A stretch of 64,000 nucleotides of DNA, taken from Firmicutes bacterium ASF500. GTDB taxonomy: Bacteria > Bacillota > Clostridia > Oscillospirales > Oscillospiraceae. Each line of letters opens with the position of its first letter. Position 1 is the first letter of the stretch. The notes under the pieces were generated by a model. It searched no databases and was not told where the DNA came from. It worked only from the letters and a program-made list of their open reading frames with translations. Where the stretch lies: contig CP097573.1 in NCBI GenBank assembly GCA_000492175.2, positions 1,984,001 through 2,048,000 of the forward strand, given 5' to 3'. Below, piece by piece: positions 1 to 64,000 of the stretch. A program made the position numbers and the translations under genes.

Positions 1-834
1 GTATCCACCACAGACCCGGAGTGTGGAATGTTCCACAAAGGGGAGCACGAGCGGTGCTTCGCTTATGAGGCCCATACCGCCTGTGACAAGAGCGGTTACG
101 TATTGGAAACAGTGGTCACCCCCGGAAATGTCCATGACAGCGTGGCGTTTGACGATGTTTACGACAAATTGATTCAATCGTTTCCAGAGGTGGAAACAGT
201 GGTGGCAGACGCTGCCTACAAGACCCCGCATATCTGCAAAAAGGTATTTCGAGATGGCCGGGTATTGTCTACAGCCTACAAGCGGCCCATGACGATGAAG
301 GGTGGACATCCCTGGTGGTCTTACGTCTATGATGAATATTATGACTGCGTGATCTGCCCGGAATACCACATCCTGTCCTACCGCACCACCAACCGGGATG
401 GATACCGTGAATACCGCAGCGATCCGAAAATTTGTGCCCAGTGCCCCACCCGGCATTTATGTACAAAATCCAAAAGCTTCGTAAAGACTGTCCTGCGGCA
501 CATCTGGAAGGGCTACGAGGAACTGGCCGATGATGCCAGGTACACCCCGGAGTACAAGCAGCTCTATGCAAGGCGCAAAGAGACCATTGAGCGAGTTTTT
601 GCCGATGCAAAGGAAAAACACGCCATGCGCTATACCGTTTACCGTGGTCTGGCCCAGGTTTCCAACTGGGTGAGGCTTAAATTTGCTGCCATGAACCTCA
701 AAAAGTTGGCAAGATGGAAAGCCAGAAAGCGCTTTGCTCCGCCTTCCTCCACACCCTCCTCCTACATTTTATTCCTCATTAACGTTGTGCCCTGTCTGGC
801 TTCATTACCAGACAGGCCATTTTTCGACAAGCTG
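1..834 (+). mobile_element. IS1182-family insertion sequence, copy 1, 5' part outside the window
   Basis: The sequence is nearly identical to the reverse complement of the elements at 9211-10683 and 27662-29251. The visible end is the terminal inverted repeat TTTTTCGACAAGCTG at 820-834, which matches the ends of the other copies. A small internal hairpin (CCTGTCTGG / CCAGACAGG, around 791-817) precedes the end. The left half lies before base 1. The element abuts a GC-rich palindrome at 835-868. Confidence 0.93.
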
Positions 835-1116
835 AGGAGCTCCCCGCCCAATCGGGCGGGGAGCTCCTGTCTGTTGATAACCCCAAGCGCTTATTTTTTT
901 ATCAGGTCAATAAACCGTTGGAGCATTACTGTGGCCTCCGCGCGGGTAGCGGCGGCGTTGGGGTCGAGTTTTGCGTCGCTCTTGCCTCGAATGATCCCCT
1001 GCTCGACGCACCAGGACATGTCATCTACAGCCCAGCTGCCGATTGACGCGCTGTCCTGGAAATCGTCCAATCCCGCGCTATTGGCGGTGGTGTCCACCCC
1101 CAGCAAACGTGCGTAG
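1..1116 (+). CDS. IS1182-family transposase, C-terminal part (reading frame runs past the IS end)
   Basis: DDE-type transposase, open in frame 1 from the first base. It matches the C-terminal half of the two other copies in the window, including the conserved cysteine cluster (CAQCPTRHLC) and the C-terminal ERVFADAKEKHAMRYT motif that carries the last catalytic acidic residue. The IS itself contains no stop codon after the motif PDRPFFDKL. Translation would continue through the flanking palindrome and antisense to the SLH gene up to a stop at 1114-1116. Residues beyond about base 834 are therefore flank-encoded and not conserved. Function is transposition of the element; activity of this copy cannot be judged because its 5' part is not visible. 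Confidence 0.85.
   Translation, partial: VSTTDPECGMFHKGEHERCFAYEAHTACDKSGYVLETVVTPGNVHDSVAFDDVYDKLIQSFPEVETVVADAAYKTPHICKKVFRDGRVLSTAYKRPMTMKGGHPWWSYVYDEYYDCVICPEYHILSYRTTNRDGYREYRSDPKICAQCPTRHLCTKSKSFVKTVLRHIWKGYEELADDARYTPEYKQLYARRKETIERVFADAKEKHAMRYTVYRGLAQVSNWVRLKFAAMNLKKLARWKARKRFAPPSSTPSSYILFLINVVPCLASLPDRPFFDKLRSSPPNRAGSSCLLITPSAYFFIRSINRWSITVASARVAAALGSSFASLLPRMIPCSTHQDMSSTAQLPIDALSWKSSNPALLAVVSTPSKRA
835..868. terminator. GC-rich hairpin abutting IS1182 copy 1
   Basis: Perfect 15-base arms (AGGAGCTCCCCGCCC at 835-849 and its complement at 854-868) around a 4-base loop. It begins at the base after the IS terminal repeat. It lies just downstream of the minus-strand SLH gene stop (891), so it may originally have been that gene's terminator. 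There is no clear T-run on either side. Confidence 0.6.
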
Positions 1117-4100
1117 CGGCACAGCATCGCGGCCAGCTCCTGCCGGGTAATCGGACGCTCCGGAGCGAACTCAGTATCGGTGACGCCCTTCACCACACCG
1201 GCCTTTGCAGCCCAAGCTACGCTGTCGGCATACCATGCCCCGCCGGTCACATCGTCAAAGTCCAGGGTGTAGTTGGGCTTTCCGTTAGACAGTTCAAAAA
1301 GAATCTTAGTGAACTCGTTGCGCTTAATGGGACTTTCAGTGTCAAATATCTGGTCTCCTTTCCCGCTGATTACGCCCATCGCGGCCATATTGTTAATCGC
1401 CTCCGCCGCGAAATGGCTGTCGGACACATCAACAAACTTCTGGCTCTCATCCAGCTTGGGAACCTCGGCGGGGATCTTCGCCTCGACCAGCACTTCGCCT
1501 TCCTTATCCGTGACCGTAACCGACACATCCTTTTCGGGCGTAACGACCTTCTCCACCTTGCCGCCCTCCGGGTCAATGGCGGTGCTTGCGACCGTGCCGT
1601 CCCGCTTCGTCTCTACGATCTCCTTGCTGCCATCGGGGCGTTCGGTTTCGATCGTGACGGTGCCGGTTTTTTTGTTCACGACTGTGGTCGTCGTGCTGCC
1701 ATCCTCATTCTTTTCTACCTTGGTAGTGGTAGACGGAGGAGTGGAGGACCCGCCAGAACTGGAGCCGGAGCTGGGGCTGACAACTGTTACCGTACAGGAC
1801 GCGGTAAATCCGCCGTCCTCCGTGGTCACTGTGATCACCGCAGTTCCCAGGGACACGCCTGTGACTTTGCCCTGTTTATCTACGGTGGCGACCGAGGTAT
1901 CGCTGCTGCTCCAGCGGACCGACTTATCGGTTGCGCTGGCGGGGGCCACGGTGGCGGTCAGCGTAATGGATTTTCCGGTTTCCACACTGGCCTCTTCATT
2001 CACCGTCACACCCGTGACGGGCACCGCCGCTTCGCCGGTACTCACACCCTCGGCACGAACAACCACATTCCCCTTGATAACGCCTTCGTTGATCGAGAAC
2101 TCGCCGGTCTCCTTGCTATAAGTATAGCTCTCATCAGAAATTGGTTCGCCTCCGACGGAAATCTGGATGCTGTCGGGCAGCTCATAGCCTTCGGCGGCCA
2201 CCAGCTTGCCCGTATAGGGCTGAGCATGATCCACTCCCCGCGGCGCATCCGCCTCCGGAGCGCTCAGACCGTTGGTGACGGAATAGTTCACCGCATAATG
2301 CTTGACCTTGGCGGCGCCAGTGATAACCAGATTCTCCGTGATTGCGCCGTCATCGAACCTGATAATTGCCTGGTCCGGGTTTTCCGCGGTGTGGATATAG
2401 CGGTAATTGGTAAATTCGTCTCCGTTTTCCAGGGACACGGTGACGCTGGACGGCATCGTGTAGCCTTCCTCCGCTATCAGGGAAATGTCGAGCGCTTTGG
2501 CGTATGGAATCTGGTGATCGTGCTCCGCCTGGTCGCACAAAATGTTTTCCAGATTGTGGGTGAGTTGCAGAACCTTTTCTGTAAACACAGCCGTTACAGT
2601 CACATTTGCTCCAGGCATGACGAACGTGTTGCCGTCTTCCAGGGTGACCTCAGTGCCGTCCTCAGCCTCAACTTTCACGCTGCCCGGCATCAGGCTGAAG
2701 CCCGGGTCGGGCGTGAGCGTCACCGTGATCGTGTCGCCCTCTACCGCCTGGCTGGCGCTGACGCCGATCACACCGCCCTCGACCTCATCAACAGTAATAC
2801 TGTATCCGGTCACGCCTGCGGCCAGAATGGTCACCGTCACGGCGTTGGTTCCCGCTTCATGTGTGTCTGTCTCCGCAAACCGCACCTGATAGTTCCCCGC
2901 GGCCAGATTATCAATGCTCTCCGCGTCCGTCACAGATGTCCAGGTAACGCCATCGTCAGCGCTGTACTCGTAGGCGACAGCGGCGTCCAGGCCGGTGATC
3001 TGACCGTCATCGCCGGTTGTGCAGTTCACAGCGGTCAGCCCGGCGGGGATATCTGTATTGTCCGCTTTGCCCACAGTTCCGGAAATCTCCGCAGTCACCG
3101 TGCCCTCATAGAAGGAGCTCGAAGCAGCGGTGGCCTGCGCGGAGATCACGCAACCAATGTCCTCCGCAGTCAGTGTGTACTTCTCAGCGGTTGCGCCCGA
3201 AATAGCCTCGCCGTCCCGGAGCCACTGATAGGTCAGTTGCTGTTTGCCCTCCTCTGTCATGGACAGCTGGTTCAGGTGGATAACCAGTTCTTCGCCAAAC
3301 TTGGGCGTTCCGTCGATGGAAATCGGGTTCTTCAGCTTCCGAACCACATTCACCGTAAATTGCTTCGTAACATCGGGGAACGCAACGGAAGCCACCTCTA
3401 TAACCACCGGCCCCACGTTCATCTCATCCTCGGTGGCGGTCAGGGTCACAGTGCCGTCGCTGCTGCGCACAATCGACAGCCTGCCTTCCGGCCCCTCGGG
3501 GCGGGTCCAGTTGAACTTCTGAGAATCGTTGGACGATTCACCCAGAGCGGCGCGGAGTGTAATGCTATGGGGAAGGTCCGCATCGCCGGTATTGGTATAG
3601 AGCTTGACCTCCGAGCCGATCTCCTCCCCGTCAGGCCCTGTTACCGTAATGTCGCCAGGATCATAGGCCACATCCTCATAGGTGACAACCGGGTTGAACC
3701 ACACGCCATTATTGCCAGAAGCGTTACTATACGGCCCCTCATTAAACGCCAGGAAGGACAATGTATCGCCCGCGTTCAAGGTGAAGGTTTTCGGATCAAC
3801 AGTCTTTGCGGTACCGTCCTTGTTCAGCTCAATGCGTTCACTCTCTTGCTCAACTCCATTGATGTATACATAAATGTACGGCGTCAGAGAATTGCCCGAT
3901 GTATTCTCGCGCTTCTTCACCTGGTTCTGCACAGGGTTATAAATAGTGCTGTCTTTTTGTGTGTAACTCCCGTCGCCCGACTGTTCAAAGCCCACATAAA
4001 TGTTTTTGCTGAACTCAAGGCCAGACGCCGCGTTCCAGCCTCCCTCCGGGGCATAGGGGTTCCCCAAATTGAAGAAGATGTTGTTTCGAACCGTGTGGTG

Positions 4101-6284
4101 CCTCGCCGAAGTATAGTGATAGATGGGCGTACCCTCCGCCACTACAAAGGTGTTGTTGGTAAACTGCCCGTTGGGACTGCCAGAGGGGTCCAGAATGCCC
4201 CGCCGGTTTGCATCAGTCTTCGGGTCCGATTCTGACCAGGGTTTACCGTCTTTAAAGCTGACGTTATAGCGGAACACGCTGTTATACGCGTTATTGAGGC
4301 AGAACATGATACAGCCGCCCGAGTTGCCGGAGCTGTAGTTGTACTGATAGACGGTGCTGTCGGCGGAGTCGGCGTCCCAAGGCTGTCCGTCGTTATTGCC
4401 GCCCAGGTGGCTGTACAGCATAGTATAGCACTCGTTGTGCTCAAACACGGCGCTCTTGCACTTCCAGGGCCAGATACCGGCAGCCACATTCCACTTGTTG
4501 CCCCGGTAATAGGTGCCGTTCATGTATACCGGCAGCCGGCTTGAGCCGCCGGGGGCGCCCATCTCACGGCCACCATTGTAGGAGACGTTGTACTCCACCA
4601 GCGGCTCAAAAGCGTGCATGGGGGTGACGGGGTCGCCGCCCACCTCCTCCAGGTAGTTGTGTCCGATATAGAGGTTGGTTGTACCATACCTCTTAGATCT
4701 ATCGTCGCTCACCTTCTGTTCGTCATTGGTGCTGACCTCATCATAGTAAGTGGTGAGGGCGGCGGCAATACCCCAACGGCTGACCCGCTTGAGGTAGCAC
4801 CCTTCAATGCGCATATCATCAAACCGTGCGATTCCAGTAGTGCCTTCGTTTATCGGTCTGGCAGTAGTAAAATAGATGCCGCCATTGTTCATGTGCTTAT
4901 GCACAATGTTGCCGTAAACGTTCTCAATGTCCAGGTTCTGGAGGACCGTATGTTTGACGGTCCCTTTGTCCTGAGCCACACCGGCCACGCCGCTGCGGCT
5001 CATCTTGCCGCCCCACTGGTAGCAGCCTACGGTGTTGCCGTTGCTGTTGTAGCCGGTCTCACCGGGGACGGTTCCGCCGTCGTAGCTACCCAGATAGTCG
5101 AAGTCCGCGCCCTCTGTCTCGCCGTAGCGGCCAAAGTTGGTCATGGCAATGTTCCTGATCTCAACTCCGGGCACATCGTACAAAAGGATGCAGGAGGACA
5201 CATAGCCATGGTTCAGATGGGCGGGATTGGGCAGGTTCTTGCGGTAATTCTGATACCACACGCCCTCGCCATTGGCATTGATCTGAGGCTTGGGCAGGCT
5301 TGCTTTGCCGTATGCGTCAATGATAATGGGGTTGGCGGTGGTGCCGCCGCCGTTGAGATGGAGGTACTGCCCCTCAAAAACGGAGCCGTTCTCCAGATAA
5401 ACTTTGGTACCCGCGCCCATCTCCAGCTCGTTGATCTTGTGCAGGCTGTAGAAGGCCTTCTCCGGGCTGGACCCGTCGTTGCTGTCGCTGCCGTTGAGCG
5501 AGCTGACATAGTAGGTCTGCCCCTGTGTGTTGGTCAGCGTCCGGGGGGACCCCGTAGTGTCAAGCGTCACGCCGTCGCCGTCAATACTATTGGATGTATC
5601 AGCCTTGACCGCAAGCACATCAGAAGCGCCCTGCACCGTAATATTGGTCAGGGTGATACCATCTGCCGCACCTGCGTTGGTTGCGCCCACGCCGATTCCC
5701 GAACAGACCATTTTCTCGTCGGAAAAATCCGACTTGCCACTAACACTGTCCGTAAAGTTACCGGCATATAGGAAGCTGGATTTCATCGTGTCAGGGACAT
5801 TAACAATGGTCAGGTTCTCCACCGTCACGTAGGAGCAGTCGTAAAGGGTAATGCCGGAGGAAACATATTTGCCGGGGGTACCACCGTTGCCGTTCCCGGT
5901 CTTCGGAAGCCAGATACCCTGGCCCCGGGTCTGGATCACGGGAGCGTCACCTTCGCCGTAAGCGCCGATGGTAACAGGCTCGCCCGCTGTGCCGTGAACG
6001 TCCACCATGCGAATGGCGCCGGGGAACGTTTCGCCGCGGTTCAGCAGGACCTTGTCCCCAGGTATGAGCTGGTCCCAGGGCACCGCCGACAGACCAGGGA
6101 ACGGACTGCTTTCCGACAACCCATTGTTGCCTCCCTTGCCGCTTAAACTGACGTAATAGGTCACGCTTCCGCCGCTCCTTGCGGGGCCGGAGGCCCCGGC
6201 AGCATCGGCCGGCGTCAGACCGCCCAGGTATCCCAGGCATATCGCCAGTACGCAGAGCAAAGATACAAGTCGTCTTACCTTCAT
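891..6284 (-). CDS. Very large SLH-anchored surface protein with right-handed beta-helix region
   Basis: 1797 residues from an ATG at 6284 preceded by AGGAGG. A longer in-frame start at 6377 would place about 30 residues ahead of the signal peptide and is rejected. Residues 1-29 form a signal peptide (hydrophobic core, cleavage near ADAAG). The N-terminal ~800 residues contain two modules starting YYVSLSGKGG and YYVSSLNGSD, typical of parallel beta-helix, pectate-lyase-like or PbH1 proteins, with many Asn/Gly-rich turns. Then come Ig-like and bacterial-repeat domains (VEGDTITVTLTPDPGF), a Big_2 domain (VTGVTVNEEASVETG through VRWSSSDTSVATVD), a Ser/Thr-rich linker, and three C-terminal SLH domains from about residue 1610 (KFVDVSDSHFAAEA; ITRQELAAMLCRYARL; ATRAEATVMLQRFIDL). 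It should be cell-wall attached and may bind or cleave polysaccharide; the substrate cannot be inferred. Confidence 0.9.
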   Translation of the reverse strand: MKVRRLVSLLCVLAICLGYLGGLTPADAAGASGPARSGGSVTYYVSLSGKGGNNGLSESSPFPGLSAVPWDQLIPGDKVLLNRGETFPGAIRMVDVHGTAGEPVTIGAYGEGDAPVIQTRGQGIWLPKTGNGNGGTPGKYVSSGITLYDCSYVTVENLTIVNVPDTMKSSFLYAGNFTDSVSGKSDFSDEKMVCSGIGVGATNAGAADGITLTNITVQGASDVLAVKADTSNSIDGDGVTLDTTGSPRTLTNTQGQTYYVSSLNGSDSNDGSSPEKAFYSLHKINELEMGAGTKVYLENGSVFEGQYLHLNGGGTTANPIIIDAYGKASLPKPQINANGEGVWYQNYRKNLPNPAHLNHGYVSSCILLYDVPGVEIRNIAMTNFGRYGETEGADFDYLGSYDGGTVPGETGYNSNGNTVGCYQWGGKMSRSGVAGVAQDKGTVKHTVLQNLDIENVYGNIVHKHMNNGGIYFTTARPINEGTTGIARFDDMRIEGCYLKRVSRWGIAAALTTYYDEVSTNDEQKVSDDRSKRYGTTNLYIGHNYLEEVGGDPVTPMHAFEPLVEYNVSYNGGREMGAPGGSSRLPVYMNGTYYRGNKWNVAAGIWPWKCKSAVFEHNECYTMLYSHLGGNNDGQPWDADSADSTVYQYNYSSGNSGGCIMFCLNNAYNSVFRYNVSFKDGKPWSESDPKTDANRRGILDPSGSPNGQFTNNTFVVAEGTPIYHYTSARHHTVRNNIFFNLGNPYAPEGGWNAASGLEFSKNIYVGFEQSGDGSYTQKDSTIYNPVQNQVKKRENTSGNSLTPYIYVYINGVEQESERIELNKDGTAKTVDPKTFTLNAGDTLSFLAFNEGPYSNASGNNGVWFNPVVTYEDVAYDPGDITVTGPDGEEIGSEVKLYTNTGDADLPHSITLRAALGESSNDSQKFNWTRPEGPEGRLSIVRSSDGTVTLTATEDEMNVGPVVIEVASVAFPDVTKQFTVNVVRKLKNPISIDGTPKFGEELVIHLNQLSMTEEGKQQLTYQWLRDGEAISGATAEKYTLTAEDIGCVISAQATAASSSFYEGTVTAEISGTVGKADNTDIPAGLTAVNCTTGDDGQITGLDAAVAYEYSADDGVTWTSVTDAESIDNLAAGNYQVRFAETDTHEAGTNAVTVTILAAGVTGYSITVDEVEGGVIGVSASQAVEGDTITVTLTPDPGFSLMPGSVKVEAEDGTEVTLEDGNTFVMPGANVTVTAVFTEKVLQLTHNLENILCDQAEHDHQIPYAKALDISLIAEEGYTMPSSVTVSLENGDEFTNYRYIHTAENPDQAIIRFDDGAITENLVITGAAKVKHYAVNYSVTNGLSAPEADAPRGVDHAQPYTGKLVAAEGYELPDSIQISVGGEPISDESYTYSKETGEFSINEGVIKGNVVVRAEGVSTGEAAVPVTGVTVNEEASVETGKSITLTATVAPASATDKSVRWSSSDTSVATVDKQGKVTGVSLGTAVITVTTEDGGFTASCTVTVVSPSSGSSSGGSSTPPSTTTKVEKNEDGSTTTTVVNKKTGTVTIETERPDGSKEIVETKRDGTVASTAIDPEGGKVEKVVTPEKDVSVTVTDKEGEVLVEAKIPAEVPKLDESQKFVDVSDSHFAAEAINNMAAMGVISGKGDQIFDTESPIKRNEFTKILFELSNGKPNYTLDFDDVTGGAWYADSVAWAAKAGVVKGVTDTEFAPERPITRQELAAMLCRYARLLGVDTTANSAGLDDFQDSASIGSWAVDDMSWCVEQGIIRGKSDAKLDPNAAATRAEATVMLQRFIDLIKK

Positions 6285-6554
6285 GGATGTTTCCTCCTTT
6301 TCTCGTGCAATGGCATGATACAGCTTGTCCAGAATGCTAATGGTGGTCGCTGTTTGCAACAGCGACCTCTCCCCCAAACTGCAGTTTGGACATCTTCAAT
6401 TATACATAAAAACCGGCAAAATTTCAGATGAAATTTTATACAAAATATAAAGTAAATTTTTGTAATATATTACAAGCCGGGCGAATCAATGTAGAAACCG
6501 CTGTAGAATCAGGCGTTTCCTTCCAGTTTTGATGTAAAATACGGCGTCAGACAC

Positions 6555-6583
6555 TTGACTTGCAGCGGATATTATGGTACAAT
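6555..6583 (+). promoter_or_regulatory. Sigma-A promoter for the T-box/glyS transcript
   Basis: TTGACT (6555-6560) and TACAAT (6578-6583) with a 17-base spacer, just upstream of the T-box leader. Transcription would begin near 6590. Confidence 0.75.
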
Positions 6584-6589
6584 GTTTCA

Positions 6590-6855
6590 AATATTCTTGA
6601 GAAAGCTTTACTCCGTCGCCTTAACAAATCACAAAGCCAAGACAGGGAACAGTACCACACAGCGGGGTTCAGAGAGAGGATGGCCGGTGAAAATCCTCCG
6701 AAGCTGGGTTGGGAAGGCGCTCTGGAGCGCGGGGAGGAAATGCCCCGCCGGCCCCCGCCGTTACCGGGTCAGAGCGCGCGTCAGCCAGACGCGAATTCAG
6801 GTGGAACCACGGACAGTCTTGTTCGCCCTGAGCCGAGAGGCTCGGGGCGTTTTTT
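6590..6855 (+). ncRNA. T-box riboswitch leader of glyS
   Basis: The T-box sequence AGGTGGAACCACGG lies at 6799-6812. Its TGGA would pair with the UCCA end of uncharged tRNA-Gly (discriminator U). Upstream is a Stem I-like region (CAGAGAGAGGATGG followed by GGTGAAAATCCTCC), and a tentative GGC glycine specifier lies near 6716. An intrinsic terminator closes the leader at 6824-6855. It should raise glyS transcription when glycine-tRNA charging falls. The exact specifier was not proven by folding. Confidence 0.88.
6824..6855 (+). terminator. Regulated intrinsic terminator of the T-box
   Basis: CGCCCTGAGCC (6824-6834), GAGA loop, then GGCTCGGGGCG (6839-6849), followed by six T residues. The competing antiterminator would involve the T-box bases at 6799-6812. 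Confidence 0.85.
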
Positions 6856-6905
6856 GTTCAAAGGGGGTGTTTGAATGACGGAACAGCACAAGGAGCTGAC
6901 CTCCA

Positions 6906-6982
6906 GTAGGGGCGGATATTATCCGCCCCTGGCATACGCAAGGCCCTCTAAATAAATGCGGACGGCCACAGGCCGCCCCTAC
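6906..6982. repeat. Palindromic interspersed repeat (MITE/REP-like)
   Basis: 77-base unit with ends GTAGGGGCGG ... CCGCCCCTAC. It contains an inner hairpin (GGGGCGGATA / TATCCGCCCC). Related units occur at 18784-18852, 18877-18958 and 22948-23029, all intergenic. It lies between the T-box terminator and the glyS start, so it is inside the mRNA leader. Confidence 0.7.
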
Positions 6983-7014
6983 AAATCAAATTATCACAAT
7001 AAGGAGATTGCAAC

Positions 7015-8439
7015 ATGAAAAACAGCGAAAAGACCATGGAAAAAATTGTGGCCCTGTGTAAGGGCCGGGGCTTCATCTTCGCCGGGAGCGAAATCTACGG
7101 CGGACTTGCCAACACCTGGGACTACGGCCCCCTGGGTGTGGAGCTGAAAAACAATGTCAAGAAGGCCTGGTGGAAGAAGTTCGTCCAGGAGAACCCCTAC
7201 AACGTGGGCCTGGACGCCGCCATCCTGATGAACCCCCAGGTGTGGGTGGCCTCCGGCCACGTGGGCGGCTTCTCCGACCCGCTGATGGACTGCAAGGAGT
7301 GCAAGGAGCGTTTCCGCGCCGACAAGGTCATCGAGGACTGGTGCCAGGAGAACAGCTTCGACCTGGGCCACAGCGTGGACGCCATGAGCCAGGCCGAGAT
7401 GAAGGCCTTCATCGACGAGCATCAGATCGTCTGCCCCTCCTGCGCCAAGTTCAACTGGACCGACATCCGCCAGTTCAACCTGATGTTCAAGACCTTCCAG
7501 GGGGTCACCGAGGACGCCAAGAACGCCGTCTACCTCCGGCCCGAGACCGCCCAGGGCATTTTTACCAACTTCGTCAACGTCCAGCGCTCCACCCGGCGCA
7601 AGCTGCCCTTCGGCGTGTGTCAGATCGGCAAGTCCTTCCGCAACGAGATCACCCCGGGCAACTTCATCTTCCGCACCCGGGAGTTTGAGCAGATGGAGCT
7701 GGAGTTCTTCTGCCAGCCGGGTACCGAGCTGGACTGGTTCAAGTACTGGAAGGACTTCTGCCACCAGTGGCTGCTGGGCCTGGGCATCAAGGAGGAGAAC
7801 CTGCGGCTCCGGGACCATGACCCCGAGGAGCTGAGCCACTACTCCAACGCCACCACCGACTTCGAGTTCGCCTTCCCCTTCACCGACTGGGGCGAGCTGT
7901 GGGGAGTTGCCAGCCGGACCAGCTTCGACCTCACCGCCCATCAGAACACCTCCGGCAAGGACCTGACCTATTACGATCAGGAGAAAAACGAGCACTATAT
8001 CCCCTACGTTATCGAGCCCTCCCTGGGCGTAGAGCGGATGCTGCTGGCCTTCCTGTGCAACGCCTACGACGAGGAGGTGGTGGACGCCGAGAAGAACGAC
8101 GTGCGCACCGTCCTCCATCTCCACCCCGCCCTGGCCCCCTTCAAGTGCGCCGTGCTGCCCCTGTCCAAGAAGCTGGGGGATAAGGCCCGGGAGATCCAGG
8201 CCGAGCTGAGCAAGTATTTCATGGTGGATTACGACGACGCCGGGTCCATCGGCAAGCGCTACCGCCGTCAGGACGAGATCGGCACCCCCTACTGCATCAC
8301 GGTGGACTTCCAGACCGTGGGCTCCGACACCGACGAGGCCGACCACGCCGTCACCATCCGGAACCGGGACACCATGGACCAGGTCCGGGTACCCATCAGC
8401 GAGCTGAAAAGCTGGCTGGAGCAGAAGCTGGCCTATTAA
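7015..8439 (+). CDS. glyS: Glycyl-tRNA synthetase, dimeric (alpha2) type
   Basis: 474 residues, normal for the single-chain bacterial/archaeal/eukaryotic-type class II GlyRS; some Firmicutes name it glyQS. It charges tRNA-Gly with glycine using ATP in the cytoplasm. Visible features are the N-terminal [20 protein letters not shown] motif, paired cysteine motifs (CKECKERF and CPSCAKF), class II motif 2 ([21 protein letters not shown], about residue 222) and motif 3 ([12 protein letters not shown], about residue 340), followed by an anticodon-binding domain ([14 protein letters not shown]). The ATG follows AAGGAGATTG. It is controlled by the T-box leader upstream. Its last 76 bases are duplicated at 9063-9138. 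Confidence 0.97.
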
Positions 8440-8441
8440 GC
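8366..8441 (+). repeat. Direct repeat, copy A (authentic glyS 3' end)
   Basis: 76 bases ending in the glyS stop codon and two following bases. They recur at 9063-9138 with three substitutions (C/T, A/G, A/G). The two copies bracket the DUF4160/DUF2442 genes. Confidence 0.95.
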
Positions 8442-8450
8442 GCTCAAAAT

Positions 8451-8488
8451 GAAAGTCCCCTTGCGCGTAACCCGCGCGGGGGACTTTC
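8451..8488 (+). terminator. Hairpin downstream of glyS
   Basis: GAAAGTCCCC (8451-8460) pairs with GGGGACTTTC (8479-8488), and an inner GCGCG/CGCGC stem extends it. No strong T-run follows on the plus strand, so termination efficiency is uncertain. Confidence 0.65.
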
Positions 8489-8563
8489 CCTATTGACCGC
8501 AGGAATCGGAAATGCTATAATTTGAGCAGAGGAAGTTTCTTTTGCGTCGGAAAGGGGAAAAAT

Positions 8564-8815
8564 ATGCCCGAAATCAGTCGTTTCTATGGAATTATTATCA
8601 AAATGTTTTTTAAGCCGAAGGAACACGAGCCCAGCCACCTCCACGCCCTGTATGGGGAGCGTGTGGGCGTGTTCGACCTGAGGACCATGACGATGACCGA
8701 GGGCGACCTGCCCAAAAGAGCACAGGAGCTTGTAGCAGAATGGATGGCTAAAAATCAGGACAAACTTCTGGAGATGTGGGACACCCAAAAGCTGGAGAAG
8801 CTGCCGCCGCTGTGA
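8564..8815 (+). CDS. DUF4160 domain protein (putative small two-gene module, first gene)
   Basis: 83 residues from the ATG at 8564, preceded by AAAGGGGAAA. An earlier in-frame start is unlikely because DUF4160 proteins begin MPEISRFYGI. The sequence carries the family core: PEISRFYGIIIKMFF, HxPSHLHA-type (HEPSHLHALYGE), then LPKRAQELVAEWM. Its catalytic or binding role is not known. Such proteins are commonly paired with DUF2442 proteins, as here (13-base spacing), and have been suggested to form toxin-antitoxin-like modules; that is inference from gene pairing, not from this sequence. The pair lies between two copies of the glyS 3' end. Confidence 0.85.
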   Translation: MPEISRFYGIIIKMFFKPKEHEPSHLHALYGERVGVFDLRTMTMTEGDLPKRAQELVAEWMAKNQDKLLEMWDTQKLEKLPPL

Positions 8816-8828
8816 TGGAGGTGTTGTT

Positions 8829-9104
8829 ATGTTGCCGCGTATTAAAGATGTGACGCCCATGCCGGAATATCAGCTGCACGTTGTCTTTGACGATGGTAAA
8901 TCCGTCATTTATGATGTGACGGAGGACATCCGGCAGATTGAGAGCTACCGCGACCTGTTGAGCATACACGGGCTGTTTGACCAGGTTTCTGTCGATCAGA
9001 GCCGGACCTGTGTATACTGGAATGACGACATTGATCTGCCCAGCGACACAATTTATGAGTATGGGACACCATGGACCAGGTCTGGGTGCCCATCAGCGAG
9101 CTGA
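8829..9104 (+). CDS. DUF2442 domain protein, C-terminus rewritten by duplicated glyS DNA
   Basis: 91 residues. The DUF2442 core is visible (KDVTPMPEYQLHVVFDDG ... YRDLLSIHGLFDQVSVD ... WNDDIDLPSDTIYEYG). Right after EYG the frame enters the 76-base copy of the glyS 3' end in a different frame, giving the non-homologous tail [13 protein letters not shown]. The native stop has thus been replaced. It is likely co-transcribed with the DUF4160 gene. Function is unknown; a DNA-binding or antitoxin role is only a guess from the pairing. Confidence 0.82.
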   Translation: MLPRIKDVTPMPEYQLHVVFDDGKSVIYDVTEDIRQIESYRDLLSIHGLFDQVSVDQSRTCVYWNDDIDLPSDTIYEYGTPWTRSGCPSAS

Positions 9105-9138
9105 AAAGCTGGCTGGAGCAGAAGCTGGCCTATTGAGC
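9063..9138 (+). repeat. Direct repeat, copy B (displaced glyS 3' end)
   Basis: Matches 8366-8441 over 76 bases with three differences. It preserves the AY-stop end of GlyRS but is out of context, forming the 3' end of the DUF2442 gene instead. Confidence 0.95.
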
Positions 9139-9171
9139 ATTTAAATTTAGCAGCCCGCCTATGCTGATAGG

Positions 9172-10731
9172 CTAAACAGGGGAGCGCCGTCCTTTGGACT
9201 GCGCTCCCCCCAGCCTGTCGAAAAATGGCCTGTCTGGTAATGAAGCCAGACAGGCCACAACGTTAATGAGGAATAAAATGTAGGAGGAGGGTGTGGAGGA
9301 AGGCGGAGCAAAGCGCTTTCTGGCTTTCCATCTTGCCAACTTTTTTAGGTTCATGGCAGCAAATTTAAGCCTCACCCAGTTGGAAACCTGGGCCAGACCA
9401 CGGTAAACGGTATAGCGCATGGCGTGTTTTTCTTTTGCATCGGCAAAAACTCGCTCAATGGTCTCTTTGCGCCTTGCATAGAGCTGCTTGTACTCCGGGG
9501 TGTACCTGGCATCATCGGCCAGTTCCTCATAGCCCTTCCAGATGTGCCGCAGGACAGTCTTTACGAAGCTTTTGGATTTTGTACATAAATGCCGGGTGGG
9601 GCACTGGGCACAAATTGTCGGATCGCTGCGGTATTCACGGTATCCATCCCGGTTGGTGGTGCGGTAGGACAGGATGTGGTATTCTGGGCAGATCACGCAG
9701 TCATAATATTCATCGTAGACGTAAGACCACCAGGGATGTCCACCCTTCATCGTCATGGGCCGCTTGTAGGCTGTAGACAATACCCGGCCATCTCGAAATA
9801 CCTTTTTGCAAATATGCGGGGTCTTGTAGGCGGCATCTGCCACCACTGTTTCCACCTCTGGAAACGATTGAATCAATTTGTCGTAAACATCGTCAAACGC
9901 CACGCTGTCATGGACATTTCCGGGGGTGACCACTGTTTCCAATACGTAACCGCTCTTGTCACAAGCGGTATGGGCCTCATAAGCGAAGCACCGCTCGTGC
10001 TCCCCTTTTTGGAACATTCCACACTCCGGGTCTGTGGTGGATACCGTTACTGTTTTCTGCTTTTTCGCCGCTTTCTTCCTCCGGGCCTGCTTCTTTTTTG
10101 AGGTGTTGTCCTGTTTCTTCCCTCCAGCTTTGGGTGGTTCTTCTTCATCATCCAGTGGCTTTTTTCCATGAGTCTCCCGGTCCGCGTTCACTTCCGCCAG
10201 CAGTTCTTCCTCGTATCGTTTTGCTGCTGGTACCTCCTGCTTCATTTTCTTCTTCAGATTTGCGCTGGCTTTGATGTGTGTCCCATCTATAAATACCGCC
10301 GCCGGGGTCAGTGCTCCCGCACTGCCCGCCTCCTCCAATATCCACTGAAACACCAACTCTATCGTTTCCGGAGTAAACCGGTGCCGGAAGTTGTAGCTCA
10401 CCGTGGAAAAATGGGGCAGCTCCTCACTCAGCGTGTATCGCAAAAACCACCGGTATGCTATATCTGTCTGCGCTCTGCGCAGCGTTCCCCGCAAAGAGGT
10501 ATTCCCATCCAAATGCTGCAGCAATACGATTTTGAACAGCACCACTGGGTCGATGCTCCGCCGGCCCTCTTCTTCGCTGTACAACGGCTCCACGATTTCA
10601 TACAATTTCTCGAAATCTACCGCTGCATCCACCTGCCGCAATAGATGTTCAGGCGGCACCAGACTTTCTGTGTCCACCATTTCTATGATGGTGTCCTGCC
10701 CCAACCCAGTAATCAGGTTGCGAAACCGCAC
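9172..10731 (-). CDS. IS1182-family transposase (5' end fused to ABC-transporter DNA)
   Basis: DDE transposase with the N-terminal HTH/DUF772-like region (LVPPEHLLRQVDAAVDFE), Lys-rich linker and catalytic domain, almost identical to copies 1 and 3. The native start region is lost. The frame opens upstream at 10731 with codons belonging to the ABC ATPase (RFRNLITGLGQDTII), so any product would be a short fusion. The native-like ATG is at 10680. The C-terminus leaves the IS (at PDRPFFDRL) and runs through the adjacent hairpin before stopping. It may be expressed if the ABC operon promoter is active, but mobility is doubtful because one terminal repeat is lost. Confidence 0.85.
   Translation of the reverse strand: MRFRNLITGLGQDTIIEMVDTESLVPPEHLLRQVDAAVDFEKLYEIVEPLYSEEEGRRSIDPVVLFKIVLLQHLDGNTSLRGTLRRAQTDIAYRWFLRYTLSEELPHFSTVSYNFRHRFTPETIELVFQWILEEAGSAGALTPAAVFIDGTHIKASANLKKKMKQEVPAAKRYEEELLAEVNADRETHGKKPLDDEEEPPKAGGKKQDNTSKKKQARRKKAAKKQKTVTVSTTDPECGMFQKGEHERCFAYEAHTACDKSGYVLETVVTPGNVHDSVAFDDVYDKLIQSFPEVETVVADAAYKTPHICKKVFRDGRVLSTAYKRPMTMKGGHPWWSYVYDEYYDCVICPEYHILSYRTTNRDGYREYRSDPTICAQCPTRHLCTKSKSFVKTVLRHIWKGYEELADDARYTPEYKQLYARRKETIERVFADAKEKHAMRYTVYRGLAQVSNWVRLKFAAMNLKKLARWKARKRFAPPSSTPSSYILFLINVVACLASLPDRPFFDRLGGAQSKGRRSPV
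9179..9209. terminator. Hairpin abutting IS1182 copy 2
   Basis: GGGGAGCGC (9179-9187) pairs with GCGCTCCCC (9201-9209), plus an inner GTCC/GGAC stem and TTT loop. One base separates it from the IS end at 9211. Its sequence differs from the hairpins beside the other IS1182 copies. Confidence 0.65.
9211..10683 (-). mobile_element. IS1182-family element, copy 2, truncated at its transposase-start end
   Basis: The left terminal repeat CAGCCTGTCGAAAAA is intact at 9211. Similarity to copy 3 stops at about 10683, immediately after the ATG-GTG-GAC codons of the transposase. The other terminal repeat and upstream region are missing. The break point joins remnant ABC-transporter DNA. Confidence 0.93.
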
Positions 10732-11216
10732 CCGCTCCTTTGGGTCTAACCCCGCCGTAGGTTCAGGCGCGGGTCATTGAGCAGGGCCTGGGCAATCCCC
10801 AATCGCTGCTTCATACCACCGGAATAAGTTTTGATTTTCTTTTTTCCTGCATCTTGGAGAGATACCAGTTCCAGCAATTCTCCGGCCTTGCGTTTCGCAT
10901 GGGAACGGGACAGCCCTTTCAGCGCCGCCAGATATAGCAGGAAGTCCAGCCCGGTAAAGTCGGGATAGTAGCCGAAGTCCTGGGGCATATAGCCCGACAC
11001 CGCCCGGTAGTCCTCGCTGGATACGTCCACGCCATCCAGGGCAATATTCCCCGCCGTGGGCTTTAAGATGCCGCACAGCATCCGCATAAGGGTGGTCTTG
11101 CCCGCACCGTTGGCACCAAGCAAGCCGTTGATTCCCTCTGTGAATCGCAACGACACTCCATCTACGGCACATTTGTCCTTGTATTGCTTTGTCAAATTCC
11201 GCACAATTAAGTCCAT
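10684..11216 (-). pseudogene. ABC transporter ATP-binding protein, frameshifted and truncated
   Basis: ATPase subunit of an exporter-type ABC system. The start ATG is at 11216, overlapping the membrane-protein gene upstream. Walker A (GANGAGKTT), the Q-loop region (YMPQDFGYYP) and the signature (YSGGMKQRLGIAQALL) are intact. In the Walker B region a deletion of roughly a dozen bases removes the LLILD codons and shifts frame: the frame ends NDPRLNLRRG, while the other frame continues EPTAGLDPKERVRFRNL. The gene is then cut by IS1182 copy 2 after GLGQDTII. With no Walker B aspartate and no C-terminal third, it should be inactive. Confidence 0.9.
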
Positions 11217-11920
11217 TGTAATTCCCTCATATTCTTTATATTCAGTGAAAACTCCGCAGTCGTGGCTATGATTGCCGCCGCCAGTGTCGCTCCCCACCAA
11301 ATCAAATTCTCCGGCTGATATAGGGCGGGCCTGATTTTAGCCGCAAAAGGCCCCAGAATGCTAATCGCCGCCGTAGTAGCACCGCAGGCAAGCAGCCCTT
11401 CCCAGCCTCGTATACGGCGGGTCAGATCCATCCCCAGAGCGGTTGTGAGCAGATAGGGTGTAAGGAGATAGATACCAGCTTGGGCTATTCCTACCGCCCC
11501 CCCAATCGTCAACGGCAGTGTCAACAACCCAAACAGGGCCATGTGAAACAGACCCAGTACTACCATTCGGGCCAGTATTACGCTCTGTCGGGAGATTCGG
11601 CAGGCCAGCTCCAACTCCTCCATTTGATGTAGCTGTGCTCTCCCGTTCTCCGTTATCACCAACAACGCCAGAAACGGAGTCAGCGCAGCGACATACCACG
11701 GGGCAGGCTCCACTGCCCATACATTAGTCGCAAAAATAAAAGCGGACAACACCAGTGATAGCACCCATACCCACCAACGAATATACTTGGCTTGCAGTCT
11801 GACTAATTCCCAGCGACCCAACTCCCGGCGGCGATGTTGCTTCAAAAAGGATGTCTTGTTGACGGGTGGCGGAGCATCAAACATATCCGCTAAAGCCCGT
11901 TTTATTTTTTTGTTTATCAT
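11207..11920 (-). CDS. Multi-pass membrane protein, probable partner of the ABC ATPase
   Basis: 237 residues with a basic cytoplasmic N-terminus (about 55 residues) and roughly six hydrophobic segments (for example VWVLSLVLSAFIFATNVWAV, WYVAALTPFLALLVIT, MALFGLLTLPLTIGGAVGIA). The stop codon overlaps the ATPase start, and the downstream sigma-like gene is 13 bases away, so sigma-like gene, membrane protein and ATPase form one minus-strand operon. The arrangement resembles small sigma-factor/ABC operons of Clostridia in which the membrane protein is the permease. The substrate is unknown, and its ATPase is broken. Confidence 0.7.
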   Translation of the reverse strand: MINKKIKRALADMFDAPPPVNKTSFLKQHRRRELGRWELVRLQAKYIRWWVWVLSLVLSAFIFATNVWAVEPAPWYVAALTPFLALLVITENGRAQLHQMEELELACRISRQSVILARMVVLGLFHMALFGLLTLPLTIGGAVGIAQAGIYLLTPYLLTTALGMDLTRRIRGWEGLLACGATTAAISILGPFAAKIRPALYQPENLIWWGATLAAAIIATTAEFSLNIKNMRELQWT

Positions 11921-11933
11921 CTCATGCCTCCGT

Positions 11934-12707
11934 TCAGTCTAAAGCATTTTTCAGCACTTTCAAAATGCGGCTCAATCTTCGGTGGAGGGAAAAACGGGAC
12001 TGGCCGTACAAATTACATAGGACTCCTATCGGCACCTCATTGACATAGCGCAGCAGTACCAACTCTCGATCCTCTGCATTGAGCTTGTCCAATTCTGTCC
12101 GCAGGGCAATAGAGAGAAGCGGATCAACTTCTTGTTGATGAATATCCTCCGGAAATGGCACAGGGCGCTGTCGGCGGTATTCGTCGGTGCAAAGGTTGCG
12201 GGCGATGGTGTAAAGATATTGAAGCACCCGATTGGTGTCCCGGTATGTGTCACTGGCAAACCACCGCAGAAAAGTCTCTTCTCCATCCTCAAACTGCAAT
12301 TTTACAGATTGAACATGGAGTGCCTTTTGCTTGACGCGCTGTACCTGTTCTTTGTAATGCAAGGGCTGGACTTTTCCCAGCACAATCCCACCAGCGTGTT
12401 CGGGGGCAACGATGACACGGTATGCCTTAATGCTATCAGCGTCATACTCATAGTGCGTCCAGGTGATGTGCGCGTCTGTTTCTCGCTGGAACGCTTCCGC
12501 CTCCAAAACACAATTTGTACCACAGGGGCGGCTCATCCAGAGAAATGTGCGGCTCTCCTGATGGGGTTCCCAGGCTGCACCTTGCAGGATTTTTCTGTCA
12601 AGGAGAAAGTCTGATTGATGAGTTGCGGTGTTTTTTTCAACAATCCCAGCCAAAAAGGGGATAATATCAATCATCTTTTCCATAGCGTTCGTCCAGATTA
12701 GGGCCAT
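11934..12707 (-). CDS. Hybrid protein: conjugative-element N-terminal half joined to an ECF sigma-factor C-terminal half
   Basis: 257 residues. The second half looks like an ECF-type sigma-70 factor from late region 2 through region 4 (VLQYLYTIARNLCTDEYRR, then LNAEDRELVLLRYVNEVP and a final HTH, SRFSLHRRLSRILKVLKN). The first half (MEKMIDIIPFLAGIVEKN ... FLWMSRPCGTNC) lacks sigma region 2.1-2.3 and instead follows the LPD28 gene with a short overlap, as in conjugative-element operons. The likely start is the ATG at 12683. I infer an in-frame deletion fusing two unrelated genes near 12270-12300. Sigma activity is doubtful. Confidence 0.6.
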   Translation of the reverse strand: MALIWTNAMEKMIDIIPFLAGIVEKNTATHQSDFLLDRKILQGAAWEPHQESRTFLWMSRPCGTNCVLEAEAFQRETDAHITWTHYEYDADSIKAYRVIVAPEHAGGIVLGKVQPLHYKEQVQRVKQKALHVQSVKLQFEDGEETFLRWFASDTYRDTNRVLQYLYTIARNLCTDEYRRQRPVPFPEDIHQQEVDPLLSIALRTELDKLNAEDRELVLLRYVNEVPIGVLCNLYGQSRFSLHRRLSRILKVLKNALD

Positions 12708-12999
12708 TCACCGGGGAGAGGTACTTCTCTCCAAATTCCTCCGGGGTCAGCAGCTCCCCCGCCGTGTCCAGCATAAGGTCGCTGTCGTAAACGTCCCGTT
12801 CACCGCTCTCCGGGATTTCCACGGGGATCAAGGTCAGTACCGTCCCCAAAAAGGCCGCGCTGCCATCGGCGCTCACCAGCTCATAGTAGAACATATCAGG
12901 GCTTTGCTCGTCGGGCGGGATGTCCTGATCCGTGAACAGGGCGGGAATACCGAAAATCTCAATTTCCCGCAGGGGTGTCTGCCCGGTCATTTTTTCCAT
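12667..12999 (-). CDS. LPD28-like domain protein of a conjugative element
   Basis: 110 residues from the ATG at 12999, preceded by AGGAG. The motif EIFGIPALFTDQDIPPD, the following FYYELVSADG and LTLIPVEIPESGERDV resemble the large polyvalent-protein-associated domain 28 found in small accessory proteins of Firmicute integrative conjugative elements. The biochemical role is unknown. It sits between the metallopeptidase-like fragment and the hybrid sigma-like gene, all co-oriented. Confidence 0.65.
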   Translation of the reverse strand: MEKMTGQTPLREIEIFGIPALFTDQDIPPDEQSPDMFYYELVSADGSAAFLGTVLTLIPVEIPESGERDVYDSDLMLDTAGELLTPEEFGEKYLSPVNGPNLDERYGKDD

Positions 13000-13003
13000 A
13001 GGG

Positions 13004-13666
13004 TCAACTCCTATCTTCGTGTTTTTTTGCGCGGCGGTTTCCTTTCTGGCGGGGGTGCTGTTCCTGTGTCCGCTCCAGCTTCGGCGGAGGTGGGGAGATA
13101 GTGTCAATGATTTCTCCGGCTGTGGAATGGATCACATTGAGCGAGGCTTTCAGCTCGGCAAGCTCCGTGCCCTTGCTCCAACTGGCAACAAAGGCGAGGG
13201 AGTAGTCTGTGGTGTCAATGCCAAAATGCTGGCACACAACATAGGCGATGCTTTCGGCCTCCACTTCCTTGCGCCGTTTTTCCGCTGGTGTTGGTACTGC
13301 CAGCAGATCCTCCGGCTGGTGCAGCTTCGCGTGGGCAATCTCATGCACTAGGGTTTTGATTGTCTGCACCTGGCTCATTCCAGGCTTGACAACGATTCGG
13401 TTCTCTATAAAGCTCGTGTAGCCCTTTGCACTCCGCTTAAAATCCTCCTGCACAACCGGCAGGGGAGATAGGGCGGTCAACCGGTCATAGATGCCGGTAT
13501 AGTCCGTCACATCGCCGCTCAATTCGGAAACGCCGATTTGAGGCAGTTCCCGGCCCTCAGTCTGGCTCAGGTCGAAAACATGGGCGATCTTAAAGCGGTT
13601 TGGAGAAATTTTCACTTTTCCCGTGAGGGGTTTTCCGTCCGGTCCACAAATCGTCTGCCCGGACAA
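13004..13666 (-). CDS. ArdC/LtrC-like zinc metallopeptidase domain protein, 5'-truncated
   Basis: 220 residues visible. A zinc-binding HExxH motif (LVHEIAHAKLH) and a downstream EAESIAYVVCQHFGIDT segment match the metallopeptidase-type domain of ArdC/LtrC-like antirestriction or DNA-processing proteins on conjugative elements. The tail is rich in Pro, Arg and Lys. Full-length relatives carry a longer N-terminus; here the frame is interrupted at about 13667 where plus-strand integrase DNA begins. It should therefore be considered a C-terminal remnant. Spacing to the LPD28 gene is four bases. Confidence 0.7.
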   Translation of the reverse strand: MSGQTICGPDGKPLTGKVKISPNRFKIAHVFDLSQTEGRELPQIGVSELSGDVTDYTGIYDRLTALSPLPVVQEDFKRSAKGYTSFIENRIVVKPGMSQVQTIKTLVHEIAHAKLHQPEDLLAVPTPAEKRRKEVEAESIAYVVCQHFGIDTTDYSLAFVASWSKGTELAELKASLNVIHSTAGEIIDTISPPPPKLERTQEQHPRQKGNRRAKKHEDRS

Positions 13667-13667
13667 T

Positions 13668-13930
13668 CCATCACATCATCCCACCTGGAGAATATGGTGG
13701 ACACTCTGCGACCCAACACACTGGAGAACTACCGCAGCTGCATCAAGAACCACATCAGGACTGTCCTGAGTGACAAACAGCTGGCCGGCTCATACTGAAA
13801 AAAGATGTCCACCGGTCTGCGGCGAGATGAGGTCTGCGGGCTCAAGTGGGAGGACTTCGAACAGGTCAACGGCACTCTGAAAATCTCCCGCACCGTAGAA
13901 ATAGAGGAAACGCTTGGAGCGGGCGGGTCT
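13668..13930 (+). pseudogene. Tyrosine recombinase (integrase) remnant
   Basis: Two pieces in the same orientation. Around 13685-13798 is a core-binding (SAM-like) segment (LRPNTLENYRSCIKNHI) that ends in a stop. From 13805 is the start of the catalytic domain (STGLRRDEVCGLKWEDFEQVNGTL), which carries the first catalytic arginine. The region between them and the HxxR/Tyr part are missing. It is the other edge of the conjugative-element relic at 11.9-13.9 kb. Confidence 0.8.
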
Positions 13931-13975
13931 GACTTTGTGGGAAAACGAGAAAAATCCTTTCCCGGAAAATTTTTC

Positions 13976-14003
13976 TTGACTTTCAGGGGCTGTTCGGTAT
14001 AAT
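13976..14003 (+). promoter_or_regulatory. Sigma-A promoter of the fatty-acid synthesis cluster
   Basis: TTGACT (13976-13981) and TATAAT (13998-14003) with a 16-base spacer, upstream of acpP. Confidence 0.8.
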
Positions 14004-14010
14004 AATGCTC

Positions 14011-14046
14011 AAGTATTTTAGTTAATTTTTTTTAGATAAAATACTT
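14011..14046. promoter_or_regulatory. Inverted repeat, candidate operator of the FabT-like regulator
   Basis: AAGTATTTT (14011-14019) and AAAATACTT (14038-14046) separated by 18 AT-rich bases, immediately after the -10 box. This is where a repressor would block initiation or early elongation. The MarR gene closing the cluster is the natural candidate ligand-responsive regulator. The sequence does not match the published streptococcal FabT motif closely, so the link is inference. Confidence 0.5.
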
Positions 14047-14093
14047 TAATTCAGCGGCCCAATAGGCTGCGCCTGAAAGGACAGTATACCATC

Positions 14094-14330
14094 ATGGAAA
14101 TTACTTTGGAAAACGTACGTGATATTATTGTGGAGACCCTGAGCTGCGATGCCGGAGACATTAAGCCGGAGACCAACCTGATCGAAGACCTGGAGGCCGA
14201 CTCCTTGGAGATCGTGGAGCTGTCCATGGCCCTCCAGGAGAAGCTGGGCGTGGGCATCGAGGACGAGGACCTGGAGAAGATCCACACCGTCCAGGACATC
14301 CTGGATTACATCAAGAGCAAGCAGGGCTAA
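14094..14330 (+). CDS. acpP: Acyl carrier protein
   Basis: 78 residues, acidic. The phosphopantetheine attachment serine is in the EADSLEIVEL motif (about Ser 37). It carries growing acyl chains among the fatty-acid synthase II enzymes. First gene of the cluster, 90 bases downstream of the -10 box, with accB 12 bases after its stop. The length is normal. In many Clostridia acpP follows fabH; here it leads the acc genes instead. Confidence 0.97.
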   Translation: MEITLENVRDIIVETLSCDAGDIKPETNLIEDLEADSLEIVELSMALQEKLGVGIEDEDLEKIHTVQDILDYIKSKQG

Positions 14331-14342
14331 GGGGAGCGCACA

Positions 14343-14759
14343 ATGGAATTACAGGAGCTTTACAGCCTGATGGACCGCTTTGCCGCCTCCGGGCTGACAG
14401 CCCTGGAATGGGAGCGCGGAGAGGAAAAAATCAGCCTGCGCCGGGAGGGGACCGCTTCCCCGATTGTGGCCGCCCCCGCTCCGGTCTCTGTTTCCTCCGT
14501 CCCGGAGGAGCGGGAGGAGGGCGAGGTGGTGTCCGCCCCGCTGGTGGGGGTGTTTTATGCCGCCCCCGCTCCCGAGGAGCCCCCTTACGTCACAGCCGGA
14601 GCCCAGGTGAAAAAGGGGGACACCCTCTGCCTCATTGAGGCCATGAAAATGATGAGCGAGGTCCCCGCCCTCGCCGACTGCGTGGTGGAGGAGGTCCTGG
14701 CCCGGGACGGCGAGGCGGTGGGAGTGGGCGCTCCCCTGTTCCGCGTCCGGAGGTTGTGA
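14343..14759 (+). CDS. accB: Biotin carboxyl carrier protein of acetyl-CoA carboxylase
   Basis: 138 residues. The C-terminal biotinyl domain has the lysine motif EAMKMM (about residue 100) within a lipoyl/biotinyl fold (VKKGDTLCLIEAMKMM ... GEAVGVGAPLFRV). A Pro/Ala-rich linker precedes it, and the N-terminal region (LYSLMDRFAASGLTALEWE) is typical of Firmicute BCCP. Biotinylated by BirA, it shuttles carboxyl groups between AccC and AccDA. It lies in an operon with acpP and accC (four bases apart). Confidence 0.97.
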   Translation: MELQELYSLMDRFAASGLTALEWERGEEKISLRREGTASPIVAAPAPVSVSSVPEEREEGEVVSAPLVGVFYAAPAPEEPPYVTAGAQVKKGDTLCLIEAMKMMSEVPALADCVVEEVLARDGEAVGVGAPLFRVRRL

Positions 14760-14763
14760 GGCT

Positions 14764-16161
14764 ATGGTAAAGCGTGTGTTGATCGCCAACCGCGGGGAGA
14801 TCGCCCTGCGGATTATCCGGGCCTGCCGGGAGCTGGACATTGAGACGGTGGCGGTATATTCCGAGGCCGATGAGAGCTCCCTGGCCGCCCAGCTGGCCAC
14901 TCGGTCCCTGTGCATCGGGCCGGCCAGGGCGGCGGACAGCTATCTGAACCAGGAGGCCATCCTCTCAGCCGCCCTGGCTACCCGCTGTGACGCCATCCAT
15001 CCCGGCTACGGCTTCCTGTCCGAAAATCCCGACTTCGCCGACCGGTGTGTCCGGGAGGGACTGAAGTACATCGGTCCCAGCGGCGACGTGATCCGGAAGC
15101 TGGGCAGTAAATCCGCCGCCCGGACCTTGGCCCAAAGCGCCGGGGTACCGGTGGTGCCCGGCTCGGACGGGGCTTTGAAAAATGTCCGACAGGCCAAGGC
15201 GCTGGCGGAGGAGGTGGGCTATCCCGTCCTGCTGAAGGCCTCCGCCGGGGGCGGAGGCCGGGGAATGCGCCAGGCTGACGGCCCCCAGGATATCGACAAG
15301 GCTTTTCAGGAGGCCCGGAGCGAGGCGGTGGCCTGCTTCGGCGATGGGGAGCTGTACATGGAAAAGCTGGTGGTCAACCCCCGGCACATTGAGTTCCAGA
15401 TTATGGCCGACACCCAGGGCCACGTGGTCCATCTGGGGGAGCGGGACTGCTCTATCCAGCGCCGCCGGCAGAAGCTGGTGGAGGAGTCCCCCTCCAAGGC
15501 CCTCACTCCCGCCCTGCGGGAGGAGATGGGCCGGGCCGCCGTGGCCGCCGCCAAGGCGGCGGGCTACGTGGGCGCGGGGACGGTGGAGTTTGTCCTGTCC
15601 CCCGAGGGACAGTTTTACTTTATTGAGATGAACACCCGCATCCAGGTGGAGCACCCGGTCACCGAACTGGTCACCGGCATCGACCTGGTAAAGGAACAGC
15701 TCCGGGTGGCCTCCGGCCTACCCCTGTCCTTTGCCCAGGAGGATGTCCAGGTAGCCGGTCACGCCATTGAGTGCCGCATCAACGCCGAGGACCCGGAGCG
15801 GGAGTTTGTGCCCTGTCCGGGGACCACCACGTTTTTGCACCTGCCCGGCGGGCCGGGGGTGCGGGTGGATACCGCCCTGTACACCGGCTACGAGGTGCCC
15901 CCCTACTACGACTCCCTGGTGGCCAAGGTGCTGGCCCACGGCTCCACCCGGCTGGAGGCGATCCGCCGTATGCGCCGGGCCCTGGAGGAGCTCATTGTCG
16001 AGGGCTACCCCACCAACGCCCCCCTGGCCCACCTGATTATGCACGACCCGGAGTTTGTCCGGGGCCGGTATGACACCGGCTTTCTGGACAAAAATCTGGA
16101 GCGCCTGCTGGAACTGGCCCGGACCTGTGATCGCCTGATGGATGGAGATGAAACACCGTGA
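14764..16161 (+). CDS. accC: Biotin carboxylase subunit of acetyl-CoA carboxylase
   Basis: 465 residues, slightly longer than the usual ~450. It uses ATP and bicarbonate to carboxylate biotin on AccB. Features: N-terminal VLIANRGEIALRIIRACREL, ATP-grasp glycine-rich loop (KASAGGGGRGMR, about residue 160), metal and catalytic segment (EMNTRIQVEHPVTELVTG, about residue 290), and the C-terminal biotin carboxylase domain (ECRINAEDPEREFVPCPG). The stop overlaps the accD start (GTGA), indicating translational coupling. Confidence 0.98.
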   Translation: MVKRVLIANRGEIALRIIRACRELDIETVAVYSEADESSLAAQLATRSLCIGPARAADSYLNQEAILSAALATRCDAIHPGYGFLSENPDFADRCVREGLKYIGPSGDVIRKLGSKSAARTLAQSAGVPVVPGSDGALKNVRQAKALAEEVGYPVLLKASAGGGGRGMRQADGPQDIDKAFQEARSEAVACFGDGELYMEKLVVNPRHIEFQIMADTQGHVVHLGERDCSIQRRRQKLVEESPSKALTPALREEMGRAAVAAAKAAGYVGAGTVEFVLSPEGQFYFIEMNTRIQVEHPVTELVTGIDLVKEQLRVASGLPLSFAQEDVQVAGHAIECRINAEDPEREFVPCPGTTTFLHLPGGPGVRVDTALYTGYEVPPYYDSLVAKVLAHGSTRLEAIRRMRRALEELIVEGYPTNAPLAHLIMHDPEFVRGRYDTGFLDKNLERLLELARTCDRLMDGDETP

Positions 16162-17012
16162 ATCAAACATTTTCCCGCCGCCGGGACAGGCTCCTCACCT
16201 ACCGGGCCATGCGGGAGGGGAAAATCACCTCCTCCCGGCGGACCAGGTGCTCCGCCTGCGGGGAGGAGAGCCCCCAGCTGGAGTGGGACCGCAGCTTGCA
16301 GGTCTGCCCCAGGTGCGGCTTCCACGCCCCCGTCGGGGCCTACTACCGGCTGTCCAACATACTGGACCCCGGCTCCTTTCAGGAGCTGGAGGATAAGCTG
16401 TCCCCCGCCGACCCCCTGGCCTTCCCCGGCTATCCGGCCAAGCTGGCCGAGCTGGAGCAGTCCACCGGCCTGAAAGACGCCGCCGTGTCCGCCCTCGGAA
16501 GGGTGGATGGACATAAGGCGGTGTTCGCCGTGCTGGACAGCCGTTTCCTCATGGGCAGCATGGGCACGGCGGTAGGGGAGAAAATCACCCGCGCCGCCGA
16601 ATACGCTGGAAAGAAGAAGCTGCCCCTGGTGATTTTCTCCGCCAGCGGCGGGGCCCGGATGCAGGAGGGTATCTTCTCCCTGATGCAGATGGCAAAAACC
16701 GCCGCCGCCATTCAGCGGTTCCAGAGTGGGGGCGGGCTGTACATCTCCTGCTTTACCCACCCAACCACCGGCGGGGTGACGGCCAGTTTCGCCTCCCTGG
16801 GGGACATCATGCTCTCCGAGCCCGGAGCCCTCATCGGCTTTGCCGGGCCTCGGGTCATTGAGCAGACCATCAAGGAACAGCTGCCCGATGGCTTTCAGCG
16901 GGCCGAGTACCTGCTGGACCACGGCTTTCTGGACCGGATTGTCCCCCGGAATGAGTGGCGGGCGGTGCTGTCCCAGCTGCTGGCCCTCCATGAGAAGGGA
17001 GGACGCCCATGA
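16158..17012 (+). CDS. accD: Acetyl-CoA carboxylase carboxyltransferase beta subunit
   Basis: 284 residues with a GTG start overlapping the accC stop. The N-terminal four-cysteine zinc ribbon (CSACGEE ... CPRCGFH, about residues 32-54) is complete. The crotonase-fold active region includes VIFSASGGARMQEGI and the oxyanion segment TGGVTASFASLGD. With AccA it transfers the carboxyl group from biotin to acetyl-CoA to give malonyl-CoA. It overlaps accA by ATGAG. Confidence 0.98.
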   Translation: MNQTFSRRRDRLLTYRAMREGKITSSRRTRCSACGEESPQLEWDRSLQVCPRCGFHAPVGAYYRLSNILDPGSFQELEDKLSPADPLAFPGYPAKLAELEQSTGLKDAAVSALGRVDGHKAVFAVLDSRFLMGSMGTAVGEKITRAAEYAGKKKLPLVIFSASGGARMQEGIFSLMQMAKTAAAIQRFQSGGGLYISCFTHPTTGGVTASFASLGDIMLSEPGALIGFAGPRVIEQTIKEQLPDGFQRAEYLLDHGFLDRIVPRNEWRAVLSQLLALHEKGGRP

Positions 17013-17833
17013 GCCGCTATACACCGGAGGAAAAGGTAAAAATTGCCCGGGACCTGGGACGGCCGGGGACAGCGGACTTCATCGCCGCCCTGTTTACCGA
17101 CTTTTTTGAACAGCGGGGGGACCGCCTCTGCGGTGAGGACCCCAGCATCCTGGGCGGAATCGCCCAGTTCCACGGCCGGCCCGTCACCGTAATCGGCCAC
17201 CGGAAGGGGAAGGATCTGGAGGAAAATCTCCGCTGTAACTTTGGAATGCCCTCCCCCGAGGGCTACCGGAAGGCCCAGCGGCTGATGCGCCAGGCGGAGA
17301 AGTTTGGCCGGCCCGTCATCACCTTTGTGGACACCCCGGGGGCCTACCCGGGGAAAGAGGCGGAGGAGCGGGGCCAGGGGGAGGCCATTGCCCAGACCTT
17401 GGCCCTGATGAGCGCCCTGGAGGTGCCCACCATTGCCATCGTCACCGGCGAGGGGGGTAGCGGAGGGGCCTTGGCCCTGGCCGTAGCCAACCGGGTGCTC
17501 ATGCTGGAGCACGCGGTGTACTCCGTCCTCTCCCCCGAGGGCTTCGCCTCCATCTTGTGGAAGGACGCCGGCCGGGCGGGCGAGGCCTGCGGCGTGATGA
17601 AGCTCACCGCCCAGGACCTGCGCCGGGGCGGCATCGTCCAGGGCGTCCTGCGGGAGCCCGAGGAGGGCGCCCACACCAACTGGGAGGCCGCCTTCCGTAC
17701 GGTGGACGCCGCTTTGACCCACGAGCTGGCCGCTTTGGATAAGCTGCGGGGCCCCGCCCTGGCCCGGCAGAGATATGAGATGTTCCGCGCCATGGGGCAG
17801 GGCCTGCCTCCCGCGGGGAGGGAGGAGCCATGA
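17009..17833 (+). CDS. accA: Acetyl-CoA carboxylase carboxyltransferase alpha subunit
   Basis: 274 residues, a compact Firmicute form. Recognised by DTPGAYPGKEAEERGQGEAIA (about residue 109) and GEGGSGGALALAVANRV, the carboxyltransferase core, and by VYSVLSPEGFASILWKD. It pairs with AccD as an alpha2beta2 enzyme. The start overlaps accD, and its stop overlaps the fabH start (ATGA). Together accB, accC, accD and accA supply malonyl-CoA to the fab genes that follow. Confidence 0.97.
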   Translation: MSRYTPEEKVKIARDLGRPGTADFIAALFTDFFEQRGDRLCGEDPSILGGIAQFHGRPVTVIGHRKGKDLEENLRCNFGMPSPEGYRKAQRLMRQAEKFGRPVITFVDTPGAYPGKEAEERGQGEAIAQTLALMSALEVPTIAIVTGEGGSGGALALAVANRVLMLEHAVYSVLSPEGFASILWKDAGRAGEACGVMKLTAQDLRRGGIVQGVLREPEEGAHTNWEAAFRTVDAALTHELAALDKLRGPALARQRYEMFRAMGQGLPPAGREEP

Positions 17834-18771
17834 GCGCGCCCCATATTTTAGCCACCGGCCGGTGTCTTCCGGAGCGGGTGGTCACCAACGAGGATTTGAG
17901 CCGGACGGTGGACACCAACGACGAGTGGGTGTTCAGCCGCACCGGAATACACCAGCGGCACTTCTGTACATCGGAAACCGGCCTGGATTTAGCGGTGAGC
18001 GCCGCCCGTCAGGCCATGGACCGGGCGGGGGTTACGGCGGCAGAGGTGGGGGTGTGCCTGGTGGGCACCTTCACCCCCGACCACGCCAGCCCCTCCACCG
18101 CCTGCCTGCTCCAGCGGGAGCTGGGGCTGGAGGAGGATACGGTCTGCTTCGACCTGAACGCCGCCTGCGCCGGGTTTCTCTACGGTCTGAAAACCGCCCA
18201 CGCTCTGCTCTGCGACGCCCCCCGGCCCTGCGCCCTGGTGGTGGGGGCGGAGGTCATCAGCCGGGTGATGGACCACACCGACCGCAACACCTGCGTCCTC
18301 TTCGGGGACGGGGCGGGGGCGGCGATAATCCGGCGGGACGAGTCCCGCAGCTGGCACACCGTGTTCGGCACCCGGGGCGACCCGGACAGCATCCGGGTCC
18401 AGGGGCCGGGGCCCGTCCCCTCCTCTATCCACATGGACGGCAAAGCCGTATTCCGTTTCGCTGTGGAGGTGGTGGAGCAGTCTATCCGCCAGCTGCTGGA
18501 GCGGGAGGGGCTGGCCTCCGTCAACGACCTGGACCTGGTGGTCTGCCACCAGGCTAACGCCCGGATCATCGACTTTGTGGCTAAGCGGCTGGGGGCCCGG
18601 GAGGGCCTGTTTTTTAAGAACATGGACCGCTACGGCAACACCTCCGCCGCCAGCATCCCCATCGCCCTGGATGAGCTGACCGAGGCGGGGCTCCTGCGGC
18701 CCGGGATGCGGATTGTCACCGTGGGCTTCGGCGGCGGCCTCACCTGGGCCGGGGCGCTGCTGCGGTGGTAG
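17830..18771 (+). CDS. fabH: Beta-ketoacyl-ACP synthase III
   Basis: 313 residues. It initiates chain growth by condensing a short acyl-CoA with malonyl-ACP. The catalytic triad is visible: Cys in NAACAGFLYGL (about residue 111), His in VCHQANARIIDFVAKRL (about 240) and Asn in RYGNTSAASIPIAL (about 270). The C-terminal GFGGGLTWAGAL is typical. Last gene of the tightly overlapped acc-fabH run; a 309-base repeat-rich gap separates it from fabK. Confidence 0.98.
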   Translation: MSAPHILATGRCLPERVVTNEDLSRTVDTNDEWVFSRTGIHQRHFCTSETGLDLAVSAARQAMDRAGVTAAEVGVCLVGTFTPDHASPSTACLLQRELGLEEDTVCFDLNAACAGFLYGLKTAHALLCDAPRPCALVVGAEVISRVMDHTDRNTCVLFGDGAGAAIIRRDESRSWHTVFGTRGDPDSIRVQGPGPVPSSIHMDGKAVFRFAVEVVEQSIRQLLEREGLASVNDLDLVVCHQANARIIDFVAKRLGAREGLFFKNMDRYGNTSAASIPIALDELTEAGLLRPGMRIVTVGFGGGLTWAGALLRW

Positions 18772-18783
18772 ACGCGACGTTTT

Positions 18784-18852
18784 GTAGGGGCGGATATCAT
18801 CCGCCCGCCGGACATCGCCTAAACCTGACGGGCGGATCATATCCGACCCTAC
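18784..18852. repeat. Palindromic interspersed repeat (GTAGGGGCGG type)
   Basis: Starts GTAGGGGCGGATATCATCC and ends GACCCTAC, with internal inverted symmetry. Related to the unit at 6906-6982. Intergenic between fabH and fabK. Confidence 0.7.
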
Positions 18853-18876
18853 AGGGACGCACCCCCGCAGGACGTT

Positions 18877-18958
18877 GTAGGGCGGGACGACCCCGGCCCG
18901 CCGTCCACGGAGAGCGGGTACCCTCGGGAGACGGCGCGCCGGGGTCGTCCCGCCCTAC
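18877..18958. repeat. Palindromic interspersed repeat (GTAGGGCGGGACGACC type)
   Basis: 82 bases with inverted ends GTAGGGCGGGACGACCCCGG and the complementary end before CCCTAC. It can fold into one long hairpin. The same type and length recur at 22948-23029. Confidence 0.75.
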
Positions 18959-18968
18959 ACGGGTTTAC

Positions 18969-19045
18969 TTCGTATGTTCGGCTTCGCCGAACGCAATCCT
19001 CAGTCAGCTTCGCTGACAGCTCCTTTCAAAAGGAGCCAGGCCCCT
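18969..19045. repeat. Compound hairpin repeat before fabK
   Basis: Contains GTTCGGCTTCGCCGAAC, TCAGCTTCGCTGA and GGCTCC/GGAGCC-type stems in a row. Tetraloop-capped hairpins of this kind are seen as interspersed repeats in Oscillospiraceae genomes; their role is unknown. The rest of the 18772-19080 gap is filled by the two neighbouring repeats and a fabK ribosome-binding site (AAGGAGAGG). Confidence 0.6.
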
Positions 19046-19080
19046 GCGGGGGGACGGGAGAGCAGACAAGGAGAGGTAAT

Positions 19081-20013
19081 ATGAAACTCAACGAAATCCT
19101 GGGGACCGAGTTCCCCATTATCCAGGGCGGCATGGCCAACATCGCCACCGGCGAGTTTGCCGCCGCCGTGTCCAACGCCGGAGCCCTGGGCCTCATCGGC
19201 GCGGGGGGGATGAACGCGGACACCCTGCGGGAGCACATCCGCACCTGTAAATCCCTCACCGGCAAGCCCTTCGGGGTAAACATCATGCTGATGAACCCCG
19301 CCGCCGCCGAGATGGCCCAGGTGGTCATTGAGGAGGGCGTGAAGGTGGTCACCACCGGGGCGGGGGTACCCAGCCAGTTCGTCCCCGCCTGGAAGGAGGC
19401 GGGGGTCAAGGTTTTCCCTGTGGTCCCCGCCACCACCCTGGTCCGCCGCCTGGAGCCCCTGGGGGTGGACGGCTTTATCGCCGAGGGCACCGAGTCCGGA
19501 GGCCATGTAGGCGAACTGACCACCATGGCCCTGGTGCCCCAGGTGTGTGAGGTCACCGATCTGCCTGTCATCGCCGCCGGGGGAATCGCCAGCGGGAAAC
19601 AGCTGGCCGCCGCCCTCGCCCTGGGGGCATGCGGGGTGCAGGTGGGCACCTGCCTGCTGGTCAGCCAGGAGTGCCCCATCCATAACAACTACAAGCAGGC
19701 CATCTTAAAGGCCAAGGACAGCGACACCACCGTCACCGGCCGGTCGGTGAACGCTCCGGTGCGTATTTTAAAGAACCAGATGTCCCGAGAGTATTTGAAG
19801 CTGGAGCGAGCCGGGGCCGAGCGGATGGAGCTGGAGAAGTTCACCCTGGGCTCCCTGCGTCGGGCGGTCTTCGACGGCGACGTGAAAACCGGCTCCCTGA
19901 TGTGCGGCCAGACCGCCGGACTGCTCCATGAGATCCGCCCCCTGCGGACCATTCTGGAGGAGCTGTGTACCGGCTGTCGGGATACGGTCAGCCGCCTGGC
20001 GGAGGAGGTTTAA
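19081..20013 (+). CDS. fabK: Enoyl-ACP reductase II (FMN-dependent)
   Basis: 310 residues. It is a 2-nitropropane dioxygenase-fold flavoprotein: FPIIQGGMANIATGEFAAAVSNAG at the N-terminus, the FMN phosphate region (VIAAGGIASGKQLAAALALGACGVQVGT), and the active-site loop EGTESGGHVG. It reduces trans-2-enoyl-ACP with NAD(P)H in the last step of each elongation cycle. No fabI is visible, so FabK is the enoyl reductase of this cluster; FabK enzymes are characteristically insensitive to triclosan. fabD starts two bases after the stop. Confidence 0.96.
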   Translation: MKLNEILGTEFPIIQGGMANIATGEFAAAVSNAGALGLIGAGGMNADTLREHIRTCKSLTGKPFGVNIMLMNPAAAEMAQVVIEEGVKVVTTGAGVPSQFVPAWKEAGVKVFPVVPATTLVRRLEPLGVDGFIAEGTESGGHVGELTTMALVPQVCEVTDLPVIAAGGIASGKQLAAALALGACGVQVGTCLLVSQECPIHNNYKQAILKAKDSDTTVTGRSVNAPVRILKNQMSREYLKLERAGAERMELEKFTLGSLRRAVFDGDVKTGSLMCGQTAGLLHEIRPLRTILEELCTGCRDTVSRLAEEV

Positions 20014-20014
20014 C

Positions 20015-20950
20015 ATGAAATTAGCCTTTGTGTACGCCGGACAGGGCAGCCAGCATGTGGGCATGGGGAAGGACTTTTATGAGGAATTTCCCCTGTTCGC
20101 CCAGGTGTTTGACCACGCCCCGGTGGATTTCGACCTGAAACAGCTGTGCTTTGAGGGGCCGGAGGAGAAGCTGGCCCAGACCCGGTACACCCAGCCCTGT
20201 ATGGCGGCCTTCGCCGTGGGGGTGACCGACCTGCTGTATCAGGAGGGCATCCGCCCTCAGCTCGCGGCGGGGCTGTCCCTGGGGGAGTACTCCGCCCTCT
20301 ACGCCGCCGGGGTGTTCAGCCGGGGGACGGTCATCTCCACGGTGGCCCTCCGGGGCCGGGCTATGGAGGAGGCCGCCGCCGGATTGGACTGCTCCATGAC
20401 CGCCGTGCTGGGCCTGGAGCGGAAGAAGCTCCAGGAGGCCTGTGACGGTGCTGCGGAGCTGGGCGTGGTTCAGATTTGCAACTACAACTGTCCCGGCCAG
20501 CTGGTCATCGGAGGCGAAAAAGCCGCCGTGGACCGGGCGGGGGAGCTGGCGAAAGAGCTGGGCGCCAAGCGGTGCATGCCCCTGAAGGTAAGCGGCCCCT
20601 TCCACACCCGGCTGATGAAGCCCGCCGGGGATGTTCTGGCTGCTCACTTTAAGACCATTGACTTCCAGCCCATGGCCCTGCCCGTCTACTTCAACTGCAA
20701 AGGCGGACCTATGGAGAGCGGGGACACCATCCCCGCCCTGCTGGAGAAGCAGGTCCAGTCCTCCGTCTACTGGGAGGACACCATCCGCCGCATGGAGGCG
20801 GACGGCATCGACACGGTGGTGGAGATCGGGCCGGGTAAGGCCCTGTGCGGCTTCTTCAAAAAGACCGCCCCCGGCATCAAGACCTATCACATCGACACAG
20901 CGGCGGACTTCCACAGCGTGGTGTCCGCCTTGAAAGGAGAAACGGCATGA
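20015..20950 (+). CDS. fabD: Malonyl-CoA:ACP transacylase
   Basis: 311 residues from the ATG at 20015 next to the GGAGGAGG site inside the fabK 3' end. An in-frame start upstream lies within fabK and is rejected. The N-terminal FVYAGQGSQHVGMGKDFYE, the nucleophile elbow GLSLGEYSALYAAG (Ser about residue 90) and the catalytic His motif GPFHTRLMKPA (about 195) are present. It transfers malonyl from CoA to ACP. The stop overlaps the fabG start (ATGA). Confidence 0.97.
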   Translation: MKLAFVYAGQGSQHVGMGKDFYEEFPLFAQVFDHAPVDFDLKQLCFEGPEEKLAQTRYTQPCMAAFAVGVTDLLYQEGIRPQLAAGLSLGEYSALYAAGVFSRGTVISTVALRGRAMEEAAAGLDCSMTAVLGLERKKLQEACDGAAELGVVQICNYNCPGQLVIGGEKAAVDRAGELAKELGAKRCMPLKVSGPFHTRLMKPAGDVLAAHFKTIDFQPMALPVYFNCKGGPMESGDTIPALLEKQVQSSVYWEDTIRRMEADGIDTVVEIGPGKALCGFFKKTAPGIKTYHIDTAADFHSVVSALKGETA

Positions 20951-21690
20951 GCTTGAAGGGAAACGTGGCCCTGGTCACCGGCGGCGGCCGGGGGATCGGA
21001 CGAGCTGTCTGTGTGGAGCTGGCCCGGCGGGGGGCGGCGGTGGCCGTCAACTACGGAGGCAGCGCCGAGGCGGCGGAGGAGACGGTACAGCTGTGCCGGG
21101 CGCTGGGCGTGGAGGCGGAGGCCTTTCAGGCCGACGTGGCCGGCCCCGCCGCCTGTGAGGGGCTGGTGGCGGCGGTGAAGGAGCGCTTCGGCCAGCTGGA
21201 CATTCTGGTGAACAACGCCGGGATTGCCCGGGACGGCCTGCTTATGACCGCCAAGGAGGAAGATTTTACCAAGACCCTGGACATCAACCTAAAAGGGGCC
21301 TACTTCTGCACCAAGGCGGCGGCAAAGGTGATGCTGCGCCAGAAGTACGGGCGGATCGTCTGCCTGTCCAGCATCGTGGGCCTGCGGGGCAACCCAGGCC
21401 AGACCGCCTACGCCGCCAGCAAGGCGGGGGTGATCGGTCTGGTGAAAGCCGCCGCCAAGGAGCTGGCCGGGCGGGACATCACGGTGAACGCGGTGGCCCC
21501 CGGCTTTATCGAGACCGACATGACCGCCGCCCTGCCCGACAAGGCCAGACAGGCCATGCTGACCACCATCCCCAAGGGCCGTCCCGGCTCCCCGGAGGAG
21601 GTCGCCCGGGCGGTGGCCTTCTTTGCCGCGCCGGAGTGCGCCTATATCACCGGGCAGGTGCTGTGCGTAGACGGCGGCATGGCCGTTTGA
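20947..21690 (+). CDS. fabG: 3-oxoacyl-ACP reductase
   Basis: 247 residues, a classical short-chain dehydrogenase. The NADP(H) glycine motif is TGGGRGIG (about residue 12). NNAG (about 88), the catalytic Ser in CLSSIVGLRGN and the YxxxK pair in YAASKAGV (about 152-156) are all present. It reduces 3-ketoacyl-ACP to 3-hydroxyacyl-ACP. Translationally coupled to fabD; fabF follows 13 bases later. Confidence 0.98.
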   Translation: MSLKGNVALVTGGGRGIGRAVCVELARRGAAVAVNYGGSAEAAEETVQLCRALGVEAEAFQADVAGPAACEGLVAAVKERFGQLDILVNNAGIARDGLLMTAKEEDFTKTLDINLKGAYFCTKAAAKVMLRQKYGRIVCLSSIVGLRGNPGQTAYAASKAGVIGLVKAAAKELAGRDITVNAVAPGFIETDMTAALPDKARQAMLTTIPKGRPGSPEEVARAVAFFAAPECAYITGQVLCVDGGMAV

Positions 21691-21703
21691 TGAGGTGAAC
21701 GAG

Positions 21704-22951
21704 ATGAATAAGCGCAGAGTGGTAATTACCGGCATGGGCACGGTGAACCCGGTGGGGAGCTCCGTGGCTGAGAGCTGGGCGGCAGCGAAGGCCGGGACCT
21801 GTGGGATTGGGCCCATTACCCGGTACAACACCTCCGGCATGAAGGTGAAGCTGGCCGGTGAGGTGACAGGACTGGACATTGACGGCCTGCTGGGGAAGCG
21901 GGAGGCCAAGAAGATGGACCGCTTTACCCAGCTGTCTCTGGCAGCCGCCGACGAGGCGGTGCGGGACGCGGGACTGGACCGGGAAACGGAACACCCGGAC
22001 CGCTGCGGAGTCATTTTCTCCAGCGGCATCGGCGGCTTTGAGACGGTGGGCCAGGCCCACAAACGGGGCGAGGAGCGGGGCTATGACACGGTCTCCCCCT
22101 TCGTGATCCCCATGATTATCTCCAACATGGCGGCGGGCCACATGGCCATCCGCTATGGCTTTCGCGGGATGTGCTCCTGCGTGGTGACAGCCTGCGCCGG
22201 AGGAACCAACGCTGTGGGCGACGCCTTCCGCCACATCCGGGACGGCTACGCCGATGTGATGCTGTGCGGCGGCGGCGAGGCGGCGATTACGCCTCTGGCT
22301 ATGGGCGGCTTTACCGCTATGAAGGCCCTGTATGAGGGCGCCGACCCCCGTCGGGCCTCCATCCCCTTCGACGCGGAGCGCTCCGGCTTTGTCATGGGCG
22401 AGGGGGCGGGCGCCCTGCTGCTGGAGGAGCTGGACCACGCCCTGGCCCGGGGGGCCAGGATCTACGCCGAGGTGGCGGGTTACGGGGCCAACTGCGACGC
22501 CCATCACATCACCGCCCCCGCCCCCGGCGGGGCGGGCGGGGCCGCCTGTATGGCCCTGGCCCTGGCTGACGGAGACGTAAAGCCGGAGGCGGTGGACTAC
22601 ATCAACGCCCACGGCACCTCCACCCCCTTGAATGACGCCAGCGAGACGGCGGCTATCCATACGGTGTTTGGTGAGCGGGCGGCGGAGCTGATGGTCAGCT
22701 CCACCAAGTCCATGACCGGCCATCTGCTGGGGGCCGCGGGAGCGGTGGAGGCCATTTTCACCGCCCTGGCCCTGAAGGAGGGATTTGTCCCCGCCACCAT
22801 TGGCTATCAGGTTCCCGACCCGGCCTGCGACCTGGATATCGTGCCCAATGAGGGGCGGTCGGCGGAGATTAAGGTCGCCCTGTCCAACTCCCTGGGGTTT
22901 GGGGGACACAACGCAGCCATTGTGCTGAAGAAGTGGGAGGCACACCTGTAG
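21704..22951 (+). CDS. fabF: 3-oxoacyl-ACP synthase II
   Basis: 415 residues from the ATG at 21704 (GAGGTG nearby); an in-frame GTG nine bases earlier is less likely. The condensing-enzyme triad is visible: Cys in VTACAGGTNAVGDA (about 165), His in NAHGTSTPLNDASE (about 305) and His in SMTGHLLGAAGAVE (about 341). The end GFGGHNAAIVLKKWE is typical. Chain-elongating condensation. Its TAG stop is the first TAG of an interspersed repeat starting at 22948, so the last codons may have been altered by the repeat insertion. Confidence 0.97.
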   Translation: MNKRRVVITGMGTVNPVGSSVAESWAAAKAGTCGIGPITRYNTSGMKVKLAGEVTGLDIDGLLGKREAKKMDRFTQLSLAAADEAVRDAGLDRETEHPDRCGVIFSSGIGGFETVGQAHKRGEERGYDTVSPFVIPMIISNMAAGHMAIRYGFRGMCSCVVTACAGGTNAVGDAFRHIRDGYADVMLCGGGEAAITPLAMGGFTAMKALYEGADPRRASIPFDAERSGFVMGEGAGALLLEELDHALARGARIYAEVAGYGANCDAHHITAPAPGGAGGAACMALALADGDVKPEAVDYINAHGTSTPLNDASETAAIHTVFGERAAELMVSSTKSMTGHLLGAAGAVEAIFTALALKEGFVPATIGYQVPDPACDLDIVPNEGRSAEIKVALSNSLGFGGHNAAIVLKKWEAHL

Positions 22952-23029
22952 GGCGCGACGACCCCGGCGCGCCGTAAACAGGCATAGATAAGGCGGGGAA
23001 AGACGGCGGGCCGGGTCGTCCCGCCCTAC
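22948..23029. repeat. Palindromic interspersed repeat overlapping the fabF stop
   Basis: 82 bases, ends GTAGGGCGCGACGACC and GGGTCGTCCCGCCCTAC. Same family and length as 18877-18958. It supplies the stop codon of fabF and fills the gap before fabZ. Confidence 0.75.
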
Positions 23030-23054
23030 AAAATACAACGGAGGTTTATATGGT

Positions 23055-23522
23055 ATGGAGCTGAATATCGACCAGATCGAGGCCATCCTGCCCCACCGCT
23101 ACCCCTTCCTGCTGGTGGACAAGATTGTCGAGTGCACCCCCGGGGAGAGGGCAAAGGGCCTCAAATGCGTCACCGCCAACGAGCCCTTTTTTCAGGGCCA
23201 CTTTCCCGGCTTCAAGGTAATGCCCGGGGTGTTGATCATTGAGGCGCTGGCCCAGGTGGGCGCGGTGGCGATTCTCACCGAGGAGGAAAACAAAGGGAAA
23301 CTGGCCCTCTTAGGCGGCATCAAAAACGCCCGCTTCAAGCGGCAGGTCCGCCCCGGCGACGTATTGGAGCTGACATGTGAGCTGACGGCCCGGAAGGGGC
23401 CGGTGGGGTTCGGAGCTGTGGAAGCCCGGGTGGAGGGCAAGCTGGCCTGCAAGGCGGAGCTTACCTTCGCCCTCACCGACCGGCCGGATTCTTCTTGCGA
23501 AAGGGCCGGTCTTCTGGTATAA
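23055..23522 (+). CDS. fabZ: 3-hydroxyacyl-ACP dehydratase
   Basis: 155 residues. Hot-dog fold dehydratase with N-terminal [19 protein letters not shown] and the active-site helix [23 protein letters not shown] (catalytic His about residue 48, Glu about 62). It removes water from 3-hydroxyacyl-ACP to form enoyl-ACP for FabK. The last ~12 residues ([11 protein letters not shown]) are not typical; they are encoded by the segment that also holds the promoter of the downstream regulator. Confidence 0.97.
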
Positions 23523-23523
23523 T
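23495..23523 (+). promoter_or_regulatory. Internal promoter in the fabZ 3' end
   Basis: TTGCGA (23495-23500) and TATAAT (23518-23523) with a 17-base spacer, overlapping the fabZ stop. It would give the MarR regulator its own transcript independent of the fab operon. Confidence 0.65.
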
Positions 23524-23557
23524 GACCTCAATTCGAAAGAAAAGGGGAAGAAAAGGG

Positions 23558-23998
23558 ATGCTGGAGGAGAGCTTTGACCGGATATACACCAAGTTTAAGC
23601 TGCACTTTTATCAGACGGTTTTTTCCAGGTTTGAAAACCGTGAGGCCAGCCTGACAGCGGTGGAGACTTTCTGCATGGAGATCATCCGGGCGCTGGACGA
23701 GCCGACCATCAATGAGTTTGCCTCCTTTGCAAACCTTTCCTCCCCCAACGCCGCCTATAAGGTAAGCAGTCTGGTCCGTAAGGGCTATGTGGAGAAGGTC
23801 CAGTCCCCCAGCGACCGCCGGGAGTACCGCCTGCGTCCCACTCAGAAGTTTCACGACTACTATGATCTGAGCAGTGCCTACGTTCAGGAGGTCATGGACC
23901 GGGTGCGGAAGCATTTTACCCCGGAGGAGGTGGCCCAGATGGACCGGGTGCTGCAGATCGTCGGCCAGGAGCTGATGCCGGAGGTCACGCTGAAATAA
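23558..23998 (+). CDS. MarR-family regulator, FabT-like
   Basis: 146 residues from the ATG at 23558 (GGGGAAGAAAAGGG upstream). A longer frame from 23495 would start inside fabZ and is rejected. The winged-helix segment is PTINEFASFANLSSPNAAYKV with the wing YVEKVQSPSDRREYRLRPT. Location at the end of a fab cluster is the hallmark of FabT/FabR-type repressors that sense acyl-ACP and control the whole cluster. The inverted repeat at 14011-14046 is a candidate target. Named by family and context rather than by a diagnostic residue. Confidence 0.85.
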   Translation: MLEESFDRIYTKFKLHFYQTVFSRFENREASLTAVETFCMEIIRALDEPTINEFASFANLSSPNAAYKVSSLVRKGYVEKVQSPSDRREYRLRPTQKFHDYYDLSSAYVQEVMDRVRKHFTPEEVAQMDRVLQIVGQELMPEVTLK

Positions 23999-24149
23999 CC
24001 TGCCACGGAAGTTCTGTGGACTTCGGTCGATCAGTAAATCAAAAATCAGACCCAGACAGCGTTAGTGCTTGTTTGCCAGAAGTCAATAATAAATTGCAAT
24101 AAATTAGAATAATCAGCACAGCGCACAAAATGCGCTTACCTATTTTATG

Positions 24150-24665
24150 CTATTTGACGGCAAAATGAGTATAAAAACCTAAACGGGCGGATTTCCACCC
24201 CAGCAGTTTACGTGGGTAGTTGTTCACCCACCGTTCCGCCGCCGCCACTTGTTCTTTTGTCACTTCATCAAAATTGGTTCCTTTCGGGAACCAACGGCGT
24301 ATAAGCCTGTTCATGTTTTCGTTGCTTCCGCGTTCATATGCGGAATACGGGTGGCAAAAGAAAACGATCGTCCGCTTCCCCTTCCGGCGGTGTGCAATCT
24401 CTATCCCCTCAAAGTCCGGGAACTCGCTCCCGTTGTCCACAGTAATACTTTTGAACATGGTATAGAACAGTTTCCCGAATTTCCTTTCCGGGCGGTTGAT
24501 TGCCTTTACCACGCTTGCCGCCGTGTGGTCTTCTACCAGCACAATGATCCCCATGCGGGTTCTTCGTTCTGTCAGAACCAGAAGCGCTTGCTTTGATCCT
24601 TTGCACCCCATAATGCTGTCTATTTCCCAATGTCCAAACTTTTCCCGCTTGTCTCTTTTACAAAA
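24150..24665 (-). pseudogene. IS30-family transposase, C-terminal fragment
   Basis: The DDE catalytic region is present (FGHWEIDSIMG, ITVDNGSEF, SAYERGSNENMNRLIRRWFPKG), with the C-terminal NNYPRKLLGWKSA. The N-terminal HTH that recognises the IS ends is missing. Codons before about 24665 (toward the 5' side) do not resemble IS30. It lies between the fab cluster and lacZ; the adjoining 23999-24149 stretch is AT-rich and holds no gene. Confidence 0.88.
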
Positions 24666-24846
24666 ATACCATGCAGGAAGGCAAAATTTCCTGCATGGTT
24701 TTGTCATATATACCTCTACTTGGCTTTTTGCCGTTAGGAGCAGCACCGGCTAGCGACATTTTTGGCCCGCAGGGCCTGCAACGCCTGGATCCACCCAGCT
24801 TGGGCATCATGATGTCCAGAGGAGGAGAACAAAAAAGTGACAAAAA

Positions 24847-27612
24847 TCACAGCCACAGGGAGAAAGAGAACTCCTGATCCGCCTCTCCGCTAATGTGATA
24901 GGCCTCCTCTACATCGCTGCTCCAGCTGTCGATGCCGCCCACGCCCCGCATGGCCCCGCACACCGTCACCACCGTGCGGACGGGATCGGGCAGTTCCTCC
25001 CGGTGTGCGGCCTGCTCCAGCTGCTGGGGGATGTAGGGAATGGCGGAGAAAGCGAAGGGCCGGTCCGCCATTTCCAGGGTCAGGCGGGAGCTGCCGTTCC
25101 GCAGGATCACCGCCTGGGTGTCCACATGACAGCCGCACTCCTGGGGGACCAGGTAGGCGGGAATATGCGGAACCTCCTGGTGCCAGCCAAAGACGCCCCC
25201 TTTTTTCCGGTCTGGGTAGGTCTCTCCAGACAGGCCCAGCCACTCCACCGTCTCCACCGGCTCCGGGGTGGCGAATCGCAGACCGAACAGGGGCAGTTCG
25301 GGCCGGCCGGCCCCGCCGTGATAATGGACAGCGGCGGTGATACAGCCCGTGTCCTCCACCATGTAGGTCACGTCGGTTTTCAGTCCCGGCAAAGCGGGTG
25401 CGGTGTAGGTGAAGCGAATGCAGACCCTTTCCCCGCTCTCCTCCAGAATTTCGATGTTTTCACATTTCTGCCAGCTGTCCGCCGCCGCCCAGATGGAGCT
25501 TTTCAGGGCAAAGCCATTCCCCCGGTCGTTCTCGGTGGGGGCTCGCCAGTAGGCCGGGCGGGGCGCCCGCCACAACCACTCCTGGCTCTTGGATGCCAGG
25601 GACACCGGCCCGCCTTCGGGGTAGGAGAACAGAATTTCAAAGCCCTCTCCCCGCACCCCCAGAGCTCCGTCGCCGTGGATCACGCGGAGGGGGGATTTTC
25701 GGGTCTGACCGGTGGGCAGTGCCAGGGCCCTTTTTGCCTGCTCATTGGCCGCGTCATGGGCCGCCCGCTGCGCCGGAGAGGCATACCAGTACCGCACCTC
25801 CTGCATGGCCGGCTTCTCTGTCCCGTCGGCAAAGACGATGCCGTTGCCGCTGAAGGCGTAGTCGGTTTGCCGGTCGCCGAAATCCCCGCCGTAGCCCAGC
25901 ACCCGCCGGCCGTTTACGTCGGTGCGCCACAGGGCCTGGTCCATGTAGTCCCAGATGAAGCCCCCCTGGTACTGAGGGAACTCCTCCCCCAGGCGAATGT
26001 AGGATTCCATCCCGCCCAGGGAGTTGCCCATGTTATGCATATACTCGCACGGAAGAAAGGGCTTCTTAGGGCTGTTTTTCAGATAGACCCGGATATTCTC
26101 CGGCGAGGCGTACATCCGGCTCTCCACGTCAGAGATGCGGTCGAATTCCCGACAGTGGAACACCCCCTCGTAGTGGACCAGACGGCTGGGATCGTTTGCC
26201 CGGAAGAAGTCCGCCATGGCCAGGATATCCTCCCCAGCGTAGGACTCATTGCCGCAGGACCAGAACAGGATGGACACGTGATTTTTGTCCCGCTCAAACA
26301 TGGACTTCGCCCGGTCCACCACGCAGTCCCGCCATTCGGGCAGGCTCCCCGGTACGTTCCAGGAGGGCTCCACCTTCCCCAGCTTCTGCCAGGAGCCGTG
26401 GCTCTCCAGGTTAGCCTCGTCCATCATGTAGATGCCGTTCTGGTCACAGAGATGGTACCAGGGGGTCTGGTTTGGGTAGTGGCAGGTGCGGACGGTGTTA
26501 ATGTGGTTCCGTTTGAACGTGTCTATAGCTGCGGTCATGTCGTTGATCTTGATGGCCCGGCCAGTGTCTGGGTTCCACTCGTGGCGGTTGACCCCGTTGA
26601 GCATCAGCTGCGCTCCATTGAGGAGCATAACGCCGTCCTTCAGCTCGAACCGGCGGAAGCCGATGCTGTAGGGGACCACCTCCGTAACGGTCCCGTCCAG
26701 GGCGGTAACAGTCAAGGTTGCCTGGTACAGCTCCGGATGGTCGTGGTCCCAGAGGAAAATATTCTCAAAGCGGAAGGGCTGGCTGCGCAGATAGTTCCCC
26801 TCGGGGCTCAACTCCAAGTCGCCGTCAAACAGCGTCCCCTGAATGGGGTGGGTGAGCTCCATGTGGACGCTTCCCTCCCCCTCCAGCAGCAGCCGGACCG
26901 GCAGGGTGCCGGTGGTGTTGTCCTCCTCCAGCCCGGCCTGGAGCCACAGGTCAGCCAGATGGACCGCAGGCCTGGCATACAGGTACACGGAGCGGAAGAT
27001 ACCGCTGAACCGGAAAAAGTCCTGGTCCTCGATCCAGGCGGCGCTGGAGCGTTTGTAAACCTCCACACAAAGCCGGTTGCCCTTCTCCCGGATATAGGGG
27101 GTCAGGTCGAAGTCGGAGGGGGTGAAGCTGTCCTCTGCGTAGCCCACGAATCGGCCGTTGAGCCATACATAGATGGCCTGCTCCGCCCCCTGAAAGCTGA
27201 TGCAGACCGATTTCCCCAGCAGGCCGGGCTCCAGGTCGAACTCCCGGACGTAGCTGCCCACGGGGCAGTCCTCCCAGTCGATCTCCGGGGGACGCAGCTC
27301 CGCATGTCCATCCCAGGGGTAGAGGGTGTTGATATACTGGATCTGTCCATAGCCCTGGAGCTCCATGTGGCCGGGCACCTGGATGATCCCGAAATCAAAA
27401 TCGTCAAAATTCTTCTGCCAGAAGTCCGCCGGGCGGTCGGCGGGACGTTTGCTCCAGGCGAAGCGCCACATCCCGTCCAGCGACTGCCGCAGAGAGGTTT
27501 TACCTGTGGCCATCTCCTCCGGGGATTCATAACACACATGGTCGGAATGGGCGTCCAGGCGGTTTACCCGGAACACAGTGGGGTCGGTCAGCCAGTTGAG
27601 ATCAGCTTTCAT
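24847..27612 (-). CDS. lacZ: Beta-galactosidase, glycoside hydrolase family 2
   Basis: 921 residues from the ATG at 27612 with AAGGAG upstream. The open frame extends further upstream only because of flanking IS DNA. Domain order: sugar-binding jelly roll (GHMELQGYGQIQYIN), Ig-like domain, TIM barrel, then the beta-galactosidase small-chain region. The motif NRHEWNPDTGRA and the acid/base glutamate in DEANLESHGSW (about residue 385) are present, as is the nucleophile glutamate in CEYMHNMGNS (about 455). It hydrolyses beta-galactosides; no signal peptide, so cytoplasmic. It is co-oriented with the ABC sugar importer but separated from it by IS1182 copy 3, which probably uncouples it from the operon promoter. 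Confidence 0.95.
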   Translation of the reverse strand: MKADLNWLTDPTVFRVNRLDAHSDHVCYESPEEMATGKTSLRQSLDGMWRFAWSKRPADRPADFWQKNFDDFDFGIIQVPGHMELQGYGQIQYINTLYPWDGHAELRPPEIDWEDCPVGSYVREFDLEPGLLGKSVCISFQGAEQAIYVWLNGRFVGYAEDSFTPSDFDLTPYIREKGNRLCVEVYKRSSAAWIEDQDFFRFSGIFRSVYLYARPAVHLADLWLQAGLEEDNTTGTLPVRLLLEGEGSVHMELTHPIQGTLFDGDLELSPEGNYLRSQPFRFENIFLWDHDHPELYQATLTVTALDGTVTEVVPYSIGFRRFELKDGVMLLNGAQLMLNGVNRHEWNPDTGRAIKINDMTAAIDTFKRNHINTVRTCHYPNQTPWYHLCDQNGIYMMDEANLESHGSWQKLGKVEPSWNVPGSLPEWRDCVVDRAKSMFERDKNHVSILFWSCGNESYAGEDILAMADFFRANDPSRLVHYEGVFHCREFDRISDVESRMYASPENIRVYLKNSPKKPFLPCEYMHNMGNSLGGMESYIRLGEEFPQYQGGFIWDYMDQALWRTDVNGRRVLGYGGDFGDRQTDYAFSGNGIVFADGTEKPAMQEVRYWYASPAQRAAHDAANEQAKRALALPTGQTRKSPLRVIHGDGALGVRGEGFEILFSYPEGGPVSLASKSQEWLWRAPRPAYWRAPTENDRGNGFALKSSIWAAADSWQKCENIEILEESGERVCIRFTYTAPALPGLKTDVTYMVEDTGCITAAVHYHGGAGRPELPLFGLRFATPEPVETVEWLGLSGETYPDRKKGGVFGWHQEVPHIPAYLVPQECGCHVDTQAVILRNGSSRLTLEMADRPFAFSAIPYIPQQLEQAAHREELPDPVRTVVTVCGAMRGVGGIDSWSSDVEEAYHISGEADQEFSFSLWL

Positions 27613-27625
27613 AGAAAACGCTCCT

Positions 27626-29182
27626 TTAAAGGGTCCCCGTCCCAAAGGGGCGGGGACCCAGCAGCTTGTCGAAAAATGGCCTGTCTGGTAATGAAGCCAG
27701 ACAGGGCACAACGTTAATGAGGAATAAAATGTAGGAGAAGGGTGTGGAGGAGGGCGGAGCAAAGCGCTTTCTGGCTTTCCATCTTGCCAACTTTTTTAGG
27801 TTCATGGCAGCAAATTTAAGCCTCACCCAGTTGGAAACCTGGGCCAGACCACGGTAAACGGTATAGCGCATGGCGTGTTTTTCTTTTGCATCGGCAAAAA
27901 CTCGCTCAATGGTCTCTTTGCGCCTTGAATAGAGCTGCTTGTACTCCGGGGTGTACCTGGCATCATCGGCCAGTTCCTCATAGCCCTTCCAGATGTGCCG
28001 CAGGACAGTCTTTACGAAGCTTTTGGATTTTGTACATAAATGCCGGGTGGGGCACTGGGCGCAAATTTTCGGATCGCTGCGGTATTCACGGTATCCGTCC
28101 CGGTTGGTGGTGCGGTAGGACAGGATGTGGTATTCCGGGCAGATCACGCAGTCATAATATTCATCGTAGACGTAAGACCACCAGGGATGTCCACCCTTCA
28201 TCGTCGTGGGCCGCTTGTAGGCTGTAGACAATACCCGACCATCTAGAAATACCTTTTTGCAAATATGCGGGGTCTTGTAGGCGGCATCTGCCACCACTGT
28301 TTCCACCTCTGGAAACGATTGAATCAATTTGTCGTAAACATCGTCAAACGCCACGCTGTCATGGACATTTCCGGGGGTGACCACTGTTTCCAATACGTAA
28401 CCGCTCTTGTCACAGGCGGTATGGGCCTCATAAGCAAAGCACCGCTCGTGCTCCCCTTTGTGGAACATTCCACACTCCGGGTCTGTGGTGGATACCGTTA
28501 CTGTTTTCTGCTTTTTCGCCGCTTTCTTCCTCCGGGCCTGCTTCTTTTTCGAGGTGTTGTCCTGTTTCTTCCCTCCAGCTTTGGGTGGTTCTTCTTCATC
28601 ATCCAGTGGCTTTTTTCCATGAGCCTCCCGGTCCGCGTTCACTTCCGCCAGCAGTTCTTCCTGGTATCGTTTTGCCGCTGCTGGTACCTCCTGCTTCATT
28701 TTCTTCTTCAGATTTGCGCTGGCTTTGATGTGTGTCCCATCTATAAATACCGCCGCCGGGGTCAGTGCTCCCGCACTGCCCGCCTCCTCCAATATCCATC
28801 GAAATACTGCCTCTATGGTTTCTGAAGTAAACCGGTGCCGGAAGTTGTAACTCACCGTGGAAAAATGGGGCAGCTCCTCACTCAGCGTGTATCGCAAAAA
28901 CCACCGGTATGCTATATCTGTCTGGGCTCTGCGCAACGTTCCCCGCAAAGATACATTCCCATCCAGATGCTGCAGCAATACGATTTTGAATAGCACCACT
29001 GGGTCGATGCTCCGCCGGCCCTCTTCTTCGCTGTACAACGGCTCCACGATTTCGTACAATTTCTCGAAATCTACCGCTGCATCCACCTGCCGCAATAGAT
29101 GTTCAGGCGGCACCAGGCTTTCTGTGTCCACCATTTCTATGACCCCTCGCTCATTTTTCCCTCGCTCCAACATTTCCCTCAC
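27626..29182 (-). CDS. IS1182-family transposase, full-length copy
   Basis: 518 residues. N-terminal region (MVDTESLVPPEHLLRQVDAAVDF), the RxxxPVVLFKIVLLQHLDG region, a Lys-rich linker, then the catalytic domain with a cysteine cluster and the ERVFADAKEKHAMRYT motif. Nearly identical to copies 1 and 2. The C-terminus after PDRPFFDKL is encoded by the adjacent hairpin (LGPRPFGTGTL) because the IS has no stop codon of its own. Both ends of this copy are present, so it is the one most likely still mobile. Confidence 0.95.
   Translation of the reverse strand: MREMLERGKNERGVIEMVDTESLVPPEHLLRQVDAAVDFEKLYEIVEPLYSEEEGRRSIDPVVLFKIVLLQHLDGNVSLRGTLRRAQTDIAYRWFLRYTLSEELPHFSTVSYNFRHRFTSETIEAVFRWILEEAGSAGALTPAAVFIDGTHIKASANLKKKMKQEVPAAAKRYQEELLAEVNADREAHGKKPLDDEEEPPKAGGKKQDNTSKKKQARRKKAAKKQKTVTVSTTDPECGMFHKGEHERCFAYEAHTACDKSGYVLETVVTPGNVHDSVAFDDVYDKLIQSFPEVETVVADAAYKTPHICKKVFLDGRVLSTAYKRPTTMKGGHPWWSYVYDEYYDCVICPEYHILSYRTTNRDGYREYRSDPKICAQCPTRHLCTKSKSFVKTVLRHIWKGYEELADDARYTPEYKQLYSRRKETIERVFADAKEKHAMRYTVYRGLAQVSNWVRLKFAAMNLKKLARWKARKRFAPPSSTPFSYILFLINVVPCLASLPDRPFFDKLLGPRPFGTGTL
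27631..27659. terminator. Hairpin left of IS1182 copy 3
   Basis: GGGTCCCCG / CGGGGACCC arms with CCC-AAA-GGG inside. It occurs again, with one base change, on the other side of the IS at 29254-29282. Two bases separate it from the IS end. Confidence 0.7.
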
Positions 29183-29251
29183 CCCTTACTCCCTATTTTA
29201 TCATCTTTACATGAAAATGTCTGCCAAAAGACAGACTTTTTCGACAGGCTG
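27662..29251 (-). mobile_element. IS1182-family insertion sequence, copy 3, complete
   Basis: 1590 bases bounded by inverted ends CAGCTTGTCGAAAAA (27662) and TTTTTCGACAGGCTG (ending 29251), one mismatch. It separates lacZ from the sugar-importer genes. A 30-base hairpin sequence (GGG[T/C]CCCCGTCCCAAAGGGG...) flanks it on both sides as a direct repeat. Confidence 0.95.
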
Positions 29252-29253
29252 AA

Positions 29254-29282
29254 GGGCCCCCGTCCCAAAGGGGCGGGGACCC
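29254..29282. terminator. Hairpin right of IS1182 copy 3
   Basis: Same sequence as 27631-27659 except for one base (C for T at the fourth position). It lies five bases from the permease stop (29287), so it may be the original terminator of the importer operon. Confidence 0.7.
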
Positions 29283-29286
29283 AGAT

Positions 29287-30135
29287 TTATTCTTTTACCG
29301 CACCGGCGGCAACGCCAGCCAGGATGTATTTCTGGAAGAACACATAGATCACGATAGTGGGCAGCATGATGATGACAATACCTGCCGCCAGACTCTGCCA
29401 GGAACCCTGCTGCGCATTGGCATAGTCCATCAGGAAGGTGGTCAGGGTACGCTGCTTGCTGCCGGGCATGTACAGATAGGGAATGTACATATCGTTGATG
29501 ATCGTAATAGATTTGATAATCGCCACCGTGGCCGTAGCGGGTGCCAGCAGCGGGAAGATGATTTTGGTGAACAGCTGGAAGTAATCACACCCATCCAACA
29601 GAGCACTTTCATCCAGTGAGGTGGAGAGATTGGACAGAAACTGCCGGTAGATATACAGCTGCATCAGATCGGAGGCCACATAGATCAGTATCGGCGCACC
29701 GGGGCTGCCGTATAACCCCAGACCGTTGATGATCTTGAAGCGGGCAATTTCAGTGACGAAGGTAGGCACCAGCATCCCCACGAAAAACAGGGCTACGACC
29801 ACCTTTTTAAAACGAAAATCAAACCGTTCGATGATGTAGGCTGTGATGGTGCCCAGCAGAATGTTGAAAAACAGGCTGACCGCCAGGATCAGGACGGTAT
29901 TTTTCAGGCCGGTGATCAGCCGCTTGTTGGTGAGCACCTCTTTGAAATTTTCCAGGGTAGGTTCAGGGGGCAGGGCCAGAGGAGAAGTGTTTACCATGTC
30001 TGCCCGGGTCTTAAAGGCGGCGAACACTGTTACCAGGATGGGCAGTATGACAATGATTACCATAGCGATGCAGATGATATGCTTAAAAGCCTGAATCAGG
30101 ACCGACCGCAGGTTGGGCTTTTGCAGGGTATGCAT
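29287..30135 (-). CDS. Sugar ABC transporter permease, MalG/AraQ type (CUT1)
   Basis: 282 residues with six predicted transmembrane segments, the first at IICIAMVIIVILPILVTVFAAF. The EAA loop that contacts the ATPase is ESALLDGCDYFQLFTKIIFPLL (about residue 185). The family's C-terminal end (YILAGVAAGAVKE) is typical. It pairs with the MalF-like gene one base away. No ATPase gene is in the operon, as is common in Firmicutes where a shared MsmK/UgpC-type ATPase serves many CUT1 importers. With lacZ nearby a beta-galactoside is a plausible substrate, but this is inference. Confidence 0.92.
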   Translation of the reverse strand: MHTLQKPNLRSVLIQAFKHIICIAMVIIVILPILVTVFAAFKTRADMVNTSPLALPPEPTLENFKEVLTNKRLITGLKNTVLILAVSLFFNILLGTITAYIIERFDFRFKKVVVALFFVGMLVPTFVTEIARFKIINGLGLYGSPGAPILIYVASDLMQLYIYRQFLSNLSTSLDESALLDGCDYFQLFTKIIFPLLAPATATVAIIKSITIINDMYIPYLYMPGSKQRTLTTFLMDYANAQQGSWQSLAAGIVIIMLPTIVIYVFFQKYILAGVAAGAVKE

Positions 30136-30136
30136 A

Positions 30137-31030
30137 TTACCGCCCCTCCTTCAAAATGAATTTGTGGATGATAAAGTTCTGAACGATGTAAATCAGAATA
30201 ATGAGGAGCATAATTGCCACAGCCATGGTAGCGGCCAGGCCGAAGTTAGAGAAGGTAAAGGCCGTCTTGATGGTGTACAGGGTGAAGGTGCTGGAGGCAT
30301 AGCCCGGGCCGCCCTGGGTCATGACGAAGGGAATGTCGAAAACCTGCATGGCCCCCCGGATGTTGTCAAAGAGGACAAATTCCACCATCAGGGCGATGGA
30401 GGGGGTCTGGATATAGCGGAACAGCTGCCAGGAGTTGGCGCCGTCGATGCGGGCGGCCTCCATGATGTCCTGATTCACCGACTGGAGGGCGGCCATAAAC
30501 AGGATGATGTGGTAACCGGAGAACCGCCACAGGGAGACGAAAGCCAGGGTGAAGTTGATGATCTTCTCATCTGACAGCCAGCCGTGACCGGTGAGCATCC
30601 CCAGCTTGATGGTTTCCAGAATGCCGTCAAAGGCGCCGTTGACGGGGGAGAAGAAGTAGGAAAAGGCGTAAGAAATGGCCACGCCGTTGATGATATAGGG
30701 CAGGAAAACCATGGTCTTGTAGAACTTGGCCGCCCGCAGCTTGCTGTTGAGCAGTACAGCGAAGGCCAGCTCCACCGGGATCATGCACAGATGGACCACA
30801 AAGTACACCCCGTTGTTTTTCAGGCTCTGCCACAGGTCGGGGTTTTTGAACATGGAGATGTAGTTATCAAATTTGATGAACTCACTGGTCTTGGACAGGC
30901 CGTCCCAGTTGGTAAAGCTCATGCGGAACAGGTCGATAGCTGGAAAAACCACAAAGCACACCAGCAGAAAGACGGGGATGGCCAGCGAGGATATAATAAA
31001 CAGCTTTCGCTGCCGTTCTAAGGAATTCAT
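30137..31030 (-). CDS. Sugar ABC transporter permease, MalF/LacF type (CUT1)
   Basis: 297 residues with six transmembrane segments (first at FIISSLAIPVFLLVCFVVFPAI). The EAA loop is MEAARIDGANSWQLFRYIQTPSI (about residue 190). It forms the heterodimeric channel with the MalG-like subunit and receives sugar from the binding protein encoded upstream. The ATG is preceded by AGGAGGG. A hairpin terminator (31061-31091) between it and the binding-protein gene would lower permease expression relative to the binding protein. Confidence 0.92.
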   Translation of the reverse strand: MNSLERQRKLFIISSLAIPVFLLVCFVVFPAIDLFRMSFTNWDGLSKTSEFIKFDNYISMFKNPDLWQSLKNNGVYFVVHLCMIPVELAFAVLLNSKLRAAKFYKTMVFLPYIINGVAISYAFSYFFSPVNGAFDGILETIKLGMLTGHGWLSDEKIINFTLAFVSLWRFSGYHIILFMAALQSVNQDIMEAARIDGANSWQLFRYIQTPSIALMVEFVLFDNIRGAMQVFDIPFVMTQGGPGYASSTFTLYTIKTAFTFSNFGLAATMAVAIMLLIILIYIVQNFIIHKFILKEGR

Positions 31031-31060
31031 CGCGTTCCCTCCTTCTATTTTGATAAAAAG

Positions 31061-31091
31061 GAGGCCGCCCGCTCAGGCGCTGGGCGGCCTC
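31061..31091 (-). terminator. Hairpin between binding-protein and permease genes
   Basis: GAGGCCGCCC and GGGCGGCCTC arms, 10 bases each, followed in minus orientation by CTTTTTATC. It fits a leaky terminator or RNA-stabilising stem that raises binding-protein mRNA over permease mRNA. Confidence 0.8.
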
Positions 31092-31111
31092 GTCTCAATT
31101 CTCTGTTTATT

Positions 31112-32463
31112 TTACTGGATGCCCAGCTTGGCGCGGGCGGCAGCCCACTTGGCGTCCAGGTCGGCCAGGGCGGCATCCAGATCGAAACCGTTGGTGAGCA
31201 TCTGGGCCCCCAGCTTCTTGTAGTCGAAGGTAGTCTCGTTCTGGAGGGCGGTGAAGTCGTCGCCGCCGCCGTCGTACATAACCATCTCGCCGTCAGGCTG
31301 AGCGGCGTCCGCCTCGGCCAGGATGGGGTCCTTATCCTTGGGGAAGTTGCTCATGGAAGAGGCGCTGGATACGTAGTTGATGTAGCCGGGGTACCAGGCC
31401 TCGGAGTAGAACCACTCCACAAAGGCTTTGGCGGCCTCGGGATTCTTGCTGTGGGTGGTTACGCCCATGAAGCTGTCGCCCTGGACAATGTAACGGAAGG
31501 GCTCAGAAGCGCTCTCCCGGACGGGAAGGTAGAAGGTGCCCAGCTGGTCGGTGCTGTCGGCGGCGCCGCCGATGTCCTGGAGTCCCCAGTCACCCAGCGC
31601 GGTGATGGCGGCCTTCTTCTGGGCAAAGAGGTTGGTTACCTGGTCCTTGCTCATGCCAAGGGGTCCTTGCCCAGCACGCCGCTGGTGAACAGATCATACA
31701 CCCGGTGATAAGCAGTGTTGATGTCGCTGCCTTCGGCGAAGGGGGAGTCAGTCTTGGCCATATCGTTCCAGTTCTGGCCGTTGCCGCTGATGAGGGCGGG
31801 CATGAACTCCATGTAGGGGTAGGTGGGCCACTCATCCTTGGCGCCCAGAGCGATGGCCATAAAGTCGGGGTCCTTGGCCCCATAGTAGTCCTGGAGCTTC
31901 TTGGACACGTCCTTCAGCTCCTCCCAGGTGGTGGGCACCTGGACACCGGCCTCCTGGAACATATCCTTCCAGTAGTAGACGTACTCGTAGCCGGCGGTCA
32001 TGGGGATGCCCAGCACCTTGCCGTTGATGGCGTAGCCCTGAGCCAGAGTGTTGTTCTTGCAGGCCTCAGTGCCGCTCAGGTCCAGCAGGTAGTCCTGAAA
32101 CCGGGATAAAGTAAAGGGTTTGTTGAACATCACGTCGGGCAGCTGGTTGGCGCTGGCCCGCATTTTCATGGAGTTCCAGTATTCGGAGTCATCCTTGATC
32201 TTCTCCACCTCAATATTGATGTTGGGGTAGGTCTCCTGGAATTTACCCTCCATGTCGTTGGTCTCGATGTACTCCAGCAGGTTGTTGTCCCAGATGGCAA
32301 AGACCAGATCGCCCTTCAGGTCGGTGGCAGAAGCGCCGGAGCCGCCGGGGTTGGAGCCGCCGGCGGAGGGGCTGCTCCCGGTCGCGCCGTTCCCGCCGCC
32401 GCAGCCGGCGAGAAGGCTCAGCGTCATGGCAGAAGCCAGCAGCGCGGATAACAGTTTTTTCAT
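31112..32463 (-). pseudogene. Extracellular sugar-binding lipoprotein of the CUT1 importer, split by a frameshift
   Basis: The two halves make one ~450-residue family 1 solute-binding protein. The N-terminal half (start 32463) has a lipoprotein signal with lipobox LLAGC and the binding-protein core (DLVFAIWDNN ... YEYVYYWKDMFQEAGVQVPTTWEEL). It stops at 31651 after GKDPLA. The C-terminal half continues in another frame from GMSKDQVTNLFAQKKAAI to the end, LGIQ. Restoring one G at about 31655 joins them. It is the first gene of the importer operon. Either the gene is recently inactivated or the base call is wrong; the rest of the sequence is well conserved. Confidence 0.88.
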
Positions 32464-32584
32464 AACATATTCCTCCCATTTAATCGCTTTCCAGGATTCT
32501 TCTCCTGAATGTTGATATTATTTTACTAAATATCAAAGAAAGATGCCATGAAAAATCGTTTGATTTCTTGATGTTTCGTTGGAA

Positions 32585-34084
32585 CTAAATCTTACTTTTT
32601 CGAAAATCCTTGGGGCTTATGCACAATTTTTTCTTGAACATATGGTTAAAGTGCTCAACATTGCTGTAACCCACCGCGTCGCTGATCTCATAGATTTTCA
32701 TATCGGTCTGGACCAGCAGTTCCTGGGCCCGGCGGATACGCAGGTCGTTGAGGTAATTGATAAAGGTACAGCCACACTCCCTGGTAAAACGGGTACTGAA
32801 ATACTTCTCGCTGAAGCCCACGTAGTCGGCCACCGTTTTCAGCATGAGCTCCGGGTTGGTAAAGTTGTCCTGCATAAACTCCCTTGCCCGCTGGATGGCG
32901 CTCTTCTGCCGTTCCTGCCGCTGGCTGTCGCAGGCCTCCCGTACCCGGCGCAGGGTATTCCGCAGCCAGATTTCCCGTTCCCCCTTGGAGTCAAACTCCC
33001 GCAGCAGGGTGTGGAAATCGGGCCGCTCCGGAAACACCCGGGAAAAGCTGAGACTGTAGCTCTCCAGCCGCTCCCCCAGGCGGGCCAGCAGTACCAGGCA
33101 CCGCCGGATGTGCTCCTTGTTGTCTAGCCGCTTCAAGCCGCTGAACCACCGGCCCAGCTCCTGGTCGGACATATCCCCCTCCTCCCCGCACAGGGCGGCG
33201 ATGAGCCGGTCGCAGCCGGAGGCCTGGGCGTCGTAAGCCCGAACCAGCTCACCGTACCGCCCTTGGACGCACACGCTCCCCGGCCCCTGGAGGACGGACA
33301 GCTTACACAGCGTCTCGCAACAGGCGGCGGCCTCCTCCAGCTGCTGGCGGGACACCACGGCGCTGATCCCCGCCGCCGTGTCCAGATTCATAAAGTCGTG
33401 CCACAGCCCCTGGATCTGCCGGGTCAGGGATTGCACCGTGTCCTGCACCCCGGTCCGGGTTTGGACCCGGTAGTACAGCTCATAGCAGGAGGGGGTCCGG
33501 GCCCGCACCGTCACCCGGTCCTGGAGGCGGCGAATCTGGTGGACCAGCTCCAGCATAGGCTTCTCCATCTGTTCCCTCAAATTTCCCTCAAACCGCTGGG
33601 CGGCCCGGGCAAAGTCCTCCACGGTAAACAGGACCAGGACGTAGTCCCCCTCCTCCAATTCCAGTGGAGCGCGCTCGGAAATGCCGGCGGCAGAGCCGGT
33701 GGCGGTATGGAACACCTTTTCCCGCAAACCATTGAGCAGACGGGTGAGGCTGGCCCGGCTGATGCCGCCCTTGAGAAGATAGTCATAGGCGCCCAGCCGG
33801 AAGGCCTCCCGCACCAGCTCAAACTCGTCATAGCCGGACAGCACCACTGTCACCGGCATTGACCCGCTCTGCCGCAGCTGACGCATCAGCTCCAGGCCGT
33901 CCATCCCCGGCATCTTGATATCGGTGATCAGCAGATCAACAGGATGCTCCATCAGGTAACTCAGGGCCTGGTTCCCGCCGGCGCAGCTCTGTACCACTGT
34001 ACAGCCGCAGCTCTCCCAGTCGATGAGAGAGCGCAGGGTCACATGGATCAGAGAGTCATCATCTGCAATCAGGGTCCGAATCAT
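32585..34084 (-). CDS. AraC-type response regulator, YesN-like
   Basis: 499 residues. Receiver domain at residues 1-120 with the phosphorylated Asp in LLITDIKMPGMDGLEL and Lys in YDYLLKGG. A ~260-residue middle region follows, then an AraC-type double HTH (MLKTVADYVGFSEKYFSTRF; MKIYEISDAVGYSNVEHFNHMFKKKL). It should activate the adjacent sugar-import operon when phosphorylated by the YesM-like kinase whose gene overlaps its start. Such YesMN pairs typically control CUT1 importers and glycosidases. Confidence 0.93.
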   Translation of the reverse strand: MIRTLIADDDSLIHVTLRSLIDWESCGCTVVQSCAGGNQALSYLMEHPVDLLITDIKMPGMDGLELMRQLRQSGSMPVTVVLSGYDEFELVREAFRLGAYDYLLKGGISRASLTRLLNGLREKVFHTATGSAAGISERAPLELEEGDYVLVLFTVEDFARAAQRFEGNLREQMEKPMLELVHQIRRLQDRVTVRARTPSCYELYYRVQTRTGVQDTVQSLTRQIQGLWHDFMNLDTAAGISAVVSRQQLEEAAACCETLCKLSVLQGPGSVCVQGRYGELVRAYDAQASGCDRLIAALCGEEGDMSDQELGRWFSGLKRLDNKEHIRRCLVLLARLGERLESYSLSFSRVFPERPDFHTLLREFDSKGEREIWLRNTLRRVREACDSQRQERQKSAIQRAREFMQDNFTNPELMLKTVADYVGFSEKYFSTRFTRECGCTFINYLNDLRIRRAQELLVQTDMKIYEISDAVGYSNVEHFNHMFKKKLCISPKDFRKSKI

Positions 34085-35839
34085 CCCGCTCCTCCTCCTT
34101 TTTCGTACAGGCCGCTAGGGGCAGCCGCAGGGTGGCCCTGGTGTACCGCCCGGGCTCACTGTCCAGGGTCAGCCCGGCTGCACCTCCAAAGTTCAGCCGT
34201 ATCCTGGCCTGCACATTCTCCAGTCCAATGCTGGTGTTGTCGTTCTTCTCCCTGGAACGGCCCTTCTGAACCAGGGCTATTTCCCTTTGACTCATTCCTC
34301 TGCCGTTGTCCCATACCGACAAACACAAAAATTCTTCCTCCCGATATACGGAAACTTCGATTTTCCCCAACTCCTCGGTCATCTCATCAAAGCCATGGGT
34401 AATGGAGTTCTCCACCACCGGCTGGAGGGTAAGCCGGGGCACCATGTAATCGAGACAGTCGGGCTGTACGTTGTAGCTGACCTCAAAGCCGTTGGAATAC
34501 CGGATGCGCATGAGGTAGACATAGGTCTTCAGCATCTCCAGTTCCTCCCTCACGGTGTAAAAGCTGACGTTGCTGCGGAAGGAGCAGGAGACAATACTCA
34601 CCAGAGCCTCCGCCATTTTCCGTATTCCGTCGAACCGGGCTACCTGCGCCATAAACCGGATGGAGTTTAGAGTGTTTACGATAAAGTGGGGGTTGATTTG
34701 ACTTTGCAGGGCCTGTATCTCCGCCTGATGCTTTTTCTCCATGGTTTCCTCCGTCAGATGGAGCATATGCTTGATGCTGAGCACCATCTGGTTGAAGGAG
34801 GTCATCAAATCCTGTAGTTCCCGCTGGCCCTTGGGTTCCAGTTGGACCTCCAGGTCGTTTTGATCCAGCCGTTCCATTCCCCGGCACACCTCCTGTACCG
34901 GATGGATAATGGCGTTGAGAAAGTAACGGGAGTAGAAATAGAACAGAGTCAACAGGGCTGCAACAATGAGGGCCAGGATACCGCCCACCTGATAAAACTG
35001 CTGGCCCAGGCTGCTCTCCTCCACAAAGGTGACCACCGACCAGTCTGAATCCGGGATGGTCCTGGTGCGGAAAAAGTAGTCCCGCTCCCCACCCTCCGAC
35101 AGGGCCGCCCGTCGGGTGAAGCTGCCGGGGGTGAACCGGCCCAGCCGCTCCTCAAAGTAGTCCCGCAGGCCGTCGTCCCCCATGTCGCTGAAGAGCACAT
35201 GGCCTTCCCGGTCCAGAATCACGCTCCGCCCCAAATCCCCCTCTCTCCGCTGCGGTCAGTGGCCGCGTCGGTAGCCATGGCGGTCACCAGAATCATCTGC
35301 CGGTCCTGATGAGAGGTCCTGATCACTCGGGTGCGGCTGGTGTCGCAGCAGCCCAGCACCACCCGGTTGGGGTGCTCCATCGCCTGCCGGTACCAGTCCG
35401 CATCCCGGACCTGCCCCTCGGGAATGGCCACCTCGTCCTTCATGTACACAGCCCCAGATCCTTCCATGTAGAAGGCACCCACCCGGATGTCTTGAGAGGG
35501 GACCATTGCGGAACGGAAGGCCCGCTGCATGGCCTGGTCCGCTTCATACCACTCGTTTCCGCTGCTCTGATCCACCTGAACAGCGGTCTGGATAAACTCA
35601 CCGTCGTTGGCATACACAAAGTGGGACAACTGGAGGGCGTTGTCCCGGATATCTCCGCTCAGGGTGGTGGCAATATTCTCCTGAAATGCGTCTATCGTTT
35701 CAATGGCGGAATTTCGAATAATATAGCTGACCACAATTTCTGCACATACAAAAACCAGAATCAGCGGAATCACGATCAGGAAGAGAAAGCTGCGGTAATA
35801 AGTCCGTTTCAGCGAAGATCTTTCGTGCAATTTCAGCAT
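34059..35839 (-). pseudogene. YesM-like sensor histidine kinase, frameshifted
   Basis: Start ATG at 35839 after AGGAGGGG. The N-terminal part has one membrane segment (SFLFLIVIPLILVFVCAEIVVSYII) and an extracellular sensor domain. Its frame closes at 35219 after DRSGERGIWGGA. The rest continues in another frame from LGRSVILDREGHVLFS through a second membrane segment, HAMP, the His_kinase motif (QINPHFIVNTLNSIRF) and the HATPase (VENSITHGFDE; NGRGMS; GLENVQARIRL). One extra G in a five-G run near 35230 would rejoin them, giving about 593 residues. The stop overlaps the YesN start. The kinase is probably meant to sense extracellular sugar. Confidence 0.88.
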
Positions 35840-35944
35840 TCTTCCCCTCCTTCTGCTTGAAACACATAAAATAAACCCTAGTATCAAATTTTAATTATAA
35901 TCACAGTATCAATCAAAGGCAAGGACTTTAGGTCAAAATGTTGA

Positions 35945-35992
35945 GGCGGGAAGTGCCCTTGCGTTGGTACCAACGCAAGGGCACTTCCCGCC
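35945..35992. repeat. Perfect 48-base palindrome
   Basis: From GGCGGGAAGTGCCCTTGCGT through a central GGTACC to the exact reverse complement, without a loop. It lies in the gap between the YesM gene and 36219, where no gene is seen. It may be a bidirectional terminator (CCTTTTCC follows) or an unoccupied hairpin target of the IS1182 kind. Confidence 0.9.
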
Positions 35993-36218
35993 CCTTTTCC
36001 GGTTCTGTTTGTCACGTCTGCCCAGACTGACGCTCCTTGCAGAACCCCTCTCTGTACCCGTTTCACTATAATGGTTTTTGTGTTCAATTTATAGCGTATC
36101 ATAACCAATCGAGGTCCAAAGTAGGCACAGATTTTGCGCTTTACTTTGTTCACTATGACATTTTTCAAATCTCATAGTTTCGTCCAAAAATCAGCCCTCA
36201 TGTGATACCCCTGATTCG
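35993..36218. other. Intergenic stretch without recognised gene
   Basis: AT-richer than its surroundings. A minus-strand open frame across 35884-36168 spans the perfect palindrome and resembles nothing known, so it is not called. No promoter of convincing quality was found. Confidence 0.5.
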
Positions 36219-36779
36219 CTACGATTTGTTAAAAGCCAAAATACGTATAATTGTAGCACCTTTTTCTCTCCACTTTCCAACCACCGAAAAGGCCATATGC
36301 TCCATGTTGTCGTCTTCAAAAAAGATACCCTTCAGATTGTTGATCACCACTTGGATAGCCCGATTGGAGGTATCCCACAATCGGGTATTGTTACTCCCCC
36401 TAGGGGTAATAATCTCGATTTCCACCATCGCCCTACCAAAATAGGGGAGAGGTTCCTGTTGTGCTGCCTCCGCAATCGCAGCATGGAGCATCGCTTTCCA
36501 GTGCTCCTCCACCGCCTCTGTCAGCTTCTTCATAGACGGCAGCGGCTCCGTAATTGTCAGCGTCACTACAGAATTTTCATTTCTTCCACCGCTATGTTCA
36601 TTTGCAATTCGTTCCGTAATCCCACCAAAGGTTTCCATGTCGTAAATGACCGACAGCAGTTGGCTTTGCAGCCGCAATGTCAGGTCGTACATTCTACGAA
36701 ATTGAGCTCCATTCGCCTCACCATTGTCTGGCAGACAGCGCTCAATCTGTACTATTGTCTTTTTTAGACAGATATTCAT
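36219..36779 (-). CDS. Hypothetical protein, possibly RusA-like
   Basis: 186 residues, no signal peptide or membrane segment. The N-terminal half is helical (IYDMETFGGITERIANEH). The C-terminal half (FGRAMVEIEIITPRGSNN ... DTSNRAIQVVINNLKGIFFEDDNMEHMAFSVVGKW) has the rhythm of RusA-type resolvases: an Asp-rich core with an ExDD-like motif and a final VxGKW...TIIRI strand. I cannot confirm this without a profile search. It lies beside mobilisation genes, so it may be a mobile-element gene. No ribosome-binding site stands out. Confidence 0.45.
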   Translation of the reverse strand: MNICLKKTIVQIERCLPDNGEANGAQFRRMYDLTLRLQSQLLSVIYDMETFGGITERIANEHSGGRNENSVVTLTITEPLPSMKKLTEAVEEHWKAMLHAAIAEAAQQEPLPYFGRAMVEIEIITPRGSNNTRLWDTSNRAIQVVINNLKGIFFEDDNMEHMAFSVVGKWREKGATIIRILAFNKS

Positions 36780-36982
36780 AAAACTGTGTCCCCTCCAATT
36801 CTATCACGTCCGGGTATCTTCCCTTAACAAGAGCATACAAAAACACGACAATGAATGGACTGTCAACCTTACGCAAAACACCGCTTCCGACAAAAACCGG
36901 AGCGGTGTTTTTGTATATCTTCTGGACACCGTGACCAGAAGGGACCCGCCCATTTCCCCGCTTCCTCCACGGAGTCTCTGCT

Positions 36983-37127
36983 GGATGTATCCCCCGTCGC
37001 CGCGCCACCCATAGCACAGCCGGGACAGCCTGTCAAGGGCAAAGCCGCCGCCGTGCGGCGGTGCTCCGCACCCTTGACAGGCTGTCCCGGCTGTGCTACC
37101 TCCTAAGGCGCGACGGGGGATATATCC
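36983..37127. repeat. Long inverted repeat upstream of mobC
   Basis: Perfect 28-base arms (37012-37039 and 37071-37098, starting TAGCACAGCCGGGACAGCC) enclose a GC-rich loop that holds its own GCCGCCG/CGGCGG stem. Imperfect outer arms (36983-37006 and 37107-37127, CCCCCGTCG type) extend the structure to about 145 bases. No gene is called in 36780-37354; the only open frames there run through this repeat. Probably a relaxosome-related or transcription-blocking structure of the mobile element. Confidence 0.8.
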
Positions 37128-37354
37128 TCCAGAGCCGCCCCCTTTCCCTGGATAGGGAAAGGGCGGGGGGATAGGGTCGAACCGCTTCCTCTCAAATCGC
37201 TGTCTTTCCACGGCTGATGTGTTGAAAATTAGCAATCTCAAAGCCTTGCCCCGCAAGGGTTTCCAGCTCCGGTTTTGTGTGGGCTGGTATAGTATCATTC
37301 CCCACCCCCGATTCATCGAAATACTGTCAACATTTGAATTTATGGGAGGTATCT

Positions 37355-37756
37355 ATGAGCAGTCAAAATTCAATGCCTTGCAGCCCTGAAAACCAGTCAA
37401 CACTGGTCGCTGGGAAAAAGCGTATTCGGAGTACGTCCGTCTGTGTCTGGCTGTCCCCGGATGAACAGGCAAAAATCCGAGAGCGCATGGCAGACGTGGG
37501 TATTCGCAATCTTTCAGCATATATGAGAAAAATGGCTCTCAACGGCTATGTGCTCCATGTTGATCTCGCGCCAGTCAAAGAGATTGTTTCCCTGCAAAGG
37601 CGGTGTGCAAATAATCTCAATCAAATTGCCGTCAGGGTGAATACCTGTGGCGGAGTTTACCCCGAAGAAATCAAGACCCTGCAAAAGGACTATACGGATT
37701 TATGGAGTCCCCTCTCTGAACTGCTGGAGAAACTTTCGGAGGTAGTGGCGCTGTAA
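37355..37756 (+). CDS. mobC: MobC-like relaxosome accessory protein
   Basis: 133 residues from the ATG at 37355 after GGGAGG. The N-terminal part matches the ribbon-helix-helix style of mobilisation proteins (TSVCVWLSPDEQAKIRERMADVGIRNLSAYMRKMAL), followed by the MobC signature ANNLNQIAVRVNTCGG and a coiled C-terminus. MobC binds near oriT and assists relaxase nicking. The relaxase gene that normally follows is absent; instead an oriT-like stretch and chromosomal-type genes follow, so this is a stranded piece of a mobilisable element. Confidence 0.85.
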   Translation: MSSQNSMPCSPENQSTLVAGKKRIRSTSVCVWLSPDEQAKIRERMADVGIRNLSAYMRKMALNGYVLHVDLAPVKEIVSLQRRCANNLNQIAVRVNTCGGVYPEEIKTLQKDYTDLWSPLSELLEKLSEVVAL

Positions 37757-37798
37757 GCGCATAAGGCCCAGGAGCGTCAGCGACAGGGCCGCAGACAG

Positions 37799-38020
37799 GG
37801 AAGCCTCTGGACACGGTGTCCAGAGGCAAAGGGGCCCCCGCACGAGCCCAGCGGAGCGGGTCGCGTGGGGAGAGGAGGAGCAAGGGAGCGGGCGTAGTTT
37901 TCGCCGCAAGGCGGAAACGGAGTTGAGCGGACTTTGCGACGACGAGGGTTTGGGGGCACCCCAACAAGCATTTTCGCAAAGCGAAAATTGCAAGTGTTAT
38001 ACACTTGCCCTGCTTGCCGC
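37799..38020. other. Candidate oriT/nic region of the mobile-element relic
   Basis: A non-coding stretch after mobC with several inverted repeats: GCCTCTGGACAC/GTGTCCAGAGGC (37803-37827), TTTTCGC/GCGAAAA near 37971-37987, and CAAGTGTTATACACTTG at 37991-38007 followed by CCCTGC. An inverted repeat next to a (T)GCCCTGC-type sequence resembles the nic regions served by MobP relaxases. No nick site can be proven from sequence alone. Confidence 0.4.
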
Positions 38021-38023
38021 TAA

Positions 38024-38365
38024 TCATGCGGTCGGAAGTCTGTTTTTTTCGCCCCATTCGCACATTCCATCCAAAATGGGCATAAGGGACTTCCCACGCT
38101 CTGTTAAACTATACTCAACTTTAGGTGGAATTTGCGGGTATTCCTCCCTATGTACCAATTGGTCATTTTCCAACTCTTTCAGTGTGGAACTCAGCGTCTT
38201 ATAGGAAATTTCCCCAATATATTTTTTCATTTCGTTAAACCGCACGACCTTAAATTCCATCAAGGTATAAAGGATTGTCATTTTGTATTTGCCATTGATC
38301 AAAGACAGGGTATAGCTGAAACCCGTATCGTTAAGACACTCTTTTGAAATGCAGCGTTCGCCCAT
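38024..38365 (-). CDS. HxlR-family transcriptional regulator
   Basis: 113 residues from the ATG at 38365 after GGAGGAAAG. The winged helix is INGKYKMTILYTLMEFKVVRFNEMKKYIGEISYKTLSSTLKELENDQLV, followed by the wing VEYSLTERGKSLMPIL. An N-terminal Cys (GERCISKECLN) may sense thiol-reactive or redox stress, as in many HxlR proteins. It is divergent from the flavin-reductase genes with about 125 bases between the starts, so it probably controls them. Confidence 0.93.
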   Translation of the reverse strand: MGERCISKECLNDTGFSYTLSLINGKYKMTILYTLMEFKVVRFNEMKKYIGEISYKTLSSTLKELENDQLVHREEYPQIPPKVEYSLTERGKSLMPILDGMCEWGEKNRLPTA

Positions 38366-38490
38366 AGTACACTTTCCTCCAGGTAAGTATCGCACTTATA
38401 TGTGCGTACTTGATTTTAGTTTAATTCTTGCTACAATCATACTATCAGATGTGGGTAAAGTCAAGCCCACAAAATCAGGAGGTATTTTGC

Positions 38491-39036
38491 ATGAGCAAAA
38501 AAATTGTTGTTATTACTGGCAGTCCTCGAAAGAAGGGCAATAGCTTTGCCATGACGGAGGCGTTCATCCAGGCGGTAGAGGCGAAAGGCCATACTGTTAC
38601 CCGCTTTGATGCCGCGCTGAAAAATGTGGGCGGCTGTCGGGCTTGCGAAACCTGCTTTAAGACTGGAAAAGCCTGCTCCTTTGACGACGACTTCAACACG
38701 ATTGCCCCCGCTATTCTGGAGGCCGACGCAGTGGTTTTCTCCATGCCCGTCTACTGGTATTCCATTCCCGCACAGATTAAGGGCGTCATTGACCGCCTGT
38801 TCTCTTTTGTGGTGGGCGGCAAGGATATTGCGGGCAAGGAGTGTGCTGTGATTGCCTGCTGTGAAGAAGATGATATGTCCGTCTTTGACGGTGTGCGCAT
38901 CCCCATAGAACGCTCTGCCGCACTGATGAAGTGGAAGATGGTGGGCGAGGTTCTGGTTCCGGGCGTGCTGAATGTCGGTGATATTGCTAAGACAGACGGC
39001 TGTAAACAGGCGGCGGTTCTGGCAGAGAAGTTTTAA
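38491..39036 (+). CDS. NADPH-dependent FMN reductase / flavodoxin-fold oxidoreductase
   Basis: 181 residues from the ATG at 38491 after AGGAGG. The FMN phosphate-binding loop is VVITGSPRKKGNSF (residues 6-19). A cysteine cluster (GGCRACETCFKTGKACSFDDD) is followed by the flavin loop SMPVYWYSIPAQIKGVIDRLFSF. The cysteine motif is typical of iron-sulfur flavoprotein-related NAD(P)H reductases in anaerobes. Divergent from the HxlR regulator and followed 14 bases later by a paralogue. Confidence 0.93.
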   Translation: MSKKIVVITGSPRKKGNSFAMTEAFIQAVEAKGHTVTRFDAALKNVGGCRACETCFKTGKACSFDDDFNTIAPAILEADAVVFSMPVYWYSIPAQIKGVIDRLFSFVVGGKDIAGKECAVIACCEEDDMSVFDGVRIPIERSAALMKWKMVGEVLVPGVLNVGDIAKTDGCKQAAVLAEKF

Positions 39037-39050
39037 GGAGGAAAAACACC

Positions 39051-39689
39051 ATGCCCAAGAAAATTGTCATTCTCAATGGCAGTCCCCGCAGAAACGGAAA
39101 CACCTCCGCGCTGGTTAAAGCGTTTACCAATGGCGCGGAGAGCGTCGGCCATACTGTAACAGAATTTTTTCTGGATAGCATGAGCATCCACGGCTGCAAA
39201 GGCTGCTTTGGCGGACATAGCAGCAGAGAGTGTCCCTGTGTCCAGCGGGATGACATGGACAAAATTTATCCGGCGGTGCGGGAGTGCGATGTGATCGTGC
39301 TGGCAAGTCCGCTCTATTACTGGAACATGAGCGGTCAAATCAGAACTGCTGTTGACCGCCTGTTTGCTTTGGAAGAGGGGGATGGCAATCTTCTGCGGGG
39401 ACACAGCAGGGCTTCTGCTCTGCTGATGGCTGCGGAGGGCTGCGGCTTTGATGATGTTCTTCTTTACTATAATCACTTGATGGAGCATTTGAAGTGGGAT
39501 AATCTCGGCCATGTTCTTGCCGGAGGAAACGGAGACATAGGAGATATTGAGGGAAAAACCGAAGTATACATGGCCGGCACGGGGCACATCCCCGCCGACA
39601 CCAATGGCTCCTCCCCCAGGTCCGGGAGCTGGCGCAGCCTCCGCTCCAGGTTGGATTCTGCCCACACCTCCCGGCTGTCCACCGGCTGA
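39051..39689 (+). CDS. Second flavodoxin-fold NADPH reductase, 3' end replaced at a recombination junction
   Basis: Same family as the preceding gene: FMN loop ILNGSPRRNGNTSALV, cysteine motif GCKGCFGG ... CPCVQRDD, flavin loop ASPLYYWNMSGQIRTAVDRLF. Homology ends at GDIGDIEGKTEV (about base 39565). The remaining ~40 codons are antisense to the baseplate gene and unrelated. The natural end of this family is only about 15-20 residues beyond that point, so the enzyme may still fold. Co-transcribed with the first reductase. Confidence 0.85.
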   Translation: MPKKIVILNGSPRRNGNTSALVKAFTNGAESVGHTVTEFFLDSMSIHGCKGCFGGHSSRECPCVQRDDMDKIYPAVRECDVIVLASPLYYWNMSGQIRTAVDRLFALEEGDGNLLRGHSRASALLMAAEGCGFDDVLLYYNHLMEHLKWDNLGHVLAGGNGDIGDIEGKTEVYMAGTGHIPADTNGSSPRSGSWRSLRSRLDSAHTSRLSTG

Positions 39690-41089
39690 TGATACTGATA
39701 GCTCAGCTTCAGCGTCCGGACGAAGGGGACAATGTAGCTCCCCCCCTGGGGGACCATAGCGGTGAGCTTGTCGATCCTGGCCCGGAGGAAGGGACCCTCC
39801 CAGGCCCCCACCGCCACGTCGGCCATATCTTGAGGACAGACAAAGCGCAGGGTCCGCCGGCGCTTTTCCGTCTCCTGGGGTGTGAAAAAGTCCTCGTTCT
39901 CCCCGGCGGGGAACAGCCGGGCCCAGCCCAGGCCGTTCCAGTACTCCCATATCACCCGCTCGACGCGCACATCCCGCTCCTCGGGGGCGGCGAAGTCCTC
40001 CTCGGTCATGAGACTCCGGTAGTGGATGTTGGCCTCCCAGTCGTAGGTACGCTCCACCGGAGTCTTGAAAAAGTCCAGCTCCGCCTCCAGCTCAATCTCC
40101 GCCCCGGCTTTGGAGAAAACCTCCCGGTCGGAGAGGCTGAGGCTGGTGAAGATGGACAGGATATCCCCGAAGGGGGAGAAGTCCCGCTTGGGCAGCTCGG
40201 TCACGCCGCACAGCAGGGCGTCGGGCTCCTGGGGGCCGCCCTGGGCCGTCCAGCTCACGCCGGTGAGGTGCAGTCCTCCCGGCGGCGGACGCAGGCGGCA
40301 GCGGAGCAGACCGCAGCGTTCGCCGTTCTCCTCCACCTCCACAGGGACGCTCCCCCGGTCCGCCGTCAGGCGGATGCCCTGGGAGGTGAGGGTCACCCGG
40401 TCCACCGGGCTCCAGCCCTCGCCGGTGTGGTACTCCCACTCCGCCAGGTCCCGGTCCATCAGGACCTCCAGAGCCCGTTCCAGCCGCTTGGCGGAGCGGG
40501 TGTGGGCAATGTGGACCGTCAGGTCCAGCCGGTCCCTGGTATAAAAGATCCGGTCCTCCCGGAAGTACAGCATATGGCGCTGCAGCTCCGGGTAGGCGTC
40601 GAAGTCAAACAGGCGGACGGGGGGATTGTCCTCCCTGGCCCGGTCGTAGGCACAGACAATGCTGTCCCGCAGGGCGCTGGTGAAGAATACCCGGTCCACC
40701 TCGGTGTCCAGGGCATAGACCGCCTCGGTGGTCTCATAGAACACCCGGCCGCTCTCCGTCCCGGCGGCGGCGTACACCACCGTGCCCTGGGGGATATGGA
40801 CCCCCTCGCCGCCGGGAATCACCCCTACGGTGACCATCCCCTTGGCGGGCGCGGGCGGCAGGAGGCGGGTCCCCAGTAGGTTCAGGAAGGCGAGGTAGTG
40901 GTTGCGCAGGGAGCGGTTGTACTTGCTGATGGTGTTCTCCATCTGCTCGGCGAAGATCCGGGCCAGCACACCGCCGGCGTCGGGCTGGCGGTCGTCCCAC
41001 CGCCACTCCGGGGTATAGCTGGCGGCCAGCTTGCGCACCTGCTCCAGAATATCCTCTCTGTCTCTCTCGTCCAGCTTGGGCGCGTCCAT
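39473..41089 (-). CDS. Baseplate J/gp6-like wedge protein of a contractile injection system, 3'-truncated
   Basis: 538-residue frame; genuine homology covers about 505 residues (41089 to ~39570). The N-terminus (DERDREDILEQVRKLAASYTPEW) and PDAGGVLARIFAEQMENTISKYNR match the J family of eCIS baseplate proteins, followed by beta-rich domains (EYHTGEGWSPVDRV; EYWNGLGWARLF). The end (TSVFPSISPMSPF onward) is antisense to the flavin reductase, so the true C-terminus is missing. In a complete system it joins gp25 in the baseplate wedge that triggers sheath contraction. It is the last eCIS gene present; later genes of the operon appear deleted. Confidence 0.88.
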   Translation of the reverse strand: MDAPKLDERDREDILEQVRKLAASYTPEWRWDDRQPDAGGVLARIFAEQMENTISKYNRSLRNHYLAFLNLLGTRLLPPAPAKGMVTVGVIPGGEGVHIPQGTVVYAAAGTESGRVFYETTEAVYALDTEVDRVFFTSALRDSIVCAYDRAREDNPPVRLFDFDAYPELQRHMLYFREDRIFYTRDRLDLTVHIAHTRSAKRLERALEVLMDRDLAEWEYHTGEGWSPVDRVTLTSQGIRLTADRGSVPVEVEENGERCGLLRCRLRPPPGGLHLTGVSWTAQGGPQEPDALLCGVTELPKRDFSPFGDILSIFTSLSLSDREVFSKAGAEIELEAELDFFKTPVERTYDWEANIHYRSLMTEEDFAAPEERDVRVERVIWEYWNGLGWARLFPAGENEDFFTPQETEKRRRTLRFVCPQDMADVAVGAWEGPFLRARIDKLTAMVPQGGSYIVPFVRTLKLSYQYHQPVDSREVWAESNLERRLRQLPDLGEEPLVSAGMCPVPAMYTSVFPSISPMSPFPPARTWPRLSHFKCSIK

Positions 41090-41124
41090 CTCCGTTCCCC
41101 CCTTCCTCAGATATCGGCCCGCCG

Positions 41125-41520
41125 TCAGCCGCCGGGCTCGTTCAGCTGGGCCCGCTCCTCCATCCGCTGGATTCGGCTGGGCTCCAGGTCCGTCACGTAT
41201 TCGATGTTCACCCGCACCTGGGTGTTATTCTCCGGAACCTGCGTCACCCCCACGTTGACCCCGATCACGTGCTCCTCCCAGAGCTGGATGCTCTGGGCCA
41301 GGGCCTCTGACATACGGTTGACCAGTACCAGGTCCACATTTTGAAACAGAAAGCGGTTCAGTCCCGCGCCGAAGTTGGGGCGCATTTTCCGCTCCCCGCG
41401 GTCGGTCTGTACGATCAGGCGGATGTCCTGACGCACGCAGCCGTCATCCTCCACCAGCTTCACCCGTCCGGTGGCCTCGTCCACCTCTACGGGGAAGGCC
41501 CAGCCGTTCAGCTGTCCCAT
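41125..41520 (-). CDS. gpW/gp25-family baseplate protein
   Basis: 131 residues. The gp25 core is clear: GWAFPVEVDEATGRVKLVEDD, then VRQDIRLIVQTDRGERKMRPNFGAGL and FLFQNVDLV ... ALAQSIQLWEEHVIGVNV. gp25 is the most conserved baseplate wedge component of phage T4, T6SS (TssE) and eCIS (Afp9 type), where it nucleates sheath assembly. It lies between the spike and J genes, in the usual contractile-tail order. Confidence 0.93.
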   Translation of the reverse strand: MGQLNGWAFPVEVDEATGRVKLVEDDGCVRQDIRLIVQTDRGERKMRPNFGAGLNRFLFQNVDLVLVNRMSEALAQSIQLWEEHVIGVNVGVTQVPENNTQVRVNIEYVTDLEPSRIQRMEERAQLNEPGG

Positions 41521-41596
41521 GCTCCTCCCGCCTTTCCGCTCCGCGCCGCCGGGGCGGCGTCTGTATTTTCTCGTCTCCCCTTCGGGAGAAACTGAA

Positions 41597-42343
41597 TCAG
41601 TTGACCTTCACGATAGCGCCCTTCAAGTTGGCCGGGCCGCTGGCCTCCAGGTTCAGCTGGCCGCTGGCTTTCACGTTGACGGCGCTCTTGCCCGACACAT
41701 CCACCTGCTGGCCGTCTATCTTGATGCTCCCGGAGGTCTTGATACTGATCTCCCCGCTGCTTCCGTTGAGCTCAATGGAGGCCTTGCCGCACTTGAGAGT
41801 CAGCTTGCTCTTGGCCTCTACTGTGACCGTCCCGCCGCCAATATCGATGACGACGCTGTTTTTCTTATCCTTGTCGGCCAGCTCGGCGGTCTGGGCCTTG
41901 TCGTCTATCACCAGATGGGTCTCTTTGGCGGTGAACAGCGTGATGCCCGGGGCATCCTGGCCGTCGTTCAGCTCCAGCCTGTGGCCCGTTTTGGACTTCC
42001 ACATCCGGACCTCGTTCTTCCCGTCCTGCACCGAGACCGGCGCGGGGTTTTTGGTGTTCCACAAGCACCCCAGCACGTAGGGGGCGGCGTAATCGCCGTC
42101 CAGAAAGCCCACCAGCACCTCGTCCCCCACCTCCGGCAGGGCGAACAAGCCGAACTGCTTGCCCACCGCCGGAGACATGACCCGGATGAAGTCCGTCTCC
42201 TGGGTGGAGTCCGTGCGGTTAATCAGGCGCACCTTCACCCGGTTTTTCTTGTCCGGGTCCTTGATGTCGGTGACCACCCCTACGGTGATACCGCATACGG
42301 GCTGGGTCTGCTGATCCTGAGACAGCATATCGTAGATACTCAC
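41597..42343 (-). CDS. gpV/VgrG-like spike protein
   Basis: 248 residues from a GTG start after GGAGGGAGACT. The N-terminal OB-fold (GITVGVVTDIKDPDKKNRVKVRL ... PEVGDEVLVGFLDGDYAAPYVLG) is the gp5/VgrG signature. A C-terminal region of short beta repeats (SIELNGSSGEISIKTSGSIKIDGQQVDVSGKSAVNVKASGQLNLEA, cited as a span around residues 185-240) forms the trimeric beta-helix needle. No lysozyme or other effector domain is fused. It should be capped by a PAAR protein, which is not found in the visible cluster. Confidence 0.92.
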   Translation of the reverse strand: MSIYDMLSQDQQTQPVCGITVGVVTDIKDPDKKNRVKVRLINRTDSTQETDFIRVMSPAVGKQFGLFALPEVGDEVLVGFLDGDYAAPYVLGCLWNTKNPAPVSVQDGKNEVRMWKSKTGHRLELNDGQDAPGITLFTAKETHLVIDDKAQTAELADKDKKNSVVIDIGGGTVTVEAKSKLTLKCGKASIELNGSSGEISIKTSGSIKIDGQQVDVSGKSAVNVKASGQLNLEASGPANLKGAIVKVN

Positions 42344-42364
42344 AGTCTCCCTCCTTCAAACCTG

Positions 42365-43465
42365 TCAGACCTTGCTTCCGGCAAACTGGATGGTGGTCTC
42401 AAAGCCCTCCACGTCCATGTGGTGGATCACACGGGTGATAAAGTAGTCCCGGTTAAAGCTCTTGTCCACTTTTCCGATGGTGACCATGTGGCCTGGGATC
42501 ACCGGCGGCATACCGGCAATCTCCATCTCGCCGGTGAGAAATCCCATGGCGGTCCCGTCGAGCAGGGCCTCCGCCCGTGTCTTGGCCTCCGCCTCCGACT
42601 GCACGGTGTTGTCCACCACCACCTTGGCCGACGCCTCCCCGATGAGCTTGGAGGAGTCCGCCCCGCTCTTGGAGCCGCCCCCCACCGCCGTCACGTTTAC
42701 CGCCTTGGACTCGAAGGGCTTGTCGGCGTCCTCCACGTTGTGGCTGCGCACCGTCACCGACTTCACCTGATGGGCCAGCGTGAGCTCCCGCCGCAGGCGG
42801 CGCAGGTTCCGTCCCGGCTCTACGGTGAGGACGCTGTCGGTGAATTTTTGATAGCTGACAAAGTACACCTTCCCCGCCGACACATAGAACAGATAGTTGT
42901 GCTTTCTGGCCAGGGCAACTACAAAGTCGTAGTCGCTCTGGTTGTGCTGCTCGATGGGGGCCTTCGCCTCGCCGGTGGCCTCCACCACCGTGCCGGTGTA
43001 CATGGAGCTGTAGCTCTTCAGAACATCGGCCACCGCCTCAGAGGCCTTTTTGATGTCCTTCTTCCGCAGGGAGCGGTAGCTGCTCATCATGAACTGCTTG
43101 CAGTCCATAGCCGTCACCAGCATGGACACCCGCTCCCCCTGAATATCCGTCTCCAGGGAGGAGATATAACCCACAAAGACCGACTCCGCCTTGCTCGCCT
43201 CGCCGTAGCCCATAAAGACCTCCAGCTTGGCCCCCAGAATCAGCTTGGACAGAGCCGCGTCCAGCTTCAGCTCCCCATCCTCAAAGCGGGAATACTGTCC
43301 CAGGATTTCCGCGGTACAGTCGCTGGCATCCATGCCGGCGGTGAGGGTGACCCGGACATCCTGATAGATCAGGCTCTTGCCGGACAGCTCGCTGTCGTTT
43401 ACCTTGAAGTAGACCACAGGGCGCTCAAAGCCGTTATACTTTTTTTCCGCTTCCCGCAGGTTCAA
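42365..43465 (-). CDS. gpD/gp27-like hub protein (phage late control D family)
   Basis: 366 residues, with a TTG start after GGAGG. Core motifs include VVYFKVNDSELSGKSLIYQDVRV, the DYDFVVALARKHNYLFYVSAGKVYF segment and a C-terminal GHMVTIGKVDKSFNRDYFITRVIHHMD module typical of gpD and the VgrG N-terminus. It links the tail tube to the spike as a trimeric hub. Adjacent to the spike gene (21 bases), as in other eCIS loci (Afp8 is a hub-spike fusion; here the two are separate genes). Confidence 0.92.
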   Translation of the reverse strand: MNLREAEKKYNGFERPVVYFKVNDSELSGKSLIYQDVRVTLTAGMDASDCTAEILGQYSRFEDGELKLDAALSKLILGAKLEVFMGYGEASKAESVFVGYISSLETDIQGERVSMLVTAMDCKQFMMSSYRSLRKKDIKKASEAVADVLKSYSSMYTGTVVEATGEAKAPIEQHNQSDYDFVVALARKHNYLFYVSAGKVYFVSYQKFTDSVLTVEPGRNLRRLRRELTLAHQVKSVTVRSHNVEDADKPFESKAVNVTAVGGGSKSGADSSKLIGEASAKVVVDNTVQSEAEAKTRAEALLDGTAMGFLTGEMEIAGMPPVIPGHMVTIGKVDKSFNRDYFITRVIHHMDVEGFETTIQFAGSKV

Positions 43466-43484
43466 GCGCCCCGCCTCCTTTCTT

Positions 43485-44219
43485 TCAGCCCGGCGGCTCC
43501 CGGATCATTCTGCCGCCCTCCTGTACCAGGCCCAGCAGCTTCTGGGTGGACATACTGACCCGCTGCTCGTCGTCCACCCCGGACAGCAGCGACAGCGACA
43601 CCTCCGTCCCCAGGGGCGCGCCCTGGTTGGAAAAATAGTTGAAGGTGGTCTGGAATTTGGTAATCAGGCCAGCGTAGATCAGGTTTCCCCAGTAAAAAAT
43701 CACCGGCACCTGCTTGTGGGCGGCTATAAGCAGGGGAGTGTAGCAGCACATTTCCGGGTTGAGCAGGCTGAAGCCTGTAAAATCGGTCTTGTTAATCAGG
43801 TCGTTTAACGCGCCCTCGGTGCTGTCCAGAAGGCTGGCGCCGCCCACAAGGCTGCTCACCATGCTCGTCGCCGCCGAGAGGAGGGCTTCGGCGTTCCCGC
43901 CCTTGACCTTCGCCTCATAGGCCTCCACCACGTTGAAAATCAGCTTCATCTCCACCGTCTGCTCGGTGATCCCTTTGGGGGTGATCTTGCCATCCGCATT
44001 CTGGCTCTTGGAGGTGGCCTCGTTGGCCGCGCCCTCCTCTTTCTTGGTCTGGGTGGAGGCCATGATCCGCAGCTCGCTGGGGTTGATGAGCACCTCCGCG
44101 GTCTGGTCAAAATCCCAGGTGCCGTCGGGCTTCTGCTTTGTCCCGATGGCGAAGGCGGCCTTGCTCAGCGTACCGAAGCGTCCGCCCACCGCGCTTTTAA
44201 TGGCTCCGATGTCTATCAT
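43485..44219 (-). CDS. Contractile injection system tube-initiator protein (Afp7/CIS_tube type)
   Basis: 244 residues. The CIS_tube N-terminal-like domain is seen in TAEVLINPSELRIMAS and in the later GLITKFQTTFNYFSNQGAPLGTEVSLSLL, a region shared with Afp7-like and LysM-tail proteins. An Ala/Gly-rich helical insert lies around residues 110-150. No C-terminal LysM motif is visible, unlike many relatives. In Afp/PVC this protein sits between hub and tube and starts tube polymerisation. The position before the hub gene agrees. Confidence 0.85.
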   Translation of the reverse strand: MIDIGAIKSAVGGRFGTLSKAAFAIGTKQKPDGTWDFDQTAEVLINPSELRIMASTQTKKEEGAANEATSKSQNADGKITPKGITEQTVEMKLIFNVVEAYEAKVKGGNAEALLSAATSMVSSLVGGASLLDSTEGALNDLINKTDFTGFSLLNPEMCCYTPLLIAAHKQVPVIFYWGNLIYAGLITKFQTTFNYFSNQGAPLGTEVSLSLLSGVDDEQRVSMSTQKLLGLVQEGGRMIREPPG

Positions 44220-44237
44220 GCGGGCTCCCTCCCTCCG

Positions 44238-46385
44238 TTACAGTCCGAACTTCCGCCGTTCCGCCCGCAGGCGGCGCTCCAGCCGGACCAGGATCTCCTC
44301 CGTAAGGCGGTTGTAATTAATACTCTCCTCCGCGCGGAGCGGGGGGACGCCGTCCGCCGGGAGCTGGCCGCGCTCCTCCCGCCGGCGCTCCGGCGCCTCA
44401 TAGGAGAATGCCTGTCCCAGCGCCCGGGCCTGGCCCGGGGTAACAGTCTGCGCCCGGAACACATCCTCGCCCTCCACCTGTCCCGGGAGAGCCGGCGCGG
44501 ACGCCGGCTCTCCCGCCAGGGACCCCGGCCGGGCGGGACTGCGGTAGACGATCACCGGGTTCCCCTCCGTACGCTCAGGCGTCAGGACAGATTGGACATA
44601 TGTCTCGCCGTCCCGCTCTCCTTGCGCCTTCTCCGCCTCCGGGCGGCGGGAGCTATGGCCGCTCCTCTCCGGAACAGAGCGCTTCCCGTAGGGCCGCTCC
44701 CCCTCCGGAAGCAGCGCGGCCTCCTTCGTCTCCGGTTCCGTCCCATGCTTTTGCCGGAACAGCCGGTACAAAATATGGTTTCTCGTCCAGGTCTCCCGGA
44801 CGAAGGTATCTGTCTCTCTTCGAACGAATACCCCCCTGCGCTCCACCAGCCGCGCGCACCCATCTGTCCGTGTTTCGAACACACTGGGGCCGCTTTCCAA
44901 AAGCACCGGCCGGAAGATTTCCGGGCCGTTTGGGAGCGCCGTCCACCGGTAATTCTCCGAGACATTTCGGAAAACCTTACGTCCAACGAACTCCGGCGGC
45001 GTTTCCCCGACGATTCGCTTAAAGACCTCCGGTACGCTCCGCTTTATAATCTGCCGGTAGACCTCCGGCGTGCTCCGCCTTAAAACCTGCCGGTAGACCT
45101 CCGGCGCGCTCCGCTCTATAACCCGCCGGTAGACCTCCGGCGCGCTTCGCTTTATAACCCGCCGGTAGACCTCCGGGGCACTCCGTTCTATGACCTGCCG
45201 GTAGACCTCTGGGGCACTCTGCTCTATGAACTGCCGGTAAACCTCCGGCGCGCTTCGCTCTATAACCTGCTGGTAAGCCTCTGGAGGCATCCGCTCTATC
45301 AGCTGTTTCCGAACCTCTTGGAGACTTCGTTTCACCAGCTGACGGTAAAGCGTCAAGCCGCCCCGAGCCGGGCCCTGCCAGTGGACTGTCCGAACCGTCT
45401 CGCCAAAACTGCCCGGGACCAGGAGACCGCTGACGCGGTATATGGCCCGTTCCGACGCTGTGGGCTGTGGCAGCAGCCGCACCTCCGGCGGTAGTCCGTC
45501 CGGGGCTGTGTATTCTTCAAATGTGTATCCTTCCGCCGGGTATGCTTCCGGTGTGTGCCCTGTGAATTCCCGGACCGGGCCCTCCCGGTGAAGGAAGGAA
45601 ATACCGTTGGAATCTATCTGTGTCTCACGGACAAAGGTTATTGCCCCGCTGGGCAGCTGTTCCTTGTGGAGCGCCGGAATGAACCGGAGCGCCCCGCTCC
45701 CTCCCGCCGGCACGACCCGAACGGTGGAGATGTCCCGAAATACCTCCCCGCTGACGGCGGTGTACGCCTTTCCCAGGATCTGACGCCAAAATGTCCGAGA
45801 ATCCCGCGCCGCTGTGGGCCGGTGAGGCTCTAACGCGCTTTGTGCCGGGACAAGCCGAGCTGTCCCCGAGACGCTTGGCGTCAGGATCAGCCGGGTGTCC
45901 GCCAAGATGCTCCCGGGTACGCTCTGCGGCTCCGCCGGAACCTCCCGGAAAACCGAGGCCATCCGCAAAATCCGCTCCGGCACCCTTTGGGAAGCCATCT
46001 GACGAAACCTATCCGCAACGCTTCTCAAGCCCTCCCGCCGGGAGAGCACCCCCGGCATCCGTTCCAGTACCCGCCGGTAAATTTCCAAGCCATTCCGCCC
46101 CAGCGCCTGACGCCAGACGCTGAGAACGCCTTCGCCGGGGGGTTGAATGACGCTGTCCCGATCAAGCAGCTGTCCCGCCGCCGTGACCTGGGGCAGCAGC
46201 CGTACCTCTGGGGACAGGCTGTCCAAGGCGGTTTCTTCCCCGGAAAGGCCCGGGCTCCTCCAGACCAAGGCTGTGACGCTGTGGGACTGTATCCATGTCT
46301 CGCTGCCAAACGCCGGCCTCTCACCGGGGAGCTCCCCTACATGGAACATTGGGTTGGACCGTAAGACCGCTCTGGTTTCTCCCAC
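44238..46385 (-). CDS. Large repeat protein of the eCIS locus with 12-residue tandem repeats
   Basis: 715 residues from a GTG at 46385; an ATG at 46349 is an alternative. No signal peptide or membrane segment. About eight tandem 12-residue units of type RSAPEVYRQVIE occupy roughly residues 350-460. Two older, larger repeats are visible as PEVRLLPQVTAAGQ (about 59) and PEVRLLPQPTASER (about 300), each followed by similar sequence ending in ERMP. The C-terminus (ESINYNRLTEEILVRLERRLRAERRKFGL, about the last 29 residues) is a conserved-looking amphipathic helix that could dock on the tube or baseplate. I recognise no known family. Its place between tube and tube-initiator genes is where a tape-measure or luminal cargo gene would be expected. 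Confidence 0.75.
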   Translation of the reverse strand: MGETRAVLRSNPMFHVGELPGERPAFGSETWIQSHSVTALVWRSPGLSGEETALDSLSPEVRLLPQVTAAGQLLDRDSVIQPPGEGVLSVWRQALGRNGLEIYRRVLERMPGVLSRREGLRSVADRFRQMASQRVPERILRMASVFREVPAEPQSVPGSILADTRLILTPSVSGTARLVPAQSALEPHRPTAARDSRTFWRQILGKAYTAVSGEVFRDISTVRVVPAGGSGALRFIPALHKEQLPSGAITFVRETQIDSNGISFLHREGPVREFTGHTPEAYPAEGYTFEEYTAPDGLPPEVRLLPQPTASERAIYRVSGLLVPGSFGETVRTVHWQGPARGGLTLYRQLVKRSLQEVRKQLIERMPPEAYQQVIERSAPEVYRQFIEQSAPEVYRQVIERSAPEVYRRVIKRSAPEVYRRVIERSAPEVYRQVLRRSTPEVYRQIIKRSVPEVFKRIVGETPPEFVGRKVFRNVSENYRWTALPNGPEIFRPVLLESGPSVFETRTDGCARLVERRGVFVRRETDTFVRETWTRNHILYRLFRQKHGTEPETKEAALLPEGERPYGKRSVPERSGHSSRRPEAEKAQGERDGETYVQSVLTPERTEGNPVIVYRSPARPGSLAGEPASAPALPGQVEGEDVFRAQTVTPGQARALGQAFSYEAPERRREERGQLPADGVPPLRAEESINYNRLTEEILVRLERRLRAERRKFGL
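45010..45345 (-). repeat. 36-bp tandem repeats inside the 715-residue protein
   Basis: About eight in-frame 36-base units (core GCCGGTAGACCTCCGG on the plus strand) encode PEVYRQVIERSA-like peptides. Because the period is a multiple of three, other frames are open here too. Confidence 0.9.
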
Positions 46386-47632
46386 CAGCAGGCTCGGGCT
46401 CCAGGAAGGTTCCGAATGAGGGGCCAGTTGAACGGGGCAAACGCCCGCCGCACAACCCGCCGCCAGATCTGAAGCGGCAGAACATCCCAGCGCGGTCCCG
46501 GGTCCCCGGCCATCCGAAGCTTCTGGTGGAATCCCAAGCTCTGAACGGTCTCAAATACCTGCCCTGCCTTCTGGGCCTCGACTGTTCGCACCGTCCGTTC
46601 TATCTCCGGGATATGGACGCTTTGTGTCTCCCGATGGGTTTCCCAGGCCCAGGCGGTCTGGACAATCCGCTCCGTCTCCGGAGCTTCGACTATCCCCGTC
46701 TCCCGGCGGGTTTCCGTGGTCCGGGCCACCTGGACAGTCCGCTCCGCCTCTGGAGTTTCGACTATCCGCGTCTTCCGGCGGGTTTCCGTGGCTTGGACCG
46801 CCTGGACAGTCCGCTCCGTCCCTGGAGTTTCGACTATCCGCGTCTCCTGGCGGGTTTCCGTGGTCCGGGCCACCTGGACAGTCCGCTCCGCCTCTGGAGT
46901 TTCGACTATCCGCGTCTTCCGGCGGGTTTCCGTGGCTTGGGCCGCCTGGACAGTCCGCTCCGTCTCCGGAGCTTCGGCTGTCTGCGTCTCCCGGCGGGTT
47001 TCCGTGGCTTGGACCGCCTGGACAGTCCGCTCCGTCTCTGGAGCTTCGACTATCCGCGTCTCCCGGCGGGTTTCCGCAGTCCGGACCGTCTGGACAGTCT
47101 GCTCCGTCTCCGTGGTCTTGCCCTTGCGGTCCTTTCGACGCCGCTTGGCGGATCGGGACGTCTCCTCTTCCTGTCCTTCCCGGCCACGGGGCGGCTCCGG
47201 GGCAAGCACCCCGGTCTCCCTCTGGAGGTACGCGAGCCGCTCCCTGCTCCACTCCTCCCGGGTCCGGTGCGCCTCGGGGGACACACGCTCCTCCGCCTTT
47301 CGGACCGCGTTTGGATGGGACGCTGTCCGGCGGGGGACGCACTCCTCCTGGCGCATACCAATGGACCGCAGCGTCTCACTCCGGTGCATTTGTATGCGCA
47401 AGAAGTCCTCCGGTCTTTCCGCCCGCGCCGTCCAGCCCTTTTTCTGTCGGGAGGGGCCGCCGCCCCAAAGGCTGGTTTCCCCTTCGGACTGGGGCCGGCT
47501 CAGGCTAACGCTGTTTTTTTTACTTCCTGCTCCAGCTGCTTTAGCGCGCGGCTGAACTCCTCCTCCTGGACCAGACTGGTTCGAATGGCCCGCTCGATCT
47601 CCCCTGCCTGGGCCTGTACCGCACCGCCGCAC
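46337..47632 (-). CDS. Charged repeat protein of the eCIS locus with 24-residue tandem repeats
   Basis: The open frame covers 431 residues, but the first ~44 overlap the upstream gene, so translation probably enters near 47510 by frameshift or starts at an internal ATG (for example IQMHRSETL). The N-terminal part is basic and Pro/Ser-rich. Residues ~196-375 are about seven and a half units of 24 residues (ERTVQAVQATETRRKTRIVE type), rich in Glu, Arg and Thr and probably extended or helical. The C-terminal 60 residues are Trp/Arg-rich (LPLQIWRRVVRRAFAPFNWP). It overlaps the start of the 715-residue gene by about 49 bases. Third-position GC supports this frame among the several open ones. No known family is recognised. 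Confidence 0.65.
   Translation of the reverse strand: MRRCGTGPGRGDRAGHSNQSGPGGGVQPRAKAAGAGSKKNSVSLSRPQSEGETSLWGGGPSRQKKGWTARAERPEDFLRIQMHRSETLRSIGMRQEECVPRRTASHPNAVRKAEERVSPEAHRTREEWSRERLAYLQRETGVLAPEPPRGREGQEEETSRSAKRRRKDRKGKTTETEQTVQTVRTAETRRETRIVEAPETERTVQAVQATETRRETQTAEAPETERTVQAAQATETRRKTRIVETPEAERTVQVARTTETRQETRIVETPGTERTVQAVQATETRRKTRIVETPEAERTVQVARTTETRRETGIVEAPETERIVQTAWAWETHRETQSVHIPEIERTVRTVEAQKAGQVFETVQSLGFHQKLRMAGDPGPRWDVLPLQIWRRVVRRAFAPFNWPLIRNLPGARACWWEKPERSYGPTQCSM
46565..47120 (-). repeat. 72-bp tandem repeats inside the 24-residue-repeat protein
   Basis: Seven to eight units with 72-base period, for example TGGAGTTTCG at 46751 and again at 46823. Unit-to-unit divergence is mostly at synonymous or conservative positions. 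All six frames remain open across the array. Confidence 0.92.
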
Positions 47633-47952
47633 TGGCTGAGCACCTGATGAAGCCGGGCCGTCACCTGGGCCTGGGTGGCCTGATTGGTACGCAGGAAAAA
47701 GTTGTTCTGGTCACAGCTGGCCCGCAGCTGCATGAGCAGGTTCACCACCACCGAGGGCCGCTCCGACTGCCCCTCCCCCTCCTGACCCTGGACGGGCAGG
47801 ACATAGGTCAGGGACTCCAGGCTCGCCTGCGGTCCCCTTTCCCGGCCCTCCAGCAGCCTCGCGCAGAAGGCCGCGTTGTTCCCCGTCAGGATGGAGAAGG
47901 ACGTATTCAGCTCCAATTTGCCCAAAGTGGGCCTGAAGTCCGCAATGGCCAT
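47500..47952 (-). CDS. Small eCIS-locus protein of unknown function, possible frameshift partner
   Basis: 150 residues, soluble. The N-terminal part (IADFRPTLGKLELNTSFSIL) is followed by a Gln-rich helical region (FFLRTNQATQAQVTARLHQVLSQCGGAVQAQAGEIERAIRTS, described here as a span from about residue 90) and a C-terminal coiled segment (SRALKQLEQEVKKTALA). I do not recognise the family. Position after the second tube gene and before the repeat proteins parallels tail assembly chaperones. It ends at an A8 run that could let ribosomes continue into the repeat protein. Confidence 0.7.
   Translation of the reverse strand: MAIADFRPTLGKLELNTSFSILTGNNAAFCARLLEGRERGPQASLESLTYVLPVQGQEGEGQSERPSVVVNLLMQLRASCDQNNFFLRTNQATQAQVTARLHQVLSQCGGAVQAQAGEIERAIRTSLVQEEEFSRALKQLEQEVKKTALA
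47514..47521 (-). promoter_or_regulatory. A8 slippery tract at a gene junction, candidate -1 frameshift site
   Basis: On the coding strand the codons GTA AAA AAA ACA end the 150-residue gene. A -1 slip on A-AAA-AAA moves into the frame of the 24-residue-repeat protein, bypassing the TGA at 47500-47502. Tail assembly chaperones of many phages use such slips just before the tape-measure gene. Confidence 0.5.
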
Positions 47953-47976
47953 ATCCGCTCCTCCTCTCTCGGGTCC

Positions 47977-48459
47977 TCAGAAGAAATTGGGGACCGGTAT
48001 GTTCTTCAGGCCCCGGTGGGCGACGGTAAAGGTCTCGATCAGCGGAGTGGCCCGGGAGGCGTTCAACTCGCTGACCTGCCACTCCAGCACACCCTGGGAG
48101 ATGAAGGAGTAGATGGCCTTGATCTCCTGCCGCTCGTCCAGCACCAGAATCAGGCCCAATGCCGGGTTGGCCTCAATGGCCTGAGCGCCCATGTACTGGG
48201 ACAGCAGCCCGGTGATGCTCAGCTCCCGCATCTGGTAGCCCCGCTCGAACGTGAGGCGGAAGGGCTCCGCCTGGGGCTTGGGGATCATAATGGGGTAGTC
48301 GTTGCGGCCCCCCTCGCTGATGAAGTCCACCGAGCGCTGGGTACCGATGCCGGACACGCGCTGAAAGCCCAGGGTGGACATATTAAACAGCACGATAAAG
48401 CGCACGCCGGAGATAGGGGTATAGTGCCCGCTGCGGGAGACGAAAAACGGTACCTTCAT
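47977..48459 (-). CDS. Tail tube protein, second paralogue (gp19/Afp5 type)
   Basis: 160 residues. The fold signature is shared with the tube protein at 49099: FIVLFNMSTLGFQRVSGIG at the start, a beta-strand rich middle (YPIMIPKPQAEPFRLTFERGYQ) and the end WQVSELNASRATPLIETFTVAHRGLKNI. eCIS loci often carry two or three tube paralogues, the minor ones forming the tube-baseplate adaptor. Probably such an adaptor. Confidence 0.88.
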   Translation of the reverse strand: MKVPFFVSRSGHYTPISGVRFIVLFNMSTLGFQRVSGIGTQRSVDFISEGGRNDYPIMIPKPQAEPFRLTFERGYQMRELSITGLLSQYMGAQAIEANPALGLILVLDERQEIKAIYSFISQGVLEWQVSELNASRATPLIETFTVAHRGLKNIPVPNFF

Positions 48460-48471
48460 AGCCCCCTCCTC

Positions 48472-49024
48472 TCAGAATACGTCAAAGATGTTCTTGCCCT
48501 GGGTCTCCTGGTTCATGCGGCTGTTGATCTGGGACACCTCCCGGCAGAACCGCAGGCGTTCCTTATGCTCCAGATTCATCAGCTCCTCATAGCCCCAGTG
48601 CAGATAATATCCAAGAAAAGCTATCTCCTCATAGACCCGGTCCAGAGGGTAGCTTTTTGCTATTCCCCCAGGGGGGCACCTCGATCTTGAATTTCTCTCC
48701 GCAGGAGGGACAGGTAACCTCCACCCGGATGGGCTCCACGGCGTTAATCTGCTGATAGAGGTTTTGCAGATAGGCCATGTCGGCGGAGGGGAGCTTTTCA
48801 ATCAGCTTATTGTCGATGGCGGGCACAGTGCCCAGACTTGTGATCACCCGGGTCATGAGCACGATGCTGAGGTAGGCGGGATTCTGCTGCACACGGGGGT
48901 CCTTCAGCGGGAGGATTTCGTCGGCCGCCGTGGCCAGGCGCATCGTCCCTTCCTTGTGGACCATTCCGCTCTCGTCCATGTAGCCCTTGGGCAAGATAAA
49001 GGGGTATTCTGTCTGATAAGCCAT
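48472..49024 (-). pseudogene. Zinc-ribbon tail assembly protein plus DUF6760-like region, joined across a frameshift
   Basis: The first frame starts at the ATG 49024 (MAYQTEYPFILPKGYMDE) and carries a two-cysteine motif (VTCPSCGEKFKIEVP) typical of eCIS tail assembly proteins, then runs into PPWGNSKKLPSGPGL. The second frame contains YPLDRVYEEIAFLGYYLHWGYEELMNLEHKERLRF, which matches the DUF6760-type proteins that follow this gene in Afp-like loci. The switch point is a C6-TG5 stretch near 48665. One C fewer gives a single fused protein; two fewer would end the first gene with EVPLGE. No start codon precedes the second part, so either an indel or recoding is involved. Confidence 0.75.
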
Positions 49025-49098
49025 ATTGGTCACCTTTCTGTCACAGCGTTGTCAAAGCGGGCGGGGCCGGCCCTGTCAGCCGGCCCCGCTTCAGCAAA

Positions 49099-49521
49099 TT
49101 AGTCTGTTCTGGTCAGGCCCTCGTGGGCCAGCTCAATGGTCTCAATGGCGATTTCGGAGGCGGTGCCGTTGAAGTCGGGCGCGGTGTACTTCACCGGCCA
49201 GGCGTTGATACACCGCCAGGAGGCCGCGGGGGAGCCCTCCTCGTCCAGGGCTGTCAGGGTGACGGTCTTTTTCTCAATGGTGCCCTCCGTGATGTCAATG
49301 AGCCAGTCGTAGAGGACCATGGTCTCGGCGGCGCCCCACTTCAAGGTGATGTTGCCGTACTTAATCAGGCCGGGGAGCTTGGTAGGAGTGATGGCCGGGT
49401 CGTCGCCGGCGCGGTACTCCACCACGTCGATGGTGGCGTCAAAGCCGCTCACCTCGCTGAAGCTGCCGGCGTCCAGGCCGTCGATCTCCAGCCGGAATCG
49501 AAAATTTCTATAGGGAAGCAC
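49099..49521 (-). CDS. Tail tube protein, main paralogue (gp19/Afp1 type)
   Basis: 140 residues. Recognised by YRNFRFRLEIDGLDAGSFSEVSGFD, VVEYRAGDD, KLPGLIKYGNITLKWG and ETIELAHEGL, the conserved tail tube family core shared by T4 gp19, T6SS Hcp and eCIS tube proteins. It stacks in hexameric rings inside the sheath. It lies directly downstream of the sheath gene (19 bases), as in contractile tails. Confidence 0.95.
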   Translation of the reverse strand: MLPYRNFRFRLEIDGLDAGSFSEVSGFDATIDVVEYRAGDDPAITPTKLPGLIKYGNITLKWGAAETMVLYDWLIDITEGTIEKKTVTLTALDEEGSPAASWRCINAWPVKYTAPDFNGTASEIAIETIELAHEGLTRTD

Positions 49522-49540
49522 TGTTCATCCCGCTCCTTTC

Positions 49541-51323
49541 TTATTCACCGGTCTTCTGGGTCAGGCGGAAGATCACAAACTCGGCGGGCTTCACCGGGGC
49601 GACGCCGATGACACAGATCAGCCGGCCGTTGTCGATGTCGTCCTGGGTCATGGTGGCGCTGCCGATGTTCACAAAGAACGCGTCGGCGGCCGTAGCGCCG
49701 GCCAGGGCCCCGCTCTTCCACACGCCCTCCAAAAAGACCTCGATGGTGCGGCGCACCCGAATCCAGAGCAGCTCGTCGTTGGGCTCAAAGACCACCCAGT
49801 TGGTGTTGGCCTTGATGGACTCCTCCAGGAAGATGAACAGACGGCGGACGTTGACGTACTTCCACAGGGGCTTGGAGCTGGCGGTGCGGGCGCCCCAAAC
49901 CCGGATTCCCTGGCCGGGGAAGCGGCGGATCAGGTTGACGCCGTTGGGGTTGAGCATGTCCTGCTCGGCGGTGTTGTAGGTGACGGACAGGCCCGTGCAG
50001 TTGGCCACCGTCTCATTGGCGGGGGCCTTGTGGACGCCCCGGGTGTTGTCGCTGCGGGCGAAGATGCCCAGCACGGAGCCGGAGGGCGGGATAAAGGCGT
50101 CCCGCTTGTCCAGAGGGTCGAACACCTGGAGCCAGGGGTGGTACATGGCGCAGTAGTCGCTGTCCACGATGTTCCGGTGGTTCATGATATCGGTGACGCT
50201 CTTGGCGTCCTGGGGCATATCCAGCACGGCGAAGCGGCTGCCCAGGTTCTCGCAATGGGCCACTAGGGAAAGCTGGACGTTGGGGGCCACGATGCCGGGC
50301 ACCGCCATCAGAGACACGTCGCTGTTGTCCAGGAAGGCCTGGATACCGGTACGAGCGCCGGGGCCGTTGTCCACACCGATGAAATCCCCGTCGGTGAGGG
50401 AGGACTGGGTACCGTTGAAGCCGCCGCTGAGCTGGAGCTTCATGACGCCGGCGGGGAGGGCAGGAGCGGCGGCGGGGACGGCGTCCTCATCCTCGTCATC
50501 CCCGCTGCCGCCGCCGGTAACTGGGGCGGCAGCTTCCACCGCTGAGCAGGTCCACCGGGTCGACGGGGTCCTTGCCGGGCAGGGCGGTCACATCCACCAG
50601 CTCCGACTTGCTCATCAGCTTCTCGATGTAGTTGGGGATGGTCACGTTAAAGGAGGCGTTGTCATAGGTCTCCACGGTCTCGCCGCAGCGGACCTCCACA
50701 AGCATCTCACAGGAGCGGACGGTCACCTTGGGCAGCAGAGCGGTGTCCACCACCTGGGAGGCCGCGAAGGGCTTGACCATGGTGACGTTGCTGCCCTCCA
50801 TAGCGGCGATCATGTTGAATTCCCGGTCGCCGCCGTTCTCCAGCACCACCACATCGCCTACGTGGAAATCCACCACGCTCTTAAAGCCATAAATGCCCTC
50901 GGCGCCCTCAGTCAGGATCTGGGTCTTGGCCTTACTGGCGCTGGTAATGGTCACCACCACGCCGTTGCCCCAGGCGCCGGGGTTCTTGGCCTGGAAGGTG
51001 AGCTGCCTGCCGCAGCCGGCCTTGGCCACCTTGGCGTCGGGCGGAGCCACCCGCATCACGAAGGCCCGGGCGCCGCCGTTGGCGAAGAAATGGTTCACCG
51101 CGTGGGCCAGGTAGCGGTACTCGCCGAACTCGCTCTTTTGGAGATATCCGCCGAACTTTCGGGCAAAGTCCGCCGCGCCGGTCACAAACACGGGGGCTCC
51201 GGTCACCGGGCCCTTCTCCGCCAGGCCAACAAAGCCGGCGGTGCTGGTGCCCACCCCCTGCATCGGGGCAGGGCCGCTGTCAAATTCCTCTACATATACG
51301 CCGGGAGATAAATATTCCGCCAT
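49541..51323 (-). pseudogene. Contractile tail sheath protein, frameshifted
   Basis: The typical start MAEYLSPGVYVEEFDSGP is at 51323, with the sheath N-terminal domain (GTSTAGFVGLAEKGPV; FANGGARAFVMRV). The first frame stops at 50496. The C-terminal half (VIKAnTNWV-type core: YVNVRRLFIFLEESIKANTNWVVFEPND, then LICVIGVAPVKPAEFVIFRLTQ) is in another frame and open from about 50539. Removing one G near 50533 (SGG to SV) joins DPVDLLS to VEAAAPVTGGG and gives about 593 residues. The extended Asp/Pro/Ala-rich loop at the join is unusual. If the shift is real, no full-length sheath is made and the particle cannot contract. Confidence 0.9.
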
Positions 51324-51373
51324 ACGCTTTCGATCCGTCCACACCGCGGCCTGGCCGCAGTCCCCGGATCATT

Positions 51374-52261
51374 TCAACTCCTTTCTTTCCTTAGCTCCTG
51401 TTCCTGTTGTTCCTCCTCGGGCTGGAGCGATTCCTCCAGCTCCGGGAAAAAACCGTCCTCCATCGCCTGCCTGCGCATCTCCTCCCATTTCTTTTTGATG
51501 TAAAGCTGGTAGTCCTCCGTGCGGGTGTGCTCTTTGGCCTGGGCCACCGCCTTGGCGAATTTCACCCGAAATTCCCGCTGCTTCTGCTCTTTTTTTCCCG
51601 CCAGAGCGGCGGCGGCAGAGGCCGCGCCGTGAAGGGCCGTCCGGCCGTCCACGGAGCTGTGCTCCAGGGCGCTCAGCTCCCTTGCCCGGTTCCGCTCCCT
51701 TCGAGCGTTCTGGAAGGGCAGGACCCGGTCCATGGTGGTGTCTCCCCCGTTTCGGGCCGACATGCGGCCGAAACGGTTCATGACCATTCTGGGGGTCCGG
51801 GCCGCCTCGCAGCGCAGCTCCATAGCCCCGGTGGAGAAGTCCCCGTCGTTGCTCCGGAACCGCTCCCGGCCCTGGATGCCCTGGACCCGGGCACGGTTCT
51901 CCACCACCTCCCGCCCCTCGGCGTCGTTCTCGTGGCGGACGAAGATGAACACCATGTCCTTCTTTTTTTCATCAAAGCCGATGTCCGCCCGGCCCGTGGT
52001 CAGCTGGAGCTGGCCGGCCAAACGCGGCAGCTCCGACCTGGGAGCACAGCAGGAGGGCTTTACGCTGCTCACCCGGCTGTCCTCCCGCTCCGAGGGGCGG
52101 AACTGGATGCGCTGGGAGGACTCGCAGTCCAGGTCTTGAAGATACTGGCCCGTGGACTGCTTCCCCAGGGCGCTGACCACCTCGTGGTCGCCGGCCGCCC
52201 TGGCCCATTTCTGTTTTCCGGGGGGCCTCCCGTCCCTTTTCTGACGTTCCTGATAGGCCAT
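51374..52261 (-). CDS. First gene of the eCIS operon, unknown function
   Basis: 295 residues, hydrophilic, no signal peptide. The N-terminus is Arg/Lys/Gln-rich, the central part has FDEKKKDMVFIFVRHENDAEGREVVENRAR, and the C-terminal third is a long charged helix (VKFAKAVAQAKEHTRTEDYQLYIKKKWEE) ending in Glu/Gln repeats. No family is recognised. It starts the minus-strand operon, 50 bases ahead of the sheath start. It might be an assembly factor, a cap-related protein or a cargo; the basic N-terminus resembles disordered eCIS signal regions only loosely. Confidence 0.7.
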   Translation of the reverse strand: MAYQERQKRDGRPPGKQKWARAAGDHEVVSALGKQSTGQYLQDLDCESSQRIQFRPSEREDSRVSSVKPSCCAPRSELPRLAGQLQLTTGRADIGFDEKKKDMVFIFVRHENDAEGREVVENRARVQGIQGRERFRSNDGDFSTGAMELRCEAARTPRMVMNRFGRMSARNGGDTTMDRVLPFQNARRERNRARELSALEHSSVDGRTALHGAASAAAALAGKKEQKQREFRVKFAKAVAQAKEHTRTEDYQLYIKKKWEEMRRQAMEDGFFPELEESLQPEEEQQEQELRKERS

Positions 52262-52598
52262 AAATCACCTCTCTCCCTGCCGCCGGCATCCGTTCAGCGC
52301 TATGATCGCTCCCATTTTATGGCCTCTTTCGGCCTAAAACAAGGCGTTTTGCAAACATGGTCGAATTTCGGACAAAAATGGTTTTTCTCTCCCCTTGACG
52401 TAATACCATTGGATTTGATAATGTGAATCAAGGGTTGAAATGACGAAATGCGCGGGACAGCTCTCACATCTCAACGCTTGGTTCATATGATCGGCATTAT
52501 ATAACATCCTTCTCCAAAAATCAACTGCTACATACAGAAAACATTTCTATAAGAAGACATTAGCCGTGTACACTACCTAGTAAGGGAGGATACGGCTA
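52262..52598. other. Divergent promoter region between eCIS operon and XRE regulator
   Basis: 337 bases without a gene, AT-rich in 52340-52580. AGAGAGGTG precedes the eCIS start and GGGAGGATACGG precedes the XRE gene. A plausible minus-strand -35 (TTGATT, near 52430) has no well-spaced -10. Regulatory input to the eCIS most likely acts here. Confidence 0.5.
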
Positions 52599-52889
52599 AT
52601 GGTTGACTTTTCGATTCGATTAAAACAGCTTCGCAAGGATAAACACCTGACACAGGAGCAGGTGGGAAGGCGTATCGGCGTTACCGCTTCCATGGTTTCT
52701 TCCTATGAAACAGATATACGTCTGCCTTCCTATGAGGTCATGGTAAAGATCGCCGACCTGTTCGGCGTAACGGTTGACTATTTGCTCTGCCGTGAGGACA
52801 AACGTTTTCTGGATATATCACCGCTCTCTGACGAGGAGGCGGCGGTTGTATGCAGTATGGTCGAGCTGTTGAAGAAACGCTCGCGGTAA
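52599..52889 (+). CDS. XRE-family helix-turn-helix regulator
   Basis: 96 residues from the ATG at 52599 after GGGAGG. Canonical HTH: RLKQLRKDKHLTQEQVGRRIGVTASMVSSYETDIRLPSYEVMVKIADLFGV (residues 7-57), followed by a short tail with no sensor domain. Divergent from the eCIS operon, so it is a candidate repressor of that operon; equally it may belong with the downstream two-component genes. Confidence 0.92.
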   Translation: MVDFSIRLKQLRKDKHLTQEQVGRRIGVTASMVSSYETDIRLPSYEVMVKIADLFGVTVDYLLCREDKRFLDISPLSDEEAAVVCSMVELLKKRSR

Positions 52890-52932
52890 TTCGGCGCGTG
52901 GACGCAAATCCGTGAAAAGAGGTGGGATCATC

Positions 52933-54915
52933 ATGAACAACCGGCCCCTTCGGCTGCTTGCTTCGGTTGCGGCGGTTCTGATTTTTCTGTTTTTTACCGC
53001 GATCCTGCTGCTCTATGCGCGCCCCAGGGGGGAATCCTCCTATAGCTTTGAGCTTGGCGGCTTTGGCGAGCTTGAGGGAGATTACATGCTGTCAGCCGAG
53101 GACTACGACCAGAAGGGCTGGACGGTATTCGTTCAGGAGGGACAGCGGTGCCGGGAGCTCACCGCCGACGGCTTCGGCGGCTTCTCCGGACTGTCCTTCC
53201 TGGGGCAGACCTTCTACTTTTCCCGGGTGATGACCGAGGAGGTGCGTCAGCCTGTCCTGACCCTGGATGCGGCCAACCGCTCCGTGGTGGTGTTTCTGGA
53301 CGATGAACTGCTCTACTCCGACGCCCCCGCCCAGGACAACCGTATCGGCCACCTGAATTTGACATTCCTGCCCTGGGACCGGGATGTGGTCACCGTCTCC
53401 CTGCCCCCGGACTACCTGGGCAAAACCCTCACCGTCGCCCAATCCAGCGGCAACCCGGAGACCCAGGCGCTGCCCCCCATTGAGGAGCTGCGGGTCTATC
53501 CCTGCGTGGTCACCCTGGCCGAGGCCTACGCCCAGGAGCAGGAGCTGATCTCCGCGGGCTTCTCCACCGCCCTGACGGTGGCCCTGTGCTTCTCCTTGGG
53601 CCTCACGGCACTGTCCTCCTTCCTGTGGCAAGGCTTCCACCAGGTGTGGAACCCCAGCCTCGCCCTGCTGTCTCTGGCGGGCTTTGTCCTGATGGCCTCC
53701 CGCATCCTCAGCGCCCAATTCTTCTATTTCTTTTTTCCCGAACTCTTCTTGGACCTCAAGGCCGTGTGCTGGTCCGTCTTTCTCTCCCTTCTGCTGGTCT
53801 ATCTGGGATACCAGGGCGGATGGGGGCGGCAGCTCCTCTGGGCGCTGGCCGGAGTGTCCGCAGGCTCGGCCCTGCCGGGGCTTTTCTTCCCCGACTCCTT
53901 GTGGCTCACCCTCTCTGAGTGGAGCGGCCTTCTGGGTCTGGCGGCGGCTCTGGTCCTGTCCCTGACCTGGCGGAAGAGCGGGCTCCCCTTCTTCCGCCTG
54001 TTCACCCCCATGCTCCTGGCCGTCCTGTCCGCCGCCGGGACGGCGATTCTGATTGGCTGTCTGCTCTCCCCATCCCTGCGGTACTACCTCTGGACGCAGC
54101 TCCTGGCCGTGTTCACCATGGGCCTGTGCCGGTTCTTTCTGTGGCGGCTGGCCGTCCTGTTCCTGCTGCCCACGATCGTGGCGGAAACGGTGTTTTTCCT
54201 CCGGTGGGACACCCAGCGGCGCACCGAACGTCAGCTTCTTTTACAGCAGGGCGAACGGGCCATGGAGAACTATGAGAACCTCCGCCGCCACAGCCAGGAG
54301 CTGGCCCCCCTCCGCCACGACCTGCGCCACCACTGCGCCGTCCTGCGGGGCCTGTGCCATTCCGGAGAGCTGGACCGGATCTCTGACTATCTGGACACCA
54401 TCAGCGCCTGGACCCAGCCTCCTGAGGGGGATTACACCATCCACCCGGTGGTGAATATCATCCTCACCGACTTTCTCAGGCGGTGCCGGGAGCTGGACAT
54501 CCGCGCCTCCGTCCGGGTGGAGCTGCCACCCCACCTGCCTGTGCCCGACGCCGACCTGTGCGCCCTGCTGACCAATCTGCTGGAAAACGCCGTTGAGGCC
54601 AACAAGAAAATCCCGGAGGGTGTGGAGCGCTGGCTGCGGGTAGCCATCCACATCCGGGGCCAGTATCTATACATCGGCGTGGAGAACGCCCGCTTCCACC
54701 CGGTAAGACGCTCCGGCGAGCAGGATCTGCCCCACTCCGACAAGCCGGGCGCCGGCCACGGCCTGGGACTGCGGTCCGCCCGGTCTATCGCCCGAAAATA
54801 TAACAGTGAGCTGCGGCTGAAGGCCCCGCCCGGGCCCTTCTCCGCCAGTACCGCGCTACTGCTGCCAGAGGAAAGCGATTCCGCCCCCTCCTTATCAGCC
54901 GCCGCCCGATCGTAA
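52933..54915 (+). CDS. Sensor histidine kinase of the GHKL/LytTR-partner type
   Basis: 660 residues from the ATG at 52933 (GAGGTGGG upstream); a GTG 21 bases earlier is less likely. One N-terminal membrane segment, an extracellular beta-sandwich of ~190 residues (DISM-like), then about seven membrane segments from FSTALTVALCFSLGLTALSSF. The cytoplasmic part has the phospho-acceptor box LRHDLRHHCAVLRGL (about 475), N-box LLTNLLENAVEANKK and G-box GHGLGLRSARSIARKY. It resembles 7TMR-DISM kinases that pair with LytTR regulators. Its partner is the next gene, 13 bases away. Confidence 0.92.
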   Translation: MNNRPLRLLASVAAVLIFLFFTAILLLYARPRGESSYSFELGGFGELEGDYMLSAEDYDQKGWTVFVQEGQRCRELTADGFGGFSGLSFLGQTFYFSRVMTEEVRQPVLTLDAANRSVVVFLDDELLYSDAPAQDNRIGHLNLTFLPWDRDVVTVSLPPDYLGKTLTVAQSSGNPETQALPPIEELRVYPCVVTLAEAYAQEQELISAGFSTALTVALCFSLGLTALSSFLWQGFHQVWNPSLALLSLAGFVLMASRILSAQFFYFFFPELFLDLKAVCWSVFLSLLLVYLGYQGGWGRQLLWALAGVSAGSALPGLFFPDSLWLTLSEWSGLLGLAAALVLSLTWRKSGLPFFRLFTPMLLAVLSAAGTAILIGCLLSPSLRYYLWTQLLAVFTMGLCRFFLWRLAVLFLLPTIVAETVFFLRWDTQRRTERQLLLQQGERAMENYENLRRHSQELAPLRHDLRHHCAVLRGLCHSGELDRISDYLDTISAWTQPPEGDYTIHPVVNIILTDFLRRCRELDIRASVRVELPPHLPVPDADLCALLTNLLENAVEANKKIPEGVERWLRVAIHIRGQYLYIGVENARFHPVRRSGEQDLPHSDKPGAGHGLGLRSARSIARKYNSELRLKAPPGPFSASTALLLPEESDSAPSLSAAARS

Positions 54916-54928
54916 GGAGGAAATCCCA

Positions 54929-55630
54929 ATGTACCGCATCGCTGTATGCGATGATGATCCGGTCGCCGCGGAGCAAAACCGGGGAGCGGTCTGCCGTATT
55001 CTGAGCGGGCAGGATCTCAATTACACCGTAGATGTGTTCCATGCCCCCGCTCCCCTTCTGGCGCAGCTGGAGCAGGACCCGGACAGCTATCAGCTGCTCC
55101 TTCTGGACATCCAGTTCGCCGGCGAAAATGGTGTGGACGCCGCCGCCCTGCTCCGGGACCGGCAGGTGGACGCCTCCATCATCTATATCACCGACCACCC
55201 CGCCTACGCCCTGGACAGCTTCCCCACCTACCCCCTGGAGTTTCTGGTCAAGCCGGTGGACGAGGGCCGGCTGGCTGCGGCGCTGAGCTGGGACAGGCTC
55301 CGGCGCGGCAAATTCAAGCCCATGCGCTTAAACACCAGCAGCGGCTCCATTCCCCTGGAGGACATCCTCTATCTGGAGATCTCCGGCCGCAAGACCGCCG
55401 TCCACACCACCCAGGAGAACCTGCTGCTGTCCGACCCCCTGTCCAAGTTGGAGGAGCCTTTGCTCGGCCGGGGCTTCTGCCACAGCCATTTTAGTTTTCT
55501 GGTAAACCTGTCCCACGTCCAGCGGGTGGACCGCGCCTGCCTCACCTTGGACAACGGCGAGACAATCCCTGTCAGCCGCCGGTACTATCAGAGCTTGATG
55601 AACGCCTACATCGACTACTTGAAGCTGTAA
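54929..55630 (+). CDS. LytTR-family response regulator
   Basis: 233 residues. Receiver domain with the acidic pair in AVCDDDPVAAEQN and the phosphorylated Asp in QLLLLDIQFAGENGVDAA (about 58), Lys in EFLVKPVDEG. The C-terminal LytTR DNA-binding domain (GSIPLEDILYLEISGRKTAVHT ... FCHSHFSFLVNLSHVQRVDR) is complete. Co-transcribed with the kinase upstream. Targets unknown; the eCIS operon and surface-protein genes nearby are candidates. Confidence 0.95.
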   Translation: MYRIAVCDDDPVAAEQNRGAVCRILSGQDLNYTVDVFHAPAPLLAQLEQDPDSYQLLLLDIQFAGENGVDAAALLRDRQVDASIIYITDHPAYALDSFPTYPLEFLVKPVDEGRLAAALSWDRLRRGKFKPMRLNTSSGSIPLEDILYLEISGRKTAVHTTQENLLLSDPLSKLEEPLLGRGFCHSHFSFLVNLSHVQRVDRACLTLDNGETIPVSRRYYQSLMNAYIDYLKL

Positions 55631-55679
55631 AGCCCGTCCGCCGCAAAAAGCCCCTCCGCGCTCCAGCGTCAAATTACCC

Positions 55680-55707
55680 TTGCACCCTTGGGAATCTGTG
55701 CTATAAT
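55680..55707 (+). promoter_or_regulatory. Promoter of the second LytTR regulator
   Basis: TTGCAC (55680-55685) and TATAAT (55702-55707), 16-base spacer, 33 bases before the start codon at 55740. Confidence 0.75.
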
Positions 55708-55739
55708 GGGCATAGAAAACAATCCAGGGGGGGCAGGTC

Positions 55740-56465
55740 ATGCCGGAACATCTCAGCCCGCAGCTGCAAATCGCCGTCTGCGACGACGAACCTACAGATC
55801 TCCGGCAGGCCGCCGGCTTGACCCGTGAGATTATGGCGGCTGAGGCCCTGCCCTGCTCCCTGTCCTGTTACGACAGCGCCTCAGCCCTGCTCACCGCGAT
55901 CCAAAACGGCGCGCAATTTCAGCTCCTTCTGCTGGACGTGATGATGGACGGCATGGACGGGATGGCGCTTGCCGCCGCCCTGCGAGCGCTGGGGGACGGC
56001 AGCGCCATCATCTTTTTCTCGTCCAACCGGGAAATGGCTCTGCGGGGGTACGAGGTATCCGCCGCCCGCTATCTGGCAAAGCCGCTCCAGCAGCCGCAGC
56101 TCCGGGAGGCTCTTTTGTACTGCTACAAAACCTTTTGCGAGAAAAAGGAACTCCTGCTCCCCACGGAAAAGGGCCAGAGCAAGCTGTCCCCCTCCGACAT
56201 TATTTACGCGGAATCCTGGGAGCGGGGGTCGAGGCTTCAGCTCACCAGCGGCCCCATCGAAACCCCCGCGAGGCTCTCCGAGCTGGCGGCCATGCTGCCG
56301 GAGCGGAGCTTCACCTTCTGCCACCGGACCATTCTGGTCAATCTCGCCTTTGTCAAGCACCTGCGCCCCCGTGAAATAGAACTTGCTGACGGGAAGACAA
56401 TCCCCGTCAGCAAGTATCGGATTTCCACTTTGAAAAAGAGCCCTCTGAGCTATCTGCGCAGCTAA
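55740..56465 (+). CDS. Second LytTR-family response regulator
   Basis: 241 residues. Receiver with AVCDDEPTDLRQ and the phospho-Asp in LLLLDVMMDGMDGMALAA (about 65), Lys in YLAKPLQQPQ. The LytTR domain (LSPSDIIYAESWERGSRLQL ... FCHRTILVNLAFVKHLRPREIEL) is present. Paralogous to the regulator at 54929. It has its own promoter and converges with a GHKL kinase gene, overlapping it by four bases; that kinase is the likely partner. Confidence 0.95.
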   Translation: MPEHLSPQLQIAVCDDEPTDLRQAAGLTREIMAAEALPCSLSCYDSASALLTAIQNGAQFQLLLLDVMMDGMDGMALAAALRALGDGSAIIFFSSNREMALRGYEVSAARYLAKPLQQPQLREALLYCYKTFCEKKELLLPTEKGQSKLSPSDIIYAESWERGSRLQLTSGPIETPARLSELAAMLPERSFTFCHRTILVNLAFVKHLRPREIELADGKTIPVSKYRISTLKKSPLSYLRS

Positions 56466-57934
56466 TCCAGAGGGATCGCCAGCTTTACGCTGTAATAGTC
56501 CGCGCCATACTCCACCTCCAGGAGATTATCATACCGCGCGGCGATCTGTTTGATAATTTTAAGCCCCAGCCCGTGCTCCGGCGCGGTCTCCCTTTGAATG
56601 TGCTCCAGCGTTGTGGAATTCTCGCAGAAGATTACAAAAAAGTGCTCCCTGACGCACAAATCCAGCTTGATATAAGGGTGCTCCGCCTCGGCCGCGGCCT
56701 CCAGCGCGTTATCCAGGAGGTTCATGACCAGGGAGCATAGCTCCGCGTCTGTCAGGGGCAGCCTGGCCGGGGCGTTGGTCCGGGCCAGCTCCACCGCAAT
56801 TCCCGCATCGGCGGCGGCGCTCAGCTTTCCGTTCAGGATAATATCCAGCATCTCATTTCCGCTCTGTACAACAGGGCGGATTTTTTCATTCTCCCCCATC
56901 AGCTCATCCAGATACTCCGCTGTTTTCCCGTCGCTGGTGGTCTGCCGCAGGAGCTGAAAGTGCTTCATCATATCGTGCCGGAGCATCATCACTTGTTCAT
57001 GCTGCCGCCGCAAAGCCTCATAACTGCTCCGTGCCAGCTCACTCCGCTGTACCAGCAGACGCTCCTCCGTCCGGCGGGCCAGCTCCCCATGGAGCCATTC
57101 CACCGCGGCGGACAGAAAGGCTGTCAGCATGCACACATTTGTCAGCGGCCGCAGGAAAATAGCGATGGTCCAAGTGGCCGGGTTCCCGGTCAGCGCGGTG
57201 GGCAGAACATACAGGAGCGTCCCCGCCAGAGTCATGGGACAGAAAAGGCGGAAAAACCACCGCCGCCGGTTCCACTCCCAGAGCCCAAAGACCAGCGCCA
57301 GAAGAAGCCCTATTGTGCCCAGGAACGAGAACCATATCACCAGGGTAATGCTGGCATTTTCCCGCGCCGAGAGAATGAGATTCAACACCAGCATCCCGTT
57401 CAGCACGATTGTAACGGCGCTCAAAACGGCCTGCCGCCAGCCGGACAGCTTGCACAGGAGCATAATCAGCAGCATAATCAGGGTCAAATTCTGGCACAGG
57501 CTGCTCACGTCCACAGGCGCTATGCTGCCATCCAGGGAAAAATATTGATACCGAAAGCTGACATCCATAATTCGGGTGGACAGGTAGGAAAACGCCGCCA
57601 GCGCTCCGCACAGCGTCCCGGGGTCCAGCCGCCTTTGAACCGCCTGCCAGAGAAACAGCGCCAGCAGCAAAAGCCCCGCCGCAAAGGACAGCGCGGATGG
57701 GATGGCGGTCTGAAAGCTCTCAGAGATCAAGGCGCTCTCATAGGCGTAGCCGCAGTACAGCGTCACGGCGGCGGGATAGACTCTTGCGTAATTCCCCTCA
57801 TAGAACGGGGCGGTGGACTGGGCGATGGTCAGCGTCTTCCCGGCGCAGTCCATTGTTCCAAGCGACAAAATTGAGATCAGCGACGCCACAGTGACGCGCC
57901 CCGGCGGAGGTGAACTGAATATCGGCTCCGCCAC
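56462..57934 (-). CDS. GHKL sensor histidine kinase, 5'-truncated
   Basis: The frame gives 490 residues, of which the genuine part starts near base 57850 (AGKTLTIAQSTAP). That corresponds to the end of the extracellular domain of the 660-residue kinase upstream. The first membrane segment and most of the sensor domain are absent. Seven membrane segments follow, then the phospho-acceptor box LRHDMMKHFQLL, N-box LVMNLLDNALEAAAEAEH and G-box HGLGLKIIKQI. The 5' piece is replaced by DNA of an SLH-type surface protein on the other strand. Likely unable to sense normally. Confidence 0.82.
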   Translation of the reverse strand: MAEPIFSSPPPGRVTVASLISILSLGTMDCAGKTLTIAQSTAPFYEGNYARVYPAAVTLYCGYAYESALISESFQTAIPSALSFAAGLLLLALFLWQAVQRRLDPGTLCGALAAFSYLSTRIMDVSFRYQYFSLDGSIAPVDVSSLCQNLTLIMLLIMLLCKLSGWRQAVLSAVTIVLNGMLVLNLILSARENASITLVIWFSFLGTIGLLLALVFGLWEWNRRRWFFRLFCPMTLAGTLLYVLPTALTGNPATWTIAIFLRPLTNVCMLTAFLSAAVEWLHGELARRTEERLLVQRSELARSSYEALRRQHEQVMMLRHDMMKHFQLLRQTTSDGKTAEYLDELMGENEKIRPVVQSGNEMLDIILNGKLSAAADAGIAVELARTNAPARLPLTDAELCSLVMNLLDNALEAAAEAEHPYIKLDLCVREHFFVIFCENSTTLEHIQRETAPEHGLGLKIIKQIAARYDNLLEVEYGADYYSVKLAIPLD

Positions 57935-58780
57935 ACATCAAGCGCAAGATGAGTGGCTCTCCGACGGCACCCAGCACTGGCATCCCTGCACTGTGGCGGA
58001 CTGCGCCGCAAACCATCAATTCAACAAGGACCTCCACACCCCCGGCGATTGGATTGTGGACCAAGCGGCCACCAGTTCCACAGCGGGCAGTAAGCACAAA
58101 GAATGCACCACCTGCGGCTATACCACACAGACCGAGACCATCCCGCCTGTGCACAGTCACAGCTATGAGGATGAGTGGAAGTCGGACGCCTCCGGCCACT
58201 GGTATGAGTGCTCCTGCGGCGATCAGAGCGGCTACGCCGCCCACACCTCCGGCGGCAGCTACACCCCGCCCACCTACAAACCCGACGTAACCCAGCCCGA
58301 CGTGGGCGGCATGGTTTCCGTCACACCCTCCCGCCCGGAGCGGGGCGACACCCTCTCCCGCTCCCAGCTCGCCCAAATCCTGTTCAACAGAGAGGGCCGT
58401 CCGGAGTGGATTATCTCCTGGAGTTCTCCGACGTGGCGGGCGGGGAATGGTACGCCGAGGCCGTCCGCTGGGCCGCCAGCCAGGGCATCGTGAGCGGCTA
58501 TGGCGACGGCACCTTCGGCCCCGACGCCCCCATCACCCGGGAACAGCTGGCCGTCATGCTCTGGCGGTACTCCGGCAGTCCCGCCTCCAGCAAGGACCTG
58601 GATTTCAACGACGAGAACGAGATCAGCCCATTCGCCCTGGAGGCCCTGAGCTGGGCCGTGGAGAACGGCATCCTGAACGGCGGCGGCGACGGCCGGTTGG
58701 CCCCCCAGGACCAGGCTACCCGGGCGCAGGCGGCACAGATGCTGAAAAATTTTATTGAACATCAGGAGGAAGATTTTTGA
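57850..58780 (+). pseudogene. SLH-domain surface protein, N-terminally truncated and frameshifted
   Basis: The first frame carries Cys/His/Trp-rich units (DEWLSDGTQHWHPC; GSKHKECTTCGY; DEWKSDASGHWYEC) common in surface proteins of gut Firmicutes, then RSQLAQILFNREGRPE. The SLH continuation is in another frame: FSDVAGGEWYAEAVRWAASQG, ITREQLAVMLWRYSG, ALSWAVENGILNGGGDGRLAPQDQATRAQAAQMLKNF. A one-base shift near 58410 breaks it. The 5' end, including any signal peptide, is lost at the junction with the kinase gene at ~57850. Confidence 0.85.
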
Positions 58781-59382
58781 AAAAGCTTGCGATTCTTTTT
58801 GCGCTGGCCCTCTGCGCGGCGCTGGCGGGCTGTAACCAGTCCGCCCCGCCCCAGGCCAGCGAACCCCCGCTGGAGCTCTCCGGCACGGTAAGCGCTCCCC
58901 CCGTGGAGGGCCCCGCCGAACCGACGCCCCCAGCCGTCGGGCAGGTGGCTATGGTGTATATCGGCACCAAGGCCGACGGCTTCACCGACTATCCCATAAC
59001 TTACGACGGGGACCTGACCCCGGAGAAGCTGATCCAGGGCATCGCCGACCTGACCGGCTGGGACTTAACCCTCACGGAGGAGGTCACCAGCGGCAAGGGC
59101 GGTATGAGCGTGTGCCTGTCCAGCGAATCGTCCCTGTTTACTGGCCCGCCCGACCCGCAGAGAGAGGAATTTCATATGTACGACGTGGGCCAGCTCGCGG
59201 AGACGATTTTGGACAGTATCCAGAAAACCTTGCAGGAGGGCTTCACCCTGGAGGGCGGCGACCCGGACGCGCTGGATATCTGGTACTACATGGAGGGGAA
59301 TCAGCCTCTGGAGCTTCCCATCCTGGGCCTCTCCTGGCCCATTGACCAGCCCTATCACTGGGCGGGAGCGGAAAGCAAGTAG
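58777..59382 (+). CDS. Small lipoprotein, possibly GerMN-like
   Basis: 201 residues. A TTG start overlaps the stop of the SLH relic; AGGAGGAAG lies upstream. The N-terminal lipoprotein signal ends in the lipobox LAGC (Cys about 19), followed by a Pro/Ser/Ala-rich tether. The globular part begins VAMVYIGTKADGFTDYPITYDG and continues TPEKLIQGIADLTGWDLTL. This is reminiscent of GerMN/sporulation-germination-type domains, but I am not sure. Should be anchored on the outer face of the membrane. It was probably co-transcribed with the SLH gene. Confidence 0.75.
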   Translation: MKKLAILFALALCAALAGCNQSAPPQASEPPLELSGTVSAPPVEGPAEPTPPAVGQVAMVYIGTKADGFTDYPITYDGDLTPEKLIQGIADLTGWDLTLTEEVTSGKGGMSVCLSSESSLFTGPPDPQREEFHMYDVGQLAETILDSIQKTLQEGFTLEGGDPDALDIWYYMEGNQPLELPILGLSWPIDQPYHWAGAESK

Positions 59383-59409
59383 CGCTTATCATATAGCAGA
59401 AAATACGAA

Positions 59410-59449
59410 GCGCGGGCCGTTTGTCACATCGGAGACAAATGGCCCGTGC
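59410..59449 (+). terminator. Terminator after the lipoprotein gene
   Basis: CGGGCCGTTTGTC (59413-59425) pairs with GACAAATGGCCCG (59434-59446) with one wobble, followed by TTTGAAATTT. Confidence 0.7.
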
Positions 59450-59466
59450 TTTGAAATTTGCCCTTG

Positions 59467-59857
59467 ACAAAAGCTCTCTGAGGACAACGCTTTAGGGAAA
59501 CTTTCTGATGAACAGTTTGCTTTTCTGACTTCCTGCTATGATGAAGAAAAAAAGACGCTGACCCGGAGGATTGCGGAGCTGACACAGGAAATTGACAACG
59601 CCACCGAGCGCAGCGCGGACGTGAAAAGGTTTGTCGCACTGGTACGCAGATACACAGCGATTGAAGAACTGACCTACGAAAACGTCCATAAATTTATTGA
59701 CCGTATTCTTATTCACGAACTGGATAAGGAAACGAACACCCGCAAAATCGAAATCTTTTATAGCTTTGTCGGCAGAGTTGATACAGGCGACAAGCCTACC
59801 GAAAGTATCTCCTATTTCAGACAGATAGGAGCCGACGTAAAGAGTTATGCTATCTAA
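59467..59857 (+). pseudogene. Large serine recombinase, C-terminal fragment
   Basis: Open frame of about 130 codons without its N-terminal part. The sequence (KLSDEQFAFLTSCYDEEKKTL, then YTAIEELTYENVHKFIDRILIHELDKETNTRKIEIFYSFVG) matches the extreme C-terminus of Tn-type large serine recombinases (TndX/CTn family). The catalytic resolvase domain is missing. It begins abruptly just after the terminator, consistent with a deletion or recombination break. Confidence 0.85.
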
Positions 59858-59870
59858 CATACATCAAAAA

Positions 59871-59917
59871 GAGGTAAGATAACGCCCTCTGCAAAAAAGG
59901 TTACGTTATCTTACCTC
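59871..59917. terminator. Inverted repeat between the recombinase fragments
   Basis: GAGGTAAGATAACG (59871-59884) and CGTTATCTTACCTC (59904-59917), 14-base arms. It lies between two convergent recombinase fragments, so it could terminate both. Confidence 0.7.
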
Positions 59918-60094
59918 AACAAACAGAACGCCGCTGTAACCATCGTCCACCCGCTCGGAAACCAGTTCAATGTCCGGGTGAGCCGCCACAAAATCCTCAA
60001 TGAGCTTCTTCTGATTGGCAATGCTGTCACTCTCCACACTTCGGTCAGCGGAATAGGAGAGGCGCAGATAAGCGTCGCCCTTGTACTTAGGCAT
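59906..60094 (-). pseudogene. Serine recombinase, N-terminal fragment
   Basis: 62 residues from the ATG at 60094 after AAGGAGTG. The start of a resolvase domain is clear (YLRLSYSADRSVESDSIANQKKLIEDFVAAHPDIELVSERVDDGYSG), but the frame stops at the hairpin. Catalytic Ser would be in RLSYS. The rest is missing. Together with the C-terminal piece on the other strand it marks the scar of an excised or deleted conjugative element. Confidence 0.8.
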
Positions 60095-60222
60095 AAAAAA
60101 GTCACTCCTTTGCATCACGGACTTACCCCGCGATGTAACGAGTGGCTGGATTATCCCTATTTAGTTCTTTTTCCAGTCATAAGTATAACATACCCAGTCG
60201 GGCAAGTCAACACATTAAAGCA

Positions 60223-60435
60223 CTAAATTAAAATCTGTTTCAAGCAGTCCTCCAGGGACACACCGTTATCAGCAAACTGCGCCCGGACGGTGAATTTGCC
60301 GCACTTGAAGCAGTAGGGATTTTTGATTTGCCGGAGAAATTCGGCAATCCGTTCTTCCTTGGGGAGCTTCGGGTCTACGGACACATCCCGAATGTCAGCC
60401 AGGGGAATACCAGCAGGAGAAAGAGACTGTTCCAT
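60223..60435 (-). CDS. Small conjugative-element protein (DUF6870-like)
   Basis: 70 residues from the ATG at 60435, which follows GAAAGGGGGC. A cysteine pair in KNPYCFKCGKFTVRAQFADNGVSLEDCLKQ is characteristic of a short protein widely found beside ParB-like genes in Firmicute integrative conjugative elements. Function unknown. It overlaps or abuts the ParB-like gene upstream (four-base overlap if an earlier start is used). Confidence 0.7.
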   Translation of the reverse strand: MEQSLSPAGIPLADIRDVSVDPKLPKEERIAEFLRQIKNPYCFKCGKFTVRAQFADNGVSLEDCLKQILI

Positions 60436-60449
60436 GATCGCGCCCCCTT

Positions 60450-61283
60450 TCAACGCTTGAAGCGGTAGGGCAGCTCCGCGCCTCCGCCGTTGTACTTGTC
60501 CAGGATGATACGGGCGAAGCGCAGGCCAACATCCGTCTCAATGCGGCCCAGGCGGATAATCTCATCCGGGCTGACAAGGGACATTCGCCGGATAAAGGTC
60601 CGGTCGTGCAGTTCTGTCTCATAGGTCTTGATGAACAGGGCCATGCCGGAGAGCATAGAGGCTTTCAGAGAATTGGGGGTTCCCAGCCACGCTCCAGCCA
60701 GCAGGGACAGCATACGGGTAAAGCCCTCGCCACCGAGAAGCTGATAGGTATTGATGAGGGTACGAACGGGTGCGATCTCAAAGGGTTCGCCGGTCGGCTC
60801 CGTCAACGCCCAGGTAAAACCAACTTCTTCCGCCAGACGTTTGACCTCCGTAACCTTCGCGTCCGTACCAGCCTCCACCAGAGCCTTGGTGTACTGGCGC
60901 GGGGTCAGAGGGGCCTTGTCTGTGTCCAATTTGGCGTACATATCCGCTTCTTCCTCATAGGTCATGCCGGTGTGGACGATACAAGGGCCGATCACATCGC
61001 CGCCGCCCGCCATCTGGCGCATCGCGGCGATTCGGTTCTGTCCGTCCACCACATTGAATTTGCCGTCCCGGAAGCTGACCATCACAGGAGTGAGCTTCCG
61101 GTCATTCCACCCCCGGACGATCTCATCCACCCGCTGTTGTTTCACTGTCCGCTGGTAGGGCAGGCCGGAGGTCAACTGGCTGGTGGAGAGGGTGCGAATA
61201 GAGCCGGGGTTGCTGTACTCCACTTCGGCGGGTGGGAAAAGGCTCTGCTGCGCCGTCTTGGGCGGGCTGTGCTTTCTTTGAAG
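60450..61283 (-). CDS. ParB/DUF6551-like protein of a conjugative element, 5'-truncated by IS3
   Basis: About 275 residues of genuine sequence. The ParB N-terminal-like domain is seen in IVRGWNDRKLTPVMVSFRDGKFNVVDGQNRIAAMRQM, including the DGQNR box that resembles the CTP/DNA-binding motif of ParB/Srx folds. The helical remainder (APVRTLINTYQLLGGEGFTRML ... HDRTFIRRMSL) matches DUF6551-type proteins. The start is lost where an IS3 end begins at 61284; upstream codons in this frame belong to IS3 and antisense aroE DNA. Confidence 0.75.
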   Translation of the reverse strand, partial: LQRKHSPPKTAQQSLFPPAEVEYSNPGSIRTLSTSQLTSGLPYQRTVKQQRVDEIVRGWNDRKLTPVMVSFRDGKFNVVDGQNRIAAMRQMAGGGDVIGPCIVHTGMTYEEEADMYAKLDTDKAPLTPRQYTKALVEAGTDAKVTEVKRLAEEVGFTWALTEPTGEPFEIAPVRTLINTYQLLGGEGFTRMLSLLAGAWLGTPNSLKASMLSGMALFIKTYETELHDRTFIRRMSLVSPDEIIRLGRIETDVGLRFARIILDKYNGGGAELPYRFKR

Positions 61284-61432
61284 TGACCCCAAGAAGTTAG
61301 ACAAAGAATGCCAATAGAAATTGTTCAAGCAACCGAAAGGGCTTGTTGTCTGTGCAAGGCAGGCGGCAAGCCCTTCAGCTTTGCCTTGATACGGCGGTTG
61401 TTGTAGTAATCCAAGTAAGCAAAGTGTTCCAT
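61284..61432 (-). pseudogene. IS3-family (IS150-like) remnant: element end and transposase C-terminus
   Basis: The element end TGACCCCAAGAAGTTAGAC is at 61284. Read on the minus strand, the last ~35 codons of OrfB are intact (YLDYYNNRRIKAKLKGLPP then LHRQQALSVA-stop at 61325-61327). The rest of the IS is absent; aroE DNA begins directly at about 61433. Confidence 0.88.
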
Positions 61433-61433
61433 T

Positions 61434-61857
61434 TTGGCCTACCGCGGCGCCCGGAAGATCTACATCACCGACCTCTTCGAGCCCTGCGCCAAATCCCTGG
61501 TGTCCGACATCAACGAGAATTTTGCCCCCGTGGCCGAGTTTGTCCCCCACGGCGATTTCTCCAAGCTGGCCGCCTGCAACGTGGTCCTCAATGCCAGCGG
61601 CATCGGCATGGGCCAGCACATCGGCGAGACCCCCTTGCCCAAGGAGTACATCCAGCCCAGCCAGTTTTTCTTCGACGCCTGCTACAACCCGGAGCGTACC
61701 CAGTTCCTCATGGACGCGGAGGAGAAAGGCTGCAAGGTGCTCAACGGCCTGGGCATGTCCCTGTATCAAGGCGCGGCCCAGATCGAGCTGTGGTCCGGCA
61801 AAAAGCCCCCGGTGGACGCCATGCGCCGGGAGCTGCTGAAGATCGTCGCTGAGCAGA
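61434..61857 (+). pseudogene. aroE: Shikimate dehydrogenase fragment
   Basis: About 140 codons of the NAD(P)-binding, C-terminal half (YITDLFEPCAKSLVSDI; VVLNASGIGMGQHIGETPLPKEYI; NGLGMSLYQGAAQIELWSGKKPP). The N-terminal substrate-binding half, with its catalytic Lys/Asp, is missing, cut by the IS3 fragment. The 3' end runs into conjugative-element DNA near 61857 after LLKIVAEQ. It cannot be active; a working copy would have to be elsewhere. Confidence 0.88.
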
Positions 61858-61869
61858 CCCAACACGAAA

Positions 61870-62016
61870 ATGCGCACGCTTCGAATCTTGGGAGAATTGG
61901 TGTCAACGCTCGATGCCAGGGATCAGGAAAAACTGGTATCCTACGGAGAATTTCTGGATGTACAAAGCCAAAAGAAAAGAGGGATCTCTGTGGAACACCC
62001 CTACCAACGCGAATAA
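61870..62016 (+). CDS. Small ORF upstream of the integrase
   Basis: 48 codons from an ATG at 61870 (MRTLRILGELVSTLDARDQEKLVSYGEFLD) to TAA at 62014. It ends 15 bases before the integrase start, which has its own AAAGGAAAGG site. Either a tiny accessory gene or the 3' end of a truncated regulator. No family recognised. Confidence 0.4.
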   Translation: MRTLRILGELVSTLDARDQEKLVSYGEFLDVQSQKKRGISVEHPYQRE

Positions 62017-62031
62017 AGGAAAGGAATTGTT

Positions 62032-62397
62032 ATGGCGTCAACCAGAAAGCGAACAACCAAAGACGGACAAATCTTCTATGAAATCCGGGTCAGCCGTGGG
62101 CGGGGAAAGTCTTATCTGACCACCCGCTGGTATCCTCCGGAGGGCTGGGGACAGAAAGCCATTGAGCGGGCTCTGGCAAAAGAGGCCTCGGAATTTGAGC
62201 GCCGCTGCCGTGAGGGCGAGATTGTCAGCCGGGCGGAGCAAAAAGAAAGCGACCTCCAGCAGAAGCGGAAGGCCGCAAAAGTCCAGACGGTGCGTCAATA
62301 CGGCGAAACAGTTTTCATGCCAGCCAAGAGCGTCACTATGAGTGAGAATAGCCGGTGTGCCTACCAGAGCAACCTTGACCATTGGATCTATCCAGCC
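62032..62397 (+). pseudogene. Tyrosine integrase, N-terminal fragment interrupted by IS21
   Basis: Residues 1-122 of an integrase. The N-terminal AP2-like arm-binding domain (KRTTKDGQIFYEIRVSRGRGK) is followed by a linker helix and the start of the core-binding domain (TVRQYGETVFMPAKSVTMS ... YQSNLDHWIYPA). The frame enters IS21 DNA at 62398. The catalytic domain is not in the window; it may lie beyond the IS21 element. The integrase would have served the conjugative element at 60-62 kb. Confidence 0.82.
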
Positions 62398-62472
62398 TGT
62401 CAACGCCAATATGAAATTGTAAGAAAACGCCGAAGAAATTTTGTAGTTTTTCGGCGGGGGTGGGTAACAAAA

Positions 62473-64000
<1,528 letters not shown>

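Follow-up and report, generated by a model that had tools for sequence, protein, structure and literature searches.

Two contractile injection systems offer the closest comparison with the locus analysed here, the haloarchaeal Hb CIS (clade IIa) and the Streptomyces CIS-Sc (a clade II eCIS), both of which share sheath, tube, spike, gp25 and J with it. For neither of them is a gene for a tape measure reported (PMC12237407, PMC10066040, PMC11566945). Afp, AlgoCIS and the Anabaena system encode a plug protein, Cis6 (Afp6, Alg6, Pvc6), in the slot between the second tube protein (Cis5) and the tube initiator (Cis7). Cis6 is described as trimeric, as touching initiator and hub with a C-terminal helix, as required for assembly and as reaching into the lumen (PMC8894135, PMC8894136). 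It is small, the slot ORFs of Cereibacter (L055) and S. clavuligerus (L038) comprising 59 and 70 amino acids, whereas in the clostridial loci the same slot holds a giant ORF (one ORF of 436–1859 aa between tube 2 and tube initiator in 13/13 complete clostridial eCIS intervals), which Hb CIS reportedly does without altogether (PMC11566945). Another giant and mostly disordered protein encoded upstream of baseplate genes is Tme of S. davawensis (PMC11126660).

The window, i.e., the whole stretch of 64,000 nucleotides from Firmicutes bacterium ASF500 that was analysed, carries contractile-injection genes on the minus strand from 52261 to approximately 39566, as found by scanning the ORFs of the locus against Pfam, NCBIfam and PHROG; all genes of the operon given below are on this strand. 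The first gene (51374..52261; 295 aa) has no match in Pfam, NCBIfam or PHROG and is conserved at the same place before the sheath in the relatives L007 (62%) and L090 (53%). The sheath follows in two pieces, a frame-broken N-terminal one of 282 aa (50496..51344; phrog_23), whose residues 8–267 correspond to residues 1–259 of the 569-aa L007 sheath, and a C-terminal one of 332 aa (49541..50539; PF04984, PF17482), whose residues 15–332 correspond to residues 248–569 (88.5%). Then come a gp19-like tube 1 (49099..49521; PF06841, E 2e-43; 96% to L007), a tail-assembly-chaperone-like ORF (48629..49033; phrog_508, E 2.9e-8), of which residues 4–123 correspond to a 121-aa ORF of L007 (86%), a DUF6760 coding stretch that by frame comparison is without a convincing start of its own (48472..48690; PF20546, E 5.9e-14), and a gp19-like tube 2 (47977..48459; PF06841, E 5e-11; 76–79% to L007 and L005). 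The order tube, chaperone, DUF6760 is the same in Haloferax (L054). Beyond the central region lie a Cis7-like tube initiator of the CIS_tube family (43485..44219; PF19266; 57–62% to L005–L007), a gp27-like hub (42365..43465; PF05954 and PF24032, both below cut-off; 74–79% to relatives), a gpV-like spike (41597..42343; PF04717, E 1.2e-23), a gp25-like wedge protein (41125..41520; PF04965, E 3.4e-15) and the N-terminal half of a baseplate J-like protein (39566..41089), which covers residues 1–508 of homologues of 998–1002 aa (58–60%) and reaches 42 bits with TIGR02243, below the cut-off of that model. Sheath, tube, initiator, hub, spike, gp25 and J-like protein, whose joint presence characterises eCIS, co-occur at the locus, with the sheath split and J truncated. 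The original prediction had listed sheath, two tubes, assembly protein, initiator, hub, spike, gp25 and J, all of which are confirmed by family matches (for hub and J below the cut-offs), and had noted the absence of capsid, portal, terminase and lysis genes; in agreement with this, no such family was matched by the scanned locus ORFs in Pfam, NCBIfam or PHROG.

That the locus belongs with eCIS rather than with prophages, as had been proposed, is supported by its relatives, which keep the whole eCIS operon. Like clade II eCIS they possess Pvc16_N, an AAA+ ATPase and an eCIS_core protein (present in the intact relative L007/L016), and no capsid, portal or terminase family was found among 20 scanned proteins of relatives. 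A remnant of a prophage or of an R-type tailocin would share the contractile-tail gene order, and relics of mobilisation type do lie nearby (36219–37756; NikA/MobC-like and weakly RusA-like); yet the closest solved sheaths are CIS sheaths (9ezm, E 8e-95; 8bky, E 4e-85), the pyocin sheath being far more distant (E 2e-13), and no relative turned up among phage sequences, neither of initiator and central protein in 50,697 phage records nor of initiator and N-domain profiles in IMG/VR. From sequence comparison a prophage or tailocin origin is therefore highly improbable and must be regarded as already contradicted by the intact relatives. The nearest solved sheath, 9ezm, is haloarchaeal, and the earlier remark that the locus differs from Afp, PVC and MAC is fair (PMC11566945). 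Its attribution to a gut Clostridium was loose, the three named relatives being MAGs labelled Oscillospiraceae, Ca. Ventrousia and Clostridia. With these, Clostridia MAGs join the CIS carriers, at least one of them from chicken to judge by its epithet (Ca. Ventrousia excrementavium). In a metagenome survey the human-gut CIS were found mainly in Bacteroidota and in one case in Proteobacteria (PMC12210884).

This does not mean that the window contains an intact particle locus. In comparison with Hb CIS and CIS-Sc it is without everything past the middle of J. Position 39565, previously taken as the start of the locus, instead coincides with what appears to be a deletion or rearrangement junction (39560..39570) cutting both J and a flavin reductase gene: the homology of J to relatives ends at about 39566 (residues 1–508 of approximately 1000 in L005–L007), and the DNA homology of the flavin reductase, which runs on the plus strand from 39051 onward, stops at 39561–39567 in five related stretches. 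A search of the genome itself, which is one contig of 3,665,928 bases and 96.8% complete, found neither the rest of J nor the second J-like protein and gave no match to Pvc16_N (PF14065) or to eCIS_core/DUF4157, both of which were matched in 4/4 relatives. The operon's AAA+ ATPase, present in L016, does not occur within the truncated stretch of the window. It should be noted that the eCIS_core/DUF4157 cargo protein is frequent but not universal among eCIS. Because Pvc16_N is missing from the genome and kept in 4/4 relatives, we are highly confident that the locus is a remnant rather than an eCIS with the full set of genes; of the operon the window keeps the 5′ half, which very probably no longer functions in ASF500, the other half not being found genome-wide.

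The copy in the window contains four frame breaks, one in the sheath, one in the chaperone and two in the central gene. The breaks in sheath and chaperone had been overlooked in the original prediction: the two sheath ORFs are in different frames, the sheaths of L007, L019 and L090 each being one ORF of 569–589 aa, and the last 11 codons of the chaperone ORF are in a frame that the relatives do not use. Some of the breaks may be sequence errors, since a gene for a solute-binding protein that lies outside the locus (31112–32463) is also split. A more far-reaching explanation puts the frame breaks down to sequencing errors and the junction to misassembly, leaving the strain with a working eCIS; in its favor is also the tail of the reductase at the junction, which none of the 120 homologues listed, out of 3012, shares. 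It is nevertheless quite unlikely in view of the single-contig and nearly complete genome, in which the missing genes were not found, and of two long ORFs (1828 and 971 aa) that are unbroken in other parts of the window. The flanking histidine kinase, sought across the genus as a marker of an empty site, matched in 1/61 genomes, its own.

At the centre of the locus two unrecognised repeat proteins of 431 and 715 residues had been predicted. Both ORFs are open and their tandem repeats are real (a 72-bp unit repeated 6.7 times in the first, a 36-bp unit repeated 7.7 times in the second), but they almost certainly do not encode separate proteins, because a single protein of 1223 aa (P0012) spans them in order together with a third ORF. 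Its residues 1–150 align with the 150-aa ORF upstream, a conserved N-terminal domain (47500..47952; 78%), residues 145–334 with residues 38–230 of the 431-aa ORF with its 24-residue repeats (46337..47632; 53%), and residues 708–1223 with residues 200–715 of the 715-aa ORF, which contains the conserved C-terminus (44238..46385; 53%). The three are thus pieces of one broken gene of approximately 1,240 codons. Ten of the 12 homologues found, P0012 among them, are single ORFs of 957–1223 aa, and L007, L005 and L090 also have a single ORF. That there are two separate new proteins has only a very small probability. In its favor are the two long ORFs of the window and, in part, a Paenibacillus locus (L039) in which a 352-aa ORF and an overlapping one of 532 aa occupy the interval; for this family it is already contradicted by P0012 and nine further homologues, each a single protein spanning this interval, and by the one large ORF in all 13 clostridial intervals. 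The earlier statement that the repeat ORFs belong to no known family still stands: the central ORFs match nothing in Pfam or PHROG and in NCBIfam a single model at chance level, and a Pfam scan of the whole homologues yielded nothing. The two "new proteins" are the product of gene breakage in a decayed locus, and the comparison reveals in their stead a conserved, unnamed gene of clostridial eCIS at the position of an essential plug.

As had been suspected, the protein is tied to eCIS genes: among 394 genomes of the order its N-terminal domain occurs in four, and exactly these four carry a close tube initiator. In the Oscillospirales form only the ends are conserved, 43 of 70 invariant columns falling in the first 150 residues, 22 in the last 90 and only five in the 717 between them. 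The C-termini of the Oscillospirales and of the other forms match as profiles (88% probability, pairwise E 2.9e-6). It should be considered, however, that a profile of 12 distant C-termini finds the C-terminus of the window only at E 0.35, with L005, L007 and L090 missing from its matches, and that one built solely from the Oscillospirales C-terminus does not find the distant ones, its only match being an unrelated ORF at E 0.82. Length varies more than 2-fold inside one genus (436–1017 aa in g193), and in Streptomyces NBC_01324 a similar ORF of 1020 aa is located one gene earlier, before tube 2. A positive net charge was considered as a hallmark of lumen proteins, which does not hold generally, 18/21 central proteins being positive and 3/21 negative. 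For the 957-aa P0006 a C-terminal helix is predicted (residues 933–955, block pLDDT 70–91) and an unstructured middle (residues 199–914 below pLDDT 50, from a weak alignment of 7 rows), the mean pLDDT over the whole model being 37. The model of the N-domain is also poor (mean pLDDT 55, pTM 0.42), neither model being good enough for a fold search, and the sequence search of the N-domain against PDB gave nothing useful (best E 0.38). The best PDB match of the C-terminal motif was 6j98 (E 0.0025 over 29 residues of the 77-aa protein P8), which was judged unrelated.

In working systems the product of the central gene would be a giant protein filling the plug slot. It would dock with its conserved C-terminal helix at the spike cavity and at the tube initiator, the gene of which follows directly downstream, and the long part made of repeats, which is not conserved, would extend along the tube lumen during assembly. 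There it would serve as the tape measure, or as the filler, reportedly missing from the clade-II systems studied so far; the far end may be marked by the approximately 145 conserved N-terminal residues of the Oscillospirales form. We lean slightly towards this explanation as a whole, including the dead 5′ half in the window, and to the same degree a lumen protein anchored by its C-terminus is suggested by the sequences. With Cis6 the protein has in common the position between tube 2 and initiator and the C-terminal helix, here predicted; a sequence link to known Cis6 was found neither with the C-terminal profile against PDB chains, which retrieved no plug chain (a weak test with a short motif), nor with the 59-aa slot protein as query, which found nothing useful. 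With the tape measure Afp14 it shares being a large protein proposed to reside inside the tube; no Afp14 relative was identified in this analysis. In Afp the gene for Afp14 sits after the baseplate genes. Phage tape measures are usually long helical or coiled-coil proteins, and a long helical body was not found here, the middle being predicted without structure on the weak 7-row alignment. A tape measure role would be odd unless particle length varies, because the lengths differ more than 2-fold within g193. The slot protein is a candidate for how clade-II eCIS set their length, a role that we consider possible but somewhat doubtful.

Alternatively, the gene could encode a cargo or effector that is loaded in the tube. 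In favor of this are the fast-changing middle, which would suit cargo, the example of Tme, a giant, largely disordered effector reported to bind spike and initiator (PMC11126660), and the particles of CIS-Sc, which are reported to be uniform at 268 nm without a tape measure gene (PMC12237407). Tme, however, carries a nuclease domain besides DUF4157 and hydrophobic segments, and Pfam found none of these in the clostridial Oscillospirales-type protein, nor any toxin domain; L016 has a separate eCIS_core protein of 845 aa; and the central gene looks structural rather than exchangeable because it is present in 13/13 clostridial intervals. Cargo is thus rather unlikely, and the giant occupant of the plug slot remains the preferred reading. 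No description of such a slot protein was found in the accessible literature, mostly open journals, on plugs, disorder and tube lumen; a search on eCIS tape measures and Clostridia found none, and one combining CIS with Oscillospir- found the term only inside a reference title.

Tail chaperones of the lambda G/G-T type use a programmed −1 frameshift. In the window the slippery run between chaperone and DUF6760 is out of phase. In 15/15 loci tested, which are partly related, the DUF6760 frame is at −1 to the chaperone with an in-phase slippery element close to where the upstream ORF ends, the elements having been picked after viewing the sites, and in 14/15 the DUF6760 stretch is without an ATG, GTG or TTG start. 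A programmed −1 frameshift joining the two in these loci is therefore suggested; no eCIS frameshift was found described in the accessible literature, mostly open journals and including PMC8718954. If true, a frameshifting eCIS chaperone would link eCIS assembly to phage-tail assembly. That clostridial eCIS have both, a giant plug-slot protein as the clade-II tape measure and a chaperone shifting by −1 into DUF6760, is put forward tentatively. Outside these sites the slippery element occurs in 2/199 other ORFs.

The eCIS locus, delimited by family matches and reading of ORFs, runs on the minus strand from 52261 down to about 39566 and comprises, in this order, a conserved unknown gene, sheath, tube 1, a chaperone-like ORF, DUF6760, tube 2, three ORFs of 150, 431 and 715 amino acids, tube initiator, hub, spike, gp25 and a baseplate J-like protein (J). 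The families named in the original prediction were found in family searches, those of hub and J with scores below the curated cut-offs. The first gene (about 300 amino acids; 51374–52261) matched no Pfam, NCBIfam or PHROG family. It stands directly ahead of the sheath gene in every locus compared, namely in the window and in the related loci L007 from a Clostridia MAG (2286–3266) and L090 (582–1478), with 53–62% identity; in other Clostridia a different gene precedes the sheath.

Sequence comparison assigns the locus to the eCIS and not to phages, as had been predicted. The operon of L007, which continues in contig L016, encodes two J-like proteins, Tail_P2_I, Pvc16_N, an AAA+ ATPase and an 845-residue eCIS_core protein, the ATPase and Pvc16_N being described as features that separate eCIS from phage tail regions (PMC10020575). 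Linked capsid, portal or terminase families were not matched (E up to 0.05) in 20 proteins of relatives, the window's initiator and the L007 central protein had no match among 50,697 phage records, and profiles of the initiator and of the N-terminal domain of the central protein retrieved nothing related from IMG/VR. Among solved sheaths the closest is 9ezm (E 8e-95), a structure belonging to a paper that assigns the haloarchaeal CIS to clade IIa with Bacillota among the closest relatives (PMC11566945), followed by the CIS-Sc sheath 8bky (E 4e-85) (PMC10066040); the sheaths of Afp, Pvc and Anabaena (All3325) (4e-48 to 1e-44) and of pyocin (2e-13) are more distant. That Bacillota carry eCIS is already known from Ruminiclostridium and Paenibacillus (PMC8213781).

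At the centre of the locus two repeat proteins had been postulated. The repeats are real (a 72-bp unit in 6.7 tandem copies at 46626–47110 and a 36-bp unit in 7.7 copies at 45023–45299), the two proteins are not: judged by alignment, the 150-, 431- and 715-residue ORFs (44238–47952, minus strand) are one gene with two breaks, because they align in order to a single homologue, P0012, and span about 1,238 codons. In P0012 (1223 residues), the closest homologue, residues 1–150 match the 150-residue ORF (78%), the 431-residue ORF matches from residue 145 (53%) and the 715-residue ORF matches residues 708–1223 (53%), all three being collinear. Scanning genome contigs with the window's initiator yielded L005 (Oscillospiraceae MAG), L006 (Ca. 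Ventrousia excrementavium MAG) and L007, whose genes are 47% (150-residue ORF) to 96% (tube 1) identical to those of the window when the 431- and 715-residue ORFs are set aside. Between tube 2 and initiator, L007 (1078 residues) and L005 (977 residues) have a single ORF; in the L006 genome contig ends interrupt this stretch. Searching proteins with residues 1–170 of the L007 central protein gave 12 homologues, ten of which are complete between the two conserved ends (957–1223 residues); the exceptions are P0003, which stops early on a 3978-base contig, and the chimera P0010.

In the class, DUF6760 has 17 places of occurrence, spread over 16 of 391 genomes. Compared were 13 of the 16 places outside the window's own genome and the G160 locus, the DUF6760 genomes G687, G628 and G809 being left out; one locus (L083) breaks off where its contig ends. 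All 13 complete intervals (L077–L082, L084–L090) have one ORF of at least 150 residues, 436–1859 residues long, between tube 2 and initiator. The C-termini have in common an L/I-x3-V/L segment that looks helical, a step resembling E-x-R-L and a basic end of the type R-R/K-x-G, and those of Oscillospirales and of the other slot proteins are likely homologous. A profile–profile alignment of the two groups covers 29 columns at 88% probability (E 2.9e-6, counted as a single comparison). With a profile of 12 distant clostridial C-termini, the Paenibacillus ORF came out top of 1671 ORFs (E 6.5e-8); the window's C-terminus reached only E 0.35, and L005, L007 and L090 were not listed. Among seven full-length Oscillospirales proteins, pairwise identity is 55–61% in the first 150 residues and 16–23% in the middle blocks, where 5 of 717 columns are invariant. 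A model of P0006 (957 residues) predicts helices within residues 1–146 and one at the C-terminus (933–955; pLDDT of the block 70–91), with residues 199–914 below 50. It suggests a disordered middle of the central protein, weakly because the model is poor overall (mean pLDDT 37, 7-row alignment). Paenibacillus (L039, 17643–20185) and Streptomyces (L058, 14053–17115) also have long ORFs of low complexity whose basic C-terminus is similar; in the former the slot reads as two overlapping ORFs, in the latter the ORF is placed before tube 2.

Cis6 owes its name to Afp6 and its number to a place between Cis5, the second tube, and Cis7, the initiator. From AlgoCIS and Anabaena it is described as a trimeric plug that fills the spike cavity, touches initiator and hub, and has a C-terminal helix and a flexible loop extending to the tube lumen; no AlgoCIS particles were found without it (PMC8894135, PMC8894136). 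The clostridial gene resembles Cis6 in its slot and its predicted C-terminal helix but differs by hundreds of additional residues ahead of that helix. Most simply, its product would be a plug that uses its N-terminal side to fill or measure the tube lumen; lumen location, docking and length control are proposed here from the slot and the predicted helix. Against a tape measure speak the spread of 436 to 1017 residues within the single genus g193 and a middle that is not predicted to be helical. CIS-Sc particles are reported to be uniform (268 nm) and to have no tape measure gene (PMC12237407), and the Hb CIS is likewise reported without one (PMC11566945). The giant slot protein might instead be an effector, as is Tme of S. 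davawensis, described as giant, mostly disordered and encoded upstream of the baseplate genes (PMC11126660); in the clostridial central protein, however, no toxin domain was seen, and the relatives' operon encodes a separate eCIS_core protein.

In the relatives, chaperone and DUF6760 are likely joined by a programmed −1 frameshift, an arrangement that resembles lambda G/G-T. In all 15 loci inspected (L077–L089, L007, L090) the DUF6760 frame is −1 relative to that of the chaperone ORF, whose end it overlaps, and 14 of them lack any ATG, GTG or TTG in the stretch from the upstream stop to where conserved DUF6760 sequence begins, the exception being L007 with one GTG. An in-phase element no more than 30 nt from where the chaperone ORF ends is present in 15/15, namely A_AAT_TTT (4), T_TTT_TTA (1) or GGGGGA (10), the last not being a canonical two-tRNA heptamer; a comparable element occurs in 2 of 199 other long ORFs of the same loci. 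These elements were selected after inspecting the sites, and L084–L087 and L089, coming from one genus, are not independent. Some loci have internal starts inside the DUF6760 domain, from which a shorter separate product may arise. DUF6760 is annotated with its own start and a 4-nt overlap in Haloferax (L054) and Streptomyces (L058), as is the corresponding small ORF in Deinococcus (L056). In the window's copy (48629–48801) the slippery element is out of phase. No paper on eCIS frameshifting was among those listed in the literature search, and within the scope of that search this frameshift and the giant Cis6-slot gene are undescribed.

The window's locus as such is decayed. Two ORFs in different frames make up its sheath, versus one ORF of 569–589 residues in L007, L019 and L090; its chaperone ORF departs from the relatives' frame past residue 123; and its J aligns with residues 1–508 only, of about 1000 in relatives. 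Neither the rest of J nor the second J-like protein was found in the own genome (a single contig of 3,665,928 bases), nor were Pvc16_N and eCIS_core, both of which matched in four of four relatives (G060, G061, G062, G160). At the locus end, DNA homology to five related stretches stops at 39561–39567 in a flavin reductase gene on the other strand. The fused tail of this 212-residue ORF is private among the 120 homologues listed of 3012, since these (178–191 residues) cover at most 87% of the ORF. Some frame breaks may be sequence errors, because outside the locus, next to two ABC permeases, a gene for a solute-binding protein is also split (31112–31654 and 31651–32463, minus strand; PF01547 positions 16–199 and 218–305); the missing operon half is harder to attribute to such errors. 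In P0010, named Ca. Avoscillospira sp. LCP25S3_F1, central-protein residues 1–783 (71% to P0007) are fused in frame to the last approximately 140 residues of Tail_P2_I (residues 782–923, 81% to L005), the arrangement that loss of initiator, hub, spike, gp25 and J by deletion would leave; this may reflect another degenerate locus or a faulty assembly.

The N-terminal domain of the central protein occurs in 4 of 394 genomes of the order. The initiator profile matches nine, the same four at E up to 1.9e-114, which agrees with the predicted association, and five at 6e-5 to 4e-4, among them a true, more distant eCIS (G130). In a set of 60 genomes (the own, 36 of the same genus and 23 of the order) only the own has a strong initiator match, two of the same genus reaching E 5e-4 and 7e-4. 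Horizontal gain is likely, because the three order members with this N-terminal domain are of a different family (f13) from the window.

Elsewhere in the window, two transposases of 519 and 518 residues with the same Pfam architecture (PF13751, PF05598, PF01609; 9172–10731 and 27626–29182, minus strand) flank a region for fatty-acid synthesis and beta-galactosidase, and a T-box leader (RF00230; 6630–6833) lies upstream of a gene for a class II tRNA synthetase with anticodon-binding domain (7015–8439).
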